Below are positions 1 to 64,000 of a DNA stretch of 64,000 nt, piece by piece. Under the pieces are notes generated by a model, which was not told where the DNA came from, made no database searches, and saw only the letters and a list, made by a program, of their open reading frames with translations. The translations under genes and the position numbers were made by a program. This stretch comes from a virus. The stretch lies in IMG/VR virus record IMGVR_UViG_3300028384_000675, positions 28,947-92,946 of that record. One strand, given 5' to 3'. Numbering within the stretch: the first letter of the stretch is position 1; each line of letters starts with the position of its first letter.

Positions 1-685
1 GAACAGTACCCTTCGAACCAGTGAGAACGCCATCTTCATCGACAACTACAACGTGCGCTTCATCATATGCATCTGCACCGTCTTGCGACAGAGCAGCAAC
101 GTAAGATGAAGTTGTTGGAGCAGCGTCGAATGCGCCGGAATATGCCCAGTTTTCGAATGCTGAATCAGCAGCGATCGCTGGAACGTAACCAGGAGCACCT
201 GCTGAATCGCCAACTTGATCTACAGCAGCAGTTGCTGGACAAATAGAAACTGCGAGAGAGTTACCGACTGAACCAGGATACTTTGCAATGATCTGGTTAT
301 CGCTGAAGTCACCGCCATCAAACGCATCGCGATTCTTGACTTGAATGTCAATCGTTTCCGCCGCTGAGTCTTGTGTAGTTGCAAAGGTTGCTGCCGCACT
401 GTAGTCAGAATCTGCTACTGCGCGAGTTACAAAGGTGTTTGTAGAATATTTGAGGAAGTATGCCGCAGACAAAAAGTCCGTGGAAGACGCTCCTCCTGAG
501 AGAGAGGGTGCACCAAAATTCGCTGCCAATTCCGCTTCGTTACCGACAAGGATTGGTTGCTCCGCTGGTCCCCAATTAAAATCTCCGACTAACGCGCCAG
601 TTGATGATGTAACTGCCGGAACAACGCCCGACAGATCAATCTCTTTGACGACGATATTAGGAGACTCAGACAATTTGAGTGCCAT
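1..685 (-). CDS. gp18: Tail sheath protein gp18, N-terminal part (cut by window edge)
   Basis: This is the contractile tail sheath subunit, which polymerises around the tail tube and shortens to drive infection. The reading frame is open from an ATG at 685 to the left edge of the window, giving about 228 residues of a longer protein. It begins MALKLSESPNIVVKEID and continues with a VGDFNWGP-type segment followed by KYSTNTFVTRAV, the usual start of T4-like sheath proteins. A good ribosome binding site (AAAGGA) lies about ten bases upstream. It follows gene 17, as in T4, and has its own late promoter at 756-763. The C-terminal part lies outside the window. Family assignment rests on this N-terminal pattern and on gene order. 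Confidence 0.9.
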   Translation of the reverse strand, partial: MALKLSESPNIVVKEIDLSGVVPAVTSSTGALVGDFNWGPAEQPILVGNEAELAANFGAPSLSGGASSTDFLSAAYFLKYSTNTFVTRAVADSDYSAAATFATTQDSAAETIDIQVKNRDAFDGGDFSDNQIIAKYPGSVGNSLAVSICPATAAVDQVGDSAGAPGYVPAIAADSAFENWAYSGAFDAAPTTSSYVAALSQDGADAYDEAHVVVVDEDGVLTGSKGTV

Positions 686-755
686 AATCGTGTCCTTTTT
701 TTCGTTAAGTTATGATAAGATTTCATAATACGGTGTATTTCTTTCAATCATTCAT

Positions 756-763
756 TATTTATA
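756..763 (-). promoter_or_regulatory. T4-type late promoter of gene 18
   Basis: The minus strand reads TATAAATA, the T4 late promoter consensus, 71 bases upstream of the sheath start. It lies just past the stop codon of the terminase C-terminal gene, in the only gap between genes 17 and 18. Confidence 0.8.
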
Positions 764-774
764 CTTAACGCTTT

Positions 775-1881
775 TTAGAGATCATATGGGTCGAACAGTT
801 GCCACGGTTCGTATTTCATCCTTTCTTGTTCTTCGATTTGCTGAATTGCGTCGCTACCGTCGTCAATAAAACCGAACGGAACGATGTCGTCTTCGATCTG
901 TCTCATCTGTTGTTCGAACATCATCTGCTTTAGGTTGATGTCTGTCATATCAGCGAACATCTGAGTTGTAATGAAGTACCCTAGCATCACGAGGTTCATC
1001 ATGAGGTCGTCGTGGTTTCCTTCGCTTGCTTCGTATGACACTCCTTTCGATACAAAGGTAGACACTTCCATGATCGTATCTTCGTCAACAATCTCAAGCT
1101 TTTTCTCTTCTAGCAAATCTTTAATACCCGAGCAACCGAGACGCTTGACCCTTCGTGTCATCTCAATACCAATAGCATTCGCTTTCACGGCAGACTCTAC
1201 GTGTACGTTCTCGTACTCCAGATCGTAGTACAGACCATTACAGACGACTGCGCCCTGATCGTTCGACTCAATTACGACGTATGCATTGTTGTATGCTTTC
1301 GCGATTTTATATATAATATCAGGGAAGAGTATTGGAGAAATAGTGTTGTTCCGATACGCAGCGACCTGACGAAACGGGCGTGTGGCAATGTCGATAACTG
1401 TAAAAGTCGAATAGTCCTGTCCTCTTCCTTTCGCTACGTCAACAGTCATGAGATATTCATGACTGGGTTGTGTTTCTTCGTATACGTTGAGGCAACCATT
1501 CTCCAATACTTTGATCGGTGGCAGTGCCCTAAGATTCAATAGAGTTTCTGCGCCGATCAAAGTATCCCCCGTTCCGAAGAACGTGTTGTGGGAAGTAAAC
1601 GATTTATCGTGATTATAAACTTTGCCGTTTTCTACATTCAGCGGGTCATAAAAATATTGCCCCTCGCAAACTTCCCTACGAACAACAACCTTTCCTATGT
1701 CATCTCCGGAGAAAATATCTTTGGCAAACTTGACTTGACTGGTAATAACAAATTTATGATTGATTGCGGTGCAAAGTTCAGTGCCGTCTTCGAATACAAA
1801 ACGAAACCCATAATCATGCCAATAACGATTTACACCATGAAATTTTTGAAATCCAGAAGGTGTTAAGATTTGTATATCGAT
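775..1881 (-). CDS. gp17: Large terminase gp17, C-terminal gene: intein-C half plus nuclease domain
   Basis: The frame is open from just after a TAG at 1897-1899 to the stop at 775. The first ~99 residues are an intein C-half. They carry IQILTPSGFQKFHGV, a block B-like TELCTAINHKF, a block F-like FYDPLNVE and the terminal SHN that precedes Thr+1 (codon 1582-1584). The extein then runs TFFGTGDTLIGAE into the terminase RNase H-like nuclease. Its acidic residues are visible in VDVAKGRGQDY, YVVIESND and GNHDDLMMN, matching T4 gp17 D401, E458 and D542. The nuclease cuts concatemeric DNA during head filling. There is no ATG, GTG or TTG codon upstream of the intein motifs. I place the start at ATC 1881 because GGAGAGG (1887-1893) lies five bases before it. 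This start is an inference. The frame equals that of the N-terminal gene. Confidence 0.85.
   Translation of the reverse strand: MDIQILTPSGFQKFHGVNRYWHDYGFRFVFEDGTELCTAINHKFVITSQVKFAKDIFSGDDIGKVVVRREVCEGQYFYDPLNVENGKVYNHDKSFTSHNTFFGTGDTLIGAETLLNLRALPPIKVLENGCLNVYEETQPSHEYLMTVDVAKGRGQDYSTFTVIDIATRPFRQVAAYRNNTISPILFPDIIYKIAKAYNNAYVVIESNDQGAVVCNGLYYDLEYENVHVESAVKANAIGIEMTRRVKRLGCSGIKDLLEEKKLEIVDEDTIMEVSTFVSKGVSYEASEGNHDDLMMNLVMLGYFITTQMFADMTDINLKQMMFEQQMRQIEDDIVPFGFIDDGSDAIQQIEEQERMKYEPWQLFDPYDL
1585..1881 (-). other. Split intein, C-terminal half (IntC) of the terminase
   Basis: About 99 codons ending at the His-Asn pair before Thr+1. The order of motifs (ILTPSGF, TAINH, FYDPLNVE, SHN) follows the published IntC of the AceL-TerL split intein (IKILSPNGF, TSINH, LYDPINVE, SHN), recalled from memory rather than searched. 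IntC of AceL-TerL is 104 residues, close to the length here. The motif normally found in the N-half (block B) sits in this C-half, so the break is the rare N-proximal type. Confidence 0.85.
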
Positions 1882-2585
1882 GGGAGCCTCTCCGTTCTAG
1901 TTTTTCCAGACACTATATCTGCAATGCATTTCGCAGTAACATTATAATACTCGCAATATTTTCTGGCGAATGTAGAGTATGGAGTTATCGGTTTCCAACC
2001 AGAATTTTTCTTTCTTCTTTCTTCGTTAATCGGTATCAGTTCTTCTCTTATTTTATCTAGTTCTTTCGCAAAAGTATCTCTGATCTCATCAACTTGATTG
2101 TCTGTCAATTTTGGCGGTCTTAATCTTTTTCCTGATTTGGATTCTTTTTGTTTTTTAATATATTCTGGGTTTTTGTAATTTTCTTTACTTCTCTTTGACC
2201 TTATGTGAAATCCTTCTCTTTTTGCGCGTTTTTTTGCTGACTCAGACATTTTTTTTCTTTGTTCGTCAGAAAACTTATATCCCAATGTTGTGAAGTTAGG
2301 CGAGTTGTGCCCATACCCTTTACCAGAAGGAGATTCGTTCAACCCATTATTAAACGTATCAAGGGAATTAATCCAATACTCTTCTCTTCCTTCAATATAG
2401 TTTCGGTCGTTAGATTCTTCAAGTATTTGTACATCGAAATCGTCACCTTTAAAACGATTAGACCTTTTGTGATCGCCCATTCGAATCTTGAATCTACGTT
2501 GTATGGTAATCCCAACGTATTGCTTTGAGTCTGACTTCCTCTTCAAAAGATAAACCAAGTGTTTCTCTTGTTCTGATACAGTCAT
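1863..2585 (-). CDS. GIY-YIG homing endonuclease between the two terminase genes
   Basis: This is a 240-residue free-standing homing endonuclease. The GIY-YIG core starts VYLLKRK (residues 11-17) and YVGIT (23-27). It is followed by a likely catalytic Arg in RRFKIRMGDHKR and the metal-binding Glu in GREEYWI (around 66-72). A NUMOD3-type DNA-binding motif is seen in SDEQRKKMSESAKKR (106-120), and the C-terminus looks like a helix-turn-helix (YYNVTAKCIADIVSGK). Its start overlaps the end of the N-terminal terminase gene by 92 bases in another frame, and its end overlaps the open start of the C-terminal gene. A TATAAATA promoter lies 33 bases upstream of the ATG. It would cut intein-less or uninterrupted gene 17 to spread itself. 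It could instead be read as an intron endonuclease, but no intron is needed here. Confidence 0.9.
   Translation of the reverse strand: MTVSEQEKHLVYLLKRKSDSKQYVGITIQRRFKIRMGDHKRSNRFKGDDFDVQILEESNDRNYIEGREEYWINSLDTFNNGLNESPSGKGYGHNSPNFTTLGYKFSDEQRKKMSESAKKRAKREGFHIRSKRSKENYKNPEYIKKQKESKSGKRLRPPKLTDNQVDEIRDTFAKELDKIREELIPINEERRKKNSGWKPITPYSTFARKYCEYYNVTAKCIADIVSGKTRTERLPSIYKS
1887..1893 (-). promoter_or_regulatory. Shine-Dalgarno that places the start of the terminase C-terminal gene
   Basis: GGAGAGG on the minus strand, five bases before ATC (1879-1881) and eleven before ATA (1873-1875), both in frame with the intein-C half. It is followed by CTCC, so GGAG-AGG-CTCC could form a small hairpin that hides the site until ribosomes finishing the endonuclease open it. 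The function is inferred from position. Confidence 0.55.
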
Positions 2586-3462
2586 AAAAATCGCCTATTC
2601 TTATTTCGTATATAATATTATTTATAAGAACAGTTATTTGAGAACGACTTTCTAGGCAATTACCAAATTCTTGGTCGAACTGTAATTGCGAAGTGTTTGA
2701 AATTGTTTGTCGTTTCCACTCCTCGTCTCGACCAGGAACGTCCCACCAATTTACCGTGAATGCTTTGTACTCATTAACCTTTTGTACAGCACCTTCCCAT
2801 ATTTTATGATAGGTGTTTCCGATACCATTCGCTGTAGATGTAATAATAACTTTCGTATCTTTACCAGATGAGATAACAGGATAGGTTGAAGTATAGAACT
2901 CAGCAGCACGCTCAACAAACGCAAACTCGTCCAGAAAAAGCAGGTTAACAGACATACCACGTATAGAAGAACCAGAGGTGGCAGCAGCAATAATGCGAGA
3001 ATTATTACTAAACTCAATTGAACCTTTATTAAGAGCGCGACACCCTGGCTGTAGAAAAAACGGTAAATTTTCAAGCGCCAAGGTGACTCTGGCGAGCATC
3101 TCTCGAGCGGTTGCACCTTTGTTAGCGAGGACAGCGATCGTCTTCTCAGGGTGAAATATAGCATACCATAATAGATAAACAACGGATGAAATAGACTTAC
3201 CACTTTGTCGACAGGCGAGGACGATCGAGAAACGATTATCATTAAAGTGGTCAAACATATTTTCTTGATATGGGTAAAGGTCAAAGTTGACAAGTCCTTT
3301 ATCGAGAGAAATGATTTTTACATATGTTCGTGCAAAATATGCAGGATCTTTCATACATTTAGCATACTCAACGACCTGTTCTTCAGTCCATTGTTGTTGT
3401 ACGCCATCCCGTTTTACATTAATATTACCAAGGTAACTATCATTCATCCTGATCGCTAGCAT
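2494..3462 (-). CDS. gp17: Large terminase gp17, N-terminal gene: ATPase domain plus intein-N half
   Basis: This is the ATPase motor of the DNA packaging machine. It has Walker A ACRQSGKS (near residues 84-91), Walker B LLFLDE (near 175-180) and a coupling motif IITSTANG (near 207-214). The extein ends LQFDQEFGN and is followed by Cys (codon 2656-2658), the first residue of an intein. After about 26 intein residues ending IGDFYD the frame runs out of phase through the endonuclease start and stops at 2494, leaving a 28-residue tail. N-extein (~268) plus C-extein (~269) gives about 537 residues, near normal for T4-like terminases (T4 gp17 is 610). The ATG at 3462 is preferred over TTG 3465 because AAGGTG lies just upstream. 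An ATG at 3447 is an alternative. The start overlaps the end of gene 16. Confidence 0.9.
   Translation of the reverse strand: MLAIRMNDSYLGNINVKRDGVQQQWTEEQVVEYAKCMKDPAYFARTYVKIISLDKGLVNFDLYPYQENMFDHFNDNRFSIVLACRQSGKSISSVVYLLWYAIFHPEKTIAVLANKGATAREMLARVTLALENLPFFLQPGCRALNKGSIEFSNNSRIIAAATSGSSIRGMSVNLLFLDEFAFVERAAEFYTSTYPVISSGKDTKVIITSTANGIGNTYHKIWEGAVQKVNEYKAFTVNWWDVPGRDEEWKRQTISNTSQLQFDQEFGNCLESRSQITVLINNIIYEIRIGDFYDCIRTRETLGLSFEEEVRLKAIRWDYHTT
2581..2658 (-). other. Split intein, N-terminal half (IntN) of the terminase
   Basis: Twenty-six codons from the catalytic Cys to IGDFYD: block A-like CLESRSQITV and a following IGDFYD that resembles the IEDLY segment of AceL-TerL IntN (25 residues). 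The homing endonuclease ATG (2583-2585) lies inside the last codons, so the intein is interrupted precisely at this N-proximal site. Confidence 0.8.
2619..2626 (-). promoter_or_regulatory. Late promoter of the homing endonuclease, inside IntN
   Basis: The minus strand reads TATAAATA within the codons for the intein segment VLINNI, 33 bases before the endonuclease ATG. The spacing matches the late promoters of fibre and baseplate genes elsewhere in the window (25-35 bases). Confidence 0.7.
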
Positions 3463-3796
3463 CAATCACCTTCTCATCATTTTGTTGCAGTAGTCTCTGC
3501 AGGTCAGTGGTACTTCCTATGAAAACATTATTATTAGTGATTGCCTTTTGTTCTTCTTTCTTAGGATCGCTCATTATATCCATGTTCTTTTTATTTAGAT
3601 CCATCAGTTTGTCGGTCACATCAGCGATGTTCTTGATCATGCCGGATAGAACCTCGAACGCACGTGGGTGCTCGCTCTCGCGCGCGACCTCCATCATTAG
3701 GTCCATGCCACGTTTACCGTTCTCAATTAAATCAAGATATGTATCGCGAGAGGTTTCATAATCGTCTTTGATGTTTTTCTTATCTTGATCTGTCAT
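3440..3796 (-). CDS. gp16: Small terminase subunit gp16
   Basis: This 118-residue protein forms the ring that regulates the packaging ATPase. The core segments DYETSRDTYLDLIENGKRG and SEHPRAFEVLSGMIKN, followed by TDKLMDLNKKN, match the conserved helical core of T4 gp16 and its relatives. It is shorter than T4 gp16 (164 residues). It overlaps the 1192-residue gene upstream by four bases and overlaps the start of gene 17 downstream, so translation of the packaging genes is coupled. In T4 gene 16 follows gene 15. Here it follows 33 kb of adhesin genes. Confidence 0.92.
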   Translation of the reverse strand: MTDQDKKNIKDDYETSRDTYLDLIENGKRGMDLMMEVARESEHPRAFEVLSGMIKNIADVTDKLMDLNKKNMDIMSDPKKEEQKAITNNNVFIGSTTDLQRLLQQNDEKVIDASDQDE

Positions 3797-6700
3797 ACTG
3801 GTTCTCCTCCTTCAAACGCTTCATATGCTTCAAGCAATACAAGCCAACTGTCGGAATTACTAGGGTTTGAAGTTTCGCGAATCTCAAACAAAATCTGCAG
3901 GTCTGCCATAAAATTGGGATCAGTAACTGTTATGGACCAAGTTCTGTTCTGATCCAGCGTTTCCCAACTGCCGAAACTTCCAGTAGCAACTCCGGAGTAA
4001 TAATTACGAGTCGCTTTGATTACATAATCTCCTGCACTCGTTGGCAGGTTAGTGGTTGGATCTAACCAAGTTCCAACTGTGTTTGTAACAAATTGATTGA
4101 ACGGGTTGGAACTCATAATATCACCATCAGGTTCGAACCTGACAGTTGTCGTTACTGACTGACTGTTTCCAGACGTAGTGATACCAAAAGGTTTGTTGGA
4201 TATCTCAACAATATCTGCTTGGGTTGTGTCATTAATATTAATTAATCGTGAAGCGAGTAGTGAACCGACATGAGAATCGTAAACACCGAACGTATAAACG
4301 TCATCTGATAGATCAGAATCTTCTGCTACGTCGACTCGAAATGTTCCTGAGTTTGAGGAGACGCTAAATGAACCTGATGCTTCATATATGTCATCAAAGT
4401 CTTCGAACACTTCAGGTTGCGCGAAGTGAAAATCGTATCCGACTGGTAATGAAGAAAGCGGAACTGCGTTACTCATAGTCACGCCAGATCCAGGAGATAT
4501 ACTCACGATAGTTCCAGGAACATCCGGAGTGTTAGACTCCATACCCAGCGCGAGGTTGGAAGTGTCTTCAAGATATATGAAGAATGTTCCTTGAGGAACG
4601 ACCTGATCTGTTCTGACCGGATATATGTTTGATGTACGATAATAATATGTGCCATCAGTAATATTTGTGCCGTCAAACGTAAAGTTAATCGTGTCACCTT
4701 CGTTGGCAGAATCATTAGCGAGGTCAGTCGATAAAGAATAAACGGATGCTTCGTCAGATAGAACAAAGGTATCTGATGCCAAAAACAATCCATTAGCACT
4801 ATCGAGTCTTAACGTCACTGTTCCTGTCAAATCTCCATGACCAATATCATCTGAGGTCGTAACGAACTGAGTAATAGTCGGTGTTGAATTTACAACAGCA
4901 GTTTTAGAAGTTATAGGGAACCTGCTTGTTATTCCAGCACTGCCAGTGATCGCAAAATGAACCGCTTCATTTTGTGCTCTATCTGCTATAGTGCTAATGG
5001 TGAACAGATTTCCCTCTGTCACATTGAACGCATCTGCAGTGTACGTCGGAATACTTGTGTCAAGGATTGTAATCGTTGGTGATTCAGCAAGCGCACCGCC
5101 TCCTGCTGTTTTAGAAACCAGAACTTTGTATGTCTCAGTACCTTCGCGGAGAAGATCTTCGTTCAGATCAGCAAAGATTGTACCATAACTTGTAGAAACG
5201 GTAAACGCTTGTTTTGCCGAAACAGGAGCGAACCCAGAAACGAAATCGTCGGAGGTTATATTGTCCCCTTGAAACCAGTAATAGTATGTTCCGTCGGAAT
5301 CGGTCGTATAGAACGAAACAGTCTGTACCACTTTCGATTCATTGATCTCTAGGTTGGCGCTGTCCAAACTTAATTGATACACGCGGTTTCCTGCGATGGT
5401 GTAGTCTAGCGTTGCGAGTTCAGTTCCGGTAGTTGTTTCTACCACTGCAGTAAATGTTTCTGGGTCGAGGTCACCGTTAGTCGCAAACTGAAGTAGCGGT
5501 GAAGGGGAACTGACGCCGCCTGACATGGTGATGGTGTCAGGAGAACCTGATTGCGGAACCGTTCCCACGAAATCTGCAGCAGAAGTTTCCCCAAAATTGA
5601 TATAAAAGTTCACATCTGAGTCAGGGATATTTGTACCGCCGATCTCATATGATACCGAATCGCCTTCGGTCGCAATCGCAAAAGAAGGCGTGATGGTATA
5701 AACAGGTGCCTGATCTAAAATATCAAAGGTATCGTTGGCAGTAAATCCTAGGTCAGAAGTAAACGAGACAGTTCCTGCCGTTGGACCTTGATATGTGAGT
5801 AGAGAAGTTGTGTTAGACAGAAAGTAAGTATCGTTGACACCCGTAACTGTAAACGAACCAGAAGAAGATAACAAGCGCGAATCTGAAGCAGCAGCGCCTG
5901 TAACGCTCCAGTTAACTGTGTCCCCGATTGTTGTCGAATCAACTGACAGTGAAGCGAGAAGCGGATTGCCTTCCACTGGATCGTCGACAGTCAGATCAAA
6001 CGTTGGAATTGTATCAGAAACAGTAATTAAAACAGAACCTTTCGCTATGCCGCCACTCGCTTCAGTTTGTAGTGAAACTGTAAAAGTTTCGTTATCGTCT
6101 ACAACATTGTCAACCATTGTTCTCAGCGAGAATGAACCGTTGCTGTTTAATATAGAAAACGGTTGCGCGGCAGTGGACATTGGCGGTGCAACTGTGAAGT
6201 CCGAGTCTGAGGTTGTACCATGCGTAACGTAATAGTACAACGTTGTGTTGCCGTTATTCGGTACGTCTGTTCCGGCAATATCAAATGTTATGATATCGCC
6301 CTCGCTTGGTGTAGCAGACGATGGTGTGATAACATATGAAGAAACAACATCGTTCAGATTAATTAATGACTGACCCTTTACACGTTCTTCGTCATCAATT
6401 ACAAATACATTGAACTGCTCAACGCCTTCTGCTTCATCAGAATCTGTTCTAGTTGGAATAGAAAACTTACCGACCGCAGTACCAGCACTGTCATTTATTT
6501 CAAAGTATGATGGCGACAATATGCTCGGCGGAGGCGATACGAAATCTGAGTCAGATGTAGAAATATGATCCACATAATAATAAAGCGCATCTGTATTATC
6601 TGGCACATCAGTTCCGCTCACTGTAAACTTAAATAATGTTCCCTCGTCTTCAGAGTCAGAGGGTGATACCCCTATAGAATATGATGAGGTAATCCTCTGA

Positions 6701-7371
6701 GAGACTGCAGAGTCGTCCATGCGCGTACTTACCAGAGACTGTACCGTATCCTCTAGTAATACTTCTCCGGCGAGGTACATACCTGCAGGGTGTACGAACA
6801 GTTTGAACAAGTCTTTCCACTGCGATATGGGAACACTAGCACGAACCAAAAGTGCAAACGTTTGATACAGTTCATCATTGGTTAAATAGCGCAGAGAGTC
6901 GGCGCCAATCCTTGAGTTGACGTCGCCGACCTTAAATATATTTTCTTTTGGATACACTACCTCGGCATCAATCCCGTAGAAAGAACGGAAGAACCATTCG
7001 ATAGCGAACCGTGTCCCCTTTGAGCGGAACATAATATTCGAGAAGTTAGCAGCAGCACGTAGTTGCGCCTCGCGCTCTTGCGGGGTTGCGTCTTGATTCG
7101 CGAACCCTTGGAAATATGAACCACCAAGTAACAACTCGTCTTCGATAAATGAAAGCAAATCTATCTCAGTTTCATTGATATCGCGCGCAGCGAATAAGTG
7201 ATTGAGCATCTCTGTTGAGGAACCGTCAGAGTCCATGAATTCATAGTAGTGTTCGAGCAACGAAATAAATTTCGGATATGATGCCGCAAAGTGTTCAGGA
7301 AGAACACCGCCTACTTTCGCAGTGCGTAGATTTATATGCCTACGTTTCTTGTCTAGAAAATGATTATGCAC
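3793..7371 (-). CDS. Baseplate-attached adhesin with Calx-beta-like repeats
   Basis: A 1192-residue protein with two parts. The first ~215 residues (ASYPKFISLLEHYYEFM, RSKGTRFAIEWFFRSFYGI, VVYPKENIFKVGD) resemble the N-terminal attachment region of structural proteins of marine T4-like phages that carry a short wedge-like domain. The rest consists of repeats of roughly 100 residues with the pattern EGD-IxFxIxGTDVP, YYYV, TSDSDF and a closing ETFxVxV, as in Calx-beta folds, which often make extended calcium-binding rods. A final unique segment of ~100 residues precedes the stop. It is probably a side fibre or spike. It lies directly before gene 16, with a four-base overlap. The repeat class is inferred from pattern only. 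Confidence 0.7.
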   Translation of the reverse strand: MHNHFLDKKRRHINLRTAKVGGVLPEHFAASYPKFISLLEHYYEFMDSDGSSTEMLNHLFAARDINETEIDLLSFIEDELLLGGSYFQGFANQDATPQEREAQLRAAANFSNIMFRSKGTRFAIEWFFRSFYGIDAEVVYPKENIFKVGDVNSRIGADSLRYLTNDELYQTFALLVRASVPISQWKDLFKLFVHPAGMYLAGEVLLEDTVQSLVSTRMDDSAVSQRITSSYSIGVSPSDSEDEGTLFKFTVSGTDVPDNTDALYYYVDHISTSDSDFVSPPPSILSPSYFEINDSAGTAVGKFSIPTRTDSDEAEGVEQFNVFVIDDEERVKGQSLINLNDVVSSYVITPSSATPSEGDIITFDIAGTDVPNNGNTTLYYYVTHGTTSDSDFTVAPPMSTAAQPFSILNSNGSFSLRTMVDNVVDDNETFTVSLQTEASGGIAKGSVLITVSDTIPTFDLTVDDPVEGNPLLASLSVDSTTIGDTVNWSVTGAAASDSRLLSSSGSFTVTGVNDTYFLSNTTSLLTYQGPTAGTVSFTSDLGFTANDTFDILDQAPVYTITPSFAIATEGDSVSYEIGGTNIPDSDVNFYINFGETSAADFVGTVPQSGSPDTITMSGGVSSPSPLLQFATNGDLDPETFTAVVETTTGTELATLDYTIAGNRVYQLSLDSANLEINESKVVQTVSFYTTDSDGTYYYWFQGDNITSDDFVSGFAPVSAKQAFTVSTSYGTIFADLNEDLLREGTETYKVLVSKTAGGGALAESPTITILDTSIPTYTADAFNVTEGNLFTISTIADRAQNEAVHFAITGSAGITSRFPITSKTAVVNSTPTITQFVTTSDDIGHGDLTGTVTLRLDSANGLFLASDTFVLSDEASVYSLSTDLANDSANEGDTINFTFDGTNITDGTYYYRTSNIYPVRTDQVVPQGTFFIYLEDTSNLALGMESNTPDVPGTIVSISPGSGVTMSNAVPLSSLPVGYDFHFAQPEVFEDFDDIYEASGSFSVSSNSGTFRVDVAEDSDLSDDVYTFGVYDSHVGSLLASRLININDTTQADIVEISNKPFGITTSGNSQSVTTTVRFEPDGDIMSSNPFNQFVTNTVGTWLDPTTNLPTSAGDYVIKATRNYYSGVATGSFGSWETLDQNRTWSITVTDPNFMADLQILFEIRETSNPSNSDSWLVLLEAYEAFEGGEPV
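4200..6750 (-). repeat. Calx-beta-like protein repeats
   Basis: Degenerate units of about 100 codons in the 1192-residue protein. The GTDVP/GTNIP, YYYV and TSDSDF segments recur, which marks a rod of tandem beta-sandwich domains. The DNA copies are diverged and not near-identical. Confidence 0.6.
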
Positions 7372-7377
7372 AACGAA

Positions 7378-7692
7378 TCACCAAGGGAGTCCGGAAGCAA
7401 CTCTTAAAAATTCTTCAGATTCGACTCTATATCTAAATTCTACTTCCTCTTCGGTGTCTCTTTTCAGTTTAGAATTCGAGTGAATCCAATCTAATACCAC
7501 CTCTTCTGTCAAACTATCATATTCCACAAATGAAGAGTCTTGAGAATCCGGATTAAAAATTGTCATTCCCTCATAATCAACAGAAAATATGCTGCCATCG
7601 AGGTCTTCAGATTTTGTACATTTCCAGCGGACGGCGAAAACGCCACCGTCCGAAATATTCCTGTCCATCGAGACAATAGTCCATGTTATCAT
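7378..7692 (-). CDS. Small conserved phage protein ending GLPW
   Basis: A 104-residue protein beginning MITWTIVSMDRN and ending VASGLPW. I recall small proteins of marine T4-like phages with this layout: a TW-x-I start, a segment on acidic residues such as LTEEVVLDWI, and a terminal G-x-PW. They usually lie beside tail fibre genes and may assist fibre assembly, but the function is unknown. A ribosome binding site (AAAGGAT) precedes the ATG. It sits between fibre G (11 bases upstream) and the 1192-residue adhesin (6 bases downstream), so it is probably co-transcribed with both. Confidence 0.7.
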   Translation of the reverse strand: MITWTIVSMDRNISDGGVFAVRWKCTKSEDLDGSIFSVDYEGMTIFNPDSQDSSFVEYDSLTEEVVLDWIHSNSKLKRDTEEEVEFRYRVESEEFLRVASGLPW

Positions 7693-7703
7693 TTCTATAT
7701 CCT

Positions 7704-10700
7704 TTACCTTTGGTATCCATAAGTCGCTTCAAGAGAGCGAAAATAAGCTAAAGCGGGTCCCACATAATTGGAAAGCTTCCATGTTACTGCGAGCGTGATT
7801 CCTTGTGATGCAGTTGTTGATGGCAAAATACCACTGAAAGGAATAGACACATTGTGAATGCGACCGTCTACTCCGCCGCCGCCTCCATTAGTTACACCAA
7901 TTTTATTCCAGTCAGCGGTGTTAGTTGCGGAAGAAGGTATTAACTCCCATGTTGCGTTATCTCCTATCGGTCCATCATCCTCATCATAAAGGAACAACGT
8001 TTCGTTGCTTGTTGGATCATAATTAGCACCATAAAATGCTCTCGAACCACCTGAGCTAGTATAAATTATTCCACCACTAACTACTCTATCAGTATAATTT
8101 CCAGAAAATCTAGCATATTCTTTACGTCCTGACCAACCGCTAGGGATAGCACCCAAGAAACCAGTAAGCGTTGTGCTAAACGTCGGACCAGATACATATC
8201 TTATTTCTACTTCAAAATTTTGATATGATGCAGAGCTGGACGGGGTTAAAATTATTCTACCGTCAATAAAGGGTCTTTTAGAAATTCCTCCTGTCGGTGG
8301 TGGAATATAAATCTCTTGCGTTTCTGTAGTTACACCAAAACTACCCCCAGACGATCTTACATAAGTATAAATTTCAGCAACATCACCAACCAGTTGTGTT
8401 GATGACAGTGTTCCGTTAATCGTAACATCGCCGTTTAGTGCAATGTCATTTCCATTAATTGAAAACGGTGTAACCGCAGTGTTTGAAGCATTCACTATTT
8501 TAAATGTGTCTGCAGTGATAACGAAACTAGAAGTCTCTCCTGTATTCAATAATTCTAAACCAGAAATATGCCCATCAACGTTAGTCGTCACAAAATATTT
8601 CGATTGAATGTTAGTAATATCACTATCTATTGCTTCAACCTGAGTCACCAACCCTTGAGTAGCTGTTGCGACACTAGAATCGATACTTGATGACAAATTT
8701 GTGATATCTTGCGATACAACGCGCAGTCTATCGCTGTCTCGGTCTATTCTGGTCGAAAGGTCACTAAGTGCCTGACCAGTAACATCTAGGACAAAGTCAG
8801 AGTCAAGCACTTCTGTAAGCGAAACTTCGAATTCTTGTACGCGTCCGGAAAGAACTGAAATACTGCTATCGGTTAGATCGATTCTAGAAATAACTGAATC
8901 AGTAGCAGTCGCTAGAGCATCCAACACGAAGTCAGAGTCAAGCGTATTATTTAATGCAGCAGACAGCGAGGTAACTTGTTGCGAGAGAATTGTTAGACTA
9001 TCGCTATCCTGGTCAATTCTGGTCGACAATTCACTGACCGCGTCACCGACAGCATCTACGACGAAACTTGAATCAATCGCATTAGATAATTCAGCAGATA
9101 ATATAGTAACATCTTGTGATAAAACTGAGAGTCTATCGCTGTCTCGATTAACGCGCGTCGACAGATCGTTTACTGCGCCACCAACAACTGACAATACCAG
9201 ATCAGAGTCAATACCTTCAGTCAACGATGCCTCGAATTCTTGTACCCGTCCAGAAAGAACTGAAATACTGCTATCGGTTAGATCGATTCTTGACATTACT
9301 GAATCTGTGGCAGTAGCAATCGCTGACTGTACAAACGATGAGTCTAGTCCAGCAGTTTCTAGACTAGTCTCGAGTTGCGTTACCTGCTCTGATAGAACAG
9401 TAACACCGCTGTCAGTTTGATCAATTCTAGAGTTGACCCCTTGAATTGATGTTGCCATCGCATCGACGACAAAATCAGAATCAATCGTTTCTAGACTTGC
9501 TTGAAATTCTTGCATCCTACCAGATAAAACTGTCACGCCACTATCAGTTTGATCAATACGAGCATATACAGAATCAACTGCGGTAGCAATCGCTGAATGT
9601 ACAAACGATGAGTCTAGTCCAGCAGTTTCTAGACTAGTCTCGAGTCGTGTTACCTGCTCTGATAGAACTGTCACGCCGCTGTCAGTTTGATCGACCCTTG
9701 AGTTGACCCCTTGAATCGCAGAAGCAGTAGCACTTTGTATGAAGTCAGAATCGATCGTTTCTAGCGTTGCTTCAAATTCTTGCATCCTACCAGATAAAAC
9801 AGAGATACTGCTATCGGTCAGATCAATACGAGCATATACAGAATCAACTGCAGTAGCGAGCGCTTCTTGGACAGAAGAATCGTTTCCGATAGTGCTCAAC
9901 CTTGCTTCTAGGTATAAGAACTGATCTGATAAAATAGTAAGGTCGCTGTCTGTTCTGTCGATTAGAGTTCGAAGTTGACTTCTCGCGTCTGCAGTAGCAT
10001 TGACAATATAGTCAGAATCAATAGTTGCGAGTTCTGATTGAAGGTCTACAATTTTTAGTGACTCGATTGTTAACCTATCGCTGTCCAGATCAAGTCGAGT
10101 CGACAGTTCTTCTCGCGCTCTCCCAACTGCGCTATCGATAATATAGTCCATGCCATCGAGTCGCTCAAATGCTGAATCGAGCGAAACTGATAATTCTACA
10201 AGGTCGCGTGAAAGGAGGTTTATGCTGTCGGAACTAACGTTGACTCTCGCTTCTAATAACGATAACGCTTGTGCCGATGCTTTAGATGCAATCACCGCAT
10301 TTAAATCAACTATTTGCCTCGCCAAGGCAGATATCCCGCTATCATTATGTTCAACGTATGCTGTTAATTGATTCAGAGCAGTCGCGAATGCAGAGTCTTC
10401 TGAGTTCAGTGCCGCTTCCAATGCCAGTGTATACTGAGATAATGCTGACAGAGAATCGCTGTCCTGATCAATCCTAACTTCTAATGTTCGTAATCCGCTG
10501 GCGACAATGCCTTGTATTGAGTTGTATTGCCCATCCATGAAACTGCGCAATGCTGCTGAAGTTGGAATAGCATCCTCTTGTTCTAAAAGCATTTCTCTGG
10601 TATTCGCAATACCAGATGCCACGACGTCGTTATCCCTATCTTCAAGTTGACCGAAAGATACCTTACCTGTTGTTCTTAAATCACCATATAAGATAATATC

Positions 10701-10907
10701 GTTGTTGACGATAAGATCTGATGCGACAACAGCATTATCGCCGGAATCGGTAACATTCTTGGTGATTTCTTTTAGAAGGTCGCCTTTGCGAACGGTTCGT
10801 GTTTTGTTGCCCAAACTGGTGTCACTGACGATGAGAATGTCATCGTCGCTGACTTCGACTACTTTCTGTAGTTCTGAGATTCTTACATCTTTATCATCTG
10901 TCGTCAT
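7704..10907 (-). CDS. Tail fibre G with shared N-terminal anchor and DSD coiled-coil repeats
   Basis: A 1067-residue fibre. Residues 1-90 form the anchor shared with other fibres here (VRISELQKVVEVSDDDILIV, then KTRTVRKGDLLKEI and SDLIVNNDI). Residues ~120-740 are long heptad-like repeats carrying RIDQTDSGVTVLS and DSSFV-type units, expected to form a trimeric coiled coil. The C-terminal ~300 residues are a unique beta-rich tip, with a DVAEIYTYVRSSGG junction and a final ATYGYQR, likely the receptor-binding part. A late promoter lies 31 bases upstream. The protein is longer than T4 gp34 subsections but typical of marine phage fibres. Its receptor is unknown. Confidence 0.8.
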   Translation of the reverse strand: MTTDDKDVRISELQKVVEVSDDDILIVSDTSLGNKTRTVRKGDLLKEITKNVTDSGDNAVVASDLIVNNDIILYGDLRTTGKVSFGQLEDRDNDVVASGIANTREMLLEQEDAIPTSAALRSFMDGQYNSIQGIVASGLRTLEVRIDQDSDSLSALSQYTLALEAALNSEDSAFATALNQLTAYVEHNDSGISALARQIVDLNAVIASKASAQALSLLEARVNVSSDSINLLSRDLVELSVSLDSAFERLDGMDYIIDSAVGRAREELSTRLDLDSDRLTIESLKIVDLQSELATIDSDYIVNATADARSQLRTLIDRTDSDLTILSDQFLYLEARLSTIGNDSSVQEALATAVDSVYARIDLTDSSISVLSGRMQEFEATLETIDSDFIQSATASAIQGVNSRVDQTDSGVTVLSEQVTRLETSLETAGLDSSFVHSAIATAVDSVYARIDQTDSGVTVLSGRMQEFQASLETIDSDFVVDAMATSIQGVNSRIDQTDSGVTVLSEQVTQLETSLETAGLDSSFVQSAIATATDSVMSRIDLTDSSISVLSGRVQEFEASLTEGIDSDLVLSVVGGAVNDLSTRVNRDSDRLSVLSQDVTILSAELSNAIDSSFVVDAVGDAVSELSTRIDQDSDSLTILSQQVTSLSAALNNTLDSDFVLDALATATDSVISRIDLTDSSISVLSGRVQEFEVSLTEVLDSDFVLDVTGQALSDLSTRIDRDSDRLRVVSQDITNLSSSIDSSVATATQGLVTQVEAIDSDITNIQSKYFVTTNVDGHISGLELLNTGETSSFVITADTFKIVNASNTAVTPFSINGNDIALNGDVTINGTLSSTQLVGDVAEIYTYVRSSGGSFGVTTETQEIYIPPPTGGISKRPFIDGRIILTPSSSASYQNFEVEIRYVSGPTFSTTLTGFLGAIPSGWSGRKEYARFSGNYTDRVVSGGIIYTSSGGSRAFYGANYDPTSNETLFLYDEDDGPIGDNATWELIPSSATNTADWNKIGVTNGGGGGVDGRIHNVSIPFSGILPSTTASQGITLAVTWKLSNYVGPALAYFRSLEATYGYQR
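8690..10130 (-). repeat. Tandem fibre repeats (RID-x-TDSG/DSS type)
   Basis: Units of about 40-45 codons recur in fibre G. Some DNA copies are nearly identical, for example the stretch coding for LETSLETAGLDSSFV near 9320-9400 and again near 9595-9650. Such near-identity favours slippage and length change. Confidence 0.7.
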
Positions 10908-10938
10908 GTCACCAATGTTCCAAAATTTATTTACGTGT

Positions 10939-10946
10939 TATTTATA
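10939..10946 (-). promoter_or_regulatory. Late promoter of fibre G
   Basis: TATAAATA on the minus strand between the stop of the 269-residue gene (10950) and the ATG of fibre G (10907), 31 bases from the start. Confidence 0.8.
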
Positions 10947-10949
10947 CGG

Positions 10950-11759
10950 TTAATTGTTGTCGAATCCGCCACCACCGCCGAATCCACCGCCGAATCCACC
11001 ACCAGTAGCGCTTCCGTTACTCGCAGAAAGAGATATCTGTGTAGCAGTAACGCTGCAAACAGAATAGAACGTTCCTGCACTTGATACGATTTTTATTCTA
11101 AAATGAGGATCGCCACCTAACACCATAGGGAACGAACCAGATATATTGCCAGAAAGATTTTGATTGGGATTGCTCATCGCCAACCATTCAAACTTTAATC
11201 CTCCAGAACTCGGAACAGTATAATATGATCCGCTACTGTATCCAAATAGTGTAGGAGTGTAACTACCATCATTAGGAATTCCATTACTGCCCATTGTTGC
11301 ACAGTGACTGGTACAAGATTGCGATGATACATTGTACTGCGCTTCAATCGAAGTGATTGTACCCAGATTACTGTAATTTACATATCCAGTATATACTGTC
11401 GGTTGAGCAGTAGAATCACCATCTGCCCAGTTAATCTTTACCCGATTGTTTGTATTCTCGCGAGAAAATTGTACCCATCCATATGCTTCAGTGTAACCGC
11501 TTGGTTGATTGACAGAATTTTGAAGATCCCAACCTGACATACTCCATGACGTGTCTACTGTACCAGAAACGTTTGACGCATTATAAAAGTCACTCCAACG
11601 TATTTCGCCAGATGCCGGAACGTTTGGCGCAGTTGCAGATGTAACGAGACCAGCGCCCGAGTAGTAATCGCTGATCTCGTTTTCGGTCTGACTGTTCGTC
11701 CCCTTGAACTCAGTAATAATCTGACCGAACCCAATCTGTCCAGAAGCAGGAAGTGCCAT
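10950..11759 (-). CDS. Fibre-associated protein with glycine-rich C-terminus
   Basis: A 269-residue protein. The N-terminus MALPASGQIGFGQIITEF followed by an EIRWSDFYNA segment is a common attachment module of marine phage tail proteins. The middle is Ser/Tyr/Asn-rich and beta-like, and includes a CTSHC pair. The last residues are GGGFGGGFGGGGGF plus DNN. Glycine-rich loops of this kind form the receptor-binding tip in gp38-type adhesins of T-even phages, so a tip role is possible but not shown. It lies three bases after the 3595-residue fibre gene and is probably translated from the same message. Confidence 0.6.
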   Translation of the reverse strand: MALPASGQIGFGQIITEFKGTNSQTENEISDYYSGAGLVTSATAPNVPASGEIRWSDFYNASNVSGTVDTSWSMSGWDLQNSVNQPSGYTEAYGWVQFSRENTNNRVKINWADGDSTAQPTVYTGYVNYSNLGTITSIEAQYNVSSQSCTSHCATMGSNGIPNDGSYTPTLFGYSSGSYYTVPSSGGLKFEWLAMSNPNQNLSGNISGSFPMVLGGDPHFRIKIVSSAGTFYSVCSVTATQISLSASNGSATGGGFGGGFGGGGGFDNN

Positions 11760-11762
11760 ACC

Positions 11763-14700
11763 TTACCCCTTCAACGCCTTGATTTCTGCCTTTAATGCTT
11801 CAATCTGTTCTTGCTGTTCTTTAATCGCCTCAATAAACAGAGCACTCATAGTATCATAGTTGACGGTCTTGACGACTTCGCCTTCACCCATGATATCTTT
11901 CTCCTTGACTGCCTGAGGAAGAACCTTCTCGACATCTTGCGCGATCACACCAGCAGACTTTTCACCGTCCTTTTTCCACGTAAACTCTACGCCGCGAAGT
12001 TGCTGTACTTTATCTACAGCATTCTCGACGACCGTAATGTTTTCCTTCAACTTCTCATCAGATACTGAGTTAGAGTATGCGATGATATCACCGTCAGCAT
12101 GGAAATCACCAGTAGAGACATTGAAGAAGAATTTGTTAGCATTCGCCACATCACTGATATAAATGTCATTGGTAGAAACTTGATTCTGGTGAATATACAA
12201 GTGACTTCCGTCGAACGAAATTTCATAGTCATCACCAGTACCGAACTGAACCTTCTTATCATCGTTCAGATCAATATGATCACCACGAATATAATAACGT
12301 CCGTCTAGATCAACCGACGCTCCTGCCGAACCTGTGCCTGTCAGCGAGAGAACACCGCTACCTGTATTGAACGATGCCGCATTAATGTAGTCAGTAGAAC
12401 CGCCAGACGCTGCAGCAGGAAGAGAAACTGTTTTCGTGTTAACTGCAGTTATGTGACCTTCTGGGTTGGTTGTGATATTATCGACAACAGTGAACGAACC
12501 GCTGTATCCAGGAGAAGTGCTGTTCGTTGTATTCGTTCGGTCAGTCTTATTATGACTAATCGCTAGATCATATGGGTCACCAGTAGAACCAGGAGAAGTG
12601 TCGACCCAGTTCATATTGATGTAATTGGAAGATCCAGAAACAGATGCTGCTGCTTCAACAAACTTGAACCTCTTTCCGTGAGACATAGTAACAGCAGTGC
12701 CGTCTCCATCTTCAACGGTGAAGGTGGTTAGTCGATTTGTATTGGTATCAGTGTTTGTATCAGTCCAAGGAACATTGACGTACATCTGACCATTCGACAG
12801 TTCAACTGGGTAGTTCTGACCGTTCTCGTTGTAACCAATCTTGACAAGACCCAGCGTAGAACTTGTTGCTTGCGAGTAAGTCGTGTTTGTATCTGTAGTT
12901 GAGTAGCGACCATCAAGGTCAACAACAACGTTCGACATTCCTCCGCTACGACTCAGCGTCAGTTCACCGTTGCCAGTGTTAAACGAAGCACCGTCAAGGT
13001 AGTTGTTGCTGTTGCTACCAATCGTCACATCGATAGAGGACAACCCTGCACGATGTAATGTCAGTTTACCAGATCCAGCACTATAACTAGCAGAGGAAAC
13101 ATAGTTGTTTGTATCAGTAGAAGCAATGTTAATTTGGTTGCTAGAAACACGACTTACTGAAACATTGTTGCCACCTTTCAACCATACCTGATCTGACGTT
13201 CCGGTACTAGGGTCTAGTGTAATCGCCGCGCCGTCAATATTTGCGCTTGTAGAAGCATACAAATCGTATGTTGTATCTGTATTACTTGTCGCGTAACGAC
13301 CGTCAAGGTCAACTGTTACGTCACCCAGACCTGCTCGCGATAATGTTAGAATACCGTTAGTGTCATTGAACGAAGCGCCATCGACATAGTAGTTCGTGTC
13401 GGTGTTAGTGTCAGTAGAAGAAATTGTTACCGTGTTTGTTTCAGCATTATACCCTAATGACGTTGCGCCGCCTGACAAGAACTTCAGCGTATTTCCTGAG
13501 TAGATGTTGTCAGTGTTATTTGATCCAACCTTCACCTTCCAGTGATTGTAGTTGTCATAACTTCCTGCTAACTGATAGCGTCCATCAAGACTTACCGAAG
13601 CACCTGCTGCGCCGACACCACCCAAAGCGAGCACACCACCACTGAAACTTGCGCTGTTGACATAATTGTTAGTATCCGTTGAACTAATCGTTACCTTCTT
13701 ACTTGTAGCGTTGTATGAAACGCTACTAGCACCGCTTCCTGCGAACTCAATTGTTTCGCCAGAAGTAACTGCTTCGGTGGTGCTTCCATTCTTTAAGTTC
13801 CAAGAAACATAGTTATCGTATGTTCCCTGTAGCAGATAACGTCCATCCAGATCAACCGAAGCGCCTGCACCACCAGTTCCGGTGAGTGATAGAATACCTG
13901 TTCCTGTACTGAACGAAGCGCCAGTGATGAAGTCGTTAGTATCTGTCGAAGTAATTCGAAGTGTATTTGAAGCAGCATAATAAGTGGTAGAAGCAGCACC
14001 CGCCCCTTCAAATTTTACTGATTGCCCGCTGGTAACCGCCTCATCATGTGTGCCATCAGTTATAGTCCAAGAAGTATACTTGTCGAATCTTTCCGTCAGA
14101 CCCAAGTCAACCGTGACATCTGACATAGAGTGTCTGCTCAGAGTCAGAACATCGTTCGAACTATTAAACGAGGCACCGTCGACATAAGTGTTGGTAGAAC
14201 CAATTGACAACGTGTTTGTCGATGCAGTGTAAGTTGTACTTACATCGCCAGACCCAACAACCTTAAGAGTATCGTTAGAATAGATGTACTCGTGATTGGT
14301 ACCGTCGCTGATCTTCCAACGATCATACTTGTCGAACCTTTCCGCCAGACCCAGATCAACTGATAAACTGCTCAGACCGTTTCGACCAAACGTGATTTCG
14401 TCAGTAGAAGCATTCCATGAAACGCTTGAGAGATAATTGTTAGTGTCAGTTGCACTAATTGTCAATTGATTATCAGTTGTATTTAACGAAGTAGTGACAT
14501 TCGTGCCACCTACAACCTTAATGAGGTCAAGGGATGTTACTTCTTGAGAAGTAGAACCGTCAGATAAACTCCAAGAAACATAATTGTCATATGTTCCCTG
14601 TAGTAGATAGCGACCATCAAGGTCGACTGTATTCCCGTCACTGATCGTAAGTTTACCGGTGGTTCCGTTCCAAGAAAGCGTCTGATCGTCATATTCAAAG

Positions 14701-17700
14701 TAATCGCTGATCGTAACAGATTCAGAAGTGCCATCACCTTTATGGATTGTGATTGTGTCATCAGATACTGTTAATGCGTTACTGGCACGAAGTGCTTGGG
14801 GACTAGTCTGCTCAACATACCGACCATCAAAGTCAGTCGTCAATGTCTGTCCATCATTACGATTAGCAGTAAGAACTCCATTACCGGTATTAAATGATAT
14901 TCCTGTAACGAAATAGTCAGTACCGATTGCGTCACTAATTGTAACAGATTCGGTTGTGCCATCTGCTCTCTTCAGAGTAATTGTGTCATTGTTAACCTGT
15001 AGCGCATCTGTTGGATGCAACGCCTGAACGTGTGAGGTTGTTACATAATCTCCGGCAGGTTGGTAACGCCCATCAATATCGATTGTGTTACCACCAGAAA
15101 TACTGATCTGACCATTCGCTCCATTCCAACTCAGATTTTGATTCGGGAAGAAGTCGTCGTCAATTGTTACAGCATCTGTCGATCCGTCTGCCATGTGGAG
15201 TGTGATGGTATCGCCGCTGACTGTAAGAGGGTTCGTTGTTCTGAGTAACTGCGGACTCTGACTATGTACGTATCGATCGTCGAGGTCAACAGAGAAATTG
15301 CCACCATCGTTTCTACCGATCGACAATACTCCATTCACATCATTAAATACGAATGAGGTAGTGTATGTGTTTGTGTTAGCGTCCGAGATCGTTACTGATT
15401 CAACAGTGCCGTCTGCTCGAGTCAGAGTAATTGTATCATTGTTTACCGCAAGTGCCGCCCCTACAGGTAATGCTTGCGAACTTGTCTGATGAACATAACG
15501 ACCATCAAGGTCAACTGAGTTTCCATTAGAAATCGAAAGAACACCAGTACCGCTGTGACCACCGCTGAAAGAAAGGTTTTGATAATGATAGTGCTCATCA
15601 TCAAATGTAACTGATTCGTACGTCCCGTTCCCCTTATACAGGTAAATCGTGTCACCAGATATTCTCAATGCATCAGTTGAATGTAACGCCTGCACTCCAT
15701 CATTAGGAACATAACGTCCATCAAGGTTTACTGATGCTCCTGCTGCTCCGACACCAGTCAACGAAAGAGTACCGCCATTAAATGTAGCAGCGTTGATGTA
15801 GAAGTTAGTGTTTGCATCACTAATCGTCACTTCATCCGTTGTCCCATCTGCAAGATGAAGTGTTATCGTGTCATTGTTAACTGTCAGAGGGTTGGTCGCA
15901 CGTAGTGCCTGAGGACTTGTCTGTTCAACATATCGACCGTCAAGACTCACCGAAGCGCCTGCGTCTCCGGTTCCAGTTAACGAAAGAGTACCATTACTAA
16001 ACGAAGCGCCAGTGACGAAATCGTTTTCAGCACTAATCTCCAATGTATTCGTTGACGTTGACAACGTTGTGGTTACATTATCACCACCAGAAACCGTGAT
16101 AGTCTCACCAGATGATATCGATTCGGTTGACGAACCGTCAGTCAATTTCCAGTTCGAGTAATTATCGTATCTACCATCGAGACCGGCAGTCACTGAATTA
16201 CCATCGTTGCGCGTTCCGGTCAATACACCATTCGATGTATTGAAAGACAGACCTGTGATGAAGTAGTCGGTACCAAGAGCGTCAGAAATGTCGTGACTTT
16301 CTGAGGTGCCGTCTGCTTTATTAATTGTAATTGTATCGTCGTTCACTTCCAGTGCGTTTGTCGGATGCAACGCTTGGGCACTTGTTGTTGTAACATAATT
16401 ACCAACAGGTTGGTAGCGACCATCAAGACTTACCGAAGCGCCTGCAGATCCAGATCCAGTTAGGGAGAGAGTACCACCAGTAAACGAGGCGCCAGTAATA
16501 AAATCATTATTGTCAACGATAGTAACTGCTTCGCGAGTACCATCACCCTTGTATAGATAAATCGTGTCGCCGCTCGACCTTAATGCGTCAGTTGGGTGTA
16601 ACGCTTGCGGTCCTGCTTTATCAACGAAATGACTTTCTAAATCAACAGTAAATGAACCACCGTCATTTCTTCCTATGGTCAGTTCACCATCGGTGCTTAG
16701 TGCAAGAGAAGTAATATAGGTGTTAGTGTTAGCATCGCTAATTGTTACAGATTCTGATGTACCATCGCCTTTGTAGATTGTAATTGTATCATTGTTAACT
16801 GCGATTGCGTTTGTAGAACGCAAAACCTGCGCGCTTGTAGTCTGAGTATATCGCCCATCGATATCAACAGTGTTTCCATCCGATATAGTCAACTCACCTG
16901 ACGAAGCATTCCAAGAAAGCGTTTGATCGTCAGGATAAAACTCGTCGTCTATATCAACGCTGATGGATGTACCGTCAGCACGATGTAATGTAATAGTGTC
17001 ACCACTAATAGTCAGTGGAGTGTTAGCGCGTAGTGCCTGTACACTATTCTGATTGACATAACGTCCATCGAAGTTTGTTGAGACCGTATTCCCGTCATTA
17101 CGAGATCCAATCAGCGTGCCACTACTAGTATTGAACGATAAACCTGTAATGAAATAGTCAGTTCCGATTGCATCAATGATAGAATGAGATTCGAATGTAC
17201 CATCTGCTTTGTAAAGAGTGATTGTATCGTCATTCACTTCTAATGCGTTAGTTGGATGCAATGCTTGAGCGCTGGTTTGTTCAACATAGCGTCCATCCAA
17301 ACTAATTGTTACTAATCCAGCATCATTGCGATATGCGGTTAAGAGACCTGTTGTGGTATTAAATCCAACGCCAGTCAAGTAATTGTCGTTAACAGTTACC
17401 TGAACAGAATTTCCATCTGCTAGATTCAGAGTGATAGTGTCGTTAAGAACAGTGATCGGGTTAGTTGGATCTAACGCCTGTGCGCTATTGGTAGTGACAT
17501 AATTACCTGTTGGTTGATAACGACCATCAAGTGTCACATTCAGATCAGGTAATCCAGAACGTGATGCTGTTAGTACACCGTCCGATGAATTGAATGTCAA
17601 ATTATTGACGAAGTTGTTAACATCTGAATCGTCAACAGTTACCTGAGCAGTATTTCCATCTGCTAGGTGAAGCGTAATTGTATCGTTGTCAACCGTTATA

Positions 17701-20700
17701 GGGTTGACAGAACGTAACGCTTGACTACTTTGGTTGTGCACATATCTGCTATCGAATCCGGTCGCGACAGTTTGACCGTCTCTTCGGAATCCAGTCAGAA
17801 CACCTGTTGTTGGATTTAGCGAAATGCCAGTTAAGAAGTTATCGTTAACTGTAACACTGACACTAGTGTCATCAGCAAGGTGTAATGTGATTGTGTCATC
17901 GCTGACTGTAAGAGGATTCGTTTCACGAAGAACCTGCTTTCCGCCCTTTATATCCTGTATCGTTGTTCTAATGGCATCGATGTCAGAGTCATTACCATCA
18001 ACTCTTAGGTCGAGCGATGCGATATCATCGTCGTTTCCTAGGATCCTAGTGCCTAGTGCCGAGTCAGCGAGTTGTAATGAAACGATATCGCCAAGAACAT
18101 CAACCAATACTGCAGAGTTTGAGTCCAGTCGATCTTCTGTGATTTCTATTCTTGAGATAACTGAATCAAAAGCAGTCAGGTTGTACAATGCGTTTGCTGC
18201 AATATCAGATTCTGCTGCTGTCATACGACCTTCAACTAAGTCGTGCTCACCGTGTAATTCGTTGATAGAAGGAATGATTACTTGGTTAACAGTGTCGAGT
18301 GGTCCAGACCCTAGTCTGCTCTGAAGATCTGCAACATCTGACTCGCCGACTGAGGTTCTTCCTTCAAGAGAATCTAAACGGTTCTCTGCTGAATCCATTC
18401 TCGGTTGAAGATCATCAAGAATATCTTCGGCGTCATCCATCTCCCCTTGTAGAGTACCGACGTCGGTATTCAGAGTTGATAGTATCGAAGAGTTATTCTC
18501 GATTAGTGTTTTGAGATCACTATCCGCGTCTCTGAACGCTTCAATGATTTCTAGGATTGTGTCCAGATCACCAGGAGCGCTGTCCAATAACCCATCAACT
18601 CTGCGGTTTACAGCGTCAATGTTAATTTGTAGTGCAGAGTCAGCATCATATCTCGTTTCCGCTTCTTGAGTTATGGCAGTACTGAGTTCAGAATCACGAA
18701 GAATTGCGCGTGCTATTTCCTGATCGATTAATATGTTGTTCGCTCGAATGTCTGTTGCATTCGAATCAATCATGCTGGTTAAATCTGCCTCGAGGTTGAT
18801 AGATCGACTTAGACCTGAATCAATCTGACTTTGTAAATCTTTCTCAACATCCAATGCACGATTCATTTCTGAGTCGATCAGGTCACTGAGAGTCTTGTTT
18901 ATATTCGTCAGTCGAGATGTTGCCGAATCGATTCCGCTCTGTAGATCGCCTTCGGCAAGAATGGCACGAGTAATTTCATCAGCGATAGAAGTTGAGTTAG
19001 AGTCGATTCTACTGAGGAGGTCTGACTCCAAATTCACAGACCGCTCGAGTCCTGAGTCAATCTGACTTTGTAACCTTGCCTCGACGCCCTGCGCCCGAGT
19101 CATCTCAGAATCAATGAGATCAGAAAGTGTACGATTGATGTTTGTTAGGCGAGTGGTCGCAGAGTCAATCGCATCTTGTAGACCTTCTTCTGCCAAAATC
19201 GCTCTGCCTATTTCTTCAGCGATAGAGGTTGCGTTTGAGTCAATTCTTCCTAGTAAGTCAGATTCAAGGGTGACTGAACGTTCGAGTCCTGAGTCGATCT
19301 GACTTTGTAGCCTTGTTTCAACATCAATCGCTCGGCGAGTCTCAGAATCAATTAGGTCGCTCAATGCTTTGTTGATGTCAGTGACTCTTGTAGACTCGGA
19401 GTCAATCAGATCTTGTAAATCGCCTTCCGCTTCAATTGCTCGTGCGATCTCGTCAGCGATAGAAGTTGAGTTAGAGTCGATTCTGCTGAGAAGGTCAGAT
19501 TCAAGGTTCAGCGTACGACTTAAACCTGAATCAATTTGACTTTGTAAAGATCCTTCTACTGCTAAAGCGCGAGTCATCTCAGAATCAATTAGGTCGCTGA
19601 GAGTTTGATTGATGTTGGTTAGTCTTAGTGATGCTGAGTCAATCAGATCTTGTAGTTCACCATCAACACGAATCGCTCTGGTAATCTCTGAGTCAATCGC
19701 TGCTGTGTTCGCATCAATATCGAGACGAATATCTGAGTCAGCGTTGATAGAAAGCGACAGACTCGAATCGATCAGATCTCGCAAGAAACGCTCTGCGTCA
19801 ATGGCACGACTCAACTCAGAATCAATAAGTCCTCTCAATTCTGATTCGGCATCTAGAGCACGGTTCATTTCTGAATCAATAAGACCATCCAGAGTTTGAT
19901 TGATGTTGGTTAGTCGCAGTGTTGCCGAGTCAATCTGACTTTGAAGATTACCTTCGACTCTGATTGCTCGTTGCGTTTCCGAGTCTATCATGCTGGTCAG
20001 GTCTGATTCTAAATTAAGTGTTCGACCTAAACCTGAGTCAATCTGACTTTGAAGGTTTCCTTCGATTCCGATTGCTCGTTGAGACTCAGAGTCGATCAGA
20101 TCACTGAGAGTCTTATTAATATTTGATAAGCGAGCAGTTGCTGAGTCGATTGCTGTTTCGGCATCATCCAGTCTGCTCTCTGCCGAGTCCATTCTTGCAG
20201 TCAGAGAAGTAACCTCTCCTGATCGCAATCCAATAATTTCGTTATCGGTATACGTGTTCGCTTCTTGTTTCGCTGTAGCAATACGGGAGGTAATTGTGTT
20301 TCCTGCTGTACCGTCTACAGTCGCGTCACCGATCATTAATGCATCGCGTTGACGAGTGTACAGTCGCGCAGCAGAAAGGGTAGCAGAGTCTCCTACCGCC
20401 CTGAGCGATTCCTCTTGCTCGATTCTATCAATCAGTTCTTCTCGGGCAGAATCAATGTTGCCTTGTAGGTCTTCTCCGACTGAGAGGCGATTTAAAACTT
20501 CTTGGTCAATTCTTGCATTGATATCAGAATCAGCAGCAGATCGTAGACTCGCTTCTGTATTGACACTTGTATTAATCGCGTCCTGTAAGTCAGAGTCTGC
20601 TGCTCTTCGCGCAGCAATTTCCTGATCAATTCGTACGCCAAGCGCGGAGTCACCTGCCAATCGCTCGCTCGTTTCGTCAGATACGCGAGTTGTGTTAGAT

Positions 20701-22550
20701 GAAACGAGTTGCCTTACATCGCTGTCGACTTCATTAAGATAGTTGACGATTTCAGTCAACGAGTCTATAGCAGCAGGATCTGTGTTGGTTATGACGTTAT
20801 TAATCTTGTCTTCGATACGCTGTTCTTCACCCTTTGCGCGCAGTTCTTCTGCGTCAATCTGTGCTCGTAGGTCAGAGTCTGCTGCGATTCTAGCAGAGTT
20901 TTCGATACCGACAGTGTTCGCTGCTTGCTGTATAGCATAGTCTCGTGCCGAGTCAATTCTTTCTACAACAGTGTTACCAGAAGTACCATCAATTGATGCG
21001 TCACCAATGAGTAGCGTGTCATGCGCCTTCGCGCTCGCGAGTGTATCCGAGTCGCCCTGATTAATTAAATCTGTCAAATCTTGGCGTAATGATTGCTCAT
21101 CAGCAAGACGAGAGGTTCTTTCGGAATCAAGCGAACTGGTTAGTTCTGACAGCGCATCGATACGTGCTGAGATTTCTGAATCAAGTCCAGTTTGTATATT
21201 TTCATTGTCATCAATTCTATCCGATCGTTCAGAGTCAAGTAAATCGAGCAGGTCTTCGATTGCATCAAGGCGGTTTGATGTTTCTGAATCAACTTTAGAA
21301 GAGAGATTAGAAATAGCAAGGGAAAGTGCTCTCGCTTCTGAGTCAAGGTTGCTTTGTACCGCAGCGTCACCTAAAATCCTTGCGCCGCGCTCAGAGTCGA
21401 TTAAACCTAAAAGATCAGCATCTGCTTGTATTCTATCTGCACGTTCTGAATCTAAGTTTGAGGACGCGCCTTGAATTGAGTTAATTCTGTCAAATCTTTC
21501 TGAGTCGAGTTCTGCCAATAAGTCTTCTATCGCATCGAAGCGATCTTCTTTTTCAGAATCCAGTTGCGCCAGTATGCTTTCGATTGCGTCAAGACGATCA
21601 TCTTTTTCTGAGTCAAGTCGCGAGATAAGGTCATTGATTGCTGCGAAACGATCGCTCTTCTCTGAGTCGAGATCGCCAGAAAGTGCACTAAGTGCATCTA
21701 TTCTAGCATTCGTTTCTGCTGTCAAATCAGAATCAAGGTTGGCGTCACCCTGTTGCCTTGCTGCTATTTCTATTTGTAACGCAGAGTCAAGGGAAAGGAT
21801 TGCTTCTTCGTTGGTTGAAACTCGATTAGTAAGCAACCCGAGATTGATATTTGTAAGATCAATTCTAGATGACAGATCAGTGTCAAGCGAAGCAACTGTA
21901 TTGGTGAGCGTTGTAATACCACCCTCGGCAACTCCCATACGAGAATTTAAATTGCTCAACGTTGAATTATTGTTGCCAATATCTCTGTTAACGTCAATCT
22001 TAAATTGATCAAACTCACCTTCTAATGATTCGAGGTTGTCGCTGTCAATGTTTAATCGTTCTACAAGAGGAAGGGTCGCTGTCGCAATTACATCGTTAAT
22101 AAATGCAGAGTCTTTTGAATAGATATCGTATCGCAGACCTTCGATTTTATCATTAAGTGCACCAACACCCATCTCTGCCATGGTGTCGACAACATAACCT
22201 CGGATCGCACCAGAGGTAGGAATCGTAGAGTCGAGCGTTAGAAAATCGTCAGCATTATCTACAATGCCATTTACTGTAACTTGTGTGACGTGATCGCGTA
22301 ATTTACCAAAACTTAATTCACCTGTCGCACGAACGTCTCCACCAACCTCAATATCATTATTGACGATCAGGTCTTGACTAACAACCGCATCATTACCGAC
22401 ATCGGTAACGTTCTTAACAGTGTCAGCAAATAAATTTTCCTTTCTTACTTTCTTGGTTCTGCCACCGTCGCTTGCATCGTTGACAATCAGGGTGTCTTTA
22501 TCACCAACCTGATCCAATTCTTGTAATTGCGATATTTTTACGTCTGTCAT
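11763..22550 (-). CDS. Giant tail fibre (3595 aa) with self-cleaving endosialidase-type chaperone
   Basis: The domains in order are these. Residues 1-100: the shared anchor (VKISQLQELDQVGDKDTLIV, TKKVRKENLF, SQDLIVNNDI). About 100-1530: coiled-coil repeats with LDSE/IDSE every turn of the pattern (DLIDSEMTRAL, LQSQIDSGL). About 1530-3400: some twenty beta repeats built on NNDTITL, ADGT, SVTISD, TGVLT and LDGRYV. Residues 3497-3595: a Peptidase_S74 intramolecular chaperone (SDEKLKENI, GVIAQDVEKVLP, VNYDTMSALFIEAI) that assists trimer folding and is normally released by cleavage before the Ser. The protein is probably a very long side fibre. It has its own promoter and a strong terminator just upstream. 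All 3595 codons are open. Confidence 0.85.
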   Translation of the reverse strand: MTDVKISQLQELDQVGDKDTLIVNDASDGGRTKKVRKENLFADTVKNVTDVGNDAVVSQDLIVNNDIEVGGDVRATGELSFGKLRDHVTQVTVNGIVDNADDFLTLDSTIPTSGAIRGYVVDTMAEMGVGALNDKIEGLRYDIYSKDSAFINDVIATATLPLVERLNIDSDNLESLEGEFDQFKIDVNRDIGNNNSTLSNLNSRMGVAEGGITTLTNTVASLDTDLSSRIDLTNINLGLLTNRVSTNEEAILSLDSALQIEIAARQQGDANLDSDLTAETNARIDALSALSGDLDSEKSDRFAAINDLISRLDSEKDDRLDAIESILAQLDSEKEDRFDAIEDLLAELDSERFDRINSIQGASSNLDSERADRIQADADLLGLIDSERGARILGDAAVQSNLDSEARALSLAISNLSSKVDSETSNRLDAIEDLLDLLDSERSDRIDDNENIQTGLDSEISARIDALSELTSSLDSERTSRLADEQSLRQDLTDLINQGDSDTLASAKAHDTLLIGDASIDGTSGNTVVERIDSARDYAIQQAANTVGIENSARIAADSDLRAQIDAEELRAKGEEQRIEDKINNVITNTDPAAIDSLTEIVNYLNEVDSDVRQLVSSNTTRVSDETSERLAGDSALGVRIDQEIAARRAADSDLQDAINTSVNTEASLRSAADSDINARIDQEVLNRLSVGEDLQGNIDSAREELIDRIEQEESLRAVGDSATLSAARLYTRQRDALMIGDATVDGTAGNTITSRIATAKQEANTYTDNEIIGLRSGEVTSLTARMDSAESRLDDAETAIDSATARLSNINKTLSDLIDSESQRAIGIEGNLQSQIDSGLGRTLNLESDLTSMIDSETQRAIRVEGNLQSQIDSATLRLTNINQTLDGLIDSEMNRALDAESELRGLIDSELSRAIDAERFLRDLIDSSLSLSINADSDIRLDIDANTAAIDSEITRAIRVDGELQDLIDSASLRLTNINQTLSDLIDSEMTRALAVEGSLQSQIDSGLSRTLNLESDLLSRIDSNSTSIADEIARAIEAEGDLQDLIDSESTRVTDINKALSDLIDSETRRAIDVETRLQSQIDSGLERSVTLESDLLGRIDSNATSIAEEIGRAILAEEGLQDAIDSATTRLTNINRTLSDLIDSEMTRAQGVEARLQSQIDSGLERSVNLESDLLSRIDSNSTSIADEITRAILAEGDLQSGIDSATSRLTNINKTLSDLIDSEMNRALDVEKDLQSQIDSGLSRSINLEADLTSMIDSNATDIRANNILIDQEIARAILRDSELSTAITQEAETRYDADSALQINIDAVNRRVDGLLDSAPGDLDTILEIIEAFRDADSDLKTLIENNSSILSTLNTDVGTLQGEMDDAEDILDDLQPRMDSAENRLDSLEGRTSVGESDVADLQSRLGSGPLDTVNQVIIPSINELHGEHDLVEGRMTAAESDIAANALYNLTAFDSVISRIEITEDRLDSNSAVLVDVLGDIVSLQLADSALGTRILGNDDDIASLDLRVDGNDSDIDAIRTTIQDIKGGKQVLRETNPLTVSDDTITLHLADDTSVSVTVNDNFLTGISLNPTTGVLTGFRRDGQTVATGFDSRYVHNQSSQALRSVNPITVDNDTITLHLADGNTAQVTVDDSDVNNFVNNLTFNSSDGVLTASRSGLPDLNVTLDGRYQPTGNYVTTNSAQALDPTNPITVLNDTITLNLADGNSVQVTVNDNYLTGVGFNTTTGLLTAYRNDAGLVTISLDGRYVEQTSAQALHPTNALEVNDDTITLYKADGTFESHSIIDAIGTDYFITGLSFNTSSGTLIGSRNDGNTVSTNFDGRYVNQNSVQALRANTPLTISGDTITLHRADGTSISVDIDDEFYPDDQTLSWNASSGELTISDGNTVDIDGRYTQTTSAQVLRSTNAIAVNNDTITIYKGDGTSESVTISDANTNTYITSLALSTDGELTIGRNDGGSFTVDLESHFVDKAGPQALHPTDALRSSGDTIYLYKGDGTREAVTIVDNNDFITGASFTGGTLSLTGSGSAGASVSLDGRYQPVGNYVTTTSAQALHPTNALEVNDDTITINKADGTSESHDISDALGTDYFITGLSFNTSNGVLTGTRNDGNSVTAGLDGRYDNYSNWKLTDGSSTESISSGETITVSGGDNVTTTLSTSTNTLEISAENDFVTGASFSNGTLSLTGTGDAGASVSLDGRYVEQTSPQALRATNPLTVNNDTITLHLADGTTDEVTISDANTNFYINAATFNGGTLSLTGVGAAGASVNLDGRYVPNDGVQALHSTDALRISGDTIYLYKGNGTYESVTFDDEHYHYQNLSFSGGHSGTGVLSISNGNSVDLDGRYVHQTSSQALPVGAALAVNNDTITLTRADGTVESVTISDANTNTYTTSFVFNDVNGVLSIGRNDGGNFSVDLDDRYVHSQSPQLLRTTNPLTVSGDTITLHMADGSTDAVTIDDDFFPNQNLSWNGANGQISISGGNTIDIDGRYQPAGDYVTTSHVQALHPTDALQVNNDTITLKRADGTTESVTISDAIGTDYFVTGISFNTGNGVLTANRNDGQTLTTDFDGRYVEQTSPQALRASNALTVSDDTITIHKGDGTSESVTISDYFEYDDQTLSWNGTTGKLTISDGNTVDLDGRYLLQGTYDNYVSWSLSDGSTSQEVTSLDLIKVVGGTNVTTSLNTTDNQLTISATDTNNYLSSVSWNASTDEITFGRNGLSSLSVDLGLAERFDKYDRWKISDGTNHEYIYSNDTLKVVGSGDVSTTYTASTNTLSIGSTNTYVDGASFNSSNDVLTLSRHSMSDVTVDLGLTERFDKYTSWTITDGTHDEAVTSGQSVKFEGAGAASTTYYAASNTLRITSTDTNDFITGASFSTGTGILSLTGTGGAGASVDLDGRYLLQGTYDNYVSWNLKNGSTTEAVTSGETIEFAGSGASSVSYNATSKKVTISSTDTNNYVNSASFSGGVLALGGVGAAGASVSLDGRYQLAGSYDNYNHWKVKVGSNNTDNIYSGNTLKFLSGGATSLGYNAETNTVTISSTDTNTDTNYYVDGASFNDTNGILTLSRAGLGDVTVDLDGRYATSNTDTTYDLYASTSANIDGAAITLDPSTGTSDQVWLKGGNNVSVSRVSSNQINIASTDTNNYVSSASYSAGSGKLTLHRAGLSSIDVTIGSNSNNYLDGASFNTGNGELTLSRSGGMSNVVVDLDGRYSTTDTNTTYSQATSSTLGLVKIGYNENGQNYPVELSNGQMYVNVPWTDTNTDTNTNRLTTFTVEDGDGTAVTMSHGKRFKFVEAAASVSGSSNYINMNWVDTSPGSTGDPYDLAISHNKTDRTNTTNSTSPGYSGSFTVVDNITTNPEGHITAVNTKTVSLPAAASGGSTDYINAASFNTGSGVLSLTGTGSAGASVDLDGRYYIRGDHIDLNDDKKVQFGTGDDYEISFDGSHLYIHQNQVSTNDIYISDVANANKFFFNVSTGDFHADGDIIAYSNSVSDEKLKENITVVENAVDKVQQLRGVEFTWKKDGEKSAGVIAQDVEKVLPQAVKEKDIMGEGEVVKTVNYDTMSALFIEAIKEQQEQIEALKAEIKALKG
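12290..17945 (-). repeat. Beta-repeat array of the giant fibre
   Basis: Roughly twenty degenerate units of about 60-110 codons, each with DTITL-x-x-ADGT and LDGRYV-x-x-TS-x-QAL segments. Variation between units is spread over the whole unit, and some units carry an added DNYxxWxxxDGS insert. Confidence 0.75.
18110..21900 (-). repeat. DSE/DSD coiled-coil repeat array of the giant fibre
   Basis: Repeats with LDSE, IDSE or IDSG placed at regular intervals between helical stretches such as RAIDVETRLQSQ and LTNINKTLSDL. The longest internal unit is about 65 codons and occurs at least six times between residues ~850 and ~1280. Confidence 0.75.
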
Positions 22551-22585
22551 CTTAAACTGATCCTGGTGAGTAGTTATACAAGATC

Positions 22586-22593
22586 TATTTATA
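22586..22593 (-). promoter_or_regulatory. Late promoter of the giant fibre
   Basis: TATAAATA on the minus strand, 35 bases before the ATG at 22550 and immediately downstream of the terminator at 22609-22632. Confidence 0.8.
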
Positions 22594-22608
22594 AGATATT
22601 GAAATAAA

Positions 22609-22632
22609 AAAAGGGGACCGAAGTCCCCTTTT
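22609..22632 (-). terminator. Rho-independent terminator after the 429-residue gene
   Basis: The minus strand folds as AAAAGGGGAC, loop TTCG, GTCCCCTTTT, followed by more T residues. The UUCG loop and T tract are a textbook intrinsic terminator. It ends transcription of the propeller gene cluster before the giant-fibre promoter. Confidence 0.9.
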
Positions 22633-22655
22633 AGATTATCAATAGTGATGCCGGT

Positions 22656-23945
22656 TTAGAACTTGAGATAGCACATTACGATCTCATGACTTGAGTTAGA
22701 AGTTCTATTTTTTACGCCCACCATACCGATGACCGACTCACTAACCTTATAGAAAGACTCAGGTTGTGTTGTCATTGGTGTTACGCTCGGTGTACTGAAT
22801 GTTACAGTGCCAGAAGTGGCAGGAGAGCAGATTAGAGTGTTGCCCGAACCTGGTTTTAATACTCGGATTCTATAATTATATGGATTCCTAAATTGATCAT
22901 CAGACCATTGATCGGTGGTATTGTTAGCCCCATGATTCGAATGAATATAAACCATTGTCTTCTCATCGTCGTTACCAAGTTGATGCCATTCTAGGTAACT
23001 TGAATCGATTCTATAGTCGCGCGCTATATCATTGGCGAAACTTAGTTCTGAGGTCACATTATTACTATTAGTGCCATAACCGCGTACATATCCAACCCCT
23101 TCACCGACCATATACCAGTCGGACGTCGAGTATGCAATAGGCAGTGAATTCACCAGATCTGCCAAATCAGCATCCTGAGGTGATCCACCGGTTCTCGCCA
23201 TCACATCGTATACTTGACTTCCGGAGAAATTGCTACGGAAAATCATATACCCATTCGAGCTGCTGACTGAGCTGTTGGAGTTCAAGTAATAGGTTATAAA
23301 GAATTGTCCTGGCGTAGATTTAACTTCTTTCATACTTACCCAACCGTAAATTCTGTTGTTAGTTTCCATAAATTGTCCTGAACCAGGAACACTCATGGCG
23401 GTAACAGACATATTATCGCTAGTCGTACTGAATGAAATTTTATCAAGATGACAATACGTGTAACCAGTAGAAGATCTATATTCTGGCCAACCGAAGGCAA
23501 CTTGGTTCTCGGCAACTTGTTCAAACATCACACTCATATACTGCGGGGCAATAATACTAGGAATGGTGTATTCGTCATCTACCTGATACATATTGTTGTC
23601 ATCATCAGCATCAATTCGAATCGGGTACACATTGGCAGATGTGTTCGACTGAACTAAAATTGCAACTGTGTTGTCATTAAGTTTTGCGACTCGAAGTCCA
23701 TAATGTGAACTAGTAGTAGTTGTCGGCGCGATACCTGCGATAGATTGCGTTTTTTGAATTGTAATGGAAGGGGAACTTGTTCCTTCTCCGGTTACAGTGT
23801 AAAGGCAACCAAATACGTGGTTCGGATTAGTTTGAGCATAAACAACAAAATATTGACCATTGCCCATTTGACAATATCCAGCAGTCGACAGGTCAACAAT
23901 GGATCCGCCGTCAACTGGGATTGGAGTTAAAGATACTTGTGACAT
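22656..23945 (-). CDS. Unrecognised 429-residue structural protein, probably beta-propeller-like
   Basis: I do not recognise a named family. The protein begins MSQVSLTPIPVDGGSIV and contains repeated beta-strand patterns such as YFVVYAQTN, TVAILVQSN, QVAFGWPEY and QFFITYYLN, spaced as in a beta-propeller or beta-sandwich. It has no signal peptide or membrane segment and is rich in Ser, Thr and Asn, like phage tip proteins. AAGGAG precedes the ATG and a late promoter lies 25 bases upstream. A strong terminator follows the stop. Its place between two giant adhesin genes suggests a receptor-binding or fibre-cap role, which is inference. Confidence 0.55.
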   Translation of the reverse strand: MSQVSLTPIPVDGGSIVDLSTAGYCQMGNGQYFVVYAQTNPNHVFGCLYTVTGEGTSSPSITIQKTQSIAGIAPTTTTSSHYGLRVAKLNDNTVAILVQSNTSANVYPIRIDADDDNNMYQVDDEYTIPSIIAPQYMSVMFEQVAENQVAFGWPEYRSSTGYTYCHLDKISFSTTSDNMSVTAMSVPGSGQFMETNNRIYGWVSMKEVKSTPGQFFITYYLNSNSSVSSSNGYMIFRSNFSGSQVYDVMARTGGSPQDADLADLVNSLPIAYSTSDWYMVGEGVGYVRGYGTNSNNVTSELSFANDIARDYRIDSSYLEWHQLGNDDEKTMVYIHSNHGANNTTDQWSDDQFRNPYNYRIRVLKPGSGNTLICSPATSGTVTFSTPSVTPMTTQPESFYKVSESVIGMVGVKNRTSNSSHEIVMCYLKF

Positions 23946-23970
23946 TTGCTGTCTCCTTAAAGGTTTTGTT

Positions 23971-23978
23971 TATTTATA
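23971..23978 (-). promoter_or_regulatory. Late promoter of the 429-residue gene
   Basis: TATAAATA on the minus strand, 25 bases upstream of the ATG at 23945, in the 65-base gap after the end of the FG-GAP reading frame. Confidence 0.8.
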
Positions 23979-24010
23979 GTTTTTTCGTTGTTACGCTGGA
24001 ACTAATCCAG

Positions 24011-24937
24011 TTAGTCAATAATAGTGAATGTTCCACCCATATTTTGATGCAATTGGCACTTATACTCATAACTTACACCCGACACTGGGGTGAATGAGAC
24101 ACTACCAGTTTCCGTTGGATCAGCAATGAGGACATTATTATCGTCAACGATCATAAACGGATGACCAGAAGTGTTTACATTAAACGTATATTCTGTTCCA
24201 GAAGTAAGGTCTAGTGATGGAGCTTCCACACCATTCAAATAGAACTTACCGTTAGAAACTGTCACGTTAAATGTCGTAACTTCTGGTTCTGGATCAGGTG
24301 CCGATTCAACCGTAAAGTCAGAAGTCGTTGTCGTAGCATTACCATTCGCATCAGTCGCAGTAAATCTCATTGAGAACGAAGTCGCTTCACTTCCTGGTGT
24401 TACTGTGAATACATTATCAGACTGGGATACTGTAGCGCCGTTGAGTGCGGAAGAAGCAGAAATTGCAGTAACTGAAACACCGAATTGATCGCCCCCAGAA
24501 CCATCAAACGCAGTTAGTTTGGTTGGTTGAGCAGATAGATTGTTTGCGTCATAGACGTAGACTGAACCAGTGTAAGAATCGTCATAATACGCACCAACGA
24601 CGATCTTATCAGCAGTAGCAGCAACTGATATACCGAACTGATCGCTAGCAGCGCCATCAAACGCTGTTAGTTTAGTCGGTTGAGCAGATAGATTGTTGGC
24701 ATCATAGACATAAACTGAACCCTTAGTGTCGTCACCATATGCACCAACAACGATCTTATCACTAGAAGCAGCAACTGAGTGTCCAAAGAGATCATTCGCA
24801 GCACCATCAAATGCTGTTAGTTTCGTTGGTGTTGCAGATAGATTGTTGGCGTCAAAGACATAGACTGAACCAGATTGAGTTCCATTGTCATCGTCAGCTT
24901 GTGCGCCAACAATGATCTTGTCAGCAGTAGCAGCAAC
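24011..24937 (-). CDS. C-terminal continuation of the FG-GAP giant beyond two stop codons
   Basis: After the stops at 24938-24943 the same frame stays open for 308 codons. It continues the blade pattern without loss (VAATADKIIVGA, GSVYVFDANNLSA, then two more blades). A linker (SDNVFTVTPG) follows, then an Ala-Pro-Asp-Pro-Glu hinge and a cupredoxin-like domain. That domain runs FNVTVSNGKFYLNG, SGHPFMIVDD and YEYKCQLHQNMGG, with a possible copper set His, Cys, His, Met. The first in-frame ATG is at 24370, after the propeller part, so independent translation would give only 119 residues. The segment completes a seven-bladed propeller begun before the stops. It may be read through, be a dead remnant, or reflect an assembly error. 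Confidence 0.7.
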   Translation of the reverse strand, partial: VAATADKIIVGAQADDDNGTQSGSVYVFDANNLSATPTKLTAFDGAANDLFGHSVAASSDKIVVGAYGDDTKGSVYVYDANNLSAQPTKLTAFDGAASDQFGISVAATADKIVVGAYYDDSYTGSVYVYDANNLSAQPTKLTAFDGSGGDQFGVSVTAISASSALNGATVSQSDNVFTVTPGSEATSFSMRFTATDANGNATTTTSDFTVESAPDPEPEVTTFNVTVSNGKFYLNGVEAPSLDLTSGTEYTFNVNTSGHPFMIVDDNNVLIADPTETGSVSFTPVSGVSYEYKCQLHQNMGGTFTIID

Positions 24938-25540
24938 TTACTAACCGAAGGAATCAAAAGAAGCACCATCAAACGCAGTTAGTTTAGTCGGTTGAGCAGA
25001 TAGGTCATTGGCGTCATAAACATAGACTGAACCATTGAAATCGTCACCATTTGCACCAACGACGATCTTGTCGGAAGAAGTAGTAATTGAATATCCGAAT
25101 TTATCATTCGCAGCGCCATCAAATGCAGTTAGTTTAGTTGGTTGAGCGGATAGATTGTTGATGTCATAGACATAGACTGAACCAGTGTAAGAATCTTCGC
25201 CGTATGCACCAACAATGATCTTATCAGCAGCAGTAGCAATTGAGATGCCGAAGAAATCGCCCGCAGCACCATCAAATGCTGTTAGTTTAGTTGGTGTTGC
25301 AGATAAATTATTGGCGTCATAGACGTAGACTGAACCAGACTGAGATCCATTGTCATCATCTAGGCGTGCACCAACAATAATCTTATCAGCAGTAGCAAAA
25401 ACATTCTCTCCGAAGCAATCACCTGCAGCAGCATCAAACGCTGTTAGTTTCGTTGGTGTTGCAGACAGATTGTTGGCGTCATAGACATACACTGAACCGG
25501 AACTAGATCCATTGTCGCCGTCACCCCATGCACCAACAAC
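24400..25540 (-). repeat. Near-identical propeller blade repeats
   Basis: Seven blade units of about 150-165 bases, all containing a stretch like CCATCAAACGCAGTTAGTTT on the plus strand (near 24500, 24650, 24800, 24965, 25115, 25265 and 25430). They are far more alike than blades further upstream, which suggests recent duplication or gene conversion. They are also a hazard for short-read assembly. Confidence 0.8.
24938..24943 (-). other. Tandem in-frame stop codons TAG TAA
   Basis: The minus strand reads GGT TAG TAA GTT at the place where other blades have Phe-Gly followed by two residues such as Tyr-Ser or Ile-Ser. The preceding blade uses TAT TCA here, so each stop is one base change away. 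The frame is otherwise intact on both sides. Confidence 0.9.
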
Positions 25541-28500
25541 GACATAACTTGATCCTGACGCTACTTCCTCATAAGACCATGTAATCGCATCGCCTTCTGG
25601 ATCAGTACCAACTGCAGTAATTGCTGTTCCGCTTCCACCTGCTGTCAGCAGATATGAAGACTCAATACCAGTCACCGATGGTGCTTGGTTGACATATGTA
25701 AAGTCAAAGTCAGATGACACTGACGTTACATTACCTTCTGAGTCAGTCGCCTTAAAGGTCAACTGGAAGTCAGCGTCCTGTTGACCAGGAGTTACTGTGA
25801 ACACGTTATCAGATTGCGCAACGGTTACATCACCGAGTGGACTAGGTGCAACAGATCCAACTGCGTTAAATCCAAAGCTAATGCTAGTACCAGTTCCCGC
25901 AGGTGGATTTACTAATTCTGGTGCTGCCGATAAATCGCTCAGGATGTAAACATACATACCACCAGTACTCGCGTCTTTTCTGTGAGCAGAAGAATATAAC
26001 TTATCGCCAATTATGGTTGTGTTATATCCTAGCATTGCACCTGTTGCTGGAGATTCCAATACTGTCGGAGCAGCAGAAAGGTTGTTTATGTTATAAACAT
26101 AAATAGCACCTGCTGATGAGTTTCTTTGGTGTGCCCCGACGAAAAGTTTATCTTCGTGTGGAAGAACAGACATACCAAAGTAATCTCCTTCAGCAGCATC
26201 GAATGCTACAAGTTTCTCAACAAAGGATAAGTCGCTTTCGTTGTACACGTATACAGCACCACCACTAGTACCGTTCGAATTATGGTCCGCAGTCACAGCA
26301 GAAATATAGATCTTACCCCCATAAGTTTTTATTGAGTATCCGCCAAATCTGTCAGACTCAGACGCATCTGGCGCAGTTAATTTCTGTACGAATGCATAAG
26401 TATTGACATCGTAAACATAAACTGCTCCAGCATCAGTACTATTGTCGTCGTCTCCCATCGATCCAATCAAGATATGATTAGATGTTACTGTTATACCTCC
26501 GCCAAGTCCAAAATAGTCGCGATGATCGCCGTTGGTAGGAGTTAATGTTGCCTGAAGCGAAAGGTCAGATTTGTTGTAGATATAGACTTTTCCGGTATAA
26601 TCATCATTACTGTTCGTTGTTGGTCCCCATCCATATGCTCCAATGATCAATAAGTCGTCAGTGACGGAAATTCCGCTTCCGAATCGAAGGTTATTCTGCG
26701 CTTCGCCAGTAAGCATGGTCGGCGCGGCAGAAAGGTCGCTTCTATCGTAAATATAAACCGCTCCGCCCCAGGTTTCATCCGATTCATCTGACATCATCTC
26801 ACCTATGTAGATTTTGTCGGAATCAATTTCCATTGAAAATCCAAATCGTTCTGCTGATGAACCGTTCGGCGCAGTAAGCAATGTTGGTTCCTCTGTCAAA
26901 TCAGTTGGATTATATACATACACATAACCCTGATAACTATTAGATTGTATCGCAGAAACAAATAACTGATCTTGTGACGTGGATGACACTGCCTCATACG
27001 ACCATGTAACCGTGTCACCTTCTGGGTCAGTTGCCGCAGCAGTGATCACAGTGCCCTGACCTTGAGTCAGAGTATATGTTGAGTCAATACCAGTCACCGA
27101 TGGTGCTTGGTTAACATAGGTCAACGAGAAGTCTGCATCTCTGGTATCCGTATTTCCTGCTGTATCAGTGAGGGTGAATCGTATCGTGAAGTTTGCATCA
27201 GCAGTTCCTGGTGTTACTGTGAATTCGCCGCCATTTTGCGTTATAGCAGTTCCGTTCAAACCAGAAGGAACGCCTCCGTTCAAGACTTCTGCAAACGACC
27301 AAGTAACAGCGTCGCCGTCAGCGTCAGATGACATACCAACGATCACCTCGTCTACACCCTGAGTCAGCGTATACACAGATTCAATACCTGTGATCACTGG
27401 CGCAGCATTATAGTCAAAGGTGATGTCAGAGGTCGCAGTAGTCGCTGCACCGTTTGTATCAGTTGCCGTAAAGGTCAACTGGAAGGTAGCATCTTGATCC
27501 CCAGGAGTGATTGTGAACACGTTACCCGCCTGAGTTACTGTTGTACCTGAAAGGTCGCCAGAAGTTACTGCGTAAGTCAACGAAACAGTATCACCGTCAG
27601 AGTCTGAAGTTGTTACTGTGATCTCAGTATCTTGACCTTGATCCAGCGTATACGAAGAATCAACGCCAGTTATTGATGGCGCGTCATTATAGTCTAGTGT
27701 AAACTCAGAATCGAAGTTTGTCTGGTTTCCTGACTCATCAGTTGCAGTAAAGCGCAACGTGAAGTTAGCATCCTGTTGTCCAGGAGTTACTGTGAAGTCA
27801 TTACCGTTCTGCGTTACAGTAGTTCCGTTCATACCAGAAGGAACACCCTCGCCTAGAACTTCTTCGTAACTCATAGTAACTGTTTCGCCTTCGGCATCAG
27901 ATACTACAGGAACGATTACTTCGTTAACGCCCTGAGTCAATGTATACGCAGGTTCAATACCGCCGAGTGACGGTGCTTGATTCACGTATGTAAAGTCAAA
28001 GTCAGATGTTGTAGAAGTCACATTACCGTTTGAGTCAGTCGCCTTAAAGGTCAACTGGAAAGTAGCATCCTGTTGTGCAGGTGTTACTGTGAAGACATTG
28101 TCAGATTGTGTTACAGTGACACCGTTGAGTTGCGAAGATAGATTATTTGCAGAAACTGAATAACCGAAATAATCTGCTCCTGCGCCATCATATGCTGTTA
28201 GTCTGGTCGGTTGAGCAGAGAGATCATTTATATCATAGACATAAACTACTCCAGTATATGTACTACCAGGACCGCCGTATGCTCCGACAATGATTTGTTC
28301 AGACGTTACCGCAAGACCAGTGCCGAACATATCAGTCGCAGCACCATCAAACGCTGTTAGTTTCGTTGGTTGAGCAGACAGATCGTTTGCGTCAAAGACA
28401 TAAACTGATCCAGATTGCGCCCCTCGGTCATCATCAGCATATGCGCTCACAACTACCTTATCAGAACTTATAGCAACGTGTTGCCCGAACATATCGCTCG

Positions 28501-31500
28501 TTGCCCCATCGTATGCTGTTAGTTTCGTTGGTGTCGCAGAAAGATCGTTCGCGTCATAGACATAGGCAGTGCCTGTATTGCTATTATCGCCCCTCGCTCC
28601 GATAACGACCTGACTAGAGGATGCTTCGATTGATATTCCAAACATTTGGTTTTCTGAAGCATCCGGAGATACCAACTTAGTTGGTTGAACAGAAAGGTCT
28701 GACTTATCGAAAACGTATACCGCTCCAGAATTATTTCCGTGATCGTCATCAAACGATCCGACTAATATCTTATCAGCAGTCGTAGCGAATCGATATCCGA
28801 AGTTATCACTCACAGCGCCATCATATGCTGTCAACTTAGTTGGTTGTGCATTAAGGTTATTTATGTCAAAGACATAAACTGCACCGGCATAAGTTGCCTC
28901 TTGATCATCCCAAGAATTTCCGACAATAATTTGATCTTCGGTAACTAGAACACGTTCTCCGAACCTTTTATCTCCTGCTTGATTATGCATATCATATGCT
29001 GTCAGTTTTGTTGGAGTAGCAGAAAGGTTGTTCAAATCGTACACGTAAACTGAACCAGAGTTAGGTTGCCCATCATCATCACCATATGATGTTACAGCTA
29101 ATATATTAGAATTTAAAGAAGAATGCCTGCCGAAGGAATCACCCGCAGCACCATCAAACGCAGTTAGTTTCGTTGGTTGGGCAGATAGATTATTCGCGTC
29201 AAAGACATAAACTGAACCAGAATTAGACCCGTTGTCATCGTCTCCTGCTGCTGACACAACCACATAATTCGTACCAGAGATTACTTCCTCATAACTCCAT
29301 GCGATCGCATCACCTTCTGGATCAGTTCCGACTGCAGTGATCACAGTGTCCTGACCTTGAGTCAACGTGTAAGCAGACTGGATTCCAGTCACCGATGGCG
29401 CTTGGTTGACGTAAGTAAAGTCAAAGTCAGAAGTTGCTGAAGTTGCGTTACCTTCTGAGTCAGTCGCAGTAATGCGTAACTGGAAGTCAGCATCAGCAGT
29501 TCCTGGCGTTACTGTAAACACGTTATCAGATTGTGTTACAGTGACACCGTTGAGTTGTGAAGGAGCAGAAACTGCAGCGACTGCCCAACCGAAACGATCG
29601 TCGTAAGCAGCATCAAATGCGAACAACTTAGTTGGTGCTGCTGATAGATCGTTTCTATCATAAACCCATACTGACCCATTTCTGCCATCGTCCATATTGG
29701 CGCCAATTACAATACTGTCTTCATTTATAGAGATATCTTGTCCGAAGTATTCGGATTCAGTATCGCCATCATCAGGTGCCGTGAGTTTTGTTGGAGCAGC
29801 AGAAAGATCGCTAGTATCATAGACATAAACTGCGCCTTGATAAGCATTACCATTTTCTGATTTTCTTTCTGCACCAACTACAAGAGACCCATGACGTGCA
29901 TCGACCCGCTCTCCAAAGTAACTATTTGACGTTAAATCTGACTCAGTAATAATTGTTGGCGCTGCTGATAGATCACTCAGAGCGTAAGCAAAGACTGCAC
30001 CTTTTCTACCATTATATCCCATGGCACCAACGTAAAGATTAGTGTCATCAGAAGCGAGGTAACAACCTAACTGTAAGTAATCTGTACCATCTTCGAGTTT
30101 TGTTGGTGCTGCTGATAGATCGCTCAGAGAATATACATAAACTGCTCCGTGATTATAAGAACCATGTTGTCGGCAACCAACATAAACATTATTGCTGTCT
30201 ATGTGTACAGCTCTTCCAAATTGATCAGAACTACCGCCATCAGGTGTAACCAACTTGGTAGGAGTTGCACCTAAATTAGAAGCGTCATAGACATAAACTG
30301 CACCGGCATTAGTCGTTTTTGTATCGTCGTTGATTGCAGAGACTACTACATGCGTTTCAGTTGCTGAAATTGCCCAACCCACATTGTCAGACGCAGTTGA
30401 TGGTGATAGTATTGTTGGTGCTGCTGATAGATCGCTTAAATCATAGACGTAGGCGCTACCAAAATTGTTCCCTCCGGTGTCATCGGAATAAGCACCAACG
30501 TAAAGTTTAGTGCTAGTCATAAACATACTCGCACCATAATTGCCGGAAACTGGTGATAATTTAGTTGGTCGAACAGATAAATTGTTAGCATCATAGACAT
30601 AAACTGAACCAGAGTTAGTTCCGTGAACGTCATCGAGCGGTGCACCAACAGCAATATAACTTGATCCAGACTTAACTTCTTCGAACGACCATGTAATCGC
30701 GTCACCTTCTGGATCAGTTGCCGCAGCAGTGATCACAGTATCCTGACCTTGAGTCAGCGTGTAAGCAGACTGGATTCCAGTGACGGTTGGCGCTTGGTTG
30801 ACATAGTCGAAGTTGACCGTTGCTGGTACAGTTGCCGTGTTACCGTTTGAGTCAGTCGCCTTGATGTTCAATGTAAACGAAGCATCCTGAGTTCCTGGCG
30901 TTACTGTGAACACGTTATCAGACTGTGTTACAGTAGTTCCGTTGAGTGCAGATGATAATACATTATATTCATTAACATTCTTAGAGTCATTGTAGTCCGC
31001 AACAAAAACCTTACCAGATCCGAAACCTATACCCAACTCAGAATAATTATATGAGTATTCAGATGGATTGTATGATCCTGCTAAAGCATTTGTACTTAGA
31101 TCATATATCCTCATCTCACCAGAATTATGATTCAGTATCAAATATCCATCAGAGACAGATATCTGTTCAGATATCTGACTACTAGAATATGAAACTACAT
31201 CAGAGAGTCTATTTCCAGTGGTAGCATCGTATACGAAGATGGTTCTTTGGTCCGAAACATAAATCTTATCGTTCGAAATCTCAACATCCGCTATCTCATT
31301 AACTCCATCGAAATCGATTCTAAATGAACCATTTTGATAATCTGTGATGTCTGGATATACAGTTAAGTGTTTTCCATATGAACTCTTGCTAGCCACTACA
31401 ACCTTATTCTCTTCGGATACTATAACTTCTCCCCATTTAGCATATTCTACAGCACCTTGTGGATCAGCAATCCATCCATCTATTTCAGCATATGTGTTTT

Positions 31501-34500
31501 TGTCGTAAATACGAATTGCACCAGATTGGTTTCCTGATTGATGTCTCCCATGAGCACCAACAACAATTCTATCGGTTGTCACAGTGACAGCGAAACCGAA
31601 TTTTTCACCGTTAGATCCAGATGGGTTGTAGATTGATTGGAGTTTATTACCATTCAGGTCTGCAATCACAATACCACCTGCTTGGGTTCCGCCTGTAGGC
31701 GCTAATTGCTCCCCGCCGCTGACAACAATATCGTCCCCAAAGGCAATTGAAGCGCCTAAAAACTGAGATCCGGATGTCGAATCAGGTTCTATTCTATTAA
31801 TCAATTGTCCTGTTTGATGATTGAACAGGAATACTGCTCCTCCATAACTACTATATCCAGTATTACTGATCGCAACGATATCACCGCTTACTTTTACCGT
31901 CTTCCCTGGGCGATCAGAAGACCCCGGATCTGCAAATTTATATGGTGCATAACTGTTTCGAACGAACGATTCAGAAGTTAGAGAAACAGATAGTTGCTCC
32001 TCGAACGACCATGTGATCGCATCACCTTCTGGATCAGTTGCAGCAGCAGTGATCACTGTATCCTGACCCTGAGTCAGCGTATATGCTGCGTCAATACCAG
32101 TAACGGTTGGAGCGAAGTTATGCGCTCTTGCGTCTGCTGTATCATACATTGCAAGAGAAGATCCCAAGAATGCGCGATTAGTTGGATTAGACTGGTGAAT
32201 TGTATTCAGTAGATTACCGCTCATGTCGTATACACGGAGTTCACCAGAAGAAGTCTCTGCTGCATTCTTACCGTAGTCGCCGACAACGATTCTGTTGTTT
32301 GCAACAGAGATTCGAGTGTTGTTGGTAGATGCGATCTTTTGCATATTCGATCCATCAAGGTCGAAGATGTAGAAGTGAGCGGCGTTATCTGAACCGACAA
32401 CAACCTTCTCATGTCCAATTGCGAGACCAGTACCGAAACGGGCAACACTTGTAAGTGCTGGATCGTAGAGTCTTACCTCATTAGATCCATCGAGGTCATA
32501 AAGATAAACCGATCCAGCGAAACTGTTGATTGATCCGCCGTCAGCGATAAACGCAGTAACTGCAATTTTTCCGTTACCAATAGCGATCTCATAATCGCCG
32601 AATTGATCGCTTTCAGTCTGACCATCTGTAGCAGAAATTGTATTTATGAACGTTCCCTGCATGTCATAGATATAAACCTGACCTGAATCTGTAACACCGT
32701 CAGCATCTGCCATTGGAGCGCCGACTACGATTCTTCCATGACCCGCAGCAACTTTCCAACCGAATTTGGTCCAACCGTTCTGACTTCCTGCTCCTGGTAA
32801 TCCAGCAGAAGGTTCAGTAACTTTAATTTCGTTTGAACCATCCAAGTCGTAAATGTAGAATTCCCCTAGTCCAGAACCGCCTTCATAAGTACCGACGATA
32901 ATCTTCCCATCGCTGATTGCGACTGATGTACCGAATAGGGTACTAGGTGCCGAAGGAGTTATCTCTATTGGTTCGTTTGTAGTTGCGAGATCGTATACGA
33001 AGACTCTCTGTTCAGTTCGTTGACCAACAACGAGGATTGTACCGTCGATTGCCATGTTTTCGTCAGCACCGAACTGAGAATCATTATCCATACCTGCTGG
33101 GATGAACAATTCTTTCTCGTTTGATCCGTCAAGGTCAAACGCATACAATTTGTTCGAGTAGTTGTTATTTGATGCTGCTGCAATAATTCTTCCAACAGAA
33201 GTATCATTAACAACTGGTACCGGAATCTCATAATCGAACGTTGGTGTGACCTTAGTAGAATTGCCTTCTGAGTCAGTCGCCTTGATGTTCAATGTAAACG
33301 AAGCATCCTGAGTTCCTGGTGTTACTGTGAATACGTTATCAGATTGTGTGATAGTGACACCGTTGAGTGCAGACGAAGAAACATACCCTACCATATTGTC
33401 ACTAAATGCAACATAAGTATTTGACCCAGAGATTTGATGCGATGTTCCTTGCCCAGTATAGAGATATGTACCAGAACTTAAATCCGCAAAGTCATATACA
33501 TACAATTTTCCGGTGTTATTATTCTCAGTCTTGTCTCCAACAAAGAGTCTATCTCCTGATACGGCAAGATCTGAACCGAATTCATAACCCGTATTGGAAG
33601 GTTTGTATATGATTGCTGGATTGGCACTCAAGTTATTCCTATCGAACACCCATACGCTTCTATCACTTTCTTTCTGGACTATTACATGATCAGAAGAAAG
33701 TGCAACACTTCTACCAAATTTAGCGCTTCTAATAGCAAACAAAGGTACAGATATTGGCGCTGCAGACAAATTTTCAGTATCGTAAATATACGCTGCTCCG
33801 GAGTTTGCCTGAGATCCATTATATTCAAACGGTATACCAACGACAAAATGCGTTCCGAAAGCGGCAATGGAACAGTCTTGTAAAGTTGCAGACGCATTTA
33901 GTACTGTTGGAGACGCAGATAAATCGTCAAGGTCATATACGACCAAAATTCCATAACTTTGACCTGACGCAGTCGACTGCGAACAGATCAACTTATTACC
34001 CGAAACGACGATATTTTCACCAAAATCACGATTCATTGCAGAATTTGGCGAAGTTAGTACTGTCTTGTTAACAGTATACGGATCGACGGTACCAGAACCT
34101 AAATCATTCAGATCAAATACCCATATTGCACCGCGATTGTTTGTTAATGATGGATGACCTACAATTAGGTGATTATCTGTAATTGCAATTGATTCTGCAG
34201 TAGATTGATACTGTATTTCAACTTCATGGGTAGATAAATCATTTAGGTCATATATTCTTATTGAATTACCACGCTTTCCTGCTAATTTACCGCCGCCAAC
34301 AGTCATCATTATCAGAGGATCTTGAATGGTTTCGATTAGTTCCATTGTAGACGGGTTGTACAAATATGTGTCGTAACTGCTTTTAACAAAAACGCCTGAT
34401 CCCAGTACTTCTTCGAACGACCATGTGATTGCATCGCCTTCTGGATCAGTTCCGACTGCTGTGATCACAGTATCCTGACCTTGAGTCAGTTCATATGTTG

Positions 34501-36406
34501 AGTCAACGCCAGCAATTACTGGTGGTTGATTGACATATATGATGTTAGTTGTTACAGATGTTGTGTTGTCTTCAGTGTCAGTCGCAGTAATACGCAAGTT
34601 GAAATCTGCATTTTTCATTTCTGCTGTTGGTGTCACTGTAAACGTGTTATCAGATTGCGTGATAGTGACGCTGCTCGCTGGAGCAGTGTTTGCTGAAACT
34701 CTAATTCCAAAGAAATCCCGATATCCACCATCGAATGCTGTTAACTTGGTTGGTGCTGCGGATAGATCGTTTAGATCATAAACATAAGTCGAACCGGCTT
34801 GATTTTCACTATAACTCGATCCGACGATAACATGATCGTCAGTTATCGCAACATCTGATCCGAAAAATTCGAATTCAGAGTCGCCGTCATCTCCCACATA
34901 CAATTGAGTCGGTTGAGCAGAAAGGTCGCTTAGGTCAAAGACGTAAACAGCACCTTGATACACTTGTCCATCCATTGTTTTTCTATGGGCAGCGATTACA
35001 GCAAAATTTTCGTTCGCTACAATCCTATCTCCGAAGTTGTCTCGACCATGACTAGTTGGTGGAGACGATCCATCAAACGCTGTTAGTTTCGTTGGTTCGG
35101 CAGAAAGGTCGTTTAGGTCATAGACATAAACTGCACCAGTATCGATACCTAGATCGTCGTCACCCACGGCGCCAACAAACAATTTACTGCTTGTCAATTC
35201 AATGTCGGCACCAAATTGGTGCGCGGCACCAGTGTACTGGTTTGTCAACAAATCACTTGGCACGATTTCAGTTGGAGCGGCAGAAAGATCGTTTATATCA
35301 TAAAGGTATACTATACCTTCGTCGACGGTGGGATTCCCAGCATCGTTTGTTCCATCCACCCTAGACACGCCGACAGCAAGATAACTTTCGTTCAAAGACA
35401 TATATTCTCCGAACTTATGTTGATTGCCGCGCGGATCTTCGAGTATCTTAATTGGATCAGCAGACAAATCATTCAAGTCGTAAACATATACAGCACCTTT
35501 GGATCCATTTGACGTACTGATATACCCATCGAACGCACCAACCACAAGTTTGTTACTATTGACAGCGATACGCTTTCCAAATACAGTCCACTCTCCTTGA
35601 TCAGGTGGAACTATTTTTATTGGATCAGCAGAAAGGTCGCTGGTGTCATAAACATAAACTGCGCCGCCGGCACTGAGACCGGAGTCAGTTTTGACATAAG
35701 AACTAATGAAAAGTCTTTCAGGAGTAACTAAAACGTCGCCCGCACCAAACTGATCACTCGCAGCACCATCAAATGCTGTCAACTTAGTTGGCGCTACAGA
35801 TAAATTGTTTGCATCATAGACATAAACTGCACCAGCGTTAGATCCTTTATCATCGTCACCACTTGACGTTACAACTATATAACCGCCGCTTCTAAGTTCT
35901 TCGAACGACCATGTGATCGCATCACCTTCTGGGTCAGTACCAACTGCAGTAATTACGGTGTCCTGACCATATGTCAGATTGTAAGTAGATTGGATTCCAG
36001 AAACGAATGGTGGGAAGTTGATCATCAATTCTGGTTGGAATGATATTGAATCGATTACGTAATCATTCTTACCGTACCAACCAGTGTGGAATTTAAGGTC
36101 TGGATTGTAGTCTGCTGCGGTAGGTCGCATTGATACTGTATCGAGATCAACCGAATCCTTACCATAAATTCCAGTGTGGAATTTAAGGTCTGGATTATAT
36201 GTGGCGTCCGTTGGTTGTAACGATATTGAATCGATTACATAACCGTCACCCTTACCATACCATCCAGTGTGGTATTTTAAATCTTCATTATAATCTGCGG
36301 AAACTGGTCTAATCGAAGTTGTAACGACTACGACTTCCTCTATCTCTGCTTCAAACCAGCTTTGCTTACTTCCTGCTAATGCCGACGTTAGGTGTCTAAA
36401 GCGCAT
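24941..36406 (-). CDS. Giant integrin-like FG-GAP propeller adhesin (3821 aa before stops)
   Basis: This is a huge modular protein. It begins with three short repeats (SISLQPTDATYNPDLKFHTG type). About eight FG-GAP beta-propellers follow, with blades such as DQFGAGDVLV and KLVVGAFDG plus GAVYVYDLNDLSA. They are separated by cadherin/Ig-like linkers (QSDNVFTVTPGTQDASFTL, NQAPSVTGI, YTLTQGQDTVITA, TDPEGDAITWSFEE). Four linkers occur in a row near residues 2730-3090. Some blades hold calcium-loop-like DDDNGSNSG motifs, as in integrin alpha chains. GGGAGAG precedes the ATG. No signal peptide is seen, as expected for a virion protein. It probably forms a long bead-like fibre. Two stop codons cut the last propeller (see the following continuation). 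The copies near the C-terminus are almost identical in DNA. Confidence 0.85.
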   Translation of the reverse strand: MRFRHLTSALAGSKQSWFEAEIEEVVVVTTSIRPVSADYNEDLKYHTGWYGKGDGYVIDSISLQPTDATYNPDLKFHTGIYGKDSVDLDTVSMRPTAADYNPDLKFHTGWYGKNDYVIDSISFQPELMINFPPFVSGIQSTYNLTYGQDTVITAVGTDPEGDAITWSFEELRSGGYIVVTSSGDDDKGSNAGAVYVYDANNLSVAPTKLTAFDGAASDQFGAGDVLVTPERLFISSYVKTDSGLSAGGAVYVYDTSDLSADPIKIVPPDQGEWTVFGKRIAVNSNKLVVGAFDGYISTSNGSKGAVYVYDLNDLSADPIKILEDPRGNQHKFGEYMSLNESYLAVGVSRVDGTNDAGNPTVDEGIVYLYDINDLSAAPTEIVPSDLLTNQYTGAAHQFGADIELTSSKLFVGAVGDDDLGIDTGAVYVYDLNDLSAEPTKLTAFDGSSPPTSHGRDNFGDRIVANENFAVIAAHRKTMDGQVYQGAVYVFDLSDLSAQPTQLYVGDDGDSEFEFFGSDVAITDDHVIVGSSYSENQAGSTYVYDLNDLSAAPTKLTAFDGGYRDFFGIRVSANTAPASSVTITQSDNTFTVTPTAEMKNADFNLRITATDTEDNTTSVTTNIIYVNQPPVIAGVDSTYELTQGQDTVITAVGTDPEGDAITWSFEEVLGSGVFVKSSYDTYLYNPSTMELIETIQDPLIMMTVGGGKLAGKRGNSIRIYDLNDLSTHEVEIQYQSTAESIAITDNHLIVGHPSLTNNRGAIWVFDLNDLGSGTVDPYTVNKTVLTSPNSAMNRDFGENIVVSGNKLICSQSTASGQSYGILVVYDLDDLSASPTVLNASATLQDCSIAAFGTHFVVGIPFEYNGSQANSGAAYIYDTENLSAAPISVPLFAIRSAKFGRSVALSSDHVIVQKESDRSVWVFDRNNLSANPAIIYKPSNTGYEFGSDLAVSGDRLFVGDKTENNNTGKLYVYDFADLSSGTYLYTGQGTSHQISGSNTYVAFSDNMVGYVSSSALNGVTITQSDNVFTVTPGTQDASFTLNIKATDSEGNSTKVTPTFDYEIPVPVVNDTSVGRIIAAASNNNYSNKLYAFDLDGSNEKELFIPAGMDNDSQFGADENMAIDGTILVVGQRTEQRVFVYDLATTNEPIEITPSAPSTLFGTSVAISDGKIIVGTYEGGSGLGEFYIYDLDGSNEIKVTEPSAGLPGAGSQNGWTKFGWKVAAGHGRIVVGAPMADADGVTDSGQVYIYDMQGTFINTISATDGQTESDQFGDYEIAIGNGKIAVTAFIADGGSINSFAGSVYLYDLDGSNEVRLYDPALTSVARFGTGLAIGHEKVVVGSDNAAHFYIFDLDGSNMQKIASTNNTRISVANNRIVVGDYGKNAAETSSGELRVYDMSGNLLNTIHQSNPTNRAFLGSSLAMYDTADARAHNFAPTVTGIDAAYTLTQGQDTVITAAATDPEGDAITWSFEEQLSVSLTSESFVRNSYAPYKFADPGSSDRPGKTVKVSGDIVAISNTGYSSYGGAVFLFNHQTGQLINRIEPDSTSGSQFLGASIAFGDDIVVSGGEQLAPTGGTQAGGIVIADLNGNKLQSIYNPSGSNGEKFGFAVTVTTDRIVVGAHGRHQSGNQSGAIRIYDKNTYAEIDGWIADPQGAVEYAKWGEVIVSEENKVVVASKSSYGKHLTVYPDITDYQNGSFRIDFDGVNEIADVEISNDKIYVSDQRTIFVYDATTGNRLSDVVSYSSSQISEQISVSDGYLILNHNSGEMRIYDLSTNALAGSYNPSEYSYNYSELGIGFGSGKVFVADYNDSKNVNEYNVLSSALNGTTVTQSDNVFTVTPGTQDASFTLNIKATDSNGNTATVPATVNFDYVNQAPTVTGIQSAYTLTQGQDTVITAAATDPEGDAITWSFEEVKSGSSYIAVGAPLDDVHGTNSGSVYVYDANNLSVRPTKLSPVSGNYGASMFMTSTKLYVGAYSDDTGGNNFGSAYVYDLSDLSAAPTILSPSTASDNVGWAISATETHVVVSAINDDTKTTNAGAVYVYDASNLGATPTKLVTPDGGSSDQFGRAVHIDSNNVYVGCRQHGSYNHGAVYVYSLSDLSAAPTKLEDGTDYLQLGCYLASDDTNLYVGAMGYNGRKGAVFAYALSDLSAAPTIITESDLTSNSYFGERVDARHGSLVVGAERKSENGNAYQGAVYVYDTSDLSAAPTKLTAPDDGDTESEYFGQDISINEDSIVIGANMDDGRNGSVWVYDRNDLSAAPTKLFAFDAAYDDRFGWAVAAVSAPSQLNGVTVTQSDNVFTVTPGTADADFQLRITATDSEGNATSATSDFDFTYVNQAPSVTGIQSAYTLTQGQDTVITAVGTDPEGDAIAWSYEEVISGTNYVVVSAAGDDDNGSNSGSVYVFDANNLSAQPTKLTAFDGAAGDSFGRHSSLNSNILAVTSYGDDDGQPNSGSVYVYDLNNLSATPTKLTAYDMHNQAGDKRFGERVLVTEDQIIVGNSWDDQEATYAGAVYVFDINNLNAQPTKLTAYDGAVSDNFGYRFATTADKILVGSFDDDHGNNSGAVYVFDKSDLSVQPTKLVSPDASENQMFGISIEASSSQVVIGARGDNSNTGTAYVYDANDLSATPTKLTAYDGATSDMFGQHVAISSDKVVVSAYADDDRGAQSGSVYVFDANDLSAQPTKLTAFDGAATDMFGTGLAVTSEQIIVGAYGGPGSTYTGVVYVYDINDLSAQPTRLTAYDGAGADYFGYSVSANNLSSQLNGVTVTQSDNVFTVTPAQQDATFQLTFKATDSNGNVTSTTSDFDFTYVNQAPSLGGIEPAYTLTQGVNEVIVPVVSDAEGETVTMSYEEVLGEGVPSGMNGTTVTQNGNDFTVTPGQQDANFTLRFTATDESGNQTNFDSEFTLDYNDAPSITGVDSSYTLDQGQDTEITVTTSDSDGDTVSLTYAVTSGDLSGTTVTQAGNVFTITPGDQDATFQLTFTATDTNGAATTATSDITFDYNAAPVITGIESVYTLTQGVDEVIVGMSSDADGDAVTWSFAEVLNGGVPSGLNGTAITQNGGEFTVTPGTADANFTIRFTLTDTAGNTDTRDADFSLTYVNQAPSVTGIDSTYTLTQGQGTVITAAATDPEGDTVTWSYEAVSSTSQDQLFVSAIQSNSYQGYVYVYNPTDLTEEPTLLTAPNGSSAERFGFSMEIDSDKIYIGEMMSDESDETWGGAVYIYDRSDLSAAPTMLTGEAQNNLRFGSGISVTDDLLIIGAYGWGPTTNSNDDYTGKVYIYNKSDLSLQATLTPTNGDHRDYFGLGGGITVTSNHILIGSMGDDDNSTDAGAVYVYDVNTYAFVQKLTAPDASESDRFGGYSIKTYGGKIYISAVTADHNSNGTSGGAVYVYNESDLSFVEKLVAFDAAEGDYFGMSVLPHEDKLFVGAHQRNSSAGAIYVYNINNLSAAPTVLESPATGAMLGYNTTIIGDKLYSSAHRKDASTGGMYVYILSDLSAAPELVNPPAGTGTSISFGFNAVGSVAPSPLGDVTVAQSDNVFTVTPGQQDADFQLTFKATDSEGNVTSVSSDFDFTYVNQAPSVTGIESSYLLTAGGSGTAITAVGTDPEGDAITWSYEEVASGSSYVVVGAWGDGDNGSSSGSVYVYDANNLSATPTKLTAFDAAAGDCFGENVFATADKIIVGARLDDDNGSQSGSVYVYDANNLSATPTKLTAFDGAAGDFFGISIATAADKIIVGAYGEDSYTGSVYVYDINNLSAQPTKLTAFDGAANDKFGYSITTSSDKIVVGANGDDFNGSVYVYDANDLSAQPTKLTAFDGASFDSFG

Positions 36407-36473
36407 TTTACTCTCCCAAAATCTGTTAAAAAAAACAGGAAAACTAAATATTCCCCTATTCTAGTCTTCGTTA

Positions 36474-36932
36474 TTAAACTTCTATTGCTTCGCCAACATA
36501 AGCGCCATAGATCGAAGAACCTACTTTCCAGAGGTTAATAATATGTGTTCCAGCGGTGCTAATAGTGTCAGGCGCTTCACCATTAATCCACTTGGTGGTT
36601 GGCCATGTAATAGCGTGATTATTGCTTTCGATATGAAGTGTAATGCTTTCGCCTGATGCCCAACCTGCTGCATATGAATATGTTGTTGCGCCTGACAGCG
36701 TGTGAACTGCGAGACTTCCGTTAGATGGGTCGATCGAAACTGATGTTCCGTTAAGCGAATCAACGCCTTCAACATAGTTATCAGCAGTTACTGATCCAGA
36801 AAAGGTTGAAGGGACAAGATCTGATACAGTAATTTTCTTAGATACATCCTCACTAACGTCAACGATTGCTACTACGTCGTCGTTTGATGGGGATCCTGAG
36901 AGTTGTGGAAGATCTGTGAATTTAATTGCCAT
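36474..36932 (-). CDS. Small fibre-like protein D with the shared anchor
   Basis: A 152-residue protein. Residues 1-45 are the anchor seen in other fibres (IKFTDLPQLSGSPSNDDVVAI, VSEDVSKKITVSDL). The remaining ~100 residues form a small beta domain (NNHAITWPTTKWINGEAP, ending YGAYVGEAIEV) of the type found at the tip of many marine phage fibres. AGGAG precedes the ATG. It lies just before the FG-GAP giant and may help attach it to the baseplate, which is inference from position and the shared anchor. Confidence 0.7.
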   Translation of the reverse strand: MAIKFTDLPQLSGSPSNDDVVAIVDVSEDVSKKITVSDLVPSTFSGSVTADNYVEGVDSLNGTSVSIDPSNGSLAVHTLSGATTYSYAAGWASGESITLHIESNNHAITWPTTKWINGEAPDTISTAGTHIINLWKVGSSIYGAYVGEAIEV

Positions 36933-37104
36933 TTTAGATTTCTCCTAAAATTTTTTTTTAGTTTTAGTTTTATGACGACATTATAGGAATCTAATGTCAG
37001 ATTGACGATTCCATTATAACCACCACATACATCAGAATCTAATTTACGAAAAAAATGTGTGATATGAACAAGCGATTTCTAACTTATTTATAAGAAAAAT
37101 ATTT
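36933..37104 (-). promoter_or_regulatory. Long leader before fibre protein D
   Basis: A 172-base stretch without a gene, the longest in the window. TATAAATA lies at its upstream end (37085-37092), 152 bases from the ATG, much farther than at other genes. Two TATAAT-like words occur inside (near 37013-37018 and 36980-36985 on the plus-strand numbering) without a clear -35 box. Nothing else is recognisable. Confidence 0.45.
37085..37092 (-). promoter_or_regulatory. Late promoter upstream of fibre protein D
   Basis: TATAAATA on the minus strand, 12 bases after the end of gene 15 and 152 bases before the ATG at 36932. Confidence 0.75.
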
Positions 37105-37818
37105 CTAAGATAAGGCGCTGTCTTCGATGCTGCTAAAAATTTCAGAACCATCCAGATTCAGGGTGTCAACGTCATATTGTGTAATGACAGGTTGATTCCT
37201 TGAAGCATCTTTATATAGGTTTATTTTCATTTCGAAATCTAGCGTGTAGATGATAGTTCTTCTTGCTTCGAGAACTGCCTCGTAATCGTCAGAAAATGTG
37301 ACACCCTGTAATGTAATTGGTGTATCTTCTTTGACGTCATCAAAATCTGATAGCGGATTCACAGTAAGAGTATAGTGAGGTGTGAAGTATGGTAGGACTT
37401 GCTCAACCACTTGTAATGCATCGTCCTGGGACTTTGCATAGATGTTCAATTGAAAGTTAATATTGTATGGTGAAGGACTGTATAACTTAGTGCGAGTGCT
37501 CTCAGTATCCGTGTCACCTCCCTTTGGGCAGAAGTTCATTTTCGGTAATTGCCGCGATGGGTCGTATTGCATTGCTACAATCTCAAATGACATACGAGGC
37601 AATTTGATCGCGATCTGACGTTCGTCTGCTCCAGCAGCATTCAATTGATCAATACGTGCTAGGAAATCTCTTCTTGGACCATAGGATAATGGGACCTTGG
37701 TTTCGCTCAAAATATTACCGGAACTGTTTTTACGAATAATATGAATGTCATTGAACAGCGTACCGAATACAGCAACCGCTTTTCGTATTCTTTGATTGTA
37801 GAAATGATCACCGAACAT
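37105..37818 (-). CDS. gp15: Tail sheath terminator / tail completion protein gp15
   Basis: A 237-residue orthologue of T4 gp15 (272 residues), the hexameric ring that caps the sheath and tube and joins the tail to the neck. The start MFGDHFYNQRIRKAVAVFGT matches the MFGYHFYN start of T4-like gp15 proteins, and the segment NINFQLNIYAKSQDDALQVVEQVLPYF is also characteristic. The gene overlaps the stop of gene 14 by one base, so translation is coupled. In T4 gene 16 follows. Here the adhesin block begins instead. Confidence 0.92.
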   Translation of the reverse strand: MFGDHFYNQRIRKAVAVFGTLFNDIHIIRKNSSGNILSETKVPLSYGPRRDFLARIDQLNAAGADERQIAIKLPRMSFEIVAMQYDPSRQLPKMNFCPKGGDTDTESTRTKLYSPSPYNINFQLNIYAKSQDDALQVVEQVLPYFTPHYTLTVNPLSDFDDVKEDTPITLQGVTFSDDYEAVLEARRTIIYTLDFEMKINLYKDASRNQPVITQYDVDTLNLDGSEIFSSIEDSALS

Positions 37819-38459
37819 TAGGTTGGATCTCCGAATGGGTTACTTTCAGTAAAGTCAATGATTGAGTCACCAACTTCTTCAAAGTCATTGTTCTGCGCTT
37901 CGACTGGTAAACTCTCTGCCGAGTCACCATCATTGATGTCATCAAGGTCAGCGATACCTGTGTCGAAGTCTTCTTTATTGTATTCAAAGAGTTCACAACG
38001 TAGTTTGAACACTGGCAGGTTCTTTAATTGAAAGAACGGTTGCTGCGTTTCACAACGTGTGATCTCAAAGATAGAGTTAGAGAGTGTCAGATAAATCAGA
38101 TCGCCCTCGCGTGGGCGCGCGAACGATTCAGTTGCTGTTTGTTCATGATACGCAACGGTTGTATTCCATCGGCGTTTTGCTACAACGAATGTGGCAGCAT
38201 CACGAATCTCAACGCCGAACTTAGTGAACAGATCACCTTCTCCATCGAACCCTTCCGTATTCTCAATGTACATCTCAATTTTATATGCGTTATCGAATCT
38301 CGACACTGAGTCATCAACAAAGATTCGGTCGCGATCTACAATCTCACGTGGAATGTAATAGACATCCTGCCCATACATCTTGAGTGATTCAATGATTATA
38401 TCTTCGTAGAGAAGTTGTTCGCTACGAGTGCCTTGTGAGAAGTAAGGATTCGTGCTCAT
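37818..38459 (-). CDS. gp14: Neck protein gp14
   Basis: A 213-residue neck protein that with gp13 closes the filled head and binds the tail. It begins MSTNPYFSQGTRSEQLLYED and contains YGQDVYYIPRE, the conserved N-terminal region of T4-like gp14. The C-terminal 50 residues are acidic and end NPFGDPT. The frame is open 31 codons further upstream, but the ATG at 38459 starts the conserved region and lies seven bases after the gp13 stop, so I use it. T4 gp14 is 256 residues. Confidence 0.9.
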   Translation of the reverse strand: MSTNPYFSQGTRSEQLLYEDIIIESLKMYGQDVYYIPREIVDRDRIFVDDSVSRFDNAYKIEMYIENTEGFDGEGDLFTKFGVEIRDAATFVVAKRRWNTTVAYHEQTATESFARPREGDLIYLTLSNSIFEITRCETQQPFFQLKNLPVFKLRCELFEYNKEDFDTGIADLDDINDGDSAESLPVEAQNNDFEEVGDSIIDFTESNPFGDPT

Positions 38460-38466
38460 ATTATCA

Positions 38467-39219
38467 TTATCCCATAAAGAAGTCGACAGGCAGTTCGTAT
38501 TCAGAACGAATCTTCTCATCGAGTCTTTCGATTTCGCTGTTCGCATCTTCAAGTATCTGACGACCGTTCAGTGTCACCCCACCAGGAAGTTGCATACCCT
38601 CGAACTTAATCAGGTTCATACCCCACTGTTGTTTGATCAGCGCAGTGGTATATTCCTTCAACCAGATATCATTCCAGACAGCAGTGTGATCGTTCTCGTT
38701 AATGATCTGGAATGCTTCTGCGATTAGGAACTGACCTTCTGAAATATCACGGTCTTCGATGTTTCCGTGCAAATACAAACGCCCTTGCTTGCGCGAGAAT
38801 GTAGTCAGCGGAGTTCCGTCCAATAACATATCGAGGAAGTCGAGATACTGTTCTAATTGATAATAGTACGACATCCCGCCAGCAAAGTTCATGAAATCGC
38901 CCAGACTGTTTAACATCATCTGATAGCGAATATCAAACATATTGACGTTTGCGTATGTTGGACTTAGAGGGAAAACTTTTGTGAGGTAAACGATCTCGTC
39001 AGAGACAGGAATGTACTTGTTGGCAATATCATCAGCAGTCATCTGATGTTTTAAGAAGATGCGCACAGTAGCATCGCTATGGTATTCGCGATACTTCTGT
39101 AACGCATCGTCTACTTTGTCTTCAATCTGATCGGGATCAACGTTGACCTCGATCACTGGCTCGCCTAATTTCCTCAGGCAATAGTCAATAAAAGTTTGTC
39201 TTGAGTTAGGTGATGCCAT
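38467..39219 (-). CDS. gp13: Neck protein gp13
   Basis: A 250-residue head-completion (neck) protein. The segments QTFIDYCLRKLGEPVIEVNV and VDDALQKYREYHSD, followed by EYTTALIKQQWGMNLIKFEG, match T4-like gp13 (T4: 309 residues). The ATG at 39219 is chosen over that at 39231 because GGAG sits at the right distance before it and overlaps the upstream ATG. A late promoter lies 32 bases upstream. It heads the gene 13-14-15 operon. Confidence 0.92.
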   Translation of the reverse strand: MASPNSRQTFIDYCLRKLGEPVIEVNVDPDQIEDKVDDALQKYREYHSDATVRIFLKHQMTADDIANKYIPVSDEIVYLTKVFPLSPTYANVNMFDIRYQMMLNSLGDFMNFAGGMSYYYQLEQYLDFLDMLLDGTPLTTFSRKQGRLYLHGNIEDRDISEGQFLIAEAFQIINENDHTAVWNDIWLKEYTTALIKQQWGMNLIKFEGMQLPGGVTLNGRQILEDANSEIERLDEKIRSEYELPVDFFMG

Positions 39220-39251
39220 GAAGCACTCCATTGGTATAAACGATTCTCATC

Positions 39252-39259
39252 TATTTATA
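39252..39259 (-). promoter_or_regulatory. Late promoter of the gene 13-14-15 operon
   Basis: TATAAATA on the minus strand, 32 bases upstream of the gp13 ATG at 39219. Confidence 0.8.
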
Positions 39260-39276
39260 CTTATACAAAACACCCT

Positions 39277-41004
39277 TTATTGAATGGTATATTCCTCACC
39301 AGATTGAGAAATAAATTCAATTCCCAACTGCGAACCATATATGGTTTCAACGCCAAGATCCGGATCTGGTGCAAGACCACCGCCATTGTTTCCAGTATCA
39401 ACGCCCGTGTCAACACCCGAACCTGCTCCTGATCCAGGAGTAGTTTTGACTGAAACTAAACTAAATGGACTGTCAACACCGTATCGACTAAACAGGAACT
39501 TGTTCGGGCCACCCACCAAACTTCCGGTGGTTGTCACGTAATCGCTGTTCCTTGACGTATCTTCAATCATATCGTCAACAGCATCAGCAATCATTTTCCT
39601 CTTAAGTTTTGCCGGAGAAATATTAGGTTGACTTTGCAGGTGTAGTGCTGCCACACCGGCAACCTGAGGTGCTGCCTGACTGGTACCATCAAGAACCATG
39701 ATCTTATAATTAGGGTCTTCTGGGTATGCCAGAGTAGAACGACTTGAAGCAACTGTATTACTTGCCGCACTCATAATGTTAGTACCTGCTGCCCACATAT
39801 TAACTGCAGGACCACGGTTACTATTTTGCGCCGCACCATCTGTTGAAGAACCAGCAACACGAGGTTCGTTGGAAACGTTACCGACAAAGAATGCATCTTC
39901 GTGATACGGAGACGCCGGACGATGATAATAATATGTGTTGCCGTTGATCGTTACAGAGTTGTTGTAATCATCACCACCAGAAACATCTGCTTTGTAGTAT
40001 CCATTACCTGCAGAAATACAGACGTGAATACCAGCATCGATCATTTCCTCAATCTCCACATCATATGCAGTTATTTGCGCAGGAATAGAACGATTTCCGT
40101 TGCTAAACTTACTGACGATACCAAACTGAGAGTAAAGCGTAGAATCCGATTGACCACTATAGTTCCAAGAAGATCCACGATAAACACCAGAAGTAGGGTT
40201 TAGTGAAGTTGCGTGACGAACACCCCAACTCATATTAACAATCGTTGGACGACCGTTAGTCTTAGAATTGTGCCAGAGGCGAATCATATCAAATGCAGTT
40301 GATGGTGAAGTGCCGAACGGAACACCGCCAGTACCGCCAAGATCTACAATCTTTTGAGAATAAATGTGAGCACCTTTCGCCCAACCGTATGTTTTACCGG
40401 CAGCAATCGCAGCAACGTGAGTACCGTGACCGTCGGTGTCAGTGTAGTGATCCGGATGTTGCGATCCAGAGATACCGCTTTCTGCATACCAATCAATTTG
40501 TTGTAGGCGTGAGTTGCCCTCAGCATCTTGCCATTCAGGGTGATCTGCTTGAATACCAGTATCCTGAATAACAACATCGACACCAGCACCGTTCAGCGCG
40601 AAAACGTAATCACTCTCAAGGTTTTCGTTTACGTCTTCTTGACCGAAGTAAATATTAGTTCTGGCATTTGAGCGTCTCAACCCCCAGTTAACATTCGATG
40701 CAGTTGGTGCGCCTTTTCTCTTAAATCTACCGCCACGCTTTGCTTTTGCGTCGAGGGTAAATTCGATATCGTCTCTCATGTGTGGCGGTATCTCAACCGC
40801 AAGAACACGCTGATCAGATTGAAGCGTTGCCGCTTCTTCTTCTGTCAACATCCAATGCGTCATACGCTTAGAACCCTCGCGAGGGTCAGCAACTTGTACT
40901 GCACGATTAGGGATTGGAGAATCCCCAGTCGCAGCAGCAAGTTCTGCGTCGAACGCTGCTAAGTCCACTCCTTTGTGGACAATTACTACATATTCTTTTT
41001 CCAT
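39277..41004 (-). CDS. Subtilisin-like serine protease (peptidase S8)
   Basis: A 575-residue subtilase with a complete catalytic set: Asp148 (VVIQDTGIQ), His193 (DTDGHGTHVA), the oxyanion Asn334 (SAGNG) and Ser442 (LDGTSQAAPQVAG). Residues 1-75 (KEYVVIVHKGVDLAAF to LAVEIPP) look like an I9-type inhibitory propeptide. A basic stretch KAKRGGRFKRKG (87-98) could be the maturation site. No signal peptide is seen, so it acts in the host cell or in the virion. The C-terminus has a Gly/Thr-rich linker (SGVDTGVDTGNNGGG). AAGGGGGG precedes the ATG. It lies between a fibre protein and the neck operon, so it may process virion proteins or act on the host surface. Its substrate is unknown. It is not the usual T4 prohead protease gp21. 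Confidence 0.92.
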   Translation of the reverse strand: MEKEYVVIVHKGVDLAAFDAELAAATGDSPIPNRAVQVADPREGSKRMTHWMLTEEEAATLQSDQRVLAVEIPPHMRDDIEFTLDAKAKRGGRFKRKGAPTASNVNWGLRRSNARTNIYFGQEDVNENLESDYVFALNGAGVDVVIQDTGIQADHPEWQDAEGNSRLQQIDWYAESGISGSQHPDHYTDTDGHGTHVAAIAAGKTYGWAKGAHIYSQKIVDLGGTGGVPFGTSPSTAFDMIRLWHNSKTNGRPTIVNMSWGVRHATSLNPTSGVYRGSSWNYSGQSDSTLYSQFGIVSKFSNGNRSIPAQITAYDVEIEEMIDAGIHVCISAGNGYYKADVSGGDDYNNSVTINGNTYYYHRPASPYHEDAFFVGNVSNEPRVAGSSTDGAAQNSNRGPAVNMWAAGTNIMSAASNTVASSRSTLAYPEDPNYKIMVLDGTSQAAPQVAGVAALHLQSQPNISPAKLKRKMIADAVDDMIEDTSRNSDYVTTTGSLVGGPNKFLFSRYGVDSPFSLVSVKTTPGSGAGSGVDTGVDTGNNGGGLAPDPDLGVETIYGSQLGIEFISQSGEEYTIQ

Positions 41005-41023
41005 GGTTCAAACCCCCCTTGGA

Positions 41024-41650
41024 TTAGAATTCGTAGATCGTTACAGTAAGTGTTCCCGTCTCTAGCGGATCGCCGTTCTCTTTGTAGATATATCCAAGGT
41101 CAACATAACCTGTTGAGCGGTTGACCGGAATAAATGCGCCAGCATAATAATCCATCATTGTTACCATAACTGCATAATCTTCTACACTAGTAAACGCTGA
41201 TGGGAATGTTAAACGGAAAGTTGCTTCGCTTTGACGAGAAGCAGTAATACCAACAGAACCTGTCCACGCTGGAGCGTTTGAACCGTTCAACTTCAGCATG
41301 CCGCCGTAGGTTGGAAGCGGAACGCCATTCGCTGTAACTGCATCAGAAGCAGTAAAGTTGATGCTGCTTGCGCTGTTCAGATTAAATGGACCAGTGCCTG
41401 TACTGACTAAAGTCGAGATAGAAAGGTCCCCAGTGAAAGATACATCAGGGTTAAATATTACATTCGCATTACCAGTTGTATTGATAGTAGCACTGTCGAA
41501 TACGAAAGAACCAACTTCTGATGTACCAGAAAGAAGATCTGCGACTGTGATTTGCTTCGAAGCGTCTTCGCTGACATCAGTGATCAGAATTACATCTGTG
41601 TCCGCTGGCGTCCCAACAAGTTGTGTTAATTCGGTGATTTTTGTTGACAT
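41024..41650 (-). CDS. Small fibre-like protein C with the shared anchor
   Basis: A 208-residue protein. The anchor occupies residues 1-42 (TKITELTQLVGTPADTDVILI, VSEDASKQITVADLL) and is close to that of fibre protein D. A short beta-strand shaft (INTTGNANVIFNPDVSF) and a C-terminal beta domain (ASRQSEATFRLTFPSAF, ending GTLTVTIYEF) follow. GGGAG precedes the ATG and a late promoter lies 61 bases upstream. The protease gene follows after 19 bases and has no promoter word of its own, so the two are probably co-transcribed. Confidence 0.7.
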   Translation of the reverse strand: MSTKITELTQLVGTPADTDVILITDVSEDASKQITVADLLSGTSEVGSFVFDSATINTTGNANVIFNPDVSFTGDLSISTLVSTGTGPFNLNSASSINFTASDAVTANGVPLPTYGGMLKLNGSNAPAWTGSVGITASRQSEATFRLTFPSAFTSVEDYAVMVTMMDYYAGAFIPVNRSTGYVDLGYIYKENGDPLETGTLTVTIYEF

Positions 41651-41711
41651 GTTACTGTCTCCCTAGTTTGAGATTTTGTTGGTATGACAAATGAAAGAAT
41701 TACATCAATGT

Positions 41712-41719
41712 TATTTATA
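41712..41719 (-). promoter_or_regulatory. Late promoter of fibre protein C and the protease
   Basis: TATAAATA on the minus strand, 61 bases upstream of the ATG at 41650, five bases from the stop of the YadA-like fibre. Confidence 0.75.
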
Positions 41720-41723
41720 AATT

Positions 41724-43073
41724 TTATCCCGTTGAAACTTTAAGAGTTCCGCCATCGTTCCAAAGTTGACCCGCATTTACTGGATCTGCTGTAGGTAATG
41801 CGCTGAATATAACCACACCGCTTGATGTAAGATCGGTCATTGTAACACCAGCACCAAACGTCCAATCGTTTGTAGTGTCGTATGTTAATGAACCAGCGGC
41901 AGATGTACGAATATCGATGCCGAACTGAGTTGCGACGATAGAGTTCGCGCCTGTTGCTGCAAGAGCGATAGTATTATTCGCATTCGCTTTAGCACCACGA
42001 CCAAGCGCCAGAGAAGCGTTACCTGTCGCGCCAGCAAATGGACCAATTGCAATGCTTTCGGTTCCTGTTGTCACAGAAGCATTAGAACCAATGGCGACAC
42101 TCGCTTGAGATGCTGCGGCAGTTTGACCGATCGATATACCTTGCGCTCCTGACACTTCAGTATTAGAACCAATGGCAATACCGTCAGTGTTTACATTAGT
42201 GTCAGCAGACACTCCGATTGCGATTGCATTTGTTGCTAACGCCTGCGCCGAATTTCCTAATGCTACGCTACTACTACCTGTAGCATCTGTCCCATTACCG
42301 ATTGCGACAGATCGTGATCCTGACGCTACTGATGATGTTCCCATAGCAATTGTATCTGCTTGAGATGACGTTGCTGATCTTCCGATAGCAATTGCGTCTT
42401 CATAAGTAGCATTTGATCCTCTACCCAATGAAAGAGTAAAGAGTGCAGTTGCGTTAGCATCATAACCGATAGCGATGGCATCCGCACCCGTTGCGTCAGC
42501 GAGATAACCGATAGCAACTTCGCCAGATGTATTTTGAGTTGTCGCACCTTCACCAAGTCTAATTGATTGCTGATTATCAAAGACTGATTGTACACCAGCA
42601 GAGTCTAAACCGCCACTGGCAGCAGGTGCTCGTGCCGCAACATAGTCTGAATCAACTGTTGCTGGGATATCCGCAGCAGTAATGTAGTTAGTGTCATTGG
42701 TAAATGAACTGAGCGCAGTTGGTGCGCCTGTCAGAGAAGAATATGCAAAGTCTTGTGGGGTCTGACGTGCTTGGACGTATGGTGCATCAACTGTCGAGAG
42801 TATCTCACTATTCGCGATAGACTGCGCAGTTGCCGAGTCGATTCCTACACCGTCAAGTGTAACCCTTGCTTGAACATAGTCGCTATCTACAATTCCGATT
42901 ACGTCAGCAGAGTCGAACCCATTTGCTGCCGGAGATCGCGCCGCAACATAATCAGAATCTATCAAATCAATAACAGCGGCAGAGTCGAGAGCACCAGCAG
43001 GAACAATGCTTCGAATCTGAGTTCCTGTTACAATATTTTCAACAACGTATTTGGAGAATTTATTCGTGGACAT
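41724..43073 (-). CDS. Tail fibre B with YadA-head-like repeats
   Basis: A 449-residue fibre. Residues 1-170 contain several DSDYVAAR/DSDYVQAR units and the marine-phage segment FAYSSLTGAPTALSSFTNDTNYI. Residues ~180-385 are 14-16-residue units of the type AIGxxANAx, SVAIGNGTDATGSS and SVALGNSAQA. This is the left-handed beta-roll of YadA-like trimeric adhesin heads. The last ~60 residues include LTSSGVVIFSALPTADPVNAGQLWNDGGTLKVS, a frequent phage fibre end. AAAGG precedes the ATG. It starts nine bases after the stop of the 118-residue gene and shares its promoter. Confidence 0.8.
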   Translation of the reverse strand: MSTNKFSKYVVENIVTGTQIRSIVPAGALDSAAVIDLIDSDYVAARSPAANGFDSADVIGIVDSDYVQARVTLDGVGIDSATAQSIANSEILSTVDAPYVQARQTPQDFAYSSLTGAPTALSSFTNDTNYITAADIPATVDSDYVAARAPAASGGLDSAGVQSVFDNQQSIRLGEGATTQNTSGEVAIGYLADATGADAIAIGYDANATALFTLSLGRGSNATYEDAIAIGRSATSSQADTIAMGTSSVASGSRSVAIGNGTDATGSSSVALGNSAQALATNAIAIGVSADTNVNTDGIAIGSNTEVSGAQGISIGQTAAASQASVAIGSNASVTTGTESIAIGPFAGATGNASLALGRGAKANANNTIALAATGANSIVATQFGIDIRTSAAGSLTYDTTNDWTFGAGVTMTDLTSSGVVIFSALPTADPVNAGQLWNDGGTLKVSTG

Positions 43074-43082
43074 ATTATACCT

Positions 43083-43439
43083 TTACTTTGTAACTGATGG
43101 CGCAATTGTAATAAGTCCTTCGAGGACGCGCTCAATGATTAATTCTTCGTCGCTATCCTCGAACATAATCTCTACGTCATACACGTATTTTCTTCGAGGG
43201 TTCAGCAAGTCTGTTTGTGTGTTTGATAGTGAAAGCGTGACGATACCGTCAGTTGCTGGTTGAGCAACAAATGCGGTGAAGGTAGTTTTGTCGGAATCAC
43301 TGGCGGCATAGTTCGGCGCCATTTTCGCTGCTACTGAGTAACCCGTAAGGTCAATCGCGTCTTTTTCTTGATCGACCAGACGCAACTCCAGCGCAATATC
43401 CGAACCTTGATCGAATGTAAAATCTTCGTAACGTGCCAT
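43083..43439 (-). CDS. Small virion protein, Ig-like
   Basis: A 118-residue protein starting MARYEDFTFDQGSDIALELRL. The pattern (strand-rich, DLTGYSVAAKM, a TDGIVTLSLSNTQTDLL segment, YVYDVEIMF) is that of small Ig-like or BppU-like N-terminal domains of phage tail proteins. The frame extends four codons upstream to a TTG, but ATG 43439 is the better start. A late promoter lies 33 bases upstream. The role is unknown. It is probably a baseplate or fibre accessory. Confidence 0.65.
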   Translation of the reverse strand: MARYEDFTFDQGSDIALELRLVDQEKDAIDLTGYSVAAKMAPNYAASDSDKTTFTAFVAQPATDGIVTLSLSNTQTDLLNPRRKYVYDVEIMFEDSDEELIIERVLEGLITIAPSVTK

Positions 43440-43472
43440 ACTCGCTTCCAAAAAATAAATTTATCTTGACAC

Positions 43473-43480
43473 TATTTATA
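43473..43480 (-). promoter_or_regulatory. Late promoter of the small Ig-like gene and fibre B
   Basis: TATAAATA on the minus strand, 33 bases upstream of the ATG at 43439. Confidence 0.8.
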
Positions 43481-43488
43481 GTGAAATA

Positions 43489-43719
43489 TCAGTCCATCTT
43501 TGAGACAACAATCTCAAGCATCCTTTTGATATCAGATATGTCTGTCTCAAGGGAAGAAACTCTCTGTTTGAGTTCTTGTTCTTCCTGTCTTTTCTTTCTT
43601 CTTAATTCTTTCTTTTCTCGGGCTTGTTGAATAGCAGACTTATCAACGTTAATCAATGCGTTCGTTTCTGTATCACGAACAAGACCCGAGTGCCCTTTAA
43701 CTGGTACATATCGACTCAT
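43489..43719 (-). CDS. Small conserved protein with coiled coil (SGLVRDTETNA type)
   Basis: A 76-residue protein. The N-terminus YVPVKGHSGLVRDTETNALIN is a pattern I recall from small proteins of T4-like phages found beside baseplate genes. The rest is a highly charged helix (KKELRRKKRQEEQELKQRV) with a coiled coil to the end. The function is unknown. It lies three bases after the 1791-residue wedge gene and probably shares its message. Confidence 0.65.
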   Translation of the reverse strand: MSRYVPVKGHSGLVRDTETNALINVDKSAIQQAREKKELRRKKRQEEQELKQRVSSLETDISDIKRMLEIVVSKMD

Positions 43720-43722
43720 AAT

Positions 43723-46700
43723 TTATACCGCTAGGAATCGAATCCCAGCACTCTTAATTGTAGGTGCCTTACCACCACCAGTCATAACATATTTCAACTG
43801 CGCTTGGTTAAACGGATTTGTTGTACCACCCATACCACCTACAAGGAAATGCGCCTCACGGAAAGTCAAATCGTTATCCCTAGAAATTTCTGATTGAATT
43901 GGTTGCTCAATCCAGCGTTGATCGAGAATATTCTCATCAGATGCAGCGACACGATAGTACAATCGCAAGTCTGACCCGAACGGAAGGTTGATAAGCAATC
44001 GCGCGTCAATTCCTACTGCCGCTTCTTCTAATGTGATCGGAGTAGTGATATGACGCGAACCAGTTGTACCGCCATATGGATTCGTTTCATCGACCGGATA
44101 GATGTGCGGCGTAACCTCGGGGTTATCCATCTTATAACCTGCCATAATGAGAGAAGTGCGCTGTAAGTCGATAATCGGAGAGACGTAATCATTCGACGTC
44201 TTCATATCCACCTTGATGTATGATGAGTAATTACCTGGACCCAACTCTGACGTTTCGGTCGCTTCGTTGTAGATTGCCTTTGTTTCAGTAAAATCAACGT
44301 TCTGCTTCGGAGTAACGCGCGCATACTGCGGATCAGCATCGAACCGTGATGCGCCTTCAGAAATAAATGATCCTGAAGTAAACTTCGCTGATATGTCAAC
44401 CGAAGTAAAGTTCGGAATAATTGATTCGATGTATGGATTGGCGACGTTGAATACCTTATTCTTTCTTGCTAGTGTTCGGTCACCGCCACCGTATCCTGTA
44501 TCAGTTGCTGAAGAACCAACGTCAAACGTGTACCCGTGTATATCAGCAGAGTCAATGGTTTGCGTTGTATTGATACTTGATTCTAAAATACCATTGACAT
44601 CAGAACAACTATCAAGGGATGTAGTATCACCTGCTTGGAAACCATGATTCGGGTGAGACACATACACGCGCGAAGAACCTGCAGTTGTACGGATAGGGTT
44701 CTCTTCAAGCAGCGCTGCTGGTAGATTAGCGTTGCGAAGAATCAAACTACCACCGCCAACGTCGAAGCGAGCACGTGTCAACTTATACATTAGATCTTGA
44801 TCTTTTGACTCAACCCAAACTAGACCATTCTGAGGTAGATAAAGTGAACCAGGAGCAGGTTGAGTTGTAATAAACCGCGAAGTTGAACCGAATAACGGTT
44901 CCTTCGTTTTCGCGCTGAACAATTCATACTCAGTTGACTGAGATGTAACGACGATCGCATATTCAGTCCATGGTTGTAAATATATAGGTTCGTCAAACAC
45001 GAATGAAGTTGGTGTTTCTTGTATCGTCGACATCTGAGGGTTTGAACCAATTTCATTAACGTCTGACGCATTTAGGTACACGTGAGAATCAGGAACAATA
45101 TTCGATGTGGACGGTTTTCCATCTTCTACTGGACGTAAGTGAATAGAAACTGGAATCCCCGTAGTATCCTTTGTGCGGAAGAACAGATCAACCTTAGTTA
45201 GTACCACGCCGAACTGGTTATCGACATAGAATGTTTGCGACATCGGATTCTGTGGTAGTGAGAGAACATTAATCGCAGGACCGGCAAACTGATTATTGTT
45301 TACGTTGATATAATCAGACAGAACCTGAGACATCTGACCGTTGGCATCCAATCCCGCCAATGCGGCAGCAGATAACGGCGAAGTCGCTGGACCATACTGC
45401 CCTGCGAGTTTAGGGTCAACGATGCTAACCTGAGATGCAGTTACCTGATTGAGTAGATCTCTTGACTCTGATGCCGAGTATGCGTTAACGCGTGTTGGCA
45501 AGTTGCTCCACGGAAGAACCTGCTGTCGAGCACGGTTTGATAGAATATTGTGATAACGTTTGTGATATGCACCCAACGCTGAGTAATATGCGAAACACTT
45601 ACTATCCGCAGCAGTCCAGTCATTTGTGTTGATGTCAAGGAGTTTAAACTCACGAACACCAGTACGGAATCGAATATATGTACGCTTCCTGATCTTTCCG
45701 CGACGATACTGTACAATGTCATATAATGGTTTGATGTTTGGAATAAAGAATGAACCAATCACCTCGCCGTTTTCGTCGGCGATCAACTCAGTTTTCCCGT
45801 TAGGGTGCTCAACCAAGTTAGATTGACGGAATTGATTACCGATGTCATCTTTACGATCTGCCCAACGTACAAACGTCGATTCTTCTCTACACCAGTCAGA
45901 AACATCTTGACCGTCAAAGAATGGTGTGAATTTGGTATTTGGTTTCAGACCTTTCGCGTGGAAGTAAACTTTTCGCGAACGCATCCAAGGGATTAGAGCA
46001 ACATCGACACATCTTCCGTTAACGATGGAGCGTAGTGTATCAGAAGCAATTACACGAGAAACATATTTACCGTTAGCAGTGTCAGTTGGCACGCTGCTAA
46101 ACGTTGAGTTGTACTTTTCATTACCGAACAACGAGCGACGTTGTTGCTCACGAACTTCGCGCAACTTGTTTCTAGGTTTCTTGTTGTAGTCTAGATGGAT
46201 ATCTTCGACGCTTCGACCGCACCAGTTCCACATCCAGTTATTCCAGAGGAATGCTTGACGCCGATCAACTCTAGACGCACCGCCTAATGCTGTTTCTGCT
46301 TCTTCATACGATTCTTTCCATTCGTCTGATGAAGGCGATAGTTTTAATGTCCCGACATTATCGACTAAACCGAATGGGTTAATATTTACAGAACGAGAAG
46401 CGAGCGACTGATACGCCCACTCTGCAGAATCGTAGTTCAGATATACTTGATCACCGCTCTTAACAACGTTGTTGCCAACAGGGTTTAGTGCATCATCCCA
46501 TACCAAACGAATATTGTCTTCGTCAACAGATGGACGGATCAAGCGACTCTCTGGGTCAATCGATGCTGCATAGTCTGGATTGGATGTGTCCGCTCCAGTT
46601 TGATCTGAGAAATCATCAACCAGCGATCCGCTCTCAGTACGCTCGTTACCATCGCTGTCGTATGATGGACTCATACGCTGTTCCATCTCTAGGAATGTGA

Positions 46701-49098
46701 GCGTGGTGTACTCTTCAAGTTGATCAAGTTTCGCTTCGATCTTAGCAATGTCTGCCATCGTGTAACGCTTGTGTTCGATAGGAGTTGCCTGTAGATCATT
46801 CTCGTCTAGAGTATTGGCGTTCATTATGACCTTGTATAACTCAAGCGCATTATCTGGCGTTGGTTTAAACTGAGGTTTCTCTGCCTGTTGACCCATGAGC
46901 AACTGGACGTCGCCTTCTTGCGTTACGATTAGTTTGTCGGCACGTGGTAGGAAATAACTTACATCTGCTGTAATGTTTGTTCCGTTACGCGGTAGTGCGT
47001 GAATGTTAGAGAACGTTCCGTCGTTCTTGTCCGCGCGGAAATCAAGGTAGTTAAACAGACTGACTTCTGTACCGTCTTGCAGAGTGTGTGTAGGAATATC
47101 TTTGTATCCAATAGCATACGACGTCGCATCATAAAAATCTCCTGCGCCGCGCGTGAAGTGCTGATAATTGACATAAATCTGACTCGGAGCAGAGTCTTGA
47201 GAGTTTAGAATTAATCGACCATCGGCATAGAAATTATCGCGTTGACCATCATCCAATACGAACCTTCCTAACATATCGAAACCAGCAGCATCAAAGTTTC
47301 TTGCTGAATCTACTGCGTAAACATCTGGAACTTGGAAGTCATAGAAGTTGTACGTATTACCCTCTGCGTCAGATGATGTCTGTAAAGGCAATGTTGCTGT
47401 GGAGGAGGTTAGTGTTTTCGAGCGGCGTGTTGCCGTCTTTGTGTAATAGTAGATAATTTCATATGTTTTTCCGGCAGTAAGTCCACCGGATACCTGAGCA
47501 TCTCTTCCGCCATTAGTAGTTGTTACAATCGTTCCAGTCCTGAAAGATTCGTCGTCAGCAGCAATCACCCAAAGAGAGGTGTCGCTATACGCTTCCCCTA
47601 CAGGTAATTGTGACATTGTGATTACACCGCCAGGAGCACTCTGAGATTGACGTGCTTGAACTGTCATAGTTATATCAGAGAATGATTCAGGTCTTGGTCT
47701 TGCCGTAGGGAATAACAGATCATTGTCTGTTGTTTGGAATAGTCGAGCATCAGTTCCTTGAAGAACAAGGTTGAAATAATCTGTTGCTGATGTACCAATA
47801 CTTCTTGCAGTCTTAAGATCTTGATCTGAGTCGACGTGCACATCGAATACATATACTTTGTGGAATTCTCCGTCTTCTTCTACTGCACGAATTCTAGCAG
47901 TACCTATACTCGTTCCCGCGCCACCAAGTGAATTATACAAATTAATTTCAGAAAAGTCAAGGTCTGGAAGTCCACGGCAACTATCAACGAGGAAGTAGTT
48001 TCCATAGACCGCAGGAATTAGATCGTTTGTAACTGTTTCTGTTTCGAGAGGTTTCGGTACGCTTAACTTGATCGGTGATTGGTTTTCGACGCGATAACCA
48101 TTGACATATGCAGACCCAGATGAGATAACAAGGTCAAGGTTTGAGTCGCCGACAACGCCATCTTCGAAATGAATGGTGAATGGGTTTACGATATAGTCGC
48201 CTGATTCTTCGTTAGTACGAAGCGCCATCAACTCGTTTATTTTGTTGTATGCATCTGACTCTTGAATCTCTTCGACGATCTTTGAGTTCTCAACTCTTGC
48301 GAGGAAAACGAACGTGTCGTCTACGGATACTTTATCCTGAGTTGTCAACGCCAATCTGATACGATAACGGTCAGCACCAGGAGAAGCAGTGTTAACAATA
48401 CCGCCAGTGTTATCATAAAGATCCGTCGTATCGTTGACAGTGATAACTTCTTGTTCTACTTTAAAACCAACGACTGCATCTACTGAATTAGAATATGGTG
48501 AAATGATAATTGACTGCGCGTTCGCATGTACGAAACGACCAAGTACAAAGAAGTCTCCCTCAGATACATCAAAACGAACACCTTTACCTGTCGCATTAGG
48601 CGTCTCAGTAACAAGTTCGTATGAATTGTCAGTTAAGTTTACTGATTCGAGTGTCTCGTTGTCTCCAAATACTGTTGGCGCGTCAGATATTGCTGCGTTG
48701 TTGCTGTTAATGTACTGAACGTATAATGTATTGAAAGTAAAATCGCCGTCAAGAGGTTCGACGCGAAGAACTTTCGCCTTCACGCCAGTAGATGTATTTT
48801 GAAATACAGTTCCTACAGGGATATTATCAAATGCGCCACCAGAGTTTACCGAAGCGATTTTGATGAAGTCGATGTCAGCATTGATTGCAGAACCGCCAGA
48901 AGAAACAGCGGCACCTTCTTTAAATACATTGCGACCGAACCTTCCCATTTCTTCATAGATCAGTGTCTGTAGTTGAGTTAGTTCTCTCGCCTGTAATGCT
49001 CGCCCAGAGTTGAATAATATCTGATGATAATTATCGTTCTGGTCGAAGTCGTCGCTGTATAGACTTGGGAGTGTACTTGATGTAAATACTGTTGCCAT
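43723..49098 (-). CDS. Giant baseplate wedge protein, DUF4815-type (T4 gp7/gp10 position)
   Basis: A 1791-residue structural protein. The N-terminus (LYSDDFDQNDNYHQILFNSG, RALQARELTQLQTLIYEEM) is the signature of the DUF4815 family of phage structural proteins. A middle segment holds many aromatic and basic residues (FHAKGLKPNTKFTPFFDGQDV). The C-terminal third has a jelly-roll-like region (VSIHLRPVEDGKPS, YLQPWTEYAIVVTS) and ends GKAPTIKSAGIRFLAV. It follows gp6 and gp8, where T4 has gp7 and gp10. It is longer than T4 gp7 (1032) and may combine wedge and fibre-connector roles. The exact T4 counterpart is not certain. Confidence 0.75.
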   Translation of the reverse strand: MATVFTSSTLPSLYSDDFDQNDNYHQILFNSGRALQARELTQLQTLIYEEMGRFGRNVFKEGAAVSSGGSAINADIDFIKIASVNSGGAFDNIPVGTVFQNTSTGVKAKVLRVEPLDGDFTFNTLYVQYINSNNAAISDAPTVFGDNETLESVNLTDNSYELVTETPNATGKGVRFDVSEGDFFVLGRFVHANAQSIIISPYSNSVDAVVGFKVEQEVITVNDTTDLYDNTGGIVNTASPGADRYRIRLALTTQDKVSVDDTFVFLARVENSKIVEEIQESDAYNKINELMALRTNEESGDYIVNPFTIHFEDGVVGDSNLDLVISSGSAYVNGYRVENQSPIKLSVPKPLETETVTNDLIPAVYGNYFLVDSCRGLPDLDFSEINLYNSLGGAGTSIGTARIRAVEEDGEFHKVYVFDVHVDSDQDLKTARSIGTSATDYFNLVLQGTDARLFQTTDNDLLFPTARPRPESFSDITMTVQARQSQSAPGGVITMSQLPVGEAYSDTSLWVIAADDESFRTGTIVTTTNGGRDAQVSGGLTAGKTYEIIYYYTKTATRRSKTLTSSTATLPLQTSSDAEGNTYNFYDFQVPDVYAVDSARNFDAAGFDMLGRFVLDDGQRDNFYADGRLILNSQDSAPSQIYVNYQHFTRGAGDFYDATSYAIGYKDIPTHTLQDGTEVSLFNYLDFRADKNDGTFSNIHALPRNGTNITADVSYFLPRADKLIVTQEGDVQLLMGQQAEKPQFKPTPDNALELYKVIMNANTLDENDLQATPIEHKRYTMADIAKIEAKLDQLEEYTTLTFLEMEQRMSPSYDSDGNERTESGSLVDDFSDQTGADTSNPDYAASIDPESRLIRPSVDEDNIRLVWDDALNPVGNNVVKSGDQVYLNYDSAEWAYQSLASRSVNINPFGLVDNVGTLKLSPSSDEWKESYEEAETALGGASRVDRRQAFLWNNWMWNWCGRSVEDIHLDYNKKPRNKLREVREQQRRSLFGNEKYNSTFSSVPTDTANGKYVSRVIASDTLRSIVNGRCVDVALIPWMRSRKVYFHAKGLKPNTKFTPFFDGQDVSDWCREESTFVRWADRKDDIGNQFRQSNLVEHPNGKTELIADENGEVIGSFFIPNIKPLYDIVQYRRGKIRKRTYIRFRTGVREFKLLDINTNDWTAADSKCFAYYSALGAYHKRYHNILSNRARQQVLPWSNLPTRVNAYSASESRDLLNQVTASQVSIVDPKLAGQYGPATSPLSAAALAGLDANGQMSQVLSDYINVNNNQFAGPAINVLSLPQNPMSQTFYVDNQFGVVLTKVDLFFRTKDTTGIPVSIHLRPVEDGKPSTSNIVPDSHVYLNASDVNEIGSNPQMSTIQETPTSFVFDEPIYLQPWTEYAIVVTSQSTEYELFSAKTKEPLFGSTSRFITTQPAPGSLYLPQNGLVWVESKDQDLMYKLTRARFDVGGGSLILRNANLPAALLEENPIRTTAGSSRVYVSHPNHGFQAGDTTSLDSCSDVNGILESSINTTQTIDSADIHGYTFDVGSSATDTGYGGGDRTLARKNKVFNVANPYIESIIPNFTSVDISAKFTSGSFISEGASRFDADPQYARVTPKQNVDFTETKAIYNEATETSELGPGNYSSYIKVDMKTSNDYVSPIIDLQRTSLIMAGYKMDNPEVTPHIYPVDETNPYGGTTGSRHITTPITLEEAAVGIDARLLINLPFGSDLRLYYRVAASDENILDQRWIEQPIQSEISRDNDLTFREAHFLVGGMGGTTNPFNQAQLKYVMTGGGKAPTIKSAGIRFLAV

Positions 49099-49101
49099 GT
49101 T

Positions 49102-50424
49102 TTATCCTAATTCAATAACTATTCGAATGTCTTCGGTTTGGTTACTTGTCCGGTCAATTACTTCTGAAACATTATTTAGGTACAGAATATCACCCGAATA
49201 TGCATCGATGTCTGGGTTAGTTTGCGAGAGAATAGAAGCAGTCACTGTATCGTCAGTAATTGTTAATCCGTTAGTGAATGATTCAAACCCTGTGTCCAGA
49301 TCCTGATAGTAATACAACCTCTCATTGATTGTGTCGTGGAAAAACACTTTTCCTGTTGCTCCATTTGTACTTGTTCGAAATACTGCATCCTCAGGGAATG
49401 TACCATTCGCTGAACCAGGATTAAGGTTTAATCGCTTCATACCGATTCCGGTGTTTCCTGTGAAATCAGAGTCTGAGTTGAACTTTCTAGGGTTACGAAT
49501 CAACGCAACCTGTCGGAAATCGTTCTCCGCTGGAATCGTGCCAGTCTCGTCTCCCTGAATGTCAACTTGGAGCATCAATGACTTAGACTTTAATGAGGTC
49601 ACTGGATTTGCGTTTAATCCACCTTGAGGAGCGAAGATCGGAGTTACTGCGCCGTCACCGCCAGTTACCTCTGCTGAGGCAGCGTCATATCCTGCTCCAT
49701 GCATATAATCGCCTTCACTATCTGTTTCCAGATTAATTGATTCAATACCACCATCAGATATAGAAGCTGAGAAGTCAGCAGGAGAAGTAGGAATTCCGCT
49801 GATTGTAAGTTCTGCGCTTCCTCCTGGATATGACGTTCCGGCAGAGTCAATCGTGAACCCTAGGATCTCTCCGTCGACTGAACTGTTTTGTAGCGCGAGT
49901 TGCTCAATTTCCTGAGCGATTGTAGGATTACCAGAAACTTTCTTGACAGGCATGTAACTGCGCGTTCTAAAGTTAGAGAAATCAAGATTAGACATCTTGT
50001 ACATATATCGCCACAGATAACCATCTCCAGTAGCGAATGTCTTGACATCATTATTCGCGAGTGCCGCAGTAGGTTCGGTTGTCGATGCTGCGTTAGGAGA
50101 CTCGACGCAAATAAATACTTCGTTGATAGAATTAATTACATAAAAATTAGACTGGTTCGGATCTTGATCTGTGTATGCGTTATAGATGTCATTGTTTTGC
50201 CATTCTACTGTAGGGACAACGAAAGAGGCATTGCTCAATACCTTTACTGCCTGCAGACCGTTTCTAAATTTAAACTGTTCTGCTCGAGAGTCAGCGTTAG
50301 CATCCGGAGTGTAACTTTCTGCACGAGAGATGCCGATATAGTAAGTTGCACTATCCCCTTCAACATCTTGTATCATCTGATTGAATAGAAGGGTTCGAAG
50401 GTCGTTTGTAACTACGGATGTCAT
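49102..50424 (-). CDS. gp8: Baseplate wedge protein gp8
   Basis: A 440-residue orthologue of T4 gp8 (334 residues), which dimerises in each baseplate wedge. The supporting segments are TYYIGISRAESY near the start, a TFATGDGYLWRYMYKM segment (T4: GDGYVWEYLF), FRQVALIRNPRKF (T4: FRQISIITNPLE) and the ending SGDILYLNNVSEVIDR with EDIRIVIELG (T4: SGEMIYMENRPPI). The protein is about 100 residues longer than T4 gp8, mostly in the middle. A late promoter lies 26 bases upstream. It is followed within four bases by the giant wedge gene. Confidence 0.9.
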   Translation of the reverse strand: MTSVVTNDLRTLLFNQMIQDVEGDSATYYIGISRAESYTPDANADSRAEQFKFRNGLQAVKVLSNASFVVPTVEWQNNDIYNAYTDQDPNQSNFYVINSINEVFICVESPNAASTTEPTAALANNDVKTFATGDGYLWRYMYKMSNLDFSNFRTRSYMPVKKVSGNPTIAQEIEQLALQNSSVDGEILGFTIDSAGTSYPGGSAELTISGIPTSPADFSASISDGGIESINLETDSEGDYMHGAGYDAASAEVTGGDGAVTPIFAPQGGLNANPVTSLKSKSLMLQVDIQGDETGTIPAENDFRQVALIRNPRKFNSDSDFTGNTGIGMKRLNLNPGSANGTFPEDAVFRTSTNGATGKVFFHDTINERLYYYQDLDTGFESFTNGLTITDDTVTASILSQTNPDIDAYSGDILYLNNVSEVIDRTSNQTEDIRIVIELG

Positions 50425-50450
50425 AATTCAGTCTCTTAACATTATGAAGG

Positions 50451-50458
50451 TATTTATA
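50451..50458 (-). promoter_or_regulatory. Late promoter of gene 8
   Basis: TATAAATA on the minus strand, 26 bases upstream of the gp8 ATG. It overlaps the stop codon region of gene 6. Confidence 0.75.
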
Positions 50459-52220
50459 CGGTATCTGTTATAATCGCTGTCGCGCTCGATTCTTCACCAT
50501 CAAACAAGAGGATATTGTTTCTTGTTGGGTTAATCGTCGCCTGATTCGCCGGAATCGCAGTGATCTTAAAGAAATCGCCAGTAATTAAAGTGCTGTTAAA
50601 TCCAGACAAGATCAATGTTCCCTCTGCTGGATCATAGTACCCAACGTTGTCAATCTCAGGTTTCCCAGTAGCAGTATCAATAACCTCAATGACAGTACTG
50701 TCGAGTCGATTCTGTAAGAAACACACTTTACCGTTTAGGAAGAAATTCTTAGACTTCAACGTGTGTATTTCGTCGCTCGGCGCTGAAATAGAAGTCGGGA
50801 ATGTAATAGCATAACTGTCGATTAGTGATTGTGGTACAAATCGATGCTGCATCTTGACGACCGCTCGACTTGAAAGAACTGAAGGATCTGATTCGTCAAT
50901 GCGCGTCAATAGGTTTGAGCGCCGGAAAGACTGATCGAACTGCCCGAGTTGTTCGTCGAAATAAACTCTAACTGTCTCTGCGACTTTCGCTTCAATTGAT
51001 GATTCTGAGGAGGAAGTCAAATATGGGTTAAACTGAAAGAACGTTTCTACTTCGAGGAAGGTGAGGTTCGGGTCTACAAATTCTATATTAAAAGAAGCAA
51101 CAGAAAGGTCTTTTGCCAGATTCTTGATATTACCTTTCGTGATATCTTGTACGGTTTCATCTTCTGTTTCGAACAGAATAGAAACAAACACCTTACCATA
51201 CTCTGGCGGCACGTTATCTTCGCCGCCCCAAGATTTTATATCAGCGATCGACGTTCCATAGTTTCTTTGAATCAGTGCCGAATAATCTTCAGCGGTGACC
51301 ATACGGTTTTGTGCTGCATAAAGGTATGGCGCATTTTTTCTGATTGACTCAATGTTTTCTTTGAATGAACCTGATGCCGAATTAGAAACAGTTTTAAGAG
51401 AAGGAAACAATCCGGTTGTATCGTCAAACTTTACAGCACCATTTGCCTCTGGTCCAGACACTGTTTCATATAGAACCTGCACTCTATTTCCTGGTCGCGG
51501 AATCTGATCTGTTATGATACCATTACCGAACGATATTTCGTAGAAACCATTTGGTGTTTCTTTAATCACGAATATCTTTGAATCGCTGTTTATATTTGTT
51601 GCTTCATTAATATTCGTATATGCATCATACACAGAAGTTGAGGTGTTATCATAGACGCGTACACGAACTGTTTCGATATCTAGGTTGGATTCAGGAATAA
51701 CATAAGTATCGTTTTCTCCTGTTGTTCCTGATATAAAGTTCTTTGAACGAGGAACGCCTTCATATACTGGAATATTTGCATTACCATCAATCGTCATTGT
51801 GTACTGATTGGTACCCGTTGATACCGGAGTCATAACGTCGCGAGTTCTAAATGTATATGTTTTGTTGTCCACTGTCGTAGTAAACGCAGTACCGATAGGG
51901 ATTGTACCAGGATCTGATGATGTAGTCAACTGTAATACTGCAACTGATGCCGACCTTGATCTAACAGTATATCCTAGTGCGCCAGCGAGACCAACCATCG
52001 AGGAACGTAACTGCGCAGTTGATAGGAATGATTCGTTTAAAGCAAAGTTTGCCATCAGGGCATTCTGGTGAGTGTTGTAGGCAAGTACGTCTAACAGGTT
52101 AGATAAACCTGATGCTTCGAAATTATAGTCAGCGAACTCCGGTTGTCTTTGGAAATATTCTTTTAGACTATTCTTTATTGTATTAAAATCAAGTTCCGCA
52201 GAACGTATTGTGGTTGCCAT
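50454..52220 (-). CDS. gp6: Baseplate wedge protein gp6
   Basis: A 588-residue orthologue of T4 gp6 (660 residues), the backbone of the baseplate that forms the inner ring. The N-terminus SAELDFNTIKNSLKEYF and LLDVLAYNTHQNALMANFAL is diagnostic. NRMVTAEDYSALIQRNYG and DVPPEYGKVFV-like segments (here NVPPEYGKVFVSI) are the conserved gpJ/gp6-type core. GGAG precedes the ATG and a late promoter lies 27 bases upstream, right after a terminator. Confidence 0.93.
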   Translation of the reverse strand: MATTIRSAELDFNTIKNSLKEYFQRQPEFADYNFEASGLSNLLDVLAYNTHQNALMANFALNESFLSTAQLRSSMVGLAGALGYTVRSRSASVAVLQLTTSSDPGTIPIGTAFTTTVDNKTYTFRTRDVMTPVSTGTNQYTMTIDGNANIPVYEGVPRSKNFISGTTGENDTYVIPESNLDIETVRVRVYDNTSTSVYDAYTNINEATNINSDSKIFVIKETPNGFYEISFGNGIITDQIPRPGNRVQVLYETVSGPEANGAVKFDDTTGLFPSLKTVSNSASGSFKENIESIRKNAPYLYAAQNRMVTAEDYSALIQRNYGTSIADIKSWGGEDNVPPEYGKVFVSILFETEDETVQDITKGNIKNLAKDLSVASFNIEFVDPNLTFLEVETFFQFNPYLTSSSESSIEAKVAETVRVYFDEQLGQFDQSFRRSNLLTRIDESDPSVLSSRAVVKMQHRFVPQSLIDSYAITFPTSISAPSDEIHTLKSKNFFLNGKVCFLQNRLDSTVIEVIDTATGKPEIDNVGYYDPAEGTLILSGFNSTLITGDFFKITAIPANQATINPTRNNILLFDGEESSATAIITDTV

Positions 52221-52247
52221 TTGACTTCTCCAGATTCATAACAAGGT

Positions 52248-52255
52248 TATTTATA
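52248..52255 (-). promoter_or_regulatory. Late promoter of gene 6
   Basis: TATAAATA on the minus strand, 27 bases upstream of the gp6 ATG and seven bases downstream of the terminator at 52262-52283. Confidence 0.8.
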
Positions 52256-52261
52256 TACAAA

Positions 52262-52283
52262 AAAGGCACCCGAAGGTGCCTTT
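52262..52283 (-). terminator. Rho-independent terminator after fibre A
   Basis: The minus strand reads AAAGGCACC, loop TTCG, GGTGCCTTT followed by further T residues. It lies 28 bases after the fibre A stop and just before the gene 6 promoter. Confidence 0.9.
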
Positions 52284-52310
52284 CAAATATTTCTTCAATT
52301 GATAATTAAC

Positions 52311-54995
52311 TTATAACTTAAACCAGATGTTCTTGATATAACAGATTGAAACACCATACTCCACTATCTGCATTAAGTCGTTAGCAGTAGGATCGAATGA
52401 TTCCTCTAGAGGTTGATCAGTTATATTCGGACCATTGTTGACATTAATGTGTCCGCTATTAAACCCATCAACATATCCCCACTCAACTTTTATTTGAGTG
52501 GCACCGGATGGACCATTCCAAGAAGTCATAATTATACCACCGTTAGAAGAACCAGTTCCCCAGAACATAATTGACTCTGATGGACGTGTATAATCATTAC
52601 CTCCTCCGGCGACATTAGTACCGTCGTGATATTCCGGAGCATATTGAGCGTTATATCCATAAGTAGACATATCTGGCATCAATATGTTATTACCGTTCCA
52701 AGCAGTAGATGTTGACGCATCCAACGTATTATCGCTAGCGAACGAGGAATAGAGAATCCATCCTTCATTGTCCATATATGACTGAGTTTCAGTACCGCCT
52801 TCAGAGAATGATACGATTTCATTACCTTTTCCTGCTGCTACCGCATCAGATGAAGAAGTATATGAAACTTCCGGTTCTGGTTCTGGTTCTGGTTCTGGTT
52901 CAGGAGCAAGACTATCTGTTGATCCAGAGTCTGTTCCAGCACCACCAGTTGTTGGGTTATTCAGGACGATGTAGATACCGTCCTGAGTAATCATCAGTTC
53001 GCCTTCTTGTGACGCGAGTGTATCATCTGGTACACTAATACCATCAGCACGTCCAATAATACCTTCAGGAGAAGAACCAGTCTCATCCATCTCAGTTATG
53101 TTTGCCAGCATGAAGAAACTTGCGTTGCTTGCGTCAACCTCAGAAGTAATTCCTACAGTGTTTGCATCAATCGCTCTTGCTTCAACGCTGAGCAGGTCAC
53201 CCGAACCATCCATGACGCCCATGGTGAAACCAGCAATAAACGGCAATGACAGATTGTGAGTGATAACGAATTCAACATCAGCGAGCAGGTTAATGCCGTC
53301 TTGGTTGAATGCTTTGATCTCAGCGTGCGTTTCGCGCGAGTATACAATATCAGTCAGAATCGATAAGTCTGAGTCGTTGCCGTCTACATCGTTTTTTAGT
53401 TCGTTGACTGCCTCTGCCAGTGTTTGCGCTGAAGTTTGCAGCGAACCAGGAGTTCCTAGATATCCTTGCAGAGAAAGAATGTCAGAATCGTTAGCAGTGA
53501 TAGGACCATTAGCAGAATCGTTGCGACCATGTAACTCATTGAGTGCCTCCGCAAGGTTATTTGCCGTTGTGTTCAGTACTGTTCCTTCTCCAGTATATGC
53601 TTGTAGAGAAGTAATCAAACCTGCGTTTGCTAGGATATCTGAATCGTTTGTTACGATATTACCTTCTGCTGTCAGCATACGCGCAGCAAGAGAAGCAATA
53701 TCGACGTCGTTAGAAACAATATTAGTTTCTGCTGTTGTCAAACGGGCGACGAGTGAAGCGATATCCGAATCGTTTCCGCTGTTACCGATTTGCTCAAATG
53801 CCGAAGCGATATCTGAATCGTTTGCTGCGATCTGAGCATACAGACTAGCAATGTCACTGTCGACTCCGCTGAATGTAGTATCTACAGAATCAACTCTTGT
53901 CAGCAACGCCAAGATTTCTTGACGGTTCGCAGCAGTTTCGTTTGTGTTTAAAAGAACTGCCGCAGTATTCGTTGCGATCTCGGCAGCGTTAGCAGCAATG
54001 TCTGTTGCGTTAACATTGATTTCGCCATGTAATTCGTTAATCGCATTGGCAATAGTAGTTGCGATTGTAGAAAGAGCAGTACCTTCTCCAGTAAATGTCT
54101 GAAGAGAAGATACGTTTAAGTCTTCGGCATCAATTCTTGCAACTAAAGCGTTGTCGGAAGTAACCAATTCATTGATCGCACCAGCAATATTAGTCGCTAG
54201 AGTATCGAGAGAAGTACCTTCGCCGACAAATGATTCGATAGCATCAACTTCACCAGAGGCAGAGTCAGCACGCGCAACCAAAAGGTTGATCGCTTCTGCT
54301 AGATCAGCACCAATAGAAAGTGGCGTCCCTTCTCCAGTAAATCCTTGTAGAGACTGAATATCTGCAGCGTTCGCTTGGTGAGGTGCTACGTTAGCAGCAA
54401 TTGCTGCCGCCAGTTGAGATCCTGCTAATGTCGCTGGAGTTACTGCTTCAGAATCGCTTAGACCGTCATCAACCGTTTGTTGTGTCGCGATGTCGATCGT
54501 ACCTGCTTGCTCTGTTGTAGCAGGACCAGTGTTAGACTGGAAGATCCAAGCAGTCGATGCATCCCAGAAGATAACTGCGTCGCCGATCTGAACTTTGTTG
54601 TTCGGATAGAATGTAACGCCAGACATGACAAGGTCGCCAGCAGCATTCGCAATATACTGGTTGCCCTTTCTTGCTTGAATTGGACCGGAGGTAGAAGTCG
54701 ACTGACTTGTGAGTGTAGGGTTAATGTCCCCTCTATAAATGACATCCCCTTGAATGTCATTTGAAATTCGTTCGAACTGTGAGTTTGCAGAAACAAAAAC
54801 AAACAACTGACCTTCGTTGACATCGAAGACGACCTGACCATTGTGATCGTTGCCGAGCAGTTCTGATGCTACGAGTTCTTGTTCTAGCGTTAGACGACCA
54901 GCAGAGGTGACGTTCTGTAAACGCGCGTTGCTTAACTGACCAACCTTAGATATGCTGAGGTTAGCATCAATCACTAAATTTGGGTATTGTGGCAT
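52311..54995 (-). CDS. Tail fibre A with coiled-coil shaft, Glu-Pro hinge and unique tip
   Basis: An 894-residue fibre. Residues 1-200 are a beta-rich attachment region (YPNLVIDANLSISKVGQLSN, QVQIGDAVIFWDASTAWIF-like). About 200-560 is a coiled-coil shaft with AEALNELHGRNDSA, TGEGTxL and NDSDIASL units, where NELHG segments recur. A short domain (SLPFIAGFTMGVMDGSG) and a GTDSG linker follow. A run of alternating Glu and Pro lies near residues 690-705, and then a ~190-residue tip (SESIMFWGTGSSNGG, VEWGYVDGFNSG) of unknown fold. ATG 54995 is used because GGAG precedes it, although the frame opens four codons earlier at a TTG. A late promoter lies 89 bases upstream. It sits between gp25 and gp6, unlike in T4. 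Confidence 0.8.
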   Translation of the reverse strand: MPQYPNLVIDANLSISKVGQLSNARLQNVTSAGRLTLEQELVASELLGNDHNGQVVFDVNEGQLFVFVSANSQFERISNDIQGDVIYRGDINPTLTSQSTSTSGPIQARKGNQYIANAAGDLVMSGVTFYPNNKVQIGDAVIFWDASTAWIFQSNTGPATTEQAGTIDIATQQTVDDGLSDSEAVTPATLAGSQLAAAIAANVAPHQANAADIQSLQGFTGEGTPLSIGADLAEAINLLVARADSASGEVDAIESFVGEGTSLDTLATNIAGAINELVTSDNALVARIDAEDLNVSSLQTFTGEGTALSTIATTIANAINELHGEINVNATDIAANAAEIATNTAAVLLNTNETAANRQEILALLTRVDSVDTTFSGVDSDIASLYAQIAANDSDIASAFEQIGNSGNDSDIASLVARLTTAETNIVSNDVDIASLAARMLTAEGNIVTNDSDILANAGLITSLQAYTGEGTVLNTTANNLAEALNELHGRNDSANGPITANDSDILSLQGYLGTPGSLQTSAQTLAEAVNELKNDVDGNDSDLSILTDIVYSRETHAEIKAFNQDGINLLADVEFVITHNLSLPFIAGFTMGVMDGSGDLLSVEARAIDANTVGITSEVDASNASFFMLANITEMDETGSSPEGIIGRADGISVPDDTLASQEGELMITQDGIYIVLNNPTTGGAGTDSGSTDSLAPEPEPEPEPEPEVSYTSSSDAVAAGKGNEIVSFSEGGTETQSYMDNEGWILYSSFASDNTLDASTSTAWNGNNILMPDMSTYGYNAQYAPEYHDGTNVAGGGNDYTRPSESIMFWGTGSSNGGIIMTSWNGPSGATQIKVEWGYVDGFNSGHINVNNGPNITDQPLEESFDPTANDLMQIVEYGVSICYIKNIWFKL

Positions 54996-55084
54996 CTTTT
55001 TCTCCAAAGAGTTTTTGTTTTTATTATTTTATCGCAAAGGAGATATTCGGAAAAACCGAAGAATCAAAGATAACGAGTCAATTG

Positions 55085-55092
55085 TATTTATA
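55085..55092 (-). promoter_or_regulatory. Late promoter of fibre A
   Basis: TATAAATA on the minus strand, 13 bases from the gp25 stop and 89 bases upstream of the fibre A ATG. Confidence 0.7.
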
Positions 55093-55104
55093 GATTTGGA
55101 CTGT

Positions 55105-55668
55105 CTATTCGTCGACAATAATCTTGAAACCAAGATCTGTCATTACAAACAGATCGCCAGAAGAGAGGAGGTATTCAACACCATCGTCTTCTGTCGTTGG
55201 TAGTGCTTTCTCAATGACTACCGGAGTCCTTAAATCTAAGTTCAATGTTTCGGACACATTACTATTTATAACTTTAAATTCTAGTGTGACGCCCAGTGAG
55301 TTGTTATCAGGAGTTGAGAATACTTTTATATTTAGTATTTTTGCTCTTGGTTCATATCGTTCTATTGAGTTTTTAATTGCATCGATGACTTCATTGCCCG
55401 TGTTACCATCTGCAAGTTCAAATAGTTTGGCGCCAAGGTCAGCACCGAAAGCAGGTCGATATGGTTTCTCAAAACGGTTCGTCAAGATCAACGTCTTGAT
55501 TGACTGCTTGACTGCTGCAGCATCTAGTTTTTTGTAGATGTCGCCTTTGGAATCCACACCGCCATACTTAGCAGAAAACGTCAGGTCGAGGTCTGAGTAG
55601 ACTCTATCCCTCGTGACACGAATGCTCGATGCTAGATTACCGTCTTCGTATGAGAATACCTTTGGCAT
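55105..55668 (-). CDS. gp25: Baseplate wedge protein gp25
   Basis: A 187-residue orthologue of T4 gp25 (132 residues), a conserved lysozyme-like-fold (not enzymatic) protein that holds the wedge to the sheath. The diagnostic segments are KTLILTNRFEKPYRPAFGADL, then a LFELADGNTG patch and IERYEPRAKILNIKV. The extra length is at the C-terminus (after NLDLRTPVVIE). It lies 26 bases after the unknown 246-residue gene. No perfect late promoter is seen before it. Confidence 0.93.
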   Translation of the reverse strand: MPKVFSYEDGNLASSIRVTRDRVYSDLDLTFSAKYGGVDSKGDIYKKLDAAAVKQSIKTLILTNRFEKPYRPAFGADLGAKLFELADGNTGNEVIDAIKNSIERYEPRAKILNIKVFSTPDNNSLGVTLEFKVINSNVSETLNLDLRTPVVIEKALPTTEDDGVEYLLSSGDLFVMTDLGFKIIVDE

Positions 55669-55694
55669 TATTATTACTCTTCAAATAATAGTAT

Positions 55695-56435
55695 TTAGTC
55701 ATCTTCTGGCAAGATTTCTAATAATTCATTGACTGTTTGTAGTGCACCGTTGAAGGTTGTCTCGAGTCCGTAGCGATATGAAACTTCCCACGAGGTAGGA
55801 ACCTCCGGCATTTCTAGGATAATTGAGCAGGTGAGATCTCCGCTCGGATCGAACGTGTCATAGTCTAGCGTCAGTTTGTCATAGTCCAGATAATCTTTCC
55901 AAAACACTGCGAGGTCAAACGACTTGCGGGAATCAGTTTTACCGTTCTTGTCAATGAGCTGGTAACCAATGGCGCGACCTGTTCTCCTCAAATCATTGAT
56001 GCTGCCGCCCGATGGTGTTTCGCCAGTATAAAGAGGGACACGAGCAACCCAACCGTCTGGTCCTTCTCCATATGAACCGCGAGGAAACTGTTTCGCCAGA
56101 TTTTTCGCTGCCTTCTCAGTGCCAGCATTGAGTTCTGATATCTCAAAGTTTGGGTTGGGTTCGTAGATGCCATCAGAAACGATCAGTCGATGCTGAGAAA
56201 AGTCAAGGTTGCCTGTCACCATATTCATTGCATTCGCATGAAGCACCAGATTGCGAGCAACCTCTTTTCGATCTACTGAACCGAAGAAGTCTTGACGATA
56301 CAGTTTCTCAAACTGTGTACGCGAACCCTTGGCACCGAGAAATTTAGCGCAGGCGATTCCTGGTGCCAGTTTAGTCTCAGAGGTTATGCGGGTTATTAAT
56401 TCAGGGTTATATTGTGGATCAACGAGTATCTTCAT
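55695..56435 (-). CDS. Unrecognised 246-residue protein in the baseplate hub cluster
   Basis: I do not recognise this protein. It begins MKILVDPQYNPELITRI and has a middle part with NLVLHANAMNMVTGN and SDGIYEPNPNF. A C-terminal part is rich in aromatic and acidic residues (AVFWKDYLDYDKLTLDYD, CSIILEMPEVPTSWEVSYRYG). There is no signal peptide, membrane segment or coiled coil. It overlaps the needle gene by four bases and precedes gp25, so it is very likely a virion or baseplate-assembly protein. The His/Asp-rich middle recalls peptidoglycan hydrolases only loosely, and I make no functional claim. Confidence 0.6.
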   Translation of the reverse strand: MKILVDPQYNPELITRITSETKLAPGIACAKFLGAKGSRTQFEKLYRQDFFGSVDRKEVARNLVLHANAMNMVTGNLDFSQHRLIVSDGIYEPNPNFEISELNAGTEKAAKNLAKQFPRGSYGEGPDGWVARVPLYTGETPSGGSINDLRRTGRAIGYQLIDKNGKTDSRKSFDLAVFWKDYLDYDKLTLDYDTFDPSGDLTCSIILEMPEVPTSWEVSYRYGLETTFNGALQTVNELLEILPEDD

Positions 56436-57898
56436 TTTGTATTCACCTTGAATCTCTTGCTACGATTATCAGTTGGATTGTTTCCCAGTACATTAGATCC
56501 GAAACGGAGTGTCCCCTTCTTACCTTCTGACCTGCCAATCTTTGGATGCAGGTTCTTCTTAAAGTTTTTGTTCAACTTACCTTCAGCAACGAGATAACTT
56601 GTAAACTCATTGTTGTTCAGATTCGCTGGGTCGCGCAACTTTGATCGAATCTCATGTATGGATGGGTCATGATTGAACAATCCTTTGTACTCATCGCTGC
56701 GACTTAACTTCTTCTCAAGCTTAGGATCAACTGTAACGTTTCGTATGCCATACGTTGATGACGAAAGTTGAAGTTCTACAACTGCCGGATTAGGAATCGG
56801 AGCAGTTGCCGGAATCGGAGTATATGGCATGATTCCTGGTTTCGGCGCGACAGGTGTTGGCGGTATTCCTGGTTTACTGTCTTTCGCTGTAACTGCAGTC
56901 TGCGCACGAATCGCGCCTTGAGCGAATCCTGCTGTCGATGCAAACATAGCATAGTCAGCGTGTAATGATTCAGTTGCCTTACCGACGAGCGTCCCATAAA
57001 ACGTTGACATATTTGTAATCGCAGCAGGAAACCCACCATACGTCTTACCATAGTAATCTACGAGAGGACCACCGATTGTACCTTTATGACCGAACATACT
57101 GATATGCCTTGCTGCTAAACTTGCAGTAGAAGATGCAACGACCCACTCGCCGACGGCAGTCGTAGTCAGATCTTGACCGGCAAGCAACTCAACGCTGCCC
57201 TGAGTCAATGAAGTATTATTACCAGAAACAACTTGATAATGATCGCCCAACAACGTCTCAGTATTATTACCGATAACTTTCGTACCACGTGTTCCGCGAA
57301 TCGTATAGTTCTGATCGAGGTTGACAGTCTTAGTGTGCCTGCCTTTTATGTCTTCCTTCTTGTCGCCAGCGACGTTGAGGTTATAGTTACCGCCAACGTT
57401 CATGTTGAGATCGCCAGAGACATCCAGCGTTAGGTTTCCTTTGTAGATTAGTTTACCTTCACCCTCAACGATCGTTGTGTGATCACCGCCAGTGACCTCT
57501 ACACGCTGATTGCGAGATGAGATTACAACTGTACCATCAGCACGCAACTCAACTCCTGCGCCTGTACGGTGCTTGATCAGTACACGTTCCCCGCCAGGAG
57601 TGTCGTCCATCTCGAACGAATGCCCCGACTGCGTTTCTTGTATTTGATTGTGTGGAAACAAAGAAGGTTTTTGATCTGGTATGTTGAGTGACACATCATA
57701 GTCGCCACCACCCATACTCAGATTATTGACTTTCTCGCCTTTCGCTGCCTTGTTGACACTGGTACTATAATAATGCTCTCGCGTAGGAAACGCGCCACTC
57801 GGGTCAACAAAACCGTCGACGGTCACGCCTTCAGTTTCTTCTGTGCCGATTTTTAATTTTTCGACACGAGCATTGTAGTTGTCGGTTTTATTCGTCAT
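56432..57898 (-). CDS. gp5: Central tail needle, gp5 C-terminal beta-helix as a separate gene
   Basis: A 488-residue spike protein. Residues ~85-110 (PHNQIQETQSGHSFEMDDTP, GERVLIKHRTG) are the typical entry to the gp5/VgrG spike. Residues ~125-265 are beta-helix repeats (GNLTLDVSGDLNMNVGGNYN, GDKKEDIKGRHTKT, GTRGTKVIGNNTETL) expected to form a trimeric needle. The C-terminal ~200 residues are Pro-rich and then helical, and are not found in T4 gp5. It overlaps the amidase gene by 11 bases. In T4 the OB fold, lysozyme and needle are one protein (gp5, 575 residues). Here the needle is independent. Confidence 0.88.
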   Translation of the reverse strand: MTNKTDNYNARVEKLKIGTEETEGVTVDGFVDPSGAFPTREHYYSTSVNKAAKGEKVNNLSMGGGDYDVSLNIPDQKPSLFPHNQIQETQSGHSFEMDDTPGGERVLIKHRTGAGVELRADGTVVISSRNQRVEVTGGDHTTIVEGEGKLIYKGNLTLDVSGDLNMNVGGNYNLNVAGDKKEDIKGRHTKTVNLDQNYTIRGTRGTKVIGNNTETLLGDHYQVVSGNNTSLTQGSVELLAGQDLTTTAVGEWVVASSTASLAARHISMFGHKGTIGGPLVDYYGKTYGGFPAAITNMSTFYGTLVGKATESLHADYAMFASTAGFAQGAIRAQTAVTAKDSKPGIPPTPVAPKPGIMPYTPIPATAPIPNPAVVELQLSSSTYGIRNVTVDPKLEKKLSRSDEYKGLFNHDPSIHEIRSKLRDPANLNNNEFTSYLVAEGKLNKNFKKNLHPKIGRSEGKKGTLRFGSNVLGNNPTDNRSKRFKVNTK

Positions 57899-59765
57899 TG
57901 TTTATCTCATCAATAGTAAACGGTGATTGCTTCAGTGGATTCGTAAACTTGGATGCCTTACCAAAGTTTGCAAAAACGTATTCGCGAACATCGAACCCAG
58001 GATCGCCTTCGAGCGGATCAATGTCATTATGCCCTACGATCTGACCACCAGGAAAACGCGAGTAGAATCCGCGGCAGAAATGATCGAACGTATTAAATTG
58101 ACTGCGCGTCAACGACTGAACCGAAACAAAGTTTTCTAAGTTAGGTGTACCGCTCGGCACATTGATTCCTCCAACGAAAGCGATACCGATACTGCGCTCG
58201 TTATGATCGTTCGTTGGAGCGTGTTGACCTTCGATATTAATTGGTCTTCCGCGCTGTAACGAACCGTCGCGACGAATCACATAGTGATACCCAATGCCCT
58301 TTAGATTCGACGCTAGGTGTATCGCGTTGAGTTCTTCAGAACCAATGTTTTTGTTGGTTGGCGTTTCAGTCCAGTGTACAACGACCTCGGTCACCTCACG
58401 ACTAATCTTTTTGAATTCTGCTTGTAGCTCTTCGGTCGATGAGATGTACGGGAACTTCGGGTCGCCTTCGCCTTGCTTCCATTCTTTTTCAAAGGAACCG
58501 ATGACATATGGTTCTTCGAATACAAACTCCGAGGGAATCGGTTTTGTTGCAGAAGATATCGTAGAGTCTATCGTCTTAATAAAGGTGCGAATTACTGAGT
58601 ATGATTTACCCGTCTTGTTAAACAATATCTTAACAGCATCTGCCTGAGCAGCAGCATCATCCTGAGAAAGATTGATAACACGTTCAACTTCAGCATCGGT
58701 CAGTTTAGGTGCGAAGTCTTTAACACGCTTGTTGATATCTGTTAGTTGTTCTTTGCTTAATGATTGTACGATACCGACTTCGCCGCTCTTAGCGATACGT
58801 GTTTGAATGATAGAATTTGTTTCGTCTATCGACTTAGATAACTTCGCGCGAGTGAGGGAAGCATTGTTAACAGCATCCTTAACTTCTTTCGCATCCTTGC
58901 CACCTGATAGGTTTTCGAGGTCAGATTTGTCTCGTTTGTTTAAACTGACCTCTAATTCTTTTGTCACGAGTTGACTCAGATCGGTTGATGACTGTGTTGC
59001 ATTTGACAATGCTTCATTGAATTCTGATGCGCTTGTTGGTCCACTACTCGTTGCCGAATCATAATCGATCACGAGGTTTCCTGATCCATCTGAGTCAACT
59101 CCCGAAACGAAACTAATAGTTCTGTTCAAATCAATTGGTGTTCCGACGAGCGTGCTGAGTTCATCGGTCACACTATTAATCGCTGAGGTTGCCAACTGAT
59201 TGATTGTTTCTGAAGCGAATGCTCCGATCTTTCCGCCGATGTCCAGATCTTTTCCTGCAGCGAGGAGACCCTCTGGCGAACCATCGACAACTGCCTTCTG
59301 TAATGCCCCAGCATCAATCCCCACGAGACCTGTAATTAATTGAAGCACTGCGCCGATAGTACCGTCGACGCCTCCTTGTTCTTCGAGAGACGCTGAGATA
59401 GGAAAGACCAGACCGTTTGAGTCAGGCTCAGAAAATTCTACAGAAACGTTTGCACCGAACTTAGAAGAGATTGCCGCTGCTGCGCCATTGACCAGATCAG
59501 TTTTTAGATTGTCCCAAGTTTGTGCACCAGCATCTAGTAGACCTTCTTTGGTTGAAAGTTTGTCGACCTGATCTTGAAACTTGTCTACTTCCTGAGTAAG
59601 AGATTGAATACCACCATCAATCTGCCCTGCGATATTACCTGCTGTCGTCTCGAGCGAGTTCTGTAATTCGTTGACAGTTCGTTCGGCGAGGTTTTCTGTT
59701 TTCGTTTTGTCGAGTGATGCTTCTGCTGTTGAAACTGCTGACTTGAGATTTTCATTTTTACTCAT
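57888..59765 (-). CDS. Tail-associated N-acetylmuramoyl-L-alanine amidase
   Basis: A 625-residue protein. The N-terminal ~330 residues are coiled-coil and low-complexity structural sequence (LTQEVDKFQDQVDKLSTKEG). The C-terminal ~165 are an Amidase_2/PGRP domain that cuts the bond between muramic acid and L-Ala in peptidoglycan. The zinc ligands are visible as His464 (VVVHWTETP), His579 (VGHNDIDP) and Asp588 (GDPGFD). GIGYHYVIRRDGSLQRGRP is the substrate groove. It replaces the lysozyme domain that T4 carries inside gp5 and most likely makes the hole in the cell wall during injection. It lies between the OB-fold hub gene and the needle gene and overlaps both. Confidence 0.92.
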   Translation of the reverse strand: MSKNENLKSAVSTAEASLDKTKTENLAERTVNELQNSLETTAGNIAGQIDGGIQSLTQEVDKFQDQVDKLSTKEGLLDAGAQTWDNLKTDLVNGAAAAISSKFGANVSVEFSEPDSNGLVFPISASLEEQGGVDGTIGAVLQLITGLVGIDAGALQKAVVDGSPEGLLAAGKDLDIGGKIGAFASETINQLATSAINSVTDELSTLVGTPIDLNRTISFVSGVDSDGSGNLVIDYDSATSSGPTSASEFNEALSNATQSSTDLSQLVTKELEVSLNKRDKSDLENLSGGKDAKEVKDAVNNASLTRAKLSKSIDETNSIIQTRIAKSGEVGIVQSLSKEQLTDINKRVKDFAPKLTDAEVERVINLSQDDAAAQADAVKILFNKTGKSYSVIRTFIKTIDSTISSATKPIPSEFVFEEPYVIGSFEKEWKQGEGDPKFPYISSTEELQAEFKKISREVTEVVVHWTETPTNKNIGSEELNAIHLASNLKGIGYHYVIRRDGSLQRGRPINIEGQHAPTNDHNERSIGIAFVGGINVPSGTPNLENFVSVQSLTRSQFNTFDHFCRGFYSRFPGGQIVGHNDIDPLEGDPGFDVREYVFANFGKASKFTNPLKQSPFTIDEINNDE

Positions 59766-60583
59766 CAGACTAGAACCTCATTATATGCAAACTCTGCTAA
59801 ATTTTCAGTGTCAACTGTAGTGAACAGATAGTCGCGGTTGATTACTTTACTCGCTTCTTTCAAATCAGTCGTCGCCAATAACTTACTGTTAACCTGATTA
59901 AACCGATTGTTCAGTTCATAAAGAACGAACTGTAACTGTGTCGAATACGATCTCCAGTCCTTGCTTGGTTGCTGATTCGCAGCAAATCGTAGCAACCCGT
60001 TGTATCGACTTCCGGCAGTATTTACTCTTTCCCAATTAGCAATACCGACATAAGAACTCGCCGGACCTTTTTCGAAATATGTGATCAAAGAAGAAGCACC
60101 GATTAATGCTCCGGTGATTGCTGCCGCATGTATCGGAGAGTAATTGTTATCTATAAAGAACTTCATAGACTGTAAACGTCGAAGGTCAACTTTGGCGGCA
60201 GGAACGTTGTCGTCTTTGAACACCATTTCTGATTGAGCAGTTTGTACGCTTGTCGGTTGCTCTACGCGCGGGAGACTACCGAGAATCAATGGGATCTGCG
60301 ACGACTTACCGTCGATGAACACGCCGAAGACGAATGCTCCTGCGACGAGTTGTGGAATACGACCAATACCCGATACACCACCTTCAGTTGTTGGAATTAA
60401 AACCTGCGCCCAAGGTAGGTCGCGTTCAGGTATCTCACCTGTAGAGGGATTATGCACGCCGTTAATACGAATCTTGACTCGACCCTCTAAACCTGCTGGC
60501 GGTACAGCGTTGATTACCGTAGCAAAAAACCAACGGTAATCGTCGCCATAGAATTCTTGTTGTATTGGTCTTAAAATATTCAT
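59765..60583 (-). CDS. gp5: Baseplate hub OB-fold protein, gp5 N-terminal part as a separate gene
   Basis: A 272-residue protein. Residues ~18-110 (RWFFATVINAVPP, EGRVKIRINGVHNP, RDLPWAQVLIPTT, SGIGRIPQLVAGAFVFGVFI, PLILGSLPRV) are the OB fold of T4 gp5, which docks on gp27. The rest (IHAAAITGALIGASSLI and a helical tail with FAANQQPSKDWRSYSTQLQF) is new and may bind the amidase or needle. It overlaps the hub gene by four bases (ATGA) and the amidase gene by one base. Confidence 0.85.
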   Translation of the reverse strand: MNILRPIQQEFYGDDYRWFFATVINAVPPAGLEGRVKIRINGVHNPSTGEIPERDLPWAQVLIPTTEGGVSGIGRIPQLVAGAFVFGVFIDGKSSQIPLILGSLPRVEQPTSVQTAQSEMVFKDDNVPAAKVDLRRLQSMKFFIDNNYSPIHAAAITGALIGASSLITYFEKGPASSYVGIANWERVNTAGSRYNGLLRFAANQQPSKDWRSYSTQLQFVLYELNNRFNQVNSKLLATTDLKEASKVINRDYLFTTVDTENLAEFAYNEVLV

Positions 60584-61932
60584 ATCGCAAAGTTCTTCGG
60601 CAAGTCGCCCAGTTTAGTAAGACGCATCGATGCATCATGGTTTTGATCTACGAGTTTGTGCCCGATCGCTATTATTAAATAGTCGCCGGACTTTCTCTTA
60701 TCTATCCTTTTCTCTAGAGGTGTTCCAGTATTTTGATCTGAATTCAAGAACAACACACGGACCCGACGACCAACGTTGACCTTGCCCTTGAATAATGAGA
60801 CGCCATCGATCCCAATATCAATTGTATTCTTTCCTAGGATGTGGCGAATGATTTTGTTCTTCGCCTTTAGTTTTGATTCATATATGTTGTTGTTCTCATC
60901 GAGTAGAGTCGCTTCTTCGTGATAACTCAGGAACTGATTGTAGGTCTTGGACGAAGAGACTTGATGTACGTGATATGAGTTGTATTGATCTGATAACGCT
61001 CCATCAATTAACAGTGACGGATCGAAGATAGACTGCGTTGTACTGTTATCGATGGTGCCATTCGTGTACATCTCAGTCAGAATATCGCGAACCGACAAGT
61101 GAGATCCCGAGGATATGCCTGTACCTGCGTCTAAATTCTCATAGAATGAACCCACCGCGCCGGACTCGAACAACTCTAATGTGTTTTCATCATTCTGCGA
61201 CTTGAACGATTTGATAACATAATAAGGAGCGAGCGTTTGATCTTCGGCGGACTTGATTGCCTGACTGTACCGATACGGTAGTTTTAGATTCACGGGATCT
61301 TGTAGCAACAGCGAGTCTAGGTCAGATAAAAACAGCAAATCGCTGTACAAATCTGATGTTAGGAAAATAGGTGCACCAGTTTTAGTGGTTGCTCTGCTCA
61401 GCAACCAGTACACCGCTTGAAGTGGGTTCATGTACGGAACAATTACTTTCCTCACACCCTGCGCTGAACCCGAGAAGTACGGATAAGCGATATCCTTTTT
61501 CAGTTCATTTAAACTGAGATCGGCGACCATATTCTCGATGGTTTCAGTAAACGAGCGACTGATCTGTTTAACTGAGTTGACATACACATGCTCTTCGACC
61601 AACTCGAGCGAAAGAACTTCAGAGTTATCGTTGGTACGATAAGAGTCCATGATCCTAGCGATGAAAAACGTCTTATCGATTACTTGTTCAGTTGGTTTAT
61701 CTGGATCGCCGATTCGTATGTTGATACGCTCAACACCCTGCATCGACAGATAGTTCTTCAGACCAGCATCATCAAGGAATACCAGTTTGGCGTCGATGTA
61801 TGACTTGTATAGATTCTCGAAGAACTGTAATTCCAGTATACTGTTTTTGATGTCGACAGAAAATGCCTCTCCTGTTGTAGAAGACGAAACAAGGTTCGCT
61901 TGCAAAATAGAATACGGTGATCTGATGTTCAT
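60580..61932 (-). CDS. gp27: Baseplate hub protein, gp27-like
   Basis: A 450-residue protein. The segments SVDIKNSILELQFFENLYKS, QVIDKTFFIARIMDSYR and LELVEEHVYVNSVKQISRSF, followed by NPLQAVYWLLSRATTKTGAP, match the first tube-like domains of T4-like hub proteins (gp27, 391 residues). A C-terminal GDYLIIAIGHKLVDQNHDASM segment also resembles the family. It forms the trimeric ring that bridges the sixfold tube and the threefold spike. It lies between gp53 and the gp5 OB-fold gene with one- and four-base overlaps. Confidence 0.85.
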   Translation of the reverse strand: MNIRSPYSILQANLVSSSTTGEAFSVDIKNSILELQFFENLYKSYIDAKLVFLDDAGLKNYLSMQGVERINIRIGDPDKPTEQVIDKTFFIARIMDSYRTNDNSEVLSLELVEEHVYVNSVKQISRSFTETIENMVADLSLNELKKDIAYPYFSGSAQGVRKVIVPYMNPLQAVYWLLSRATTKTGAPIFLTSDLYSDLLFLSDLDSLLLQDPVNLKLPYRYSQAIKSAEDQTLAPYYVIKSFKSQNDENTLELFESGAVGSFYENLDAGTGISSGSHLSVRDILTEMYTNGTIDNSTTQSIFDPSLLIDGALSDQYNSYHVHQVSSSKTYNQFLSYHEEATLLDENNNIYESKLKAKNKIIRHILGKNTIDIGIDGVSLFKGKVNVGRRVRVLFLNSDQNTGTPLEKRIDKRKSGDYLIIAIGHKLVDQNHDASMRLTKLGDLPKNFAI

Positions 61933-62693
61933 TAATTATTTTCCAACGCTCGCTTAAACTCAGCGACGACTGCTTCAATATCGTTCTTCTTTATCAAACG
62001 AATACGCTTTGACGCATCATTCTCATCGACTAAATATTCAAGGTTCGTCTTAGGAATCGCCCCGACGATATCAGAAGGTGCATCCAGATAAATGTTAACC
62101 CATTGATCAGAATCGTTGACATAATGATGCGTGCCCTCATACTCGTAGACTGTATTCCTCAATGGGGCATTTACCGTCAATGGTCTCTCCGGATCTTGAA
62201 TCGAATACGCCAAAGAAGTTGATCCAGTGATGTCATCGTTCGAAGCGATAACGATCTCTCCAACATCAAGGTTCTTTCGTATCACAACTCCTGGTCTACC
62301 ATCAACCATAACCTCTTGACCTTTCGGATATAGGTCTGCATATTGTGCAACGCCACCAGCACTATCAACGTCAAGTTTCACTGAGTAGTTAGGGTAGAAG
62401 TCAGTTTGAATTTTATCAATCAGGTCTTGCTGCGCCAATGGCCACCCCGTCTCGCGGAGTCGTTCATTCATCAGGAACAGTGTCCACTCGTAATCGGTTG
62501 TGCCGTAGAGGCGATATGAGAGAGTCTCAGGTCTATCGAAGTCTCGGATTTCGTAATCAACATATGCTGAAATACGGTTTTTGATTTGATCAATGACATC
62601 AGAATACTTGGACAGTTTTTGATATTCTACAGGTTGATCCTCATTACCGAAACGGTATGCGACCTTGGGAAACTTGTTAAAATAGTTTGACAT
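61932..62693 (-). CDS. gp53: Baseplate wedge protein gp53
   Basis: A 253-residue orthologue of T4 gp53 (196 residues), which helps join wedges around the hub. The segments YFNKFPKVAYRFGNEDQPVE and LYGTTDYEWTLFLMNERLRE with WPLAQQDL are characteristic, and the C-terminus resembles a LysM-like beta region. It overlaps the neighbouring genes by one base at each end, so it is translationally coupled within the gp48-53-27-5 run. Confidence 0.93.
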   Translation of the reverse strand: MSNYFNKFPKVAYRFGNEDQPVEYQKLSKYSDVIDQIKNRISAYVDYEIRDFDRPETLSYRLYGTTDYEWTLFLMNERLRETGWPLAQQDLIDKIQTDFYPNYSVKLDVDSAGGVAQYADLYPKGQEVMVDGRPGVVIRKNLDVGEIVIASNDDITGSTSLAYSIQDPERPLTVNAPLRNTVYEYEGTHHYVNDSDQWVNIYLDAPSDIVGAIPKTNLEYLVDENDASKRIRLIKKNDIEAVVAEFKRALENN

Positions 62694-63970
62694 TAGAATC
62701 CTCTCTCAACTTTACCCTTGTCCATTGTCATAACCTCGATGAACTCGAGTTGTAGATCAACTTCAATAAAGTAGTTATTTTCTGCACCTTTATACATGCC
62801 CGTGGCAGTTTGATTGAACGTTGTCGTTACAGAGTTTAGATAACATCGCTGAATATCGAACGCAGGATTTTCTTCCCGTGTATCTTTAATTTGTATATCA
62901 AACACATTAGGAAACTTGTAACCAAATGGTATATCTGGCGACGCGTCACTAACTTCTGGATAAACTTCTGCCCTGAGGAATTTAACAATATTTTTAACTT
63001 CTCTTGCTTCTTGTTCGCTTTTGGCAACCATTCGAAATGCCATCGGGAATGATCTAATCTGAACGCCTTCGAACAAAGTTCTGAGGTTAGGGTTCAATGT
63101 GACGCGAGATGCCTCCTTGGCAAAATTTGCCAGCGGTTCTGCACCTATTGCACCAGCGAGAGCACCAAGACCTGCCATCCCTGCTGGTTTAGCAAGAGCA
63201 GCAGCAGCACCAGCGCCGACCACTCTGGAAAGAACTTGAGATAATAACCCCCCGCTTGTCTGATTCAACTCTCCGTTCTCTCCAGAGATCAATGATCCTG
63301 CCGCGCCGATTATACCTTGACCAAAATTAGTAGCACCCTGATTATATGTAGAAGCATCATTGTATGTTAATCCTCTCTGCAACGGTAGAGTCACGGTTCC
63401 TACCAACTTTCCCTTTGTGTAATTCTCGTAAGAAGTAAGCGTTGCGGTATTGTTCGCTATGTTAGATATGCTTGTACCAAAATCGCTAATTTTACCACCA
63501 GCAGTGATCAGTCCAAGTGTCACGCCACCGGCAACTCCTACACCTGTTGCAATTTTTGATCCGGTCAAAGAAGCGAGCGCACTGGTAGCAACAGCAGTAG
63601 ATGCTGTTCCTAGTACGTTTTCTAATCTTTCTGCAGGATCTTCTTCTTGAAATATAGAATCAACACCAGATTTAACATATCCACGAACTTTATCAACTTC
63701 TTCTTCAATCGCCACGAATGATTTCTCTGCCGTAAAATCGAGTTCGTATGCATTAAAAATAATTCTGACAGGATAATCGGTGTCTATCGACAGGGGATAT
63801 CTGTACGAGGGAGGCGCAACCTCTTTATCTACGCTTTCTTCAGTCACTCCGAGTTCTTCTAACTTGGGTTTGTATTCCGCGACAATTGCAGTATAGTCGG
63901 TCACCCCTGCTGCTTTAGTTAAATCAGCATCCCCTCGTTTCGACAGATTCAGTTTGGTTTCGTCAGTCAT
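62693..63970 (-). CDS. gp48: Tail tube cap / baseplate protein gp48
   Basis: A 425-residue protein of the tube-cap family that starts tail tube polymerisation on the baseplate. The C-terminal domain RVTLNPNLRTLFEGVQIRSF, then FRMVAKSEQEAREVKNIVKF and FNQTATGMYKGAENNYFIEV, has the tube-protein fold signature shared by gp48 and gp54. A long Ala/Gly-rich middle (SALASLTGSKIATGVGVAGG) is typical of the marine members. gp54 is the main alternative, but no second copy is seen here. The ATG at 63970 is complete within the window. No late promoter word is seen in the last 30 bases. Confidence 0.8.
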   Translation of the reverse strand: MTDETKLNLSKRGDADLTKAAGVTDYTAIVAEYKPKLEELGVTEESVDKEVAPPSYRYPLSIDTDYPVRIIFNAYELDFTAEKSFVAIEEEVDKVRGYVKSGVDSIFQEEDPAERLENVLGTASTAVATSALASLTGSKIATGVGVAGGVTLGLITAGGKISDFGTSISNIANNTATLTSYENYTKGKLVGTVTLPLQRGLTYNDASTYNQGATNFGQGIIGAAGSLISGENGELNQTSGGLLSQVLSRVVGAGAAAALAKPAGMAGLGALAGAIGAEPLANFAKEASRVTLNPNLRTLFEGVQIRSFPMAFRMVAKSEQEAREVKNIVKFLRAEVYPEVSDASPDIPFGYKFPNVFDIQIKDTREENPAFDIQRCYLNSVTTTFNQTATGMYKGAENNYFIEVDLQLEFIEVMTMDKGKVERGF

Positions 63971-64000
63971 ATCTTTTCCAATAAATACTAGTGGATTATT

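Follow-up and report, generated by a model that had tools for sequence, protein, structure and literature searches.

A Thr+1 variant of the AceL-TerL intein group, apparently broken by a GIY-YIG endonuclease gene, in a fractured viral terminase gene

Inteins split near the N-terminus, with a short N-fragment (IntN), are prized tools for protein labelling, and few of them have been characterised. Dassa et al. (2009) reportedly described fractured genes that carry split inteins, together with a family of Vsr-like endonucleases. AceL-TerL pairs an IntN of 25 aa with a C-fragment (IntC) of 104 aa and has Cys at positions 1 and +1, while GOS-TerL (37 and 115 aa; PMC11766414) combines Ser1 with Cys+1. 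VidaL (PDB 6vgv) is another atypically split intein, and Cat (PDB 6dsl) is a consensus intein. The homing endonucleases of phage T4 are controlled by late promoters and by RNA stems that mask the ribosome-binding site (PMC2988022).

The window analysed here is a stretch of 64,000 nucleotides from an IMG/VR virus record. Its gene 17, which encodes the terminase large subunit (TerL) on the minus strand, consists of two pieces in one reading frame (Table 1). An earlier note on this DNA had described the gene in this way, and the minus-strand ORFs bear it out, positions included; the terminase motifs are, as it had also stated, intact on both extein sides. In the 92.9-kb record there are no further TerL pieces besides the two halves, although the record may be a fragment and a second terminase outside it is conceivable. 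The N-half junction reads QFDQEFGN followed by C LESRSQITVLINNIIYEIRIGDFYD, with the Cys1 codon at 2658-2656; at the other end, the last Asn codon of IntC finishes at 1585 and the Thr+1 codon occupies 1584-1582. The coordinates of the intein are exact, because QEFGN/TFFGTG or close variants are read through without a break at the same point in phage C48C1 and in the 80 other closest terminase relatives examined. The site agrees with the pattern QEF-x/(C/T)xFxG at which atypically split TerL inteins are inserted. By its sequence, gene 17 is a fractured terminase gene with an AceL-TerL-like intein that is split near the N-terminus and followed by Thr+1.

The intein tail of the N-half does start with Cys1 right after QEFGN, as had been claimed, but it does not end after 26 residues: the ORF extends 54 residues beyond the junction, crossing the endonuclease gene in a different frame before it stops at 2494. 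Of these 54 IntN residues 26 are conserved, and IntC has about 99; the two fragments lie on separate polypeptides, with in-frame stops between them, as in the atypically split TerL group, where IntN has about 25-37 aa and IntC about 100-115 aa. The ORF of the homing endonuclease (HEG) shares 92 nt with the IntN ORF and 34 nt with the IntC frame. The earlier note was silent on this 240-aa GIY-YIG ORF between the halves, on the missing IntC start and on the embedded late promoter.

Table 1. Features of the terminase locus (positions in the window)
Feature	Position	Strand	Evidence and remarks
TerL N-extein (ATPase half)	2659..3462	-	ATG 3462; Walker A CRQSGKS, Walker B LLFLDEF; ends ...QFDQEFGN; Pfam Terminase_6N 1.9e-19; uninterrupted in C48C1 and 80 relatives
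Intein N-fragment (IntN), 26 aa, CLESRSQITVLINNIIYEIRIGDFYD	2581..2658	-	Can be aligned to the IntN fragments of split TerL inteins, AceL-type ones included
Late-promoter motif TATAAATA, T4-type, within IntN codons	2619..2626	-	33 nt 5' of the endonuclease ATG
Possible stem-loop of read-through RNA, covering the ribosome-binding site of the endonuclease	2595..2633	-	10-bp stem
GIY-YIG homing endonuclease (HEG) ORF, 240 aa, third frame	1863..2585	-	Pfam GIY-YIG 4.6e-7
Shine-Dalgarno-like GGAGAGG	1887..1893	-	Anti-SD energy -6.6 kcal/mol; alignment
Candidate non-AUG (AUC) IntC start, giving (M)DIQILTPSGF	1879..1881	-	Inferred from frame, SD spacing of 7 nt and block conservation in five loci
Alternative candidate IntC start, AUA	1875-1873	-	Aligned with ATG codons of L153, L156 and L167
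Intein C-fragment (IntC), open frame	1585..1896	-	Intact block-B His and SHN end; AUC 1881 as start would give 99 aa; PDB 6dsl match
TerL C-extein (RNase H-like nuclease half)	775..1584	-	Thr+1 start TFFGTGDTLI; Pfam Terminase_6C 1.9e-18; uninterrupted in relatives

By itself the IntC matches the Cat intein at E=1.9e-11, and a profile of five sequences does so at 1.8e-30, so the resemblance is not due to chance; gp41-1 and VidaL follow Cat in the PDB profile ranking. The motif INH, with the block-B His, and the SHN/T end are invariant in the alignments. A profile scan of IMG/VR recovered 57 loci with an intein at this position of the terminase; by far most of them are N-proximally split, and this split of TerL inteins is therefore common in viral contigs and not, as had been thought, one of very few. 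At the same site, loci L035 and L036 carry a 25-aa IntN and an overlapping IntC that starts MFRT, with no endonuclease; we take their intein to be of the AceL-TerL type, given its fragment length (PMC11766414) and the sequence of AceL-TerL. These copies, and the top places of Cat and VidaL in PDB profile and fold searches, uphold the likeness to AceL-TerL that the earlier note had suggested. Loci L037 and L038 are contiguous relatives, and L015, L020 and L022, with Ser1/Cys+1, resemble the GOS-TerL type. The genes found between IntN and IntC across the loci are of the GIY-YIG, HNH_3 or DUF559 type.

Outside the window clade, the +1 residue is Cys wherever it is readable in the profile-scan loci. 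The Thr+1 reported for the window is confirmed at the junction and is what the terminases of this phage clade natively carry there (80 relatives), so the intein suits its host gene. Cys+1 is seen in the characterised members of the AceL-TerL group but does not strictly define it. Since Thr lies within the Cys/Ser/Thr range of this position, the window intein appears to be a variant of the AceL-TerL group and not AceL-TerL itself; its sequence places it as a class-1 intein of the atypically split AceL-TerL/Cat group of TerL inteins. Two pattern scans added Thr+1 loci with HN/TFFGTG, namely those of the L151, L153, L156, L163, L167 and L168 types and L174. An overlapping GIY-YIG gene is present in all of them except L174, a single continuous ORF (CLKSYSEITICINNSVAEITIGDLDECIKRGSDTSKIQILTP...SHN/TFYGTG) that represents a contiguous mini-intein without HEG. 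The AlphaFold model of L174 (pLDDT 84) has a Hint fold and its best PDB matches are VidaL (TM 0.78) and Cat, while the model of the isolated window IntC is poor (pLDDT 59.5), matches no PDB entry at E<0.001 and says little about the fold. Cys directly follows QEFGN in all the Thr+1 loci, and Cys1, the block-B His, SHN and Thr+1 are preserved in every locus of the lineage. The lineage supplies a set of natural Cys1/Thr+1 split inteins, which can be compared with a contiguous sibling and viewed alongside empty alleles.

The layout of the window recurs in four other IMG/VR contigs, with IntC identities of 99% (L002 and L003) and 89% (L004 and L005, whose HEG identity to the window is 86%), and is also found in loci of the L151, L153, L156, L163 and L167 types. 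The comparison of the window with L004 gives dN/dS values of 0.017 for TerL-N, 0.094 for HEG and 0.063 for IntC, and each of the three is translated and selected; IntC, HEG and the exteins are under purifying selection. The dS of IntN is 0.13, against 2.3 in the adjoining extein. In the pairs window-L005, L153-L156 and L163-L167, the dS of HEG and IntC (0.46-0.96) is lower than that of both exteins (1.9 to saturated), and many other locus pairs go in the same direction, within the limits set by saturation. This low dS of the element relative to the exteins, together with the abundance of empty alleles, indicates that the whole IntN-HEG-IntC unit has spread horizontally, apparently by homing.

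The second piece of gene 17 had been described as a gene with an intein block of about 99 aa. Its SHN does stand directly before Thr, but the frame, which opens at 1896 after a TAG, has no ATG, GTG or TTG before the extein, and the first codon of this kind in the C-half frame is TTG 1560, within the extein. The boundary between HEG and IntC reads TGG AAA AAC TAG AAC GGA GAG GCT CCC ATC GAT ATA CAA ATC TTA. Most other split loci have their own ATG or GTG for IntC, and in sibling loci an IntC ATG is located at the 3' end of HEG, as in ATGGAAAACACGAAC... of L151. Aligned with these siblings, the window clade has lost the ATG and gained a stop (TAG; TGA in L004 and L005), and the GAGAGG core, GGAGAGG in the window, is restricted to the clade without the IntC ATG. 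The anti-SD energy of GGAGAGG is -6.6 kcal/mol, compared with a median of -4.05 for 30 long ATG ORFs of the phage, and its spacing to AUC 1881 is 7 nt. The block GAGAGGCTCCCATCGATATACAAATCTTAACACCTTCTGG is identical across all five window-clade loci, and AUA 1875 is aligned with ATG codons of L153, L156 and L167. Given the purifying selection seen in dN/dS, IntC must be translated despite having no usual start; from the loss of the ancestral ATG and the gain of GGAGAGG in its place, we infer that IntC of the window clade is probably initiated without an AUG, at AUC 1881 or AUA 1875. Non-AUG starts are usually weak, yet terminase is essential, which counts against this reading. The window clade also allows such apparent non-AUG initiation to be tested in a phage-essential gene.

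The production of IntC could also be conceived in other ways. A -1 programmed frameshift from the HEG ORF would yield an HEG-IntC-TerL-C fusion, for which the two frames overlap in the right register, GGAGAGG could serve as an upstream stimulator and IntC has no canonical start; even so, of 11 positions examined at the HEG end, not one lets both the P- and A-site tRNAs re-pair after a -1 slip, and sibling loci use ATG for IntC at this very boundary, which makes the frameshift unlikely. It is hardly credible that a self-splicing RNA intron carries the HEG and that a continuous intein is translated from the spliced mRNA, even though T4-like phages often have group I introns that encode GIY-YIG enzymes and terminase mRNA splicing has been reported in ICP1 (PMC10448857). 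No Rfam match to group I or II introns was obtained in the window, most other split loci give IntC its own ATG or GTG, and the HEG ORF takes up the whole gap and extends into both halves, so no room is left for a ribozyme core.

The lack of an IntC start could instead mean that translation yields TerL-C alone, with TTG 1560 as one possible start, and that the TerL halves act as separate subunits with no covalent splicing, like the split NrdA of phage Aeh1, the intein pieces being relics. Unspliced genes-in-pieces enzymes are indeed known in T4-like phages (PMC2988022), but purifying selection on IntC is strong (dN/dS 0.06 at dS 0.96-0.99) and Cys1, the block-B His, SHN and Thr+1 are retained throughout the loci of the lineage, and we regard separate subunits as quite improbable. 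The same missing codon, in a metagenomic contig, would suit an assembly artefact, which the earlier note had raised, or a dead gene. Against this, the structure is repeated in four other IMG/VR contigs (L002-L005), two of them at 89% IntC identity, which excludes an artefact, and purifying selection is strong on all parts; this reading is largely refuted and its chances are minimal.

The HEG starts inside IntN, where its ATG overlaps the Y-D/E codons; it sits in the TATGA of the codons for (I)G(D/N)LY(D/E) in the loci of the Thr+1 lineage, all but the HEG-less L174. IntN itself carries CLESRS where CxxGxT is usual. The window contains 13 copies of the motif TATAAATA, all on the minus strand, where 2.3 copies are expected and none of 100 shuffles reaches 13. 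Most copies are found 20-150 nt 5' of ATG ORFs, many of them large, and those outside IntN precede structural ORFs. The copy at nt 33-40 of IntN is kept in every Thr+1 lineage except L183, which has TATAGATA. Around the locus, sigma-70 promoters and terminators were no more frequent than in shuffled sequence. As for the RNA stem, two of its base pairs show changes on both sides among seven sequences, a weak covariation, and comparison with synonymous randomisation was significant in L163, L167 and L168 and not significant in the window (p 0.47). A frameshift leading from IntN into HEG was considered and rejected, since the TTT T context of the window is TTA T in L004, whereas the HEG ATG is kept.

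The features that appear to be new at this locus are an IntC without a canonical start that has gained an SD-like sequence, a putative late promoter within IntN and an HEG ATG overlapping IntN. It is possible, and we suggest it only tentatively, that the 78-bp IntN segment is a composite, in which a splicing peptide, a late promoter, an RNA switch, the HEG ribosome-binding site and, through TATGA, the HEG start codon are superimposed, and that the second half of the terminase in the window clade depends on non-AUG (AUC/AUA) initiation coupled to HEG translation. If so, the phage could hardly lose the parasite without losing its terminase.

Taken as a whole, the sequences make it very probable that the terminase was invaded by a mobile intein, a class-1 member of the AceL-TerL group whose coding region a GIY-YIG HEG has broken, and that the terminase halves are rejoined by trans-splicing. 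Three proteins would be made, TerL-N-IntN, the endonuclease and IntC-TerL-C; IntN and IntC would associate into a Hint fold, and trans-splicing through Cys1, the Asn at the intein end and Thr+1 would restore an intact terminase. The endonuclease would cut intein-free terminase alleles of co-infecting phages, into which the IntN-HEG-IntC block would be copied. The late promoter within the IntN codons may provide a separate late transcript for the endonuclease and the C-half. The probable non-AUG start of IntC (AUC 1881 or AUA 1875) would be aided by GGAGAGG and by ribosomes terminating on the overlapping HEG. The family of loci shows stages of intein breakage by several endonuclease families (GIY-YIG, HNH and DUF559-type), which bears on the origin of split inteins.

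In comparison with the systems already described, the window shares with AceL-TerL and the consensus Cat the terminase site, the N-proximal split and the conserved IntC blocks, and differs from AceL-TerL in having Thr instead of Cys at +1. The AceL-type copies L035 and L036 are devoid of an endonuclease, whereas in the window both halves are overlapped by a GIY-YIG gene and IntC lacks a canonical start. GOS-TerL (PMC11766414) is likewise a split TerL intein with a short IntN, but the window has Cys1/Thr+1. VidaL is the top fold match of the contiguous sibling L174, although the sequence match is weak (E 0.002). Like the systems of Dassa et al. (2009), the window has a free-standing endonuclease gene between split-intein halves in a phage gene; in the window, however, the enzyme is of the GIY-YIG type, its gene overlaps both frames and the split is N-proximal. 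The HNH insertion in the ShiLan phage methylase (PMC11855218) also places a homing endonuclease out of the frame of its host gene, but has no detectable intein, while the window keeps both intein halves. Finally, as in the I-TevI-type late-promoter control of T4 homing endonucleases (PMC2988022), a putative late promoter lies just 5' of the GIY-YIG gene, with an RNA stem that possibly hides the ribosome-binding site; in the window this stem is not significant, and the promoter is placed within the codons of the intein.

In the Vibrio phages VP-1, K469 and 1.244.A, the terminase intein occupies the same site as in the window, and its N-terminal fragment (IntN) is fused in frame with a related GIY-YIG domain. 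The N-half protein is thus TerL-N-IntN-endonuclease, and it is followed by IntC-TerL-C in a different frame. The contiguous mini-intein of locus L174 retains counterparts of the few codons that open the endonuclease gene in its siblings, the Thr+1 loci with an overlapping GIY-YIG gene; either the endonuclease was deleted from L174, or the 5′ end of the endonuclease gene derived from the intein.

Further inteins lie close to the terminase Walker A motif in loci L008 (VP-1), L011, L012 and L015. They are apparently contiguous in VP-1 and in the Campylobacter phages CP21/IBB_35, and the CP21 terminase seems to carry three inteins; in L015, a DUF559-type endonuclease interrupts the Walker A-proximal intein.

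The window also contains two very long open frames, and TATAAATA is located 35 nt upstream of the ATG of the shorter one.

Coordinates of the intein loci and long open frames
Feature	Location	Strand
Contiguous Thr+1 mini-intein	L174:2866-3268	
TerL-N-IntN-endonuclease fusion, VP-1	L008:1489-3705	
TerL-N-IntN-endonuclease fusion, K469	L009:1-1962	
TerL-N-IntN-endonuclease fusion, 1.244.A	L010:628-2589	
Locus with Walker A-proximal intein	L015:2708-4978	
Open frame, ~3630 codons	window 11766-22655	minus
Open frame, ~3839 codons	window 24944-36460	minus

In L015, the C-terminal fragment (IntC) of the split TerL intein begins directly at the downstream ATG, without an endonuclease, and this ATG, too, sits in a TATGA. 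This intein and those of L020 and L022 are split TerL inteins with Ser1 and Cys+1, and resemble GOS-TerL.

Follow-up and report, generated by a model that had tools for sequence, protein, structure and literature searches.

Integrin-like propellers nested in Ig-like domains of a giant, probably adhesive tail-region protein of a T4-like phage

Background

It is an open question how ocean phages keep pace with host surfaces that change, and phage adhesins are known to vary by point change, by swaps of tip genes and through diversity-generating retroelements (DGRs). A propeller is the putative receptor-binding domain of the phage phi11 RBP (five-bladed), PRD1 P2 and PhiKZ gp131C (seven-bladed) (PMC4901313). 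Each of these has one propeller per chain, whereas the protein described here has eight. Tentaclins and other DGR-hypermutated phage adhesins are variable receptor-binding proteins with Ig-like domains (PMC10743442). They vary via DGRs, whereas variation here appears to come from cassette exchange and point change. We considered a DGR-diversified adhesin and rejected it because no reverse transcriptase (RVT_1), as a DGR would need, was found in the 92,946-base record, itself a fragment, or in four relatives.

The closest viral model is that of cyanophage S-TIM5 H6WG31/AEZ65754 (TM 0.81, 2.1 A, 31% identity), annotated as 'virion structural protein and packaging'. The likeness lies in its single FG-GAP propeller; the protein has 407 aa, and no nesting or module string was seen in it. 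Many other marine phage proteins show the simpler order of Ig followed by propeller. Those with an 'anchor - Ig - propeller' layout (L019, L044, L048) contain the same Ig-like domain and FG-GAP propeller, but in them the propeller follows the Ig domain, whereas here it is nested inside. Ig domains and propellers are already known in phages, while the propeller-in-Ig nesting and the cassette exchange appear to be new. Propellers nested in Ig domains, eight to a string and swapped as blocks, are described nowhere in the literature searched, which took in few subscription papers or preprints.

Results and discussion

A giant reading frame in a T4-like tail gene cluster

The window, the whole stretch of DNA analysed, comprises 64,000 nucleotides and comes from a linear virus record of 92,946 bases, in which it spans bases 28947-92946. 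With the standard code, an ORF at 24941..36406 on the minus strand encodes a giant propeller/Ig tail-region protein of 3821 aa. The same frame stays open past its stops down to 24011, for a total of 4131 codons, in line with the 3821 residues (about 4130 with readthrough) given in an earlier note on this DNA. The Pfam family FG-GAP_2 (PF14312) matched the 3821-aa protein with 760 bits (cut-off 23, E 6e-235), and 27 stretches of the protein passed individually. Across the 92,946-base record there were 38 FG-GAP_2 matches, every one within the giant frame. No PHROG family covered the 3821-residue part. Plain phmmer searches against PDB sequences with one module or the tip gave nothing convincing, so profiles and fold comparison were needed. 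No cellular relatives were found by a pattern scan of genome contigs, which detects only close matches to two short peptides.

The gene is encoded inside a T4-like tail gene cluster that includes a sheath stabiliser, a head closure protein, a head-tail adaptor and a baseplate wedge, which bears out the phage-tail setting proposed earlier. Other repeat-rich proteins can sit in tail clusters without binding receptors. For the baseplate wedge protein, the closest match is that of Phage C48C1 (40% identity), whose 156-kb circular genome (OQ984149) is filed under Kyanoviridae. Photosystem core genes, sought as a host clue, were absent from the fragment.

The N-terminal region (residues 1-129; 36020..36406, minus strand) consists of a start peptide, MRFRHLTSA, and three repeats of about 35 aa (SxRPxxADYNxDLKxHTGWYGK), and it is a possible attachment end. 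The first ten residues are common to the relative L009, nearly so to L010, and appear in Phage C48C1 as MRTRHLASAL; a phage search gave no relative of this region beyond these start-peptide matches. The upstream protein that the earlier note had put forward as a candidate anchor (36474..36932, minus strand) has 152 aa and no PHROG match.

Several other genes of the window were recorded in passing. The large terminase gene (775-3465, minus strand) is divided: its N-part closes with an intein-like start (EFGN followed by CLESRSQITV), its C-part begins after KSFTSHN (next residue T), and the two are separated by a GIY-YIG-type homing endonuclease ORF (1863-2585). It looks like a split-intein 'fractured' gene. 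A second giant ORF (11763-22550, minus strand) encodes 3595 aa, its best match being C-terminal, to phrog_28992 of unknown function. A subtilisin-family protease (39277-41004, minus strand; Peptidase_S8, E 2.5e-27; 95% in L009) is encoded among the neck and tail genes. A baseplate-region protein with an amidase domain (57888-59765, minus strand; phrog_822, E 3.5e-30) is probably a tail-associated lysin.

Propellers lie inside Ig-like domains

Two HMMs, built from the protein itself for the N-half and the C-half of the Ig-like linker, alternate strictly, ten times along the protein. Seven of the ten pairs enclose a propeller, 345-403 residues long, and in the other three the halves are contiguous, giving ordinary Ig domains of about 95 residues (residues 2809-3098). 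Eight propeller-sized blocks of 345-403 aa were found, only one of them, P3, un-nested. The count of about eight FG-GAP propellers in the earlier note thus held, but the simple alternation of propellers and linkers did not, since seven of the eight propellers sit between the N-half and the C-half of one Ig-like domain.

From the N-terminus, and all on the minus strand, P1 (residues 175-577; 34676..35884) is nested in Ig domain 1 and P2 (670-1014; 33365..34399) in Ig domain 2; P3 (1069-1429; 32120..33202) follows, and then the nested P4 (1474-1821; 30944..31987), P5 (1915-2285; 29552..30664), P6 (2379-2760), P7 (3144-3525; 25832..26977) and P8 (3619-3988; 24443..25552). A blade HMM recognised seven blades in P1, P5, P6, P7 and P8, six in P2, five in P3 and two in P4. 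P2 to P4 are divergent, P4 the most, and because only two of its blades were recognised, it is assigned a propeller fold by position and length. The blades within P8 resemble one another at 75%, compared with 24-51% inside the other propellers here, as if the whole propeller had been re-grown from one blade; L010 and L011 are similar.

The three uninterrupted Ig-like domains (2809-2906, 2907-2999 and 3000-3098; 27113..27982, minus strand) were delimited by the Ig-half HMMs. The second and third match Big_9 (34.6 and 29.5 bits, cut-off 23.6), and the first matches weakly, with Big_3_2 and He_PIG just under cut-off. Cadherin profiles fell below cut-off on the Ig-like linkers (Cadherin_5, 22.9 bits against 26.5; Cadherin_4, 17.6 against 25.1). 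Of the earlier description of the linkers as cadherin/Ig-like, an Ig/cadherin-like fold is retained, with Big_9 above cut-off, and the cadherin label is dropped on the HMM scores. The four linkers said to stand in a row, and proposed there as a possible hinge, proved to be three complete Ig domains flanked by two half domains.

The propeller is predicted to fold like an integrin alpha head

We modelled residues 2334-2906 (27689..29407, minus strand), comprising an Ig N-half, P6, the Ig C-half and one uninterrupted Ig domain, using AlphaFold2 with 14 related modules (mean pLDDT 87.4, pTM 0.74). The strand order in P6 is B,C,D for blade 1, then A,B,C,D six times, then a strand A that closes the ring, making seven blades. 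In Foldseek the top PDB matches of the module were integrin alpha ectodomains (integrin alphaX, E 1.4e-15), and VIA-align superposed it on the integrin alpha5 and alphaV heads with Z about 36 and 2.5-2.6 A over 336-340 residues. The one module modelled is therefore a seven-bladed propeller in prediction, and the integrin-like character proposed for it from the letters stands. Profiles and model together give high confidence in a chain of Ig-like domains in which, for the most part, one loop of the domain accommodates a seven-bladed propeller of the integrin-alpha-head type.

The likeness to the integrin alpha head extends to the fold, the seven blades and an Ig-like 'leg' on the lower side. 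The integrin propeller ring closes with an outer strand, whereas the phage ring is closed by strand A last and is circularly permuted relative to it. The integrin head precedes its Ig domain; the phage head is inserted into one. Integrins also have a beta partner and a membrane part, neither of which is known for the phage protein, and a Pfam search of the protein found no thigh or calf domains of integrin alpha.

Both ends of a nested propeller exit at the A-B turn of blade 1, which necessarily places the Ig domain on the A-B/C-D side and leaves the B-C and D-A loops to form the free face. In integrins the B-C/D-A face is the ligand-binding face, and strands A and B are joined by the calcium hairpins. 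The integrin hairpin motif DxDxD(G) between A and B was found in none of the 22 parsed blades here and in none of 79 when relatives were included. Since the A-B turn has only 3-5 residues in the parsed blades and the motif is missing from all 79, a reading of calcium binding at the integrin site is unsupported, and in this the phage propeller differs from the integrin head. Acidic segments such as DDDNG occur instead in the B-C loop (5 of the 22 parsed blades of this protein), where the DxDxG-like stretches that the note had taken for calcium loops are located. These B-C loops may bind cations.

Relatives and the exchange of whole propellers

Close relatives in IMG/VR are L009, L010, L011 and L018. 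The L010 frame is uninterrupted (4241 codons); the L009 giant is truncated by the contig end, that of L011 is also truncated, and L018 is a C-terminal piece. The Ig-half HMMs found a propeller nested between Ig halves in all four, as well as in L012/L013 and Phage C48C1. In the last, WJE88002 shares the MRxRHL start and carries two propeller-in-Ig modules, compared with eight propellers here, and WJE88004 carries an uninterrupted Ig domain and the same C-terminal cupredoxin tip (74% identical), which is thus on a separate gene. Both are annotated as hypothetical only. In relatives, the same Ig-like domain is present near the C-terminus of another tail protein (L021:5433-8312, L022/L051) whose counterpart in the window (52311-55007) is shorter, so this domain may be able to pass from one gene to another.

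The nearest relative is L009, with 74% aa identity in P1, 90% in P3 and mostly 93-98% in the flanking tail genes. L009_P2, in contrast, shares 38% aligned identity with P2 here and is a different propeller; it corresponds to L010_P8 (92% aa, dS 0.043). Likewise, L010_P7 corresponds to L011_P5 (100% aa, dS 0.004) and L010_P4 to L011_P1 (93% aa, dS 0.046). The tail genes common to L009 and L010 have dS of 0.30-0.36, and the gene following the L010 and L011 giants 0.36. Nucleotide identity is 92-100% over most of a swapped block and about 60-70% at the Ig halves. Comparison of these sequences indicates that whole propellers have been exchanged, not only among relatives but also among positions, and that the breakpoints fall at the conserved Ig halves. 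Ig core DNA is 85-87% identical between all 20 copies, a conservation high enough for the cores to serve as recombination homology, and we infer that the propeller swaps did make use of it.

Every relative with exchanged propellers is a metagenomic contig, which would suit chimeric assembly as the origin of the swaps. We regard this as less likely, because the Ig cores share exact runs of no more than 36 bases (mean about 15) and the swapped copies are alike but mostly not identical.

The exchange also suggests a wider and tentative proposal, to which we give somewhat less than an even chance. The Ig halves would act as recombination handles with which marine phages draw integrin-folded heads from a shared pool, as a standing, population-wide system. 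Up to eight different heads per fibre could address several receptors at once, and the host range could be changed by a single exon-like cassette swap.

Amino-acid change is concentrated on the free face

Strands and loops were labelled by the blade profile, and the figures that follow depend on this HMM labelling and on small regional counts. In three exchanged pairs (L009_P2/L010_P8, L010_P4/L011_P1 and L009_P4/L010_P2), omega was 0.88 in the top loops (B-C, D-A), 0.39 in strands and 0.09 in bottom loops; nonsynonymous against synonymous changes in top loops differed from the rest with a Fisher p of 2.5e-4. Two orthologous pairs of longer divergence gave a weaker effect in the same order (0.32 top, 0.24 strands, 0.16 bottom; p 0.017). 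Each of the seven pairs tested had residue differences enriched in the top loops (p at most 0.022). Neighbouring tail genes had omega values of 0.016-0.12, and a value of 0.33 was obtained for the gene at 41724-43073 (minus strand), a tail-region protein with YadA-head-like repeats whose L009 counterpart is far longer and fast-diverging.

This pattern marks the free face, on the far side from the Ig holder, as the part that is changing. Since the pooled top-loop omega is below 1, positive selection is not proven, and relaxed constraint, which the same value would fit, may account for the change.

A probable receptor-binding fibre

We consider that the protein is probably a modular receptor-binding (adhesive) fibre of very large size, belonging to a T4-like marine myovirus. 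It would be carried on the tail and attached by its N-terminus, with the Ig domains as stiff holders and the integrin-folded heads as exchangeable binders of host-surface or matrix molecules. Swapping of heads through Ig DNA homology would change host range or adsorption. The end of the fibre would bear an exchangeable C-terminal tip, predicted to be a blue-copper domain here and a LamG-like lectin fold in one relative.

The same great length and many similar modules, with three plain Ig domains in a row and a ligand that is not known, might belong to a structural spacer, whisker or decoration whose domains provide length and flexibility and whose propellers bind nothing specific. We find this unlikely, given that the loops of the free face change far more than those on the Ig side and that whole heads are exchanged, which a spacer does not call for.

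A double stop and the C-terminal tip

Two consecutive in-frame stops, TAG TAA (24938..24943, minus strand), cut P8 between blades 4 and 5. Beyond them the reading frame goes on to complete P8 and the Ig domain around it, with the closing Ig C-half of module 8 at residues 3989-4044 (24275..24442, minus strand; 81.9 bits), and ends in a domain of about 90 residues. With the last propeller cut in this way, this variant probably lacks the tip. The exact 26-base sequence around the double stop is absent from other IMG/VR contigs, and no stop inside the frame was seen in relatives among the matches listed. Exact repeats at the site are at most 27 bases, so an artefact of repeat collapse in assembly is possible but not obvious. 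Recoding of the stop codons was considered and rejected, as 30 other genes of the window end normally with TAA, TGA or TAG.

The double stop would remove three P8 blades, the last Ig half and the tip, and a stop that relatives lack, among the matches listed, could mean that the gene is here a decaying remnant with a non-functional product. This is quite unlikely: seven propellers lie upstream of the stops, there is no further stop or frameshift in 4131 codons, and both the downstream Ig half and the tip, still 74% identical to that of Phage C48C1, are well preserved. Because of these features and the 308 open codons downstream, the double stop most likely arose recently as a truncation, belongs to a minority variant, or is an error of sequencing or assembly.

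The domain beyond the stops (about residues 4039-4131; 24014..24292, minus strand) is cupredoxin-like, with an invariant His and Cys-x2-His-x2-Met. Its model (pLDDT 90) matches rusticyanin with Z 10.4 and 2.2 A over 90 residues, and its profile matches plastocyanin (E 1.7e-4) and amicyanin. HP and CxxHxxM, which supply the ligands His, Cys, His and Met, were present in 60 of 60 relatives examined, a count helped by scan patterns that favoured part of the motif, Met lying outside those patterns. On this basis the tip is predicted to be a blue-copper (cupredoxin) domain. It shares its fold and ligand pattern with rusticyanin, amicyanin and plastocyanin, and its loop spacing equals that of amicyanin; here, however, the cupredoxin forms the C-terminus of a tail-region protein in a phage. 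Cupredoxin-like domains are common in environmental phages (at least 196 confirmed stretches) and occur also in cyanophage baseplate and tail proteins. The full type-1 copper ligand set recurs in large environmental phage proteins (L023-L025, L062-L141).

The tips of relatives differ. L010 ends in a LamG/concanavalin-like domain (E 3.6e-11), L011 in another propeller-like block and L018 in a domain without a Pfam match. The LamG/concanavalin-like fold is common to lectins and glucanases, and the propeller is a common enzyme scaffold, so that the propellers might be enzymes, such as depolymerases of host polysaccharide. We judge this very unlikely, since the best structural matches are integrin heads and not enzymes, and no conserved polar centre was noticed, short of a systematic scan for catalytic residues. 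The readthrough raised in the earlier note, where it was right that the frame stays open, would as a programmed event yield forms with and without the conserved, in-frame tip, but it is extremely improbable, as two stops side by side terminate translation very tightly, the other 30 genes stop normally and relatives have no stop there among the matches listed.

Conclusions

A self-contained head with both ends on one side of its holder offers a simple physical explanation for clean exchange, and the Ig halves are ready-made breakpoints to seek in other phages. The cupredoxin domain emerges as a common component of environmental phage proteins. If the reading of the protein as an adhesin is true, the fold of the integrin head, familiar chiefly from the adhesion of animal cells, also serves adhesion between virus and bacterium.

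Follow-up and report, generated by a model that had tools for sequence, protein, structure and literature searches.

Tandem in-frame stop codons in the last propeller of a giant FG-GAP fibre gene from a T4-like phage

A giant phage fibre gene is closed twice in succession, by TAG and then TAA, part-way through its last FG-GAP propeller, and the same reading frame continues beyond. Is this double stop a nonsense lesion, an error in the assembled sequence, or a device by which the phage regulates its fibre tip? The window analyzed here (64,000 nt) was taken from a 92,946-bp IMG/VR virus record (IMGVR_UViG_3300028384_000675) of a T4-like, Kyanoviridae-like phage. Genes in the record fit a T4-like tail and baseplate, and include a tail sheath stabilizer, a baseplate wedge, a hub and a lysozyme.

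The interrupted fibre gene

The fibre gene encodes FG-GAP propellers and Ig-like modules arranged as a chain. Its relevant parts are as follows, in window coordinates.

24941..36406, minus strand: giant FG-GAP / Ig-like fibre gene as written in the record (3,821 aa, ATG to TAG; relatives L001, L002, L003 and L050)
24944..25570, minus strand: repeats 1–4 of the last seven-bladed propeller, ahead of the stops (repeat analysis and structure model)
24941..24943, minus strand: first in-frame stop, TAG, immediately past the FG in the fourth repeat of the last propeller
24938..24940, minus strand: second in-frame stop, TAA, adjoining the TAG
24479..24937, minus strand: repeats 5–7 of the same propeller, past the stops, in an intact frame (repeat analysis and structure model)
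24290..24478, minus strand: Ig-like closing module, common to L001, L002 and L050
24014..24289, minus strand: tip of cupredoxin fold in which a His/Cys/His/Met set is conserved (homologues in Phage C48C1 and L011–L013)
24011..24013, minus strand: original terminal stop, TAA, closing the fibre-gene frame beyond the double stop

The initial annotation had reported two adjacent in-frame stops followed by 308 further codons, and both observations were confirmed. The minus strand reads TAG TAA from 24943 to 24938 (TTACTA on the plus strand), replacing the two residues that follow the FG of repeat 4. ORF reading then gave 308 codons in the same frame up to the TAA at 24011–24013, with no further stop and no frameshift. 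Matches to PF14312 (FG-GAP_2) were found on both sides of the lesion, with E 6e-235 upstream (760 bits) and 9.4e-41 downstream (138 bits), against a Pfam gathering cut-off of 23 bits.

Seven repeats were counted in the last propeller, in agreement with the seven blades first proposed. Of these, four are encoded in the record as it stands; the earlier figure of about 4.5 blades in the absence of readthrough was close, the remainder being four full repeats. With both stops read as Gln, AlphaFold predicts a propeller with a mean pLDDT of 78 and propeller blocks mostly at 75–95. The stop positions fall within a β-strand of a confidently modelled blade (model residues 208–214). Integrin alpha chains were the best Foldseek matches to this model and make up most of the top ones, down to E 4e-13. 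The fibre is thus like integrin-alpha type seven-bladed β-propellers in both repeat family and predicted fold. Unlike those proteins, it strings many propellers together with Ig-like modules over more than 3,800 aa, one of them interrupted by stops. The same repeats occur in annotated virion structural proteins of the T4-like cyanophages S-TIM5 and S-MbCM6 and of Vibrio phage nt-1, where tblastn matches covered about half of the 308-aa query at <50% identity. A literature search found no papers on FG-GAP cyanophage fibres.

Constraint beyond the stops and the origin of the lesion

Across the window and 20 viral loci, 91 FG-x-x sites were compared. A stop was present at one, namely this TAG TAA, and the other 90 were stop-free. 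No internal stops were seen in the other FG-GAP matches of the relatives' records, so the comparison of the site across relatives that had been called for shows none that carries a stop. No relatives were found in bacterial genomes. Viral contigs were also searched for a second copy of the allele or a sense counterpart; the 15 matches to the first pattern all lay outside FG-GAP frames, and the second pattern had no match. The stop string was absent from all other viral contigs in the search.

Selection on the two parts of the gene was compared using five homologous propellers of L001 and L002. Omega was 0.23–0.29 upstream and 0.25–0.33 downstream of the stops, values that carry uncertain blade orthology and a pS of 0.4–0.5 and so date the lesion only as recent. 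The tip gave an omega of 0.48 over 91 codons against Phage C48C1. The Ig-like module past the stops recurs in L001, L002 and L050, in each case running stop-free into an intact tip. Judged by divergence, the part beyond the stops is as constrained as the part ahead of them. Since this holds and the module and tips are intact in relatives, the lesion is either recent or not real.

On balance, TAG TAA is probably a private and very recent nonsense lesion that arose in a single compound event, in a gene that had so far been intact and subject to selection. The probability that two independent nonsense changes fall next to each other among about 31,000 codons is only about 6e-5, which argues that both stops came from one event. 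Whatever their origin, two changed bases within two codons require a compound event. Two routes are available. By substitution, the family codon pair most often found within two changes of the stops is TAT TCA (9 of 130 sites), in line with the original remark that each stop lies one base from TAT or TCA. Two offsetting indels across both codons provide an equally short path, and FG-S-K-V is found as a blade turn in L001. The sequence favours neither route.

If the lesion is real, translation would end at the TAG to give a 3,821-aa fibre whose last propeller has four blades. Blades 5–7, the Ig-like module and the cupredoxin-fold tip would be missing. The tip probably forms the distal end that touches the receptor, and an allele lacking it would therefore probably impair or alter adsorption. 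Such an allele would be expected to disappear, or to be replaced through recombination with other phages. Ordinary amber and ochre alleles of phage fibres likewise lose the distal part through an in-frame stop. The present allele differs in that two neighbouring codons were hit together and in that it is known from one assembled record only; it may not exist in nature.

The strongest competing explanation is an error of the consensus or of the reads, which we regard as a substantial possibility, although not the expected one. The population would then be sense at this site, and the stops would stem from a few erroneous reads, for example through a pair of base errors or through two one-base indels that offset each other across the two codons. 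It is consistent with this that the allele comes from a single metagenomic record and that its string was met in none of the other viral contigs. The altered bases are close neighbours, as in a clustered error, and the same bases, read out of frame over two codons, give residues tolerated at this turn in relatives (FG-S-K-V, as in L001). Against it, a greedy ORF layout showed no other gross gene interruption in the 93-kb contig, despite ORFs of 3,821 and 3,595 codons, and on this ground the consensus looks accurate. The site is also not a mosaic of k-mers of useful length from elsewhere in the contig, the longest match that fully covers both stops being one 12-mer from an unrelated place.

Assembly artefact had been among the possibilities first listed, and only part of that suggestion survives. 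Blades of the last propeller are 66–83% identical at the DNA level and no exact repeat of at least 30 nt was found among them, which makes a collapse of blades during assembly unlikely; base-level consensus error is the form that remains. The same figures contradict the description of adjacent blades as near-identical, and with it the proposed repair by recombination between them loses its premise. A chimera assembled from elsewhere in the contig was rejected by k-mer matching and by the lack of long exact repeats. Templating of the change by an inverted copy nearby was rejected as well, with only 6-nt matches, no more than chance.

Readthrough, recoding and programmed loss of the tip

A programmed switch or programmed readthrough, in which the stops set the share of tip-bearing fibres, is highly improbable. 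The intact and constrained downstream frame speaks for it. However, the stops are two different codons in tandem, no relative has them, and the motif has no other copy. Stop usage is also ordinary, with 43 TAA, 14 TGA and 9 TAG at ORF ends across the record; because all three end other ORFs, the code is standard. The 93-kb record, a fragment, contains no tRNA gene of any kind, suppressors included, and no match to reverse transcriptase (RVT_1) that could point to a diversity-generating element. A suppressor tRNA and a diversity-generating retroelement target were rejected on these last two grounds.

For E. coli and Salmonella, published readthrough of a single stop ranges from about 1e-5 to 9e-4 at TAA and from 1e-4 to 7e-3 at TAG (PMC6764699). 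If the two events were independent, the TAG plus TAA readthrough product would be of the order of 1e-9 to 6e-6. Tandem stops terminate less well than expected (PMC6764699), an effect judged insufficient to matter here, and the joint product would be negligible, far below what a component of the virion would need. The idea that the second stop was selected as a fail-safe was rejected too, eubacteria generally giving no evidence of it (PMC6764699). Programmed readthrough is typified by a leaky single stop, a stimulating context and retention in relatives; here there is a tandem TAG TAA and the relatives are stop-free. The readthrough or suppression suggested by the initial annotation thus finds no support.

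Reassignment of a stop codon in phages (code 15; PMC9523058) likewise places an in-frame TAG within a phage gene. In contrast to those genomes, TAG, TAA and TGA all end other genes here and a TAA follows the TAG, so no reassignment fits. TAG recoding was rejected for the same reasons, with 9 other ORFs ending in TAG and 43 in TAA. The possibility that the tip is translated on its own, starting at an in-frame ATG (24370), was also rejected. This ATG is ancestral, being present in L001, L002 and L050, and by eye no ribosome-binding sequence lies at a normal distance from it.

Of the population switch first envisaged, a tip-shedding population allele stands, and nothing points to a designed switch. 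A natural on/off system would have tip-bearing and tip-less alleles alternate, with the conserved joint of 56–95 bp downstream of the stops swapping or restoring tips by recombination with other phages. We give this very little credence. Equally doubtful is a new functional C-terminus, in which selection has removed the tip and decay is setting in downstream of the stops. Tips are freely exchanged in this fibre family, and alleles that lose the tip could be favoured on some hosts. Yet the downstream part shows no decay (open frame, low omega), and the propeller, with only four of its seven blades, would stay open.

The double stop itself is probably either a nonsense allele of the ordinary kind or an error; it cautions against taking single metagenomic stops as recoding.

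The cupredoxin-fold tip and a conserved DNA joint

The surroundings of the stops matter more. The gene belongs to a family of giant integrin-like phage fibres; in this family the last module closes with a DNA joint that is nearly invariant, and the tips attached to it are unrelated. The tip in the window was proposed from the outset to be cupredoxin-like, and the predicted fold agrees. Foldseek matched rusticyanin, the CuA domain, amicyanin and plastocyanin (E about 1e-4 to 1e-3, probability 1.00). A sequence search of the PDB gave no match, although the fold comparison did, and Pfam Cupredoxin_1, with a cut-off of 27 bits, scored only 18. A His...Cys-x2-His-x2-Met pattern is invariant in the window and its distant homologues L011–L013, and also present in C48C1. 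This His/Cys/His/Met set is of the kind used by type-1 copper sites, making copper binding a putative function. The nearest counterpart of the tip is in Phage C48C1 (Kyanoviridae), where a 267-bp stretch including the tip shares 82% DNA identity with the C-terminus of CDS0131. There, the same tip is carried by a different protein of 933 aa, with no stop ahead of it.

The joint itself lies downstream of the double stop, between the diverged propellers and the tips.

24315..24406, minus strand: DNA joint within the Ig-like module, conserved at 90% identity or more among four phages, with unrelated tips beyond

Each of L001, L002 and L050, which come from three other samples, shares with the window an exactly identical core of 56–59 bp around a 32-bp anchor at 24376–24345. 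Exact identity between pairs of phages spans 56–95 bp. The joint is located at about 6692–6783 in L001, 14699–14790 in L002 and 1135–1226 in L050. In the propellers, by contrast, the fraction of identical codons at conserved residues is only 0.64–0.68. Past the joint the tips are unrelated, being cupredoxin-like in the window, laminin-G-like in L002, FG-GAP-like in L001 and without assignment in L050. From this pattern, the joint looks like a candidate recombination site for swapping fibre tips. Together, the joint and the unrelated tips open tip exchange among marine-type T4-like phages to direct testing.

The N-terminal part of the giant seems to have been exchanged as well, judging by its distribution among relatives. 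Its first 152 residues (35950–36406; repeats of the RPVSADYN...HTGWYGK type) are 90% identical to L003 and to that relative only. L002 has just the first residues, MRFRHLTSA, in common with the N-terminus of the giant.

Two other genes of the window were also noted. A homing-endonuclease-like gene (phrog_314; 1863–2585) lies inside the structural gene region and overlaps the next ORF (2494–3465). Directly downstream of the fibre gene, a 429-aa gene (22656–23945) has no Pfam or PHROG match. Its one relative in viral contigs, in L050 (78%), occupies the same place after the fibre gene.

What the first reader, a model, noticed from the sequence alone, without database searches (positions are those of the whole stretch)
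39277..41004. Intact subtilase among virion genes
A full S8 protease (Asp148, His193, Asn334, Ser442) with an inhibitor-like propeptide lies between fibre and neck genes and has no signal peptide. T4 uses gp21 for head maturation, not a subtilase. It might cleave giant fibres to maturity, act from the virion on host surface proteins or be released at lysis.
Basis: partly seen in the sequence, partly recalled or inferred. Interest (0 to 1): 0.65.

Follow-up and report, generated by a model that had tools for sequence, protein, structure and literature searches.

The report
Active subtilase in marine phage virion
A marine T4-like phage carries, beside a small tail-fibre gene, an intact digestive-type protease belonging to a large and little-studied phage family; it most likely rides on the virus particle and cuts proteins on the host surface.

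Summary
ORF 39277-41004 (-), 575 aa, is a subtilase (Pfam E 2.5e-27) with D148/H193/N334/S442 exactly where stated. The model shows an ordered prodomain followed by a proteinase K-type catalytic domain; no signal peptide is visible. It is not unique: 45 of 50,697 phage records and hundreds of marine viral stretches encode relatives. The catalytic residues are kept in 93 of 93 full-length relatives. The gene nearly always abuts a fibre or baseplate-connector gene (gap of 30 nt or less in 89 of 93); here it shares a T4-type late transcription unit with a 208-aa fibre. The S-SCSM1 homologue is labelled a virion protein in a record whose labels track published virion mass spectrometry. C-termini are exchangeable modules. 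Close relatives share the prodomain but differ in catalytic domain and fibre tip. A gp21-type protease and an S74 fibre autoprotease are also present. Best reading: a tail-periphery zymogen that cuts host-surface protein. Fibre maturation and release at lysis remain open. It is a new member of an annotated but functionally uncharacterised family.

The parts
39277..41004 (-). Subtilase (peptidase S8) gene, 575 aa
   Evidence: ORF; PF00082 E 2.5e-27; PHROG 9158 E 8.8e-63
40747..41004 (-). N-terminal inhibitor-like prodomain, aa 1-86
   Evidence: Predicted strand-helix-strand-strand-helix-strand order; aligned together with the catalytic domain to zymogens 3whi, 3afg, 1r6v and PCSK9 5vla
40696..40746 (-). 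Linker aa 87-103, likely autocleavage region
   Evidence: pLDDT < 50 over residues 89-103; model residue 103 aligns with residue 4 of mature aqualysin I. The cleavage itself is inference
39472..40695 (-). Catalytic domain aa 104-511
   Evidence: Z 35.7 to 5wsl, 35.6 to aqualysin I 4dzt
40561..40563 (-). Catalytic Asp148 codon
   Evidence: 93 of 93 D
40426..40428 (-). Catalytic His193 codon
   Evidence: 93 of 93 H
40003..40005 (-). Oxyanion-hole Asn334 codon
   Evidence: 93 of 93 N
39679..39681 (-). Catalytic Ser442 codon
   Evidence: 93 of 93 S
39280..39471 (-). Gly/Asp-rich C-terminal tail aa 512-575, predicted disordered
   Evidence: pLDDT < 50 over residues 512-575; found only in L004-L006 besides the window
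41013..41020 (-). Ribosome-binding sequence AAGGGGGG of the subtilase gene
41024..41650 (-). 208-aa fibre-type partner gene, ending 19 nt before the subtilase start
   Evidence: phrog_16570 E 1.5e-9; C-terminal 80 residues match virion proteins of S-SCSM1 and S-TIM5
41712..41719 (-). T4-type late promoter octamer TATAAATA, 62 nt before the partner gene
39252..39259 (-). Next late promoter octamer, 21 nt before the gp13-like gene; bounds the fibre + subtilase unit
41724..43073 (-). YadA-head-repeat fibre, 449 aa (context)
   Evidence: PF05658 E 2.7e-22
38467..39231 (-). Head-tail adaptor gp13-like (context)
   Evidence: phrog_211 E 2.9e-40
37818..38552 (-). Neck protein gp14-like (context)
   Evidence: PF11649 E 4.1e-33
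37105..37818 (-). Tail sheath stabiliser gp15-like (context)
   Evidence: PF16724 E 1.5e-65

Best explanation
The gene encodes a catalytically competent subtilase with a proteinase K-type fold. It is made late in infection together with a small fibre protein, as a zymogen whose inhibitor-like prodomain keeps it folded and quiet in the cytoplasm. It is built into, or rides on, the tail or baseplate periphery, and after autocleavage and loss of the prodomain outside the cell it cuts protein on the host surface during adsorption. Its logic resembles that of a tailspike depolymerase, but for protein. Shown here: intact conserved enzyme, late unit with a fibre, fibre-coupled position across the family, a homologue labelled as virion protein, exchangeable C-terminal modules, mosaic divergence of the catalytic domain. 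Inferred: attachment in this virus, activation step, and the host-surface substrate.
For: Triad and oxyanion Asn in 93 of 93 full-length relatives; low dN/dS. Zymogen-like fold. Late promoter octamer before the partner and the next before gp13, none between partner and protease. Upstream gene same strand 92 of 93, gap <= 30 nt 89 of 93; 48 of 90 upstream proteins hit a tail-fibre PHROG and others hit T4 gp9/10-type connector families. SSCSM1_228 labelled virion protein; [quoted passage not shown] C-terminal modules: ConA-like lectin E 2.3e-26, weak esterase-family hits, Gly-rich domain, cupredoxin in 14 of 97 shared with tail-fibre-like proteins. Against L005/L006 the prodomain DNA is 84-88% identical and the gp13 start 89%, but the catalytic domain 67-68% and the fibre body 57-60%; the most variable catalytic segment is the insertion 265-310 (entropy 2.38 bits against 1.11-1.26 around His and Asp).
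Against: No proteomics for this virus. 48 labels against 45 reported proteins means a given label may be wrong; SSCSM1_228 is a 1411-aa fusion, so peptides could come from its lectin part. S-CREM1 has a homologue but only 14 virion proteins were detected and I could not see the list. 59 of 93 relatives have no added C-terminal domain, so how they would attach is unknown; the prodomain was not found on other virion proteins. No host or substrate is known.
Confidence: 0.5

Rival explanations
1. Fibre-maturation protease: it cuts the adjoining fibre or another tail protein during assembly and may or may not stay in the particle.
For: Tight coupling to a fibre gene; late expression; a virion label for one homologue would also fit a retained assembly protease.
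Against: The upstream partner is not one protein: 69 of 93 fall into one loose modular cluster and the rest into 12 other groups; related proteases (72-74% identical) can have unrelated partners. Giant fibre 11763-22550 has its own S74 domain. Lectin, cupredoxin and esterase-like modules on the protease are not expected of a maturase. A gp21-type protease is present as well.
Confidence: 0.22
2. Free protease released at or after lysis, digesting host debris or surface proteins in the surrounding water.
For: Many relatives are just prodomain plus catalytic domain with no anchor (59 of 93), like secreted bacterial subtilases.
Against: Position inside a virion operon next to fibres rather than lysis genes; virion label for SSCSM1_228; fusions to ConA-like lectin and fibre-type modules.
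Confidence: 0.13
3. Intracellular effector that digests host proteins during infection.
For: No signal peptide (sequence), so it is made in the cytoplasm.
Against: Late promoter and virion-gene context; prodomain as in extracellular zymogens.
Confidence: 0.08
4. Inactive structural domain, like the so-called subtilisin-like domain of phage tail sheaths that lacks the triad.
For: A tail sheath with such a triad-less domain is described for a Bacillus phage (PMC13118943, passages seen).
Against: Pfam finds PF00082 only and no sheath family; D/H/N/S kept in 93 of 93; zymogen prodomain retained.
Confidence: 0.04

Closest known systems
Cyanophage S8 peptidases (PHROG 9158; P-SSM2 PSSM2_297 = T4-GC 292; S-H38, S-CREM1, S-WAM2, S-H9-1 genes)
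   Same: Same order of prodomain and catalytic domain, triad kept, same place 3' of a fibre or baseplate-connector gene
   Different: 23-35% identical over the matched parts; several carry extra C-terminal modules, the window protein only a short Gly/Asp-rich tail
SSCSM1_228 of Synechococcus phage S-SCSM1
   Same: N-terminal part is a homologous subtilase, 29-30% identical, triad kept; followed two genes on by a lectin protein whose C-terminus resembles the window's 208-aa partner
   Different: 1411 aa with C-terminal ConA-like lectin domains; annotated baseplate wedge subunit (virion protein)
Proteinase K/aqualysin-type subtilases and PCSK9
   Same: Catalytic fold Z 31-36; prodomain aligned as in zymogens, including PCSK9
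   Different: Those are secreted with signal peptides (recalled); the window protein has an extra variable stretch 265-310 and only one Cys
T4 gp21 prohead protease (S77)
   Same: Phage-encoded serine protease used with the virion
   Different: Unrelated family; a separate S77 gene is in the same record, E 2.0e-44
Endosialidase chaperone autoprotease (S74)
   Same: Fibre-linked protease in phages
   Different: Autocatalytic C-terminal domain of the fibre itself; present here on the giant fibre 11763-22550
Tailspike depolymerases
   Same: Works like: tail-borne enzyme with a conserved N-terminus and a variable enzymatic part (inference)
   Different: Degrade polysaccharide, trimeric beta-helices (recalled); no membership claimed

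Membership tests
Peptidase family S8 (subtilases, PF00082) | Significant match to the family profile | tested here: met
   E 2.5e-27, 96.4 bits against cut-off 21.8
Peptidase family S8 (subtilases, PF00082) | Asp/His/Ser triad in order D-H-S plus oxyanion Asn | tested here: met
   D148, H193, N334, S442; 93 of 93 full-length relatives
Peptidase family S8 (subtilases, PF00082) | Subtilisin fold | tested here: met
   AlphaFold2 model pLDDT 79.2, pTM 0.83; Z 35.7 over 273 residues to 5wsl
Peptidase family S8 (subtilases, PF00082) | Proteolytic activity | not testable with these tools
   Needs expression and assay
Inhibitor_I9 propeptide | Sequence match to the Pfam family | tested here: not met
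   Only PF00082 matched at E <= 0.01; hence called I9-like, not a member
Inhibitor_I9 propeptide | Small alpha/beta domain packed before the catalytic domain as in zymogens | tested here: met
   Model residues 1-509 aligned to 3whi_A (Z 32.0, 337 residues), 1r6v (Z 31.1, 360 residues)
PHROG 9158 | Profile match over prodomain and catalytic domain | tested here: met
   E 8.8e-63, residues 1-509
Phage tail-sheath subtilisin-like domain | Match to a sheath family and absent triad | tested here: not met
   No sheath family for this protein; triad present
Virion protein of a T4-like phage | Present in purified particles | tested here: inconclusive
   Not testable for this virus; homologue SSCSM1_228 labelled virion protein, 48 labels against 45 proteins reported by mass spectrometry
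T4 gp21-type head protease (S77) | PF03420 match | tested here: not met
   The subtilase does not match; a separate gene does

The most novel reading that the evidence does not exclude
Marine T4-like viruses widely carry a protein-cutting counterpart of tailspike depolymerases: a virion-mounted zymogen whose conserved prodomain also serves as the docking piece, while the catalytic domain is exchanged and diversifies like a receptor-binding tip, with lectin, cupredoxin or esterase modules added at the C-terminus to target or assist it.
Probability: 0.25. Interest if true: 0.8.

Novelty: new member of a known kind. Interest (0 to 1): 0.5.

Why it matters
If right, many marine T4-like viruses carry an active general-type protease on the particle, so protein layers on marine bacteria would be degraded at infection as polysaccharide capsules are by tailspikes. 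It would also explain how a protease without a signal peptide can act outside: it leaves the cell on the virion, held quiet by its prodomain. It makes the role of a gene family long listed as 'hypothetical' or 'subtilisin-like protease' in cyanophages directly testable in cultured phages.

Tried and rejected
Rejected: a chance ORF. A tail-sheath 'subtilisin-like' domain. A replacement of gp21. A shared C-terminal virion tag: the last 29-30 residues of the window protein and its two relatives L005/L006, as a profile, matched only the subtilases of L004-L006 and the window with significance. The prodomain as an anchor used by other virion proteins: of 120 hits among 5,992 stop-to-stop frames, 119 were subtilases and one was a subtilase cut by a contig end; the idea stays only as part of the novel case.

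Led nowhere or weak: the TATAAATA octamer lies within 120 nt of the upstream fibre gene in only 4 of 89 relatives examined, and in 0 of 89 within 60 nt of the subtilase start, so the two-gene late unit is shown only for the window. Prodomain against catalytic identity over all 93 relatives is nearly equal (mean 0.48 against 0.46; prodomain higher in 2,535 of 4,278 pairs); the contrast is strong only among close relatives. No outside control for how fast prodomains evolve was run; that secreted subtilases usually have the less conserved prodomain is recalled. Against L004 itself the prodomain (92%) is less alike than the catalytic domain (97%).

Rows dropped: of 116 loci with the subtilase, 97 had distinct main sequences; four partial or remote ones (L027, L028, L115, L121) were dropped before the 93-row counts. 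Second tandem copies were not counted; one of them, in L025, has Glu in the Asp column. For downstream genes 55 of the 84 same-strand proteins were given to the profile scan; for upstream genes 90 of 93. ORF starts are mechanical, so gaps are approximate.

Papers: PMC9602691 (passages and section 13), PMC9964418, PMC3037559, PMC10665884, PMC13118943 and PMC9004378 (passages); all other papers only as search listings. Searches showed no paper on the role of this protease in virions; that is a statement about this open-access library only. Supplementary tables could not be read, so the S-CREM1 and S-SM1 proteomics lists were not seen.

Full report
What is there. The ORF 39277-41004 on the minus strand encodes 575 aa. 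Pfam finds a subtilase at E 2.5e-27 over residues 139-476, and PHROGs finds phrog_9158, a family without assigned function, at E 8.8e-63 over residues 1-509. The stated residues D148, H193, N334 and S442 are exact and sit in the canonical motifs. A ribosome-binding sequence AAGGGGGG precedes the ATG. The protein begins MEKEYVVIV, with no hydrophobic leader by inspection.

Architecture. An AlphaFold2 model from 18 aligned relatives has mean pLDDT 79.2 and pTM 0.83. Residues 1-86 form a small, mostly ordered alpha/beta domain, 89-103 are disordered, about 104-511 are the catalytic domain, and 512-575 are disordered. The catalytic part aligns with keratinase 5wsl (Z 35.7, 2.3 A, 273 residues), aqualysin I (Z 35.6) and proteinase K (Z 33.8). 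Prodomain and catalytic domain together align with zymogens such as pro-subtilisin E 3whi (Z 32.0, 337 residues), fervidolysin 1r6v (Z 31.1, 360 residues) and PCSK9 5vla (Z 30.8, 320 residues). Pfam Inhibitor_I9 itself was not matched at E <= 0.01, so the prodomain is I9-like in fold only. Residue 103 aligns with residue 4 of mature aqualysin I, which suggests cleavage close to residue 100 (inference).

Surroundings. Neighbours are virion genes of a T4-like virus: gp15, gp14 and gp13 types downstream; upstream a 208-aa fibre-type protein and a YadA-head-repeat fibre; further on a DUF4815 protein, gp8, gp6-type wedge, gp25, gp5-type lysozyme and gp53-type proteins. The last 80 residues of the 208-aa partner match virion proteins of S-SCSM1 and S-TIM5. 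The octamer TATAAATA (T4 late promoter consensus, recalled) occurs 13 times on the coding strand and never on the other; 11 of 13 lie 10-100 nt before the start of an ORF of at least 100 aa, against a random mean of 0.58 and maximum of 4 in 2,000 draws. One octamer lies 62 nt before the 208-aa gene and the next 21 nt before gp13, with none between the partner and the subtilase. The two genes therefore appear to form one late unit.

Relatives. tblastn found the protein in 45 of 50,697 phage records, mostly cyanomyoviruses, plus Agrobacterium phage Atu_ph07, Sinorhizobium phage Phosso and Acinetobacter phage MD-2021a. In 84,980 bacterial and archaeal species genomes only four loci turned up among 166 pattern matches, all on MAG contigs. 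This looks like a virus-borne lineage. The four catalytic residues are kept in 93 of 93 full-length relatives. Against the 95%-identical relative L004 dN is 0.027 and dS 0.42.

Coupling to fibres. Among 97 loci with distinct proteases, 93 have a gene called upstream; it is on the same strand in 92 and within 30 nt in 89, with a median gap of 1 nt. Of 90 such upstream proteins, 48 match tail-fibre family phrog_9729 and others match baseplate-connector families; 3 are second subtilases. Pfam adds FG-GAP repeats (9), Mtd_N (4) and T4 gp9/10 N-terminal (4). Of 55 downstream proteins scanned (of 84 on the same strand), 26 match a baseplate wedge tail-fibre connector family.

Virion status. In the S-SCSM1 record the homologous gene SSCSM1_228 (1411 aa, subtilase plus ConA-like lectin) is annotated 'baseplate wedge subunit (virion protein)'. 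The paper reports 45 proteins detected by mass spectrometry in CsCl-purified virions (PMC9602691, section 13). I counted 48 CDS with the label in the record. The label is given to the non-structural NMNAT that the text lists as detected, and withheld from several structural homologues (SSCSM1_17, 211, 215, 218, 245), so it tracks detection rather than annotation. The mismatch of three and the fusion with a lectin leave the point short of proof. S-CREM1 also has a homologue, but its list of 14 detected proteins could not be seen.

Modules. Of 93 proteases with a recognised active-site serine motif, 59 end within 105 residues after the serine, 19 have 106-250 more and 15 more than 250. The added parts include a ConA-like lectin (E 2.3e-26), a Gly-rich domain (E 5.9e-8), DUF7483 (E 6e-37) and weak esterase-family hits below cut-off. 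Fourteen of 97 carry a cupredoxin-like domain with the His-Cys-His-Met ligand set; its model (pLDDT 91.8) matches cupredoxin domains of copper nitrite reductase and laccases and rusticyanin at Z 9.5-11.1. The same domain occurs in tail-fibre-like proteins of cyanophages. The window protein has none of these, only a Gly/Asp-rich tail.

Mosaic divergence. Compared with relatives L005 and L006, the prodomain DNA is 84-88% identical and the start of gp13 89%, whereas the catalytic domain is 67-68% and the body of the partner fibre 57-60%. At protein level gp13 is 95-98% identical, the prodomain 86-90%, the catalytic domain 65-68%. Across the family the most variable catalytic segment is the stretch 265-310 (mean entropy 2.38 bits, against 1.26 and 1.11 around Asp and His). 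That this stretch lies near the substrate cleft is inference from subtilase topology. Conserved front part and exchanged working part is the pattern of receptor-binding proteins, and suggests that the substrate is on the host rather than a conserved virion part. The contrast is clear only among close relatives; over all pairs it nearly vanishes.

Other proteases in the virus. The record carries a gp21-type S77 protease (E 2.0e-44) and a gp23-type capsid protein. The giant fibre 11763-22550 ends in an S74 endosialidase chaperone domain (E 1.5e-15). Head maturation and maturation of that fibre therefore have their own enzymes.

Conclusion. The most likely reading is a tail-periphery zymogen acting on host-surface protein (0.5). 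Fibre maturation (0.22), free release at lysis (0.13) and intracellular action (0.08) remain. As a protein it is a new member of an annotated but functionally uncharacterised phage family. The family-wide pattern put together here was not found in the papers searched, which covers only the open-access library held.

Noticed in passing
window 775-3465 (-): The large terminase gene appears split: N-terminal part 2494-3465 and C-terminal part 775-1560 with a homing-endonuclease ORF 1863-2585 between them. Intron, split gene or inteinless insertion was not resolved.
   Followed up: no
L065:7525-7899, L095:7576-7932 and 12 other subtilase loci: A cupredoxin-like domain with complete His-Cys-His-Met ligands is fused behind phage subtilases in 14 of 97 loci and also found in tail-fibre-like proteins. 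Why a virion would carry a copper-type domain is unexplained.
   Followed up: partly
L016, L117, L024/L025: Tandem pairs of subtilase genes; the first copy in L025 has Glu in the catalytic Asp column, perhaps a degenerate partner.
   Followed up: no
window 24941-36406 (-): 3821-aa giant protein with some 20 FG-GAP repeats (E 6e-235) and Ig-like domains.
   Followed up: no
window 11763-22550 (-): 3595-aa giant fibre ending in a Peptidase_S74 chaperone domain.
   Followed up: partly
window 36474-36932 and 41024-41650 (-): Two small proteins share an N-terminal motif (K[FI]T[DE]LxQLxGxPxxxDVxxIxDVSEDxSKxITVxDLL), probably a common docking piece (by eye).
   Followed up: no
L039, L064: Subtilases with an alpha/beta-hydrolase (esterase-like) domain behind the catalytic part; Pfam hits below cut-off.
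   Followed up: no
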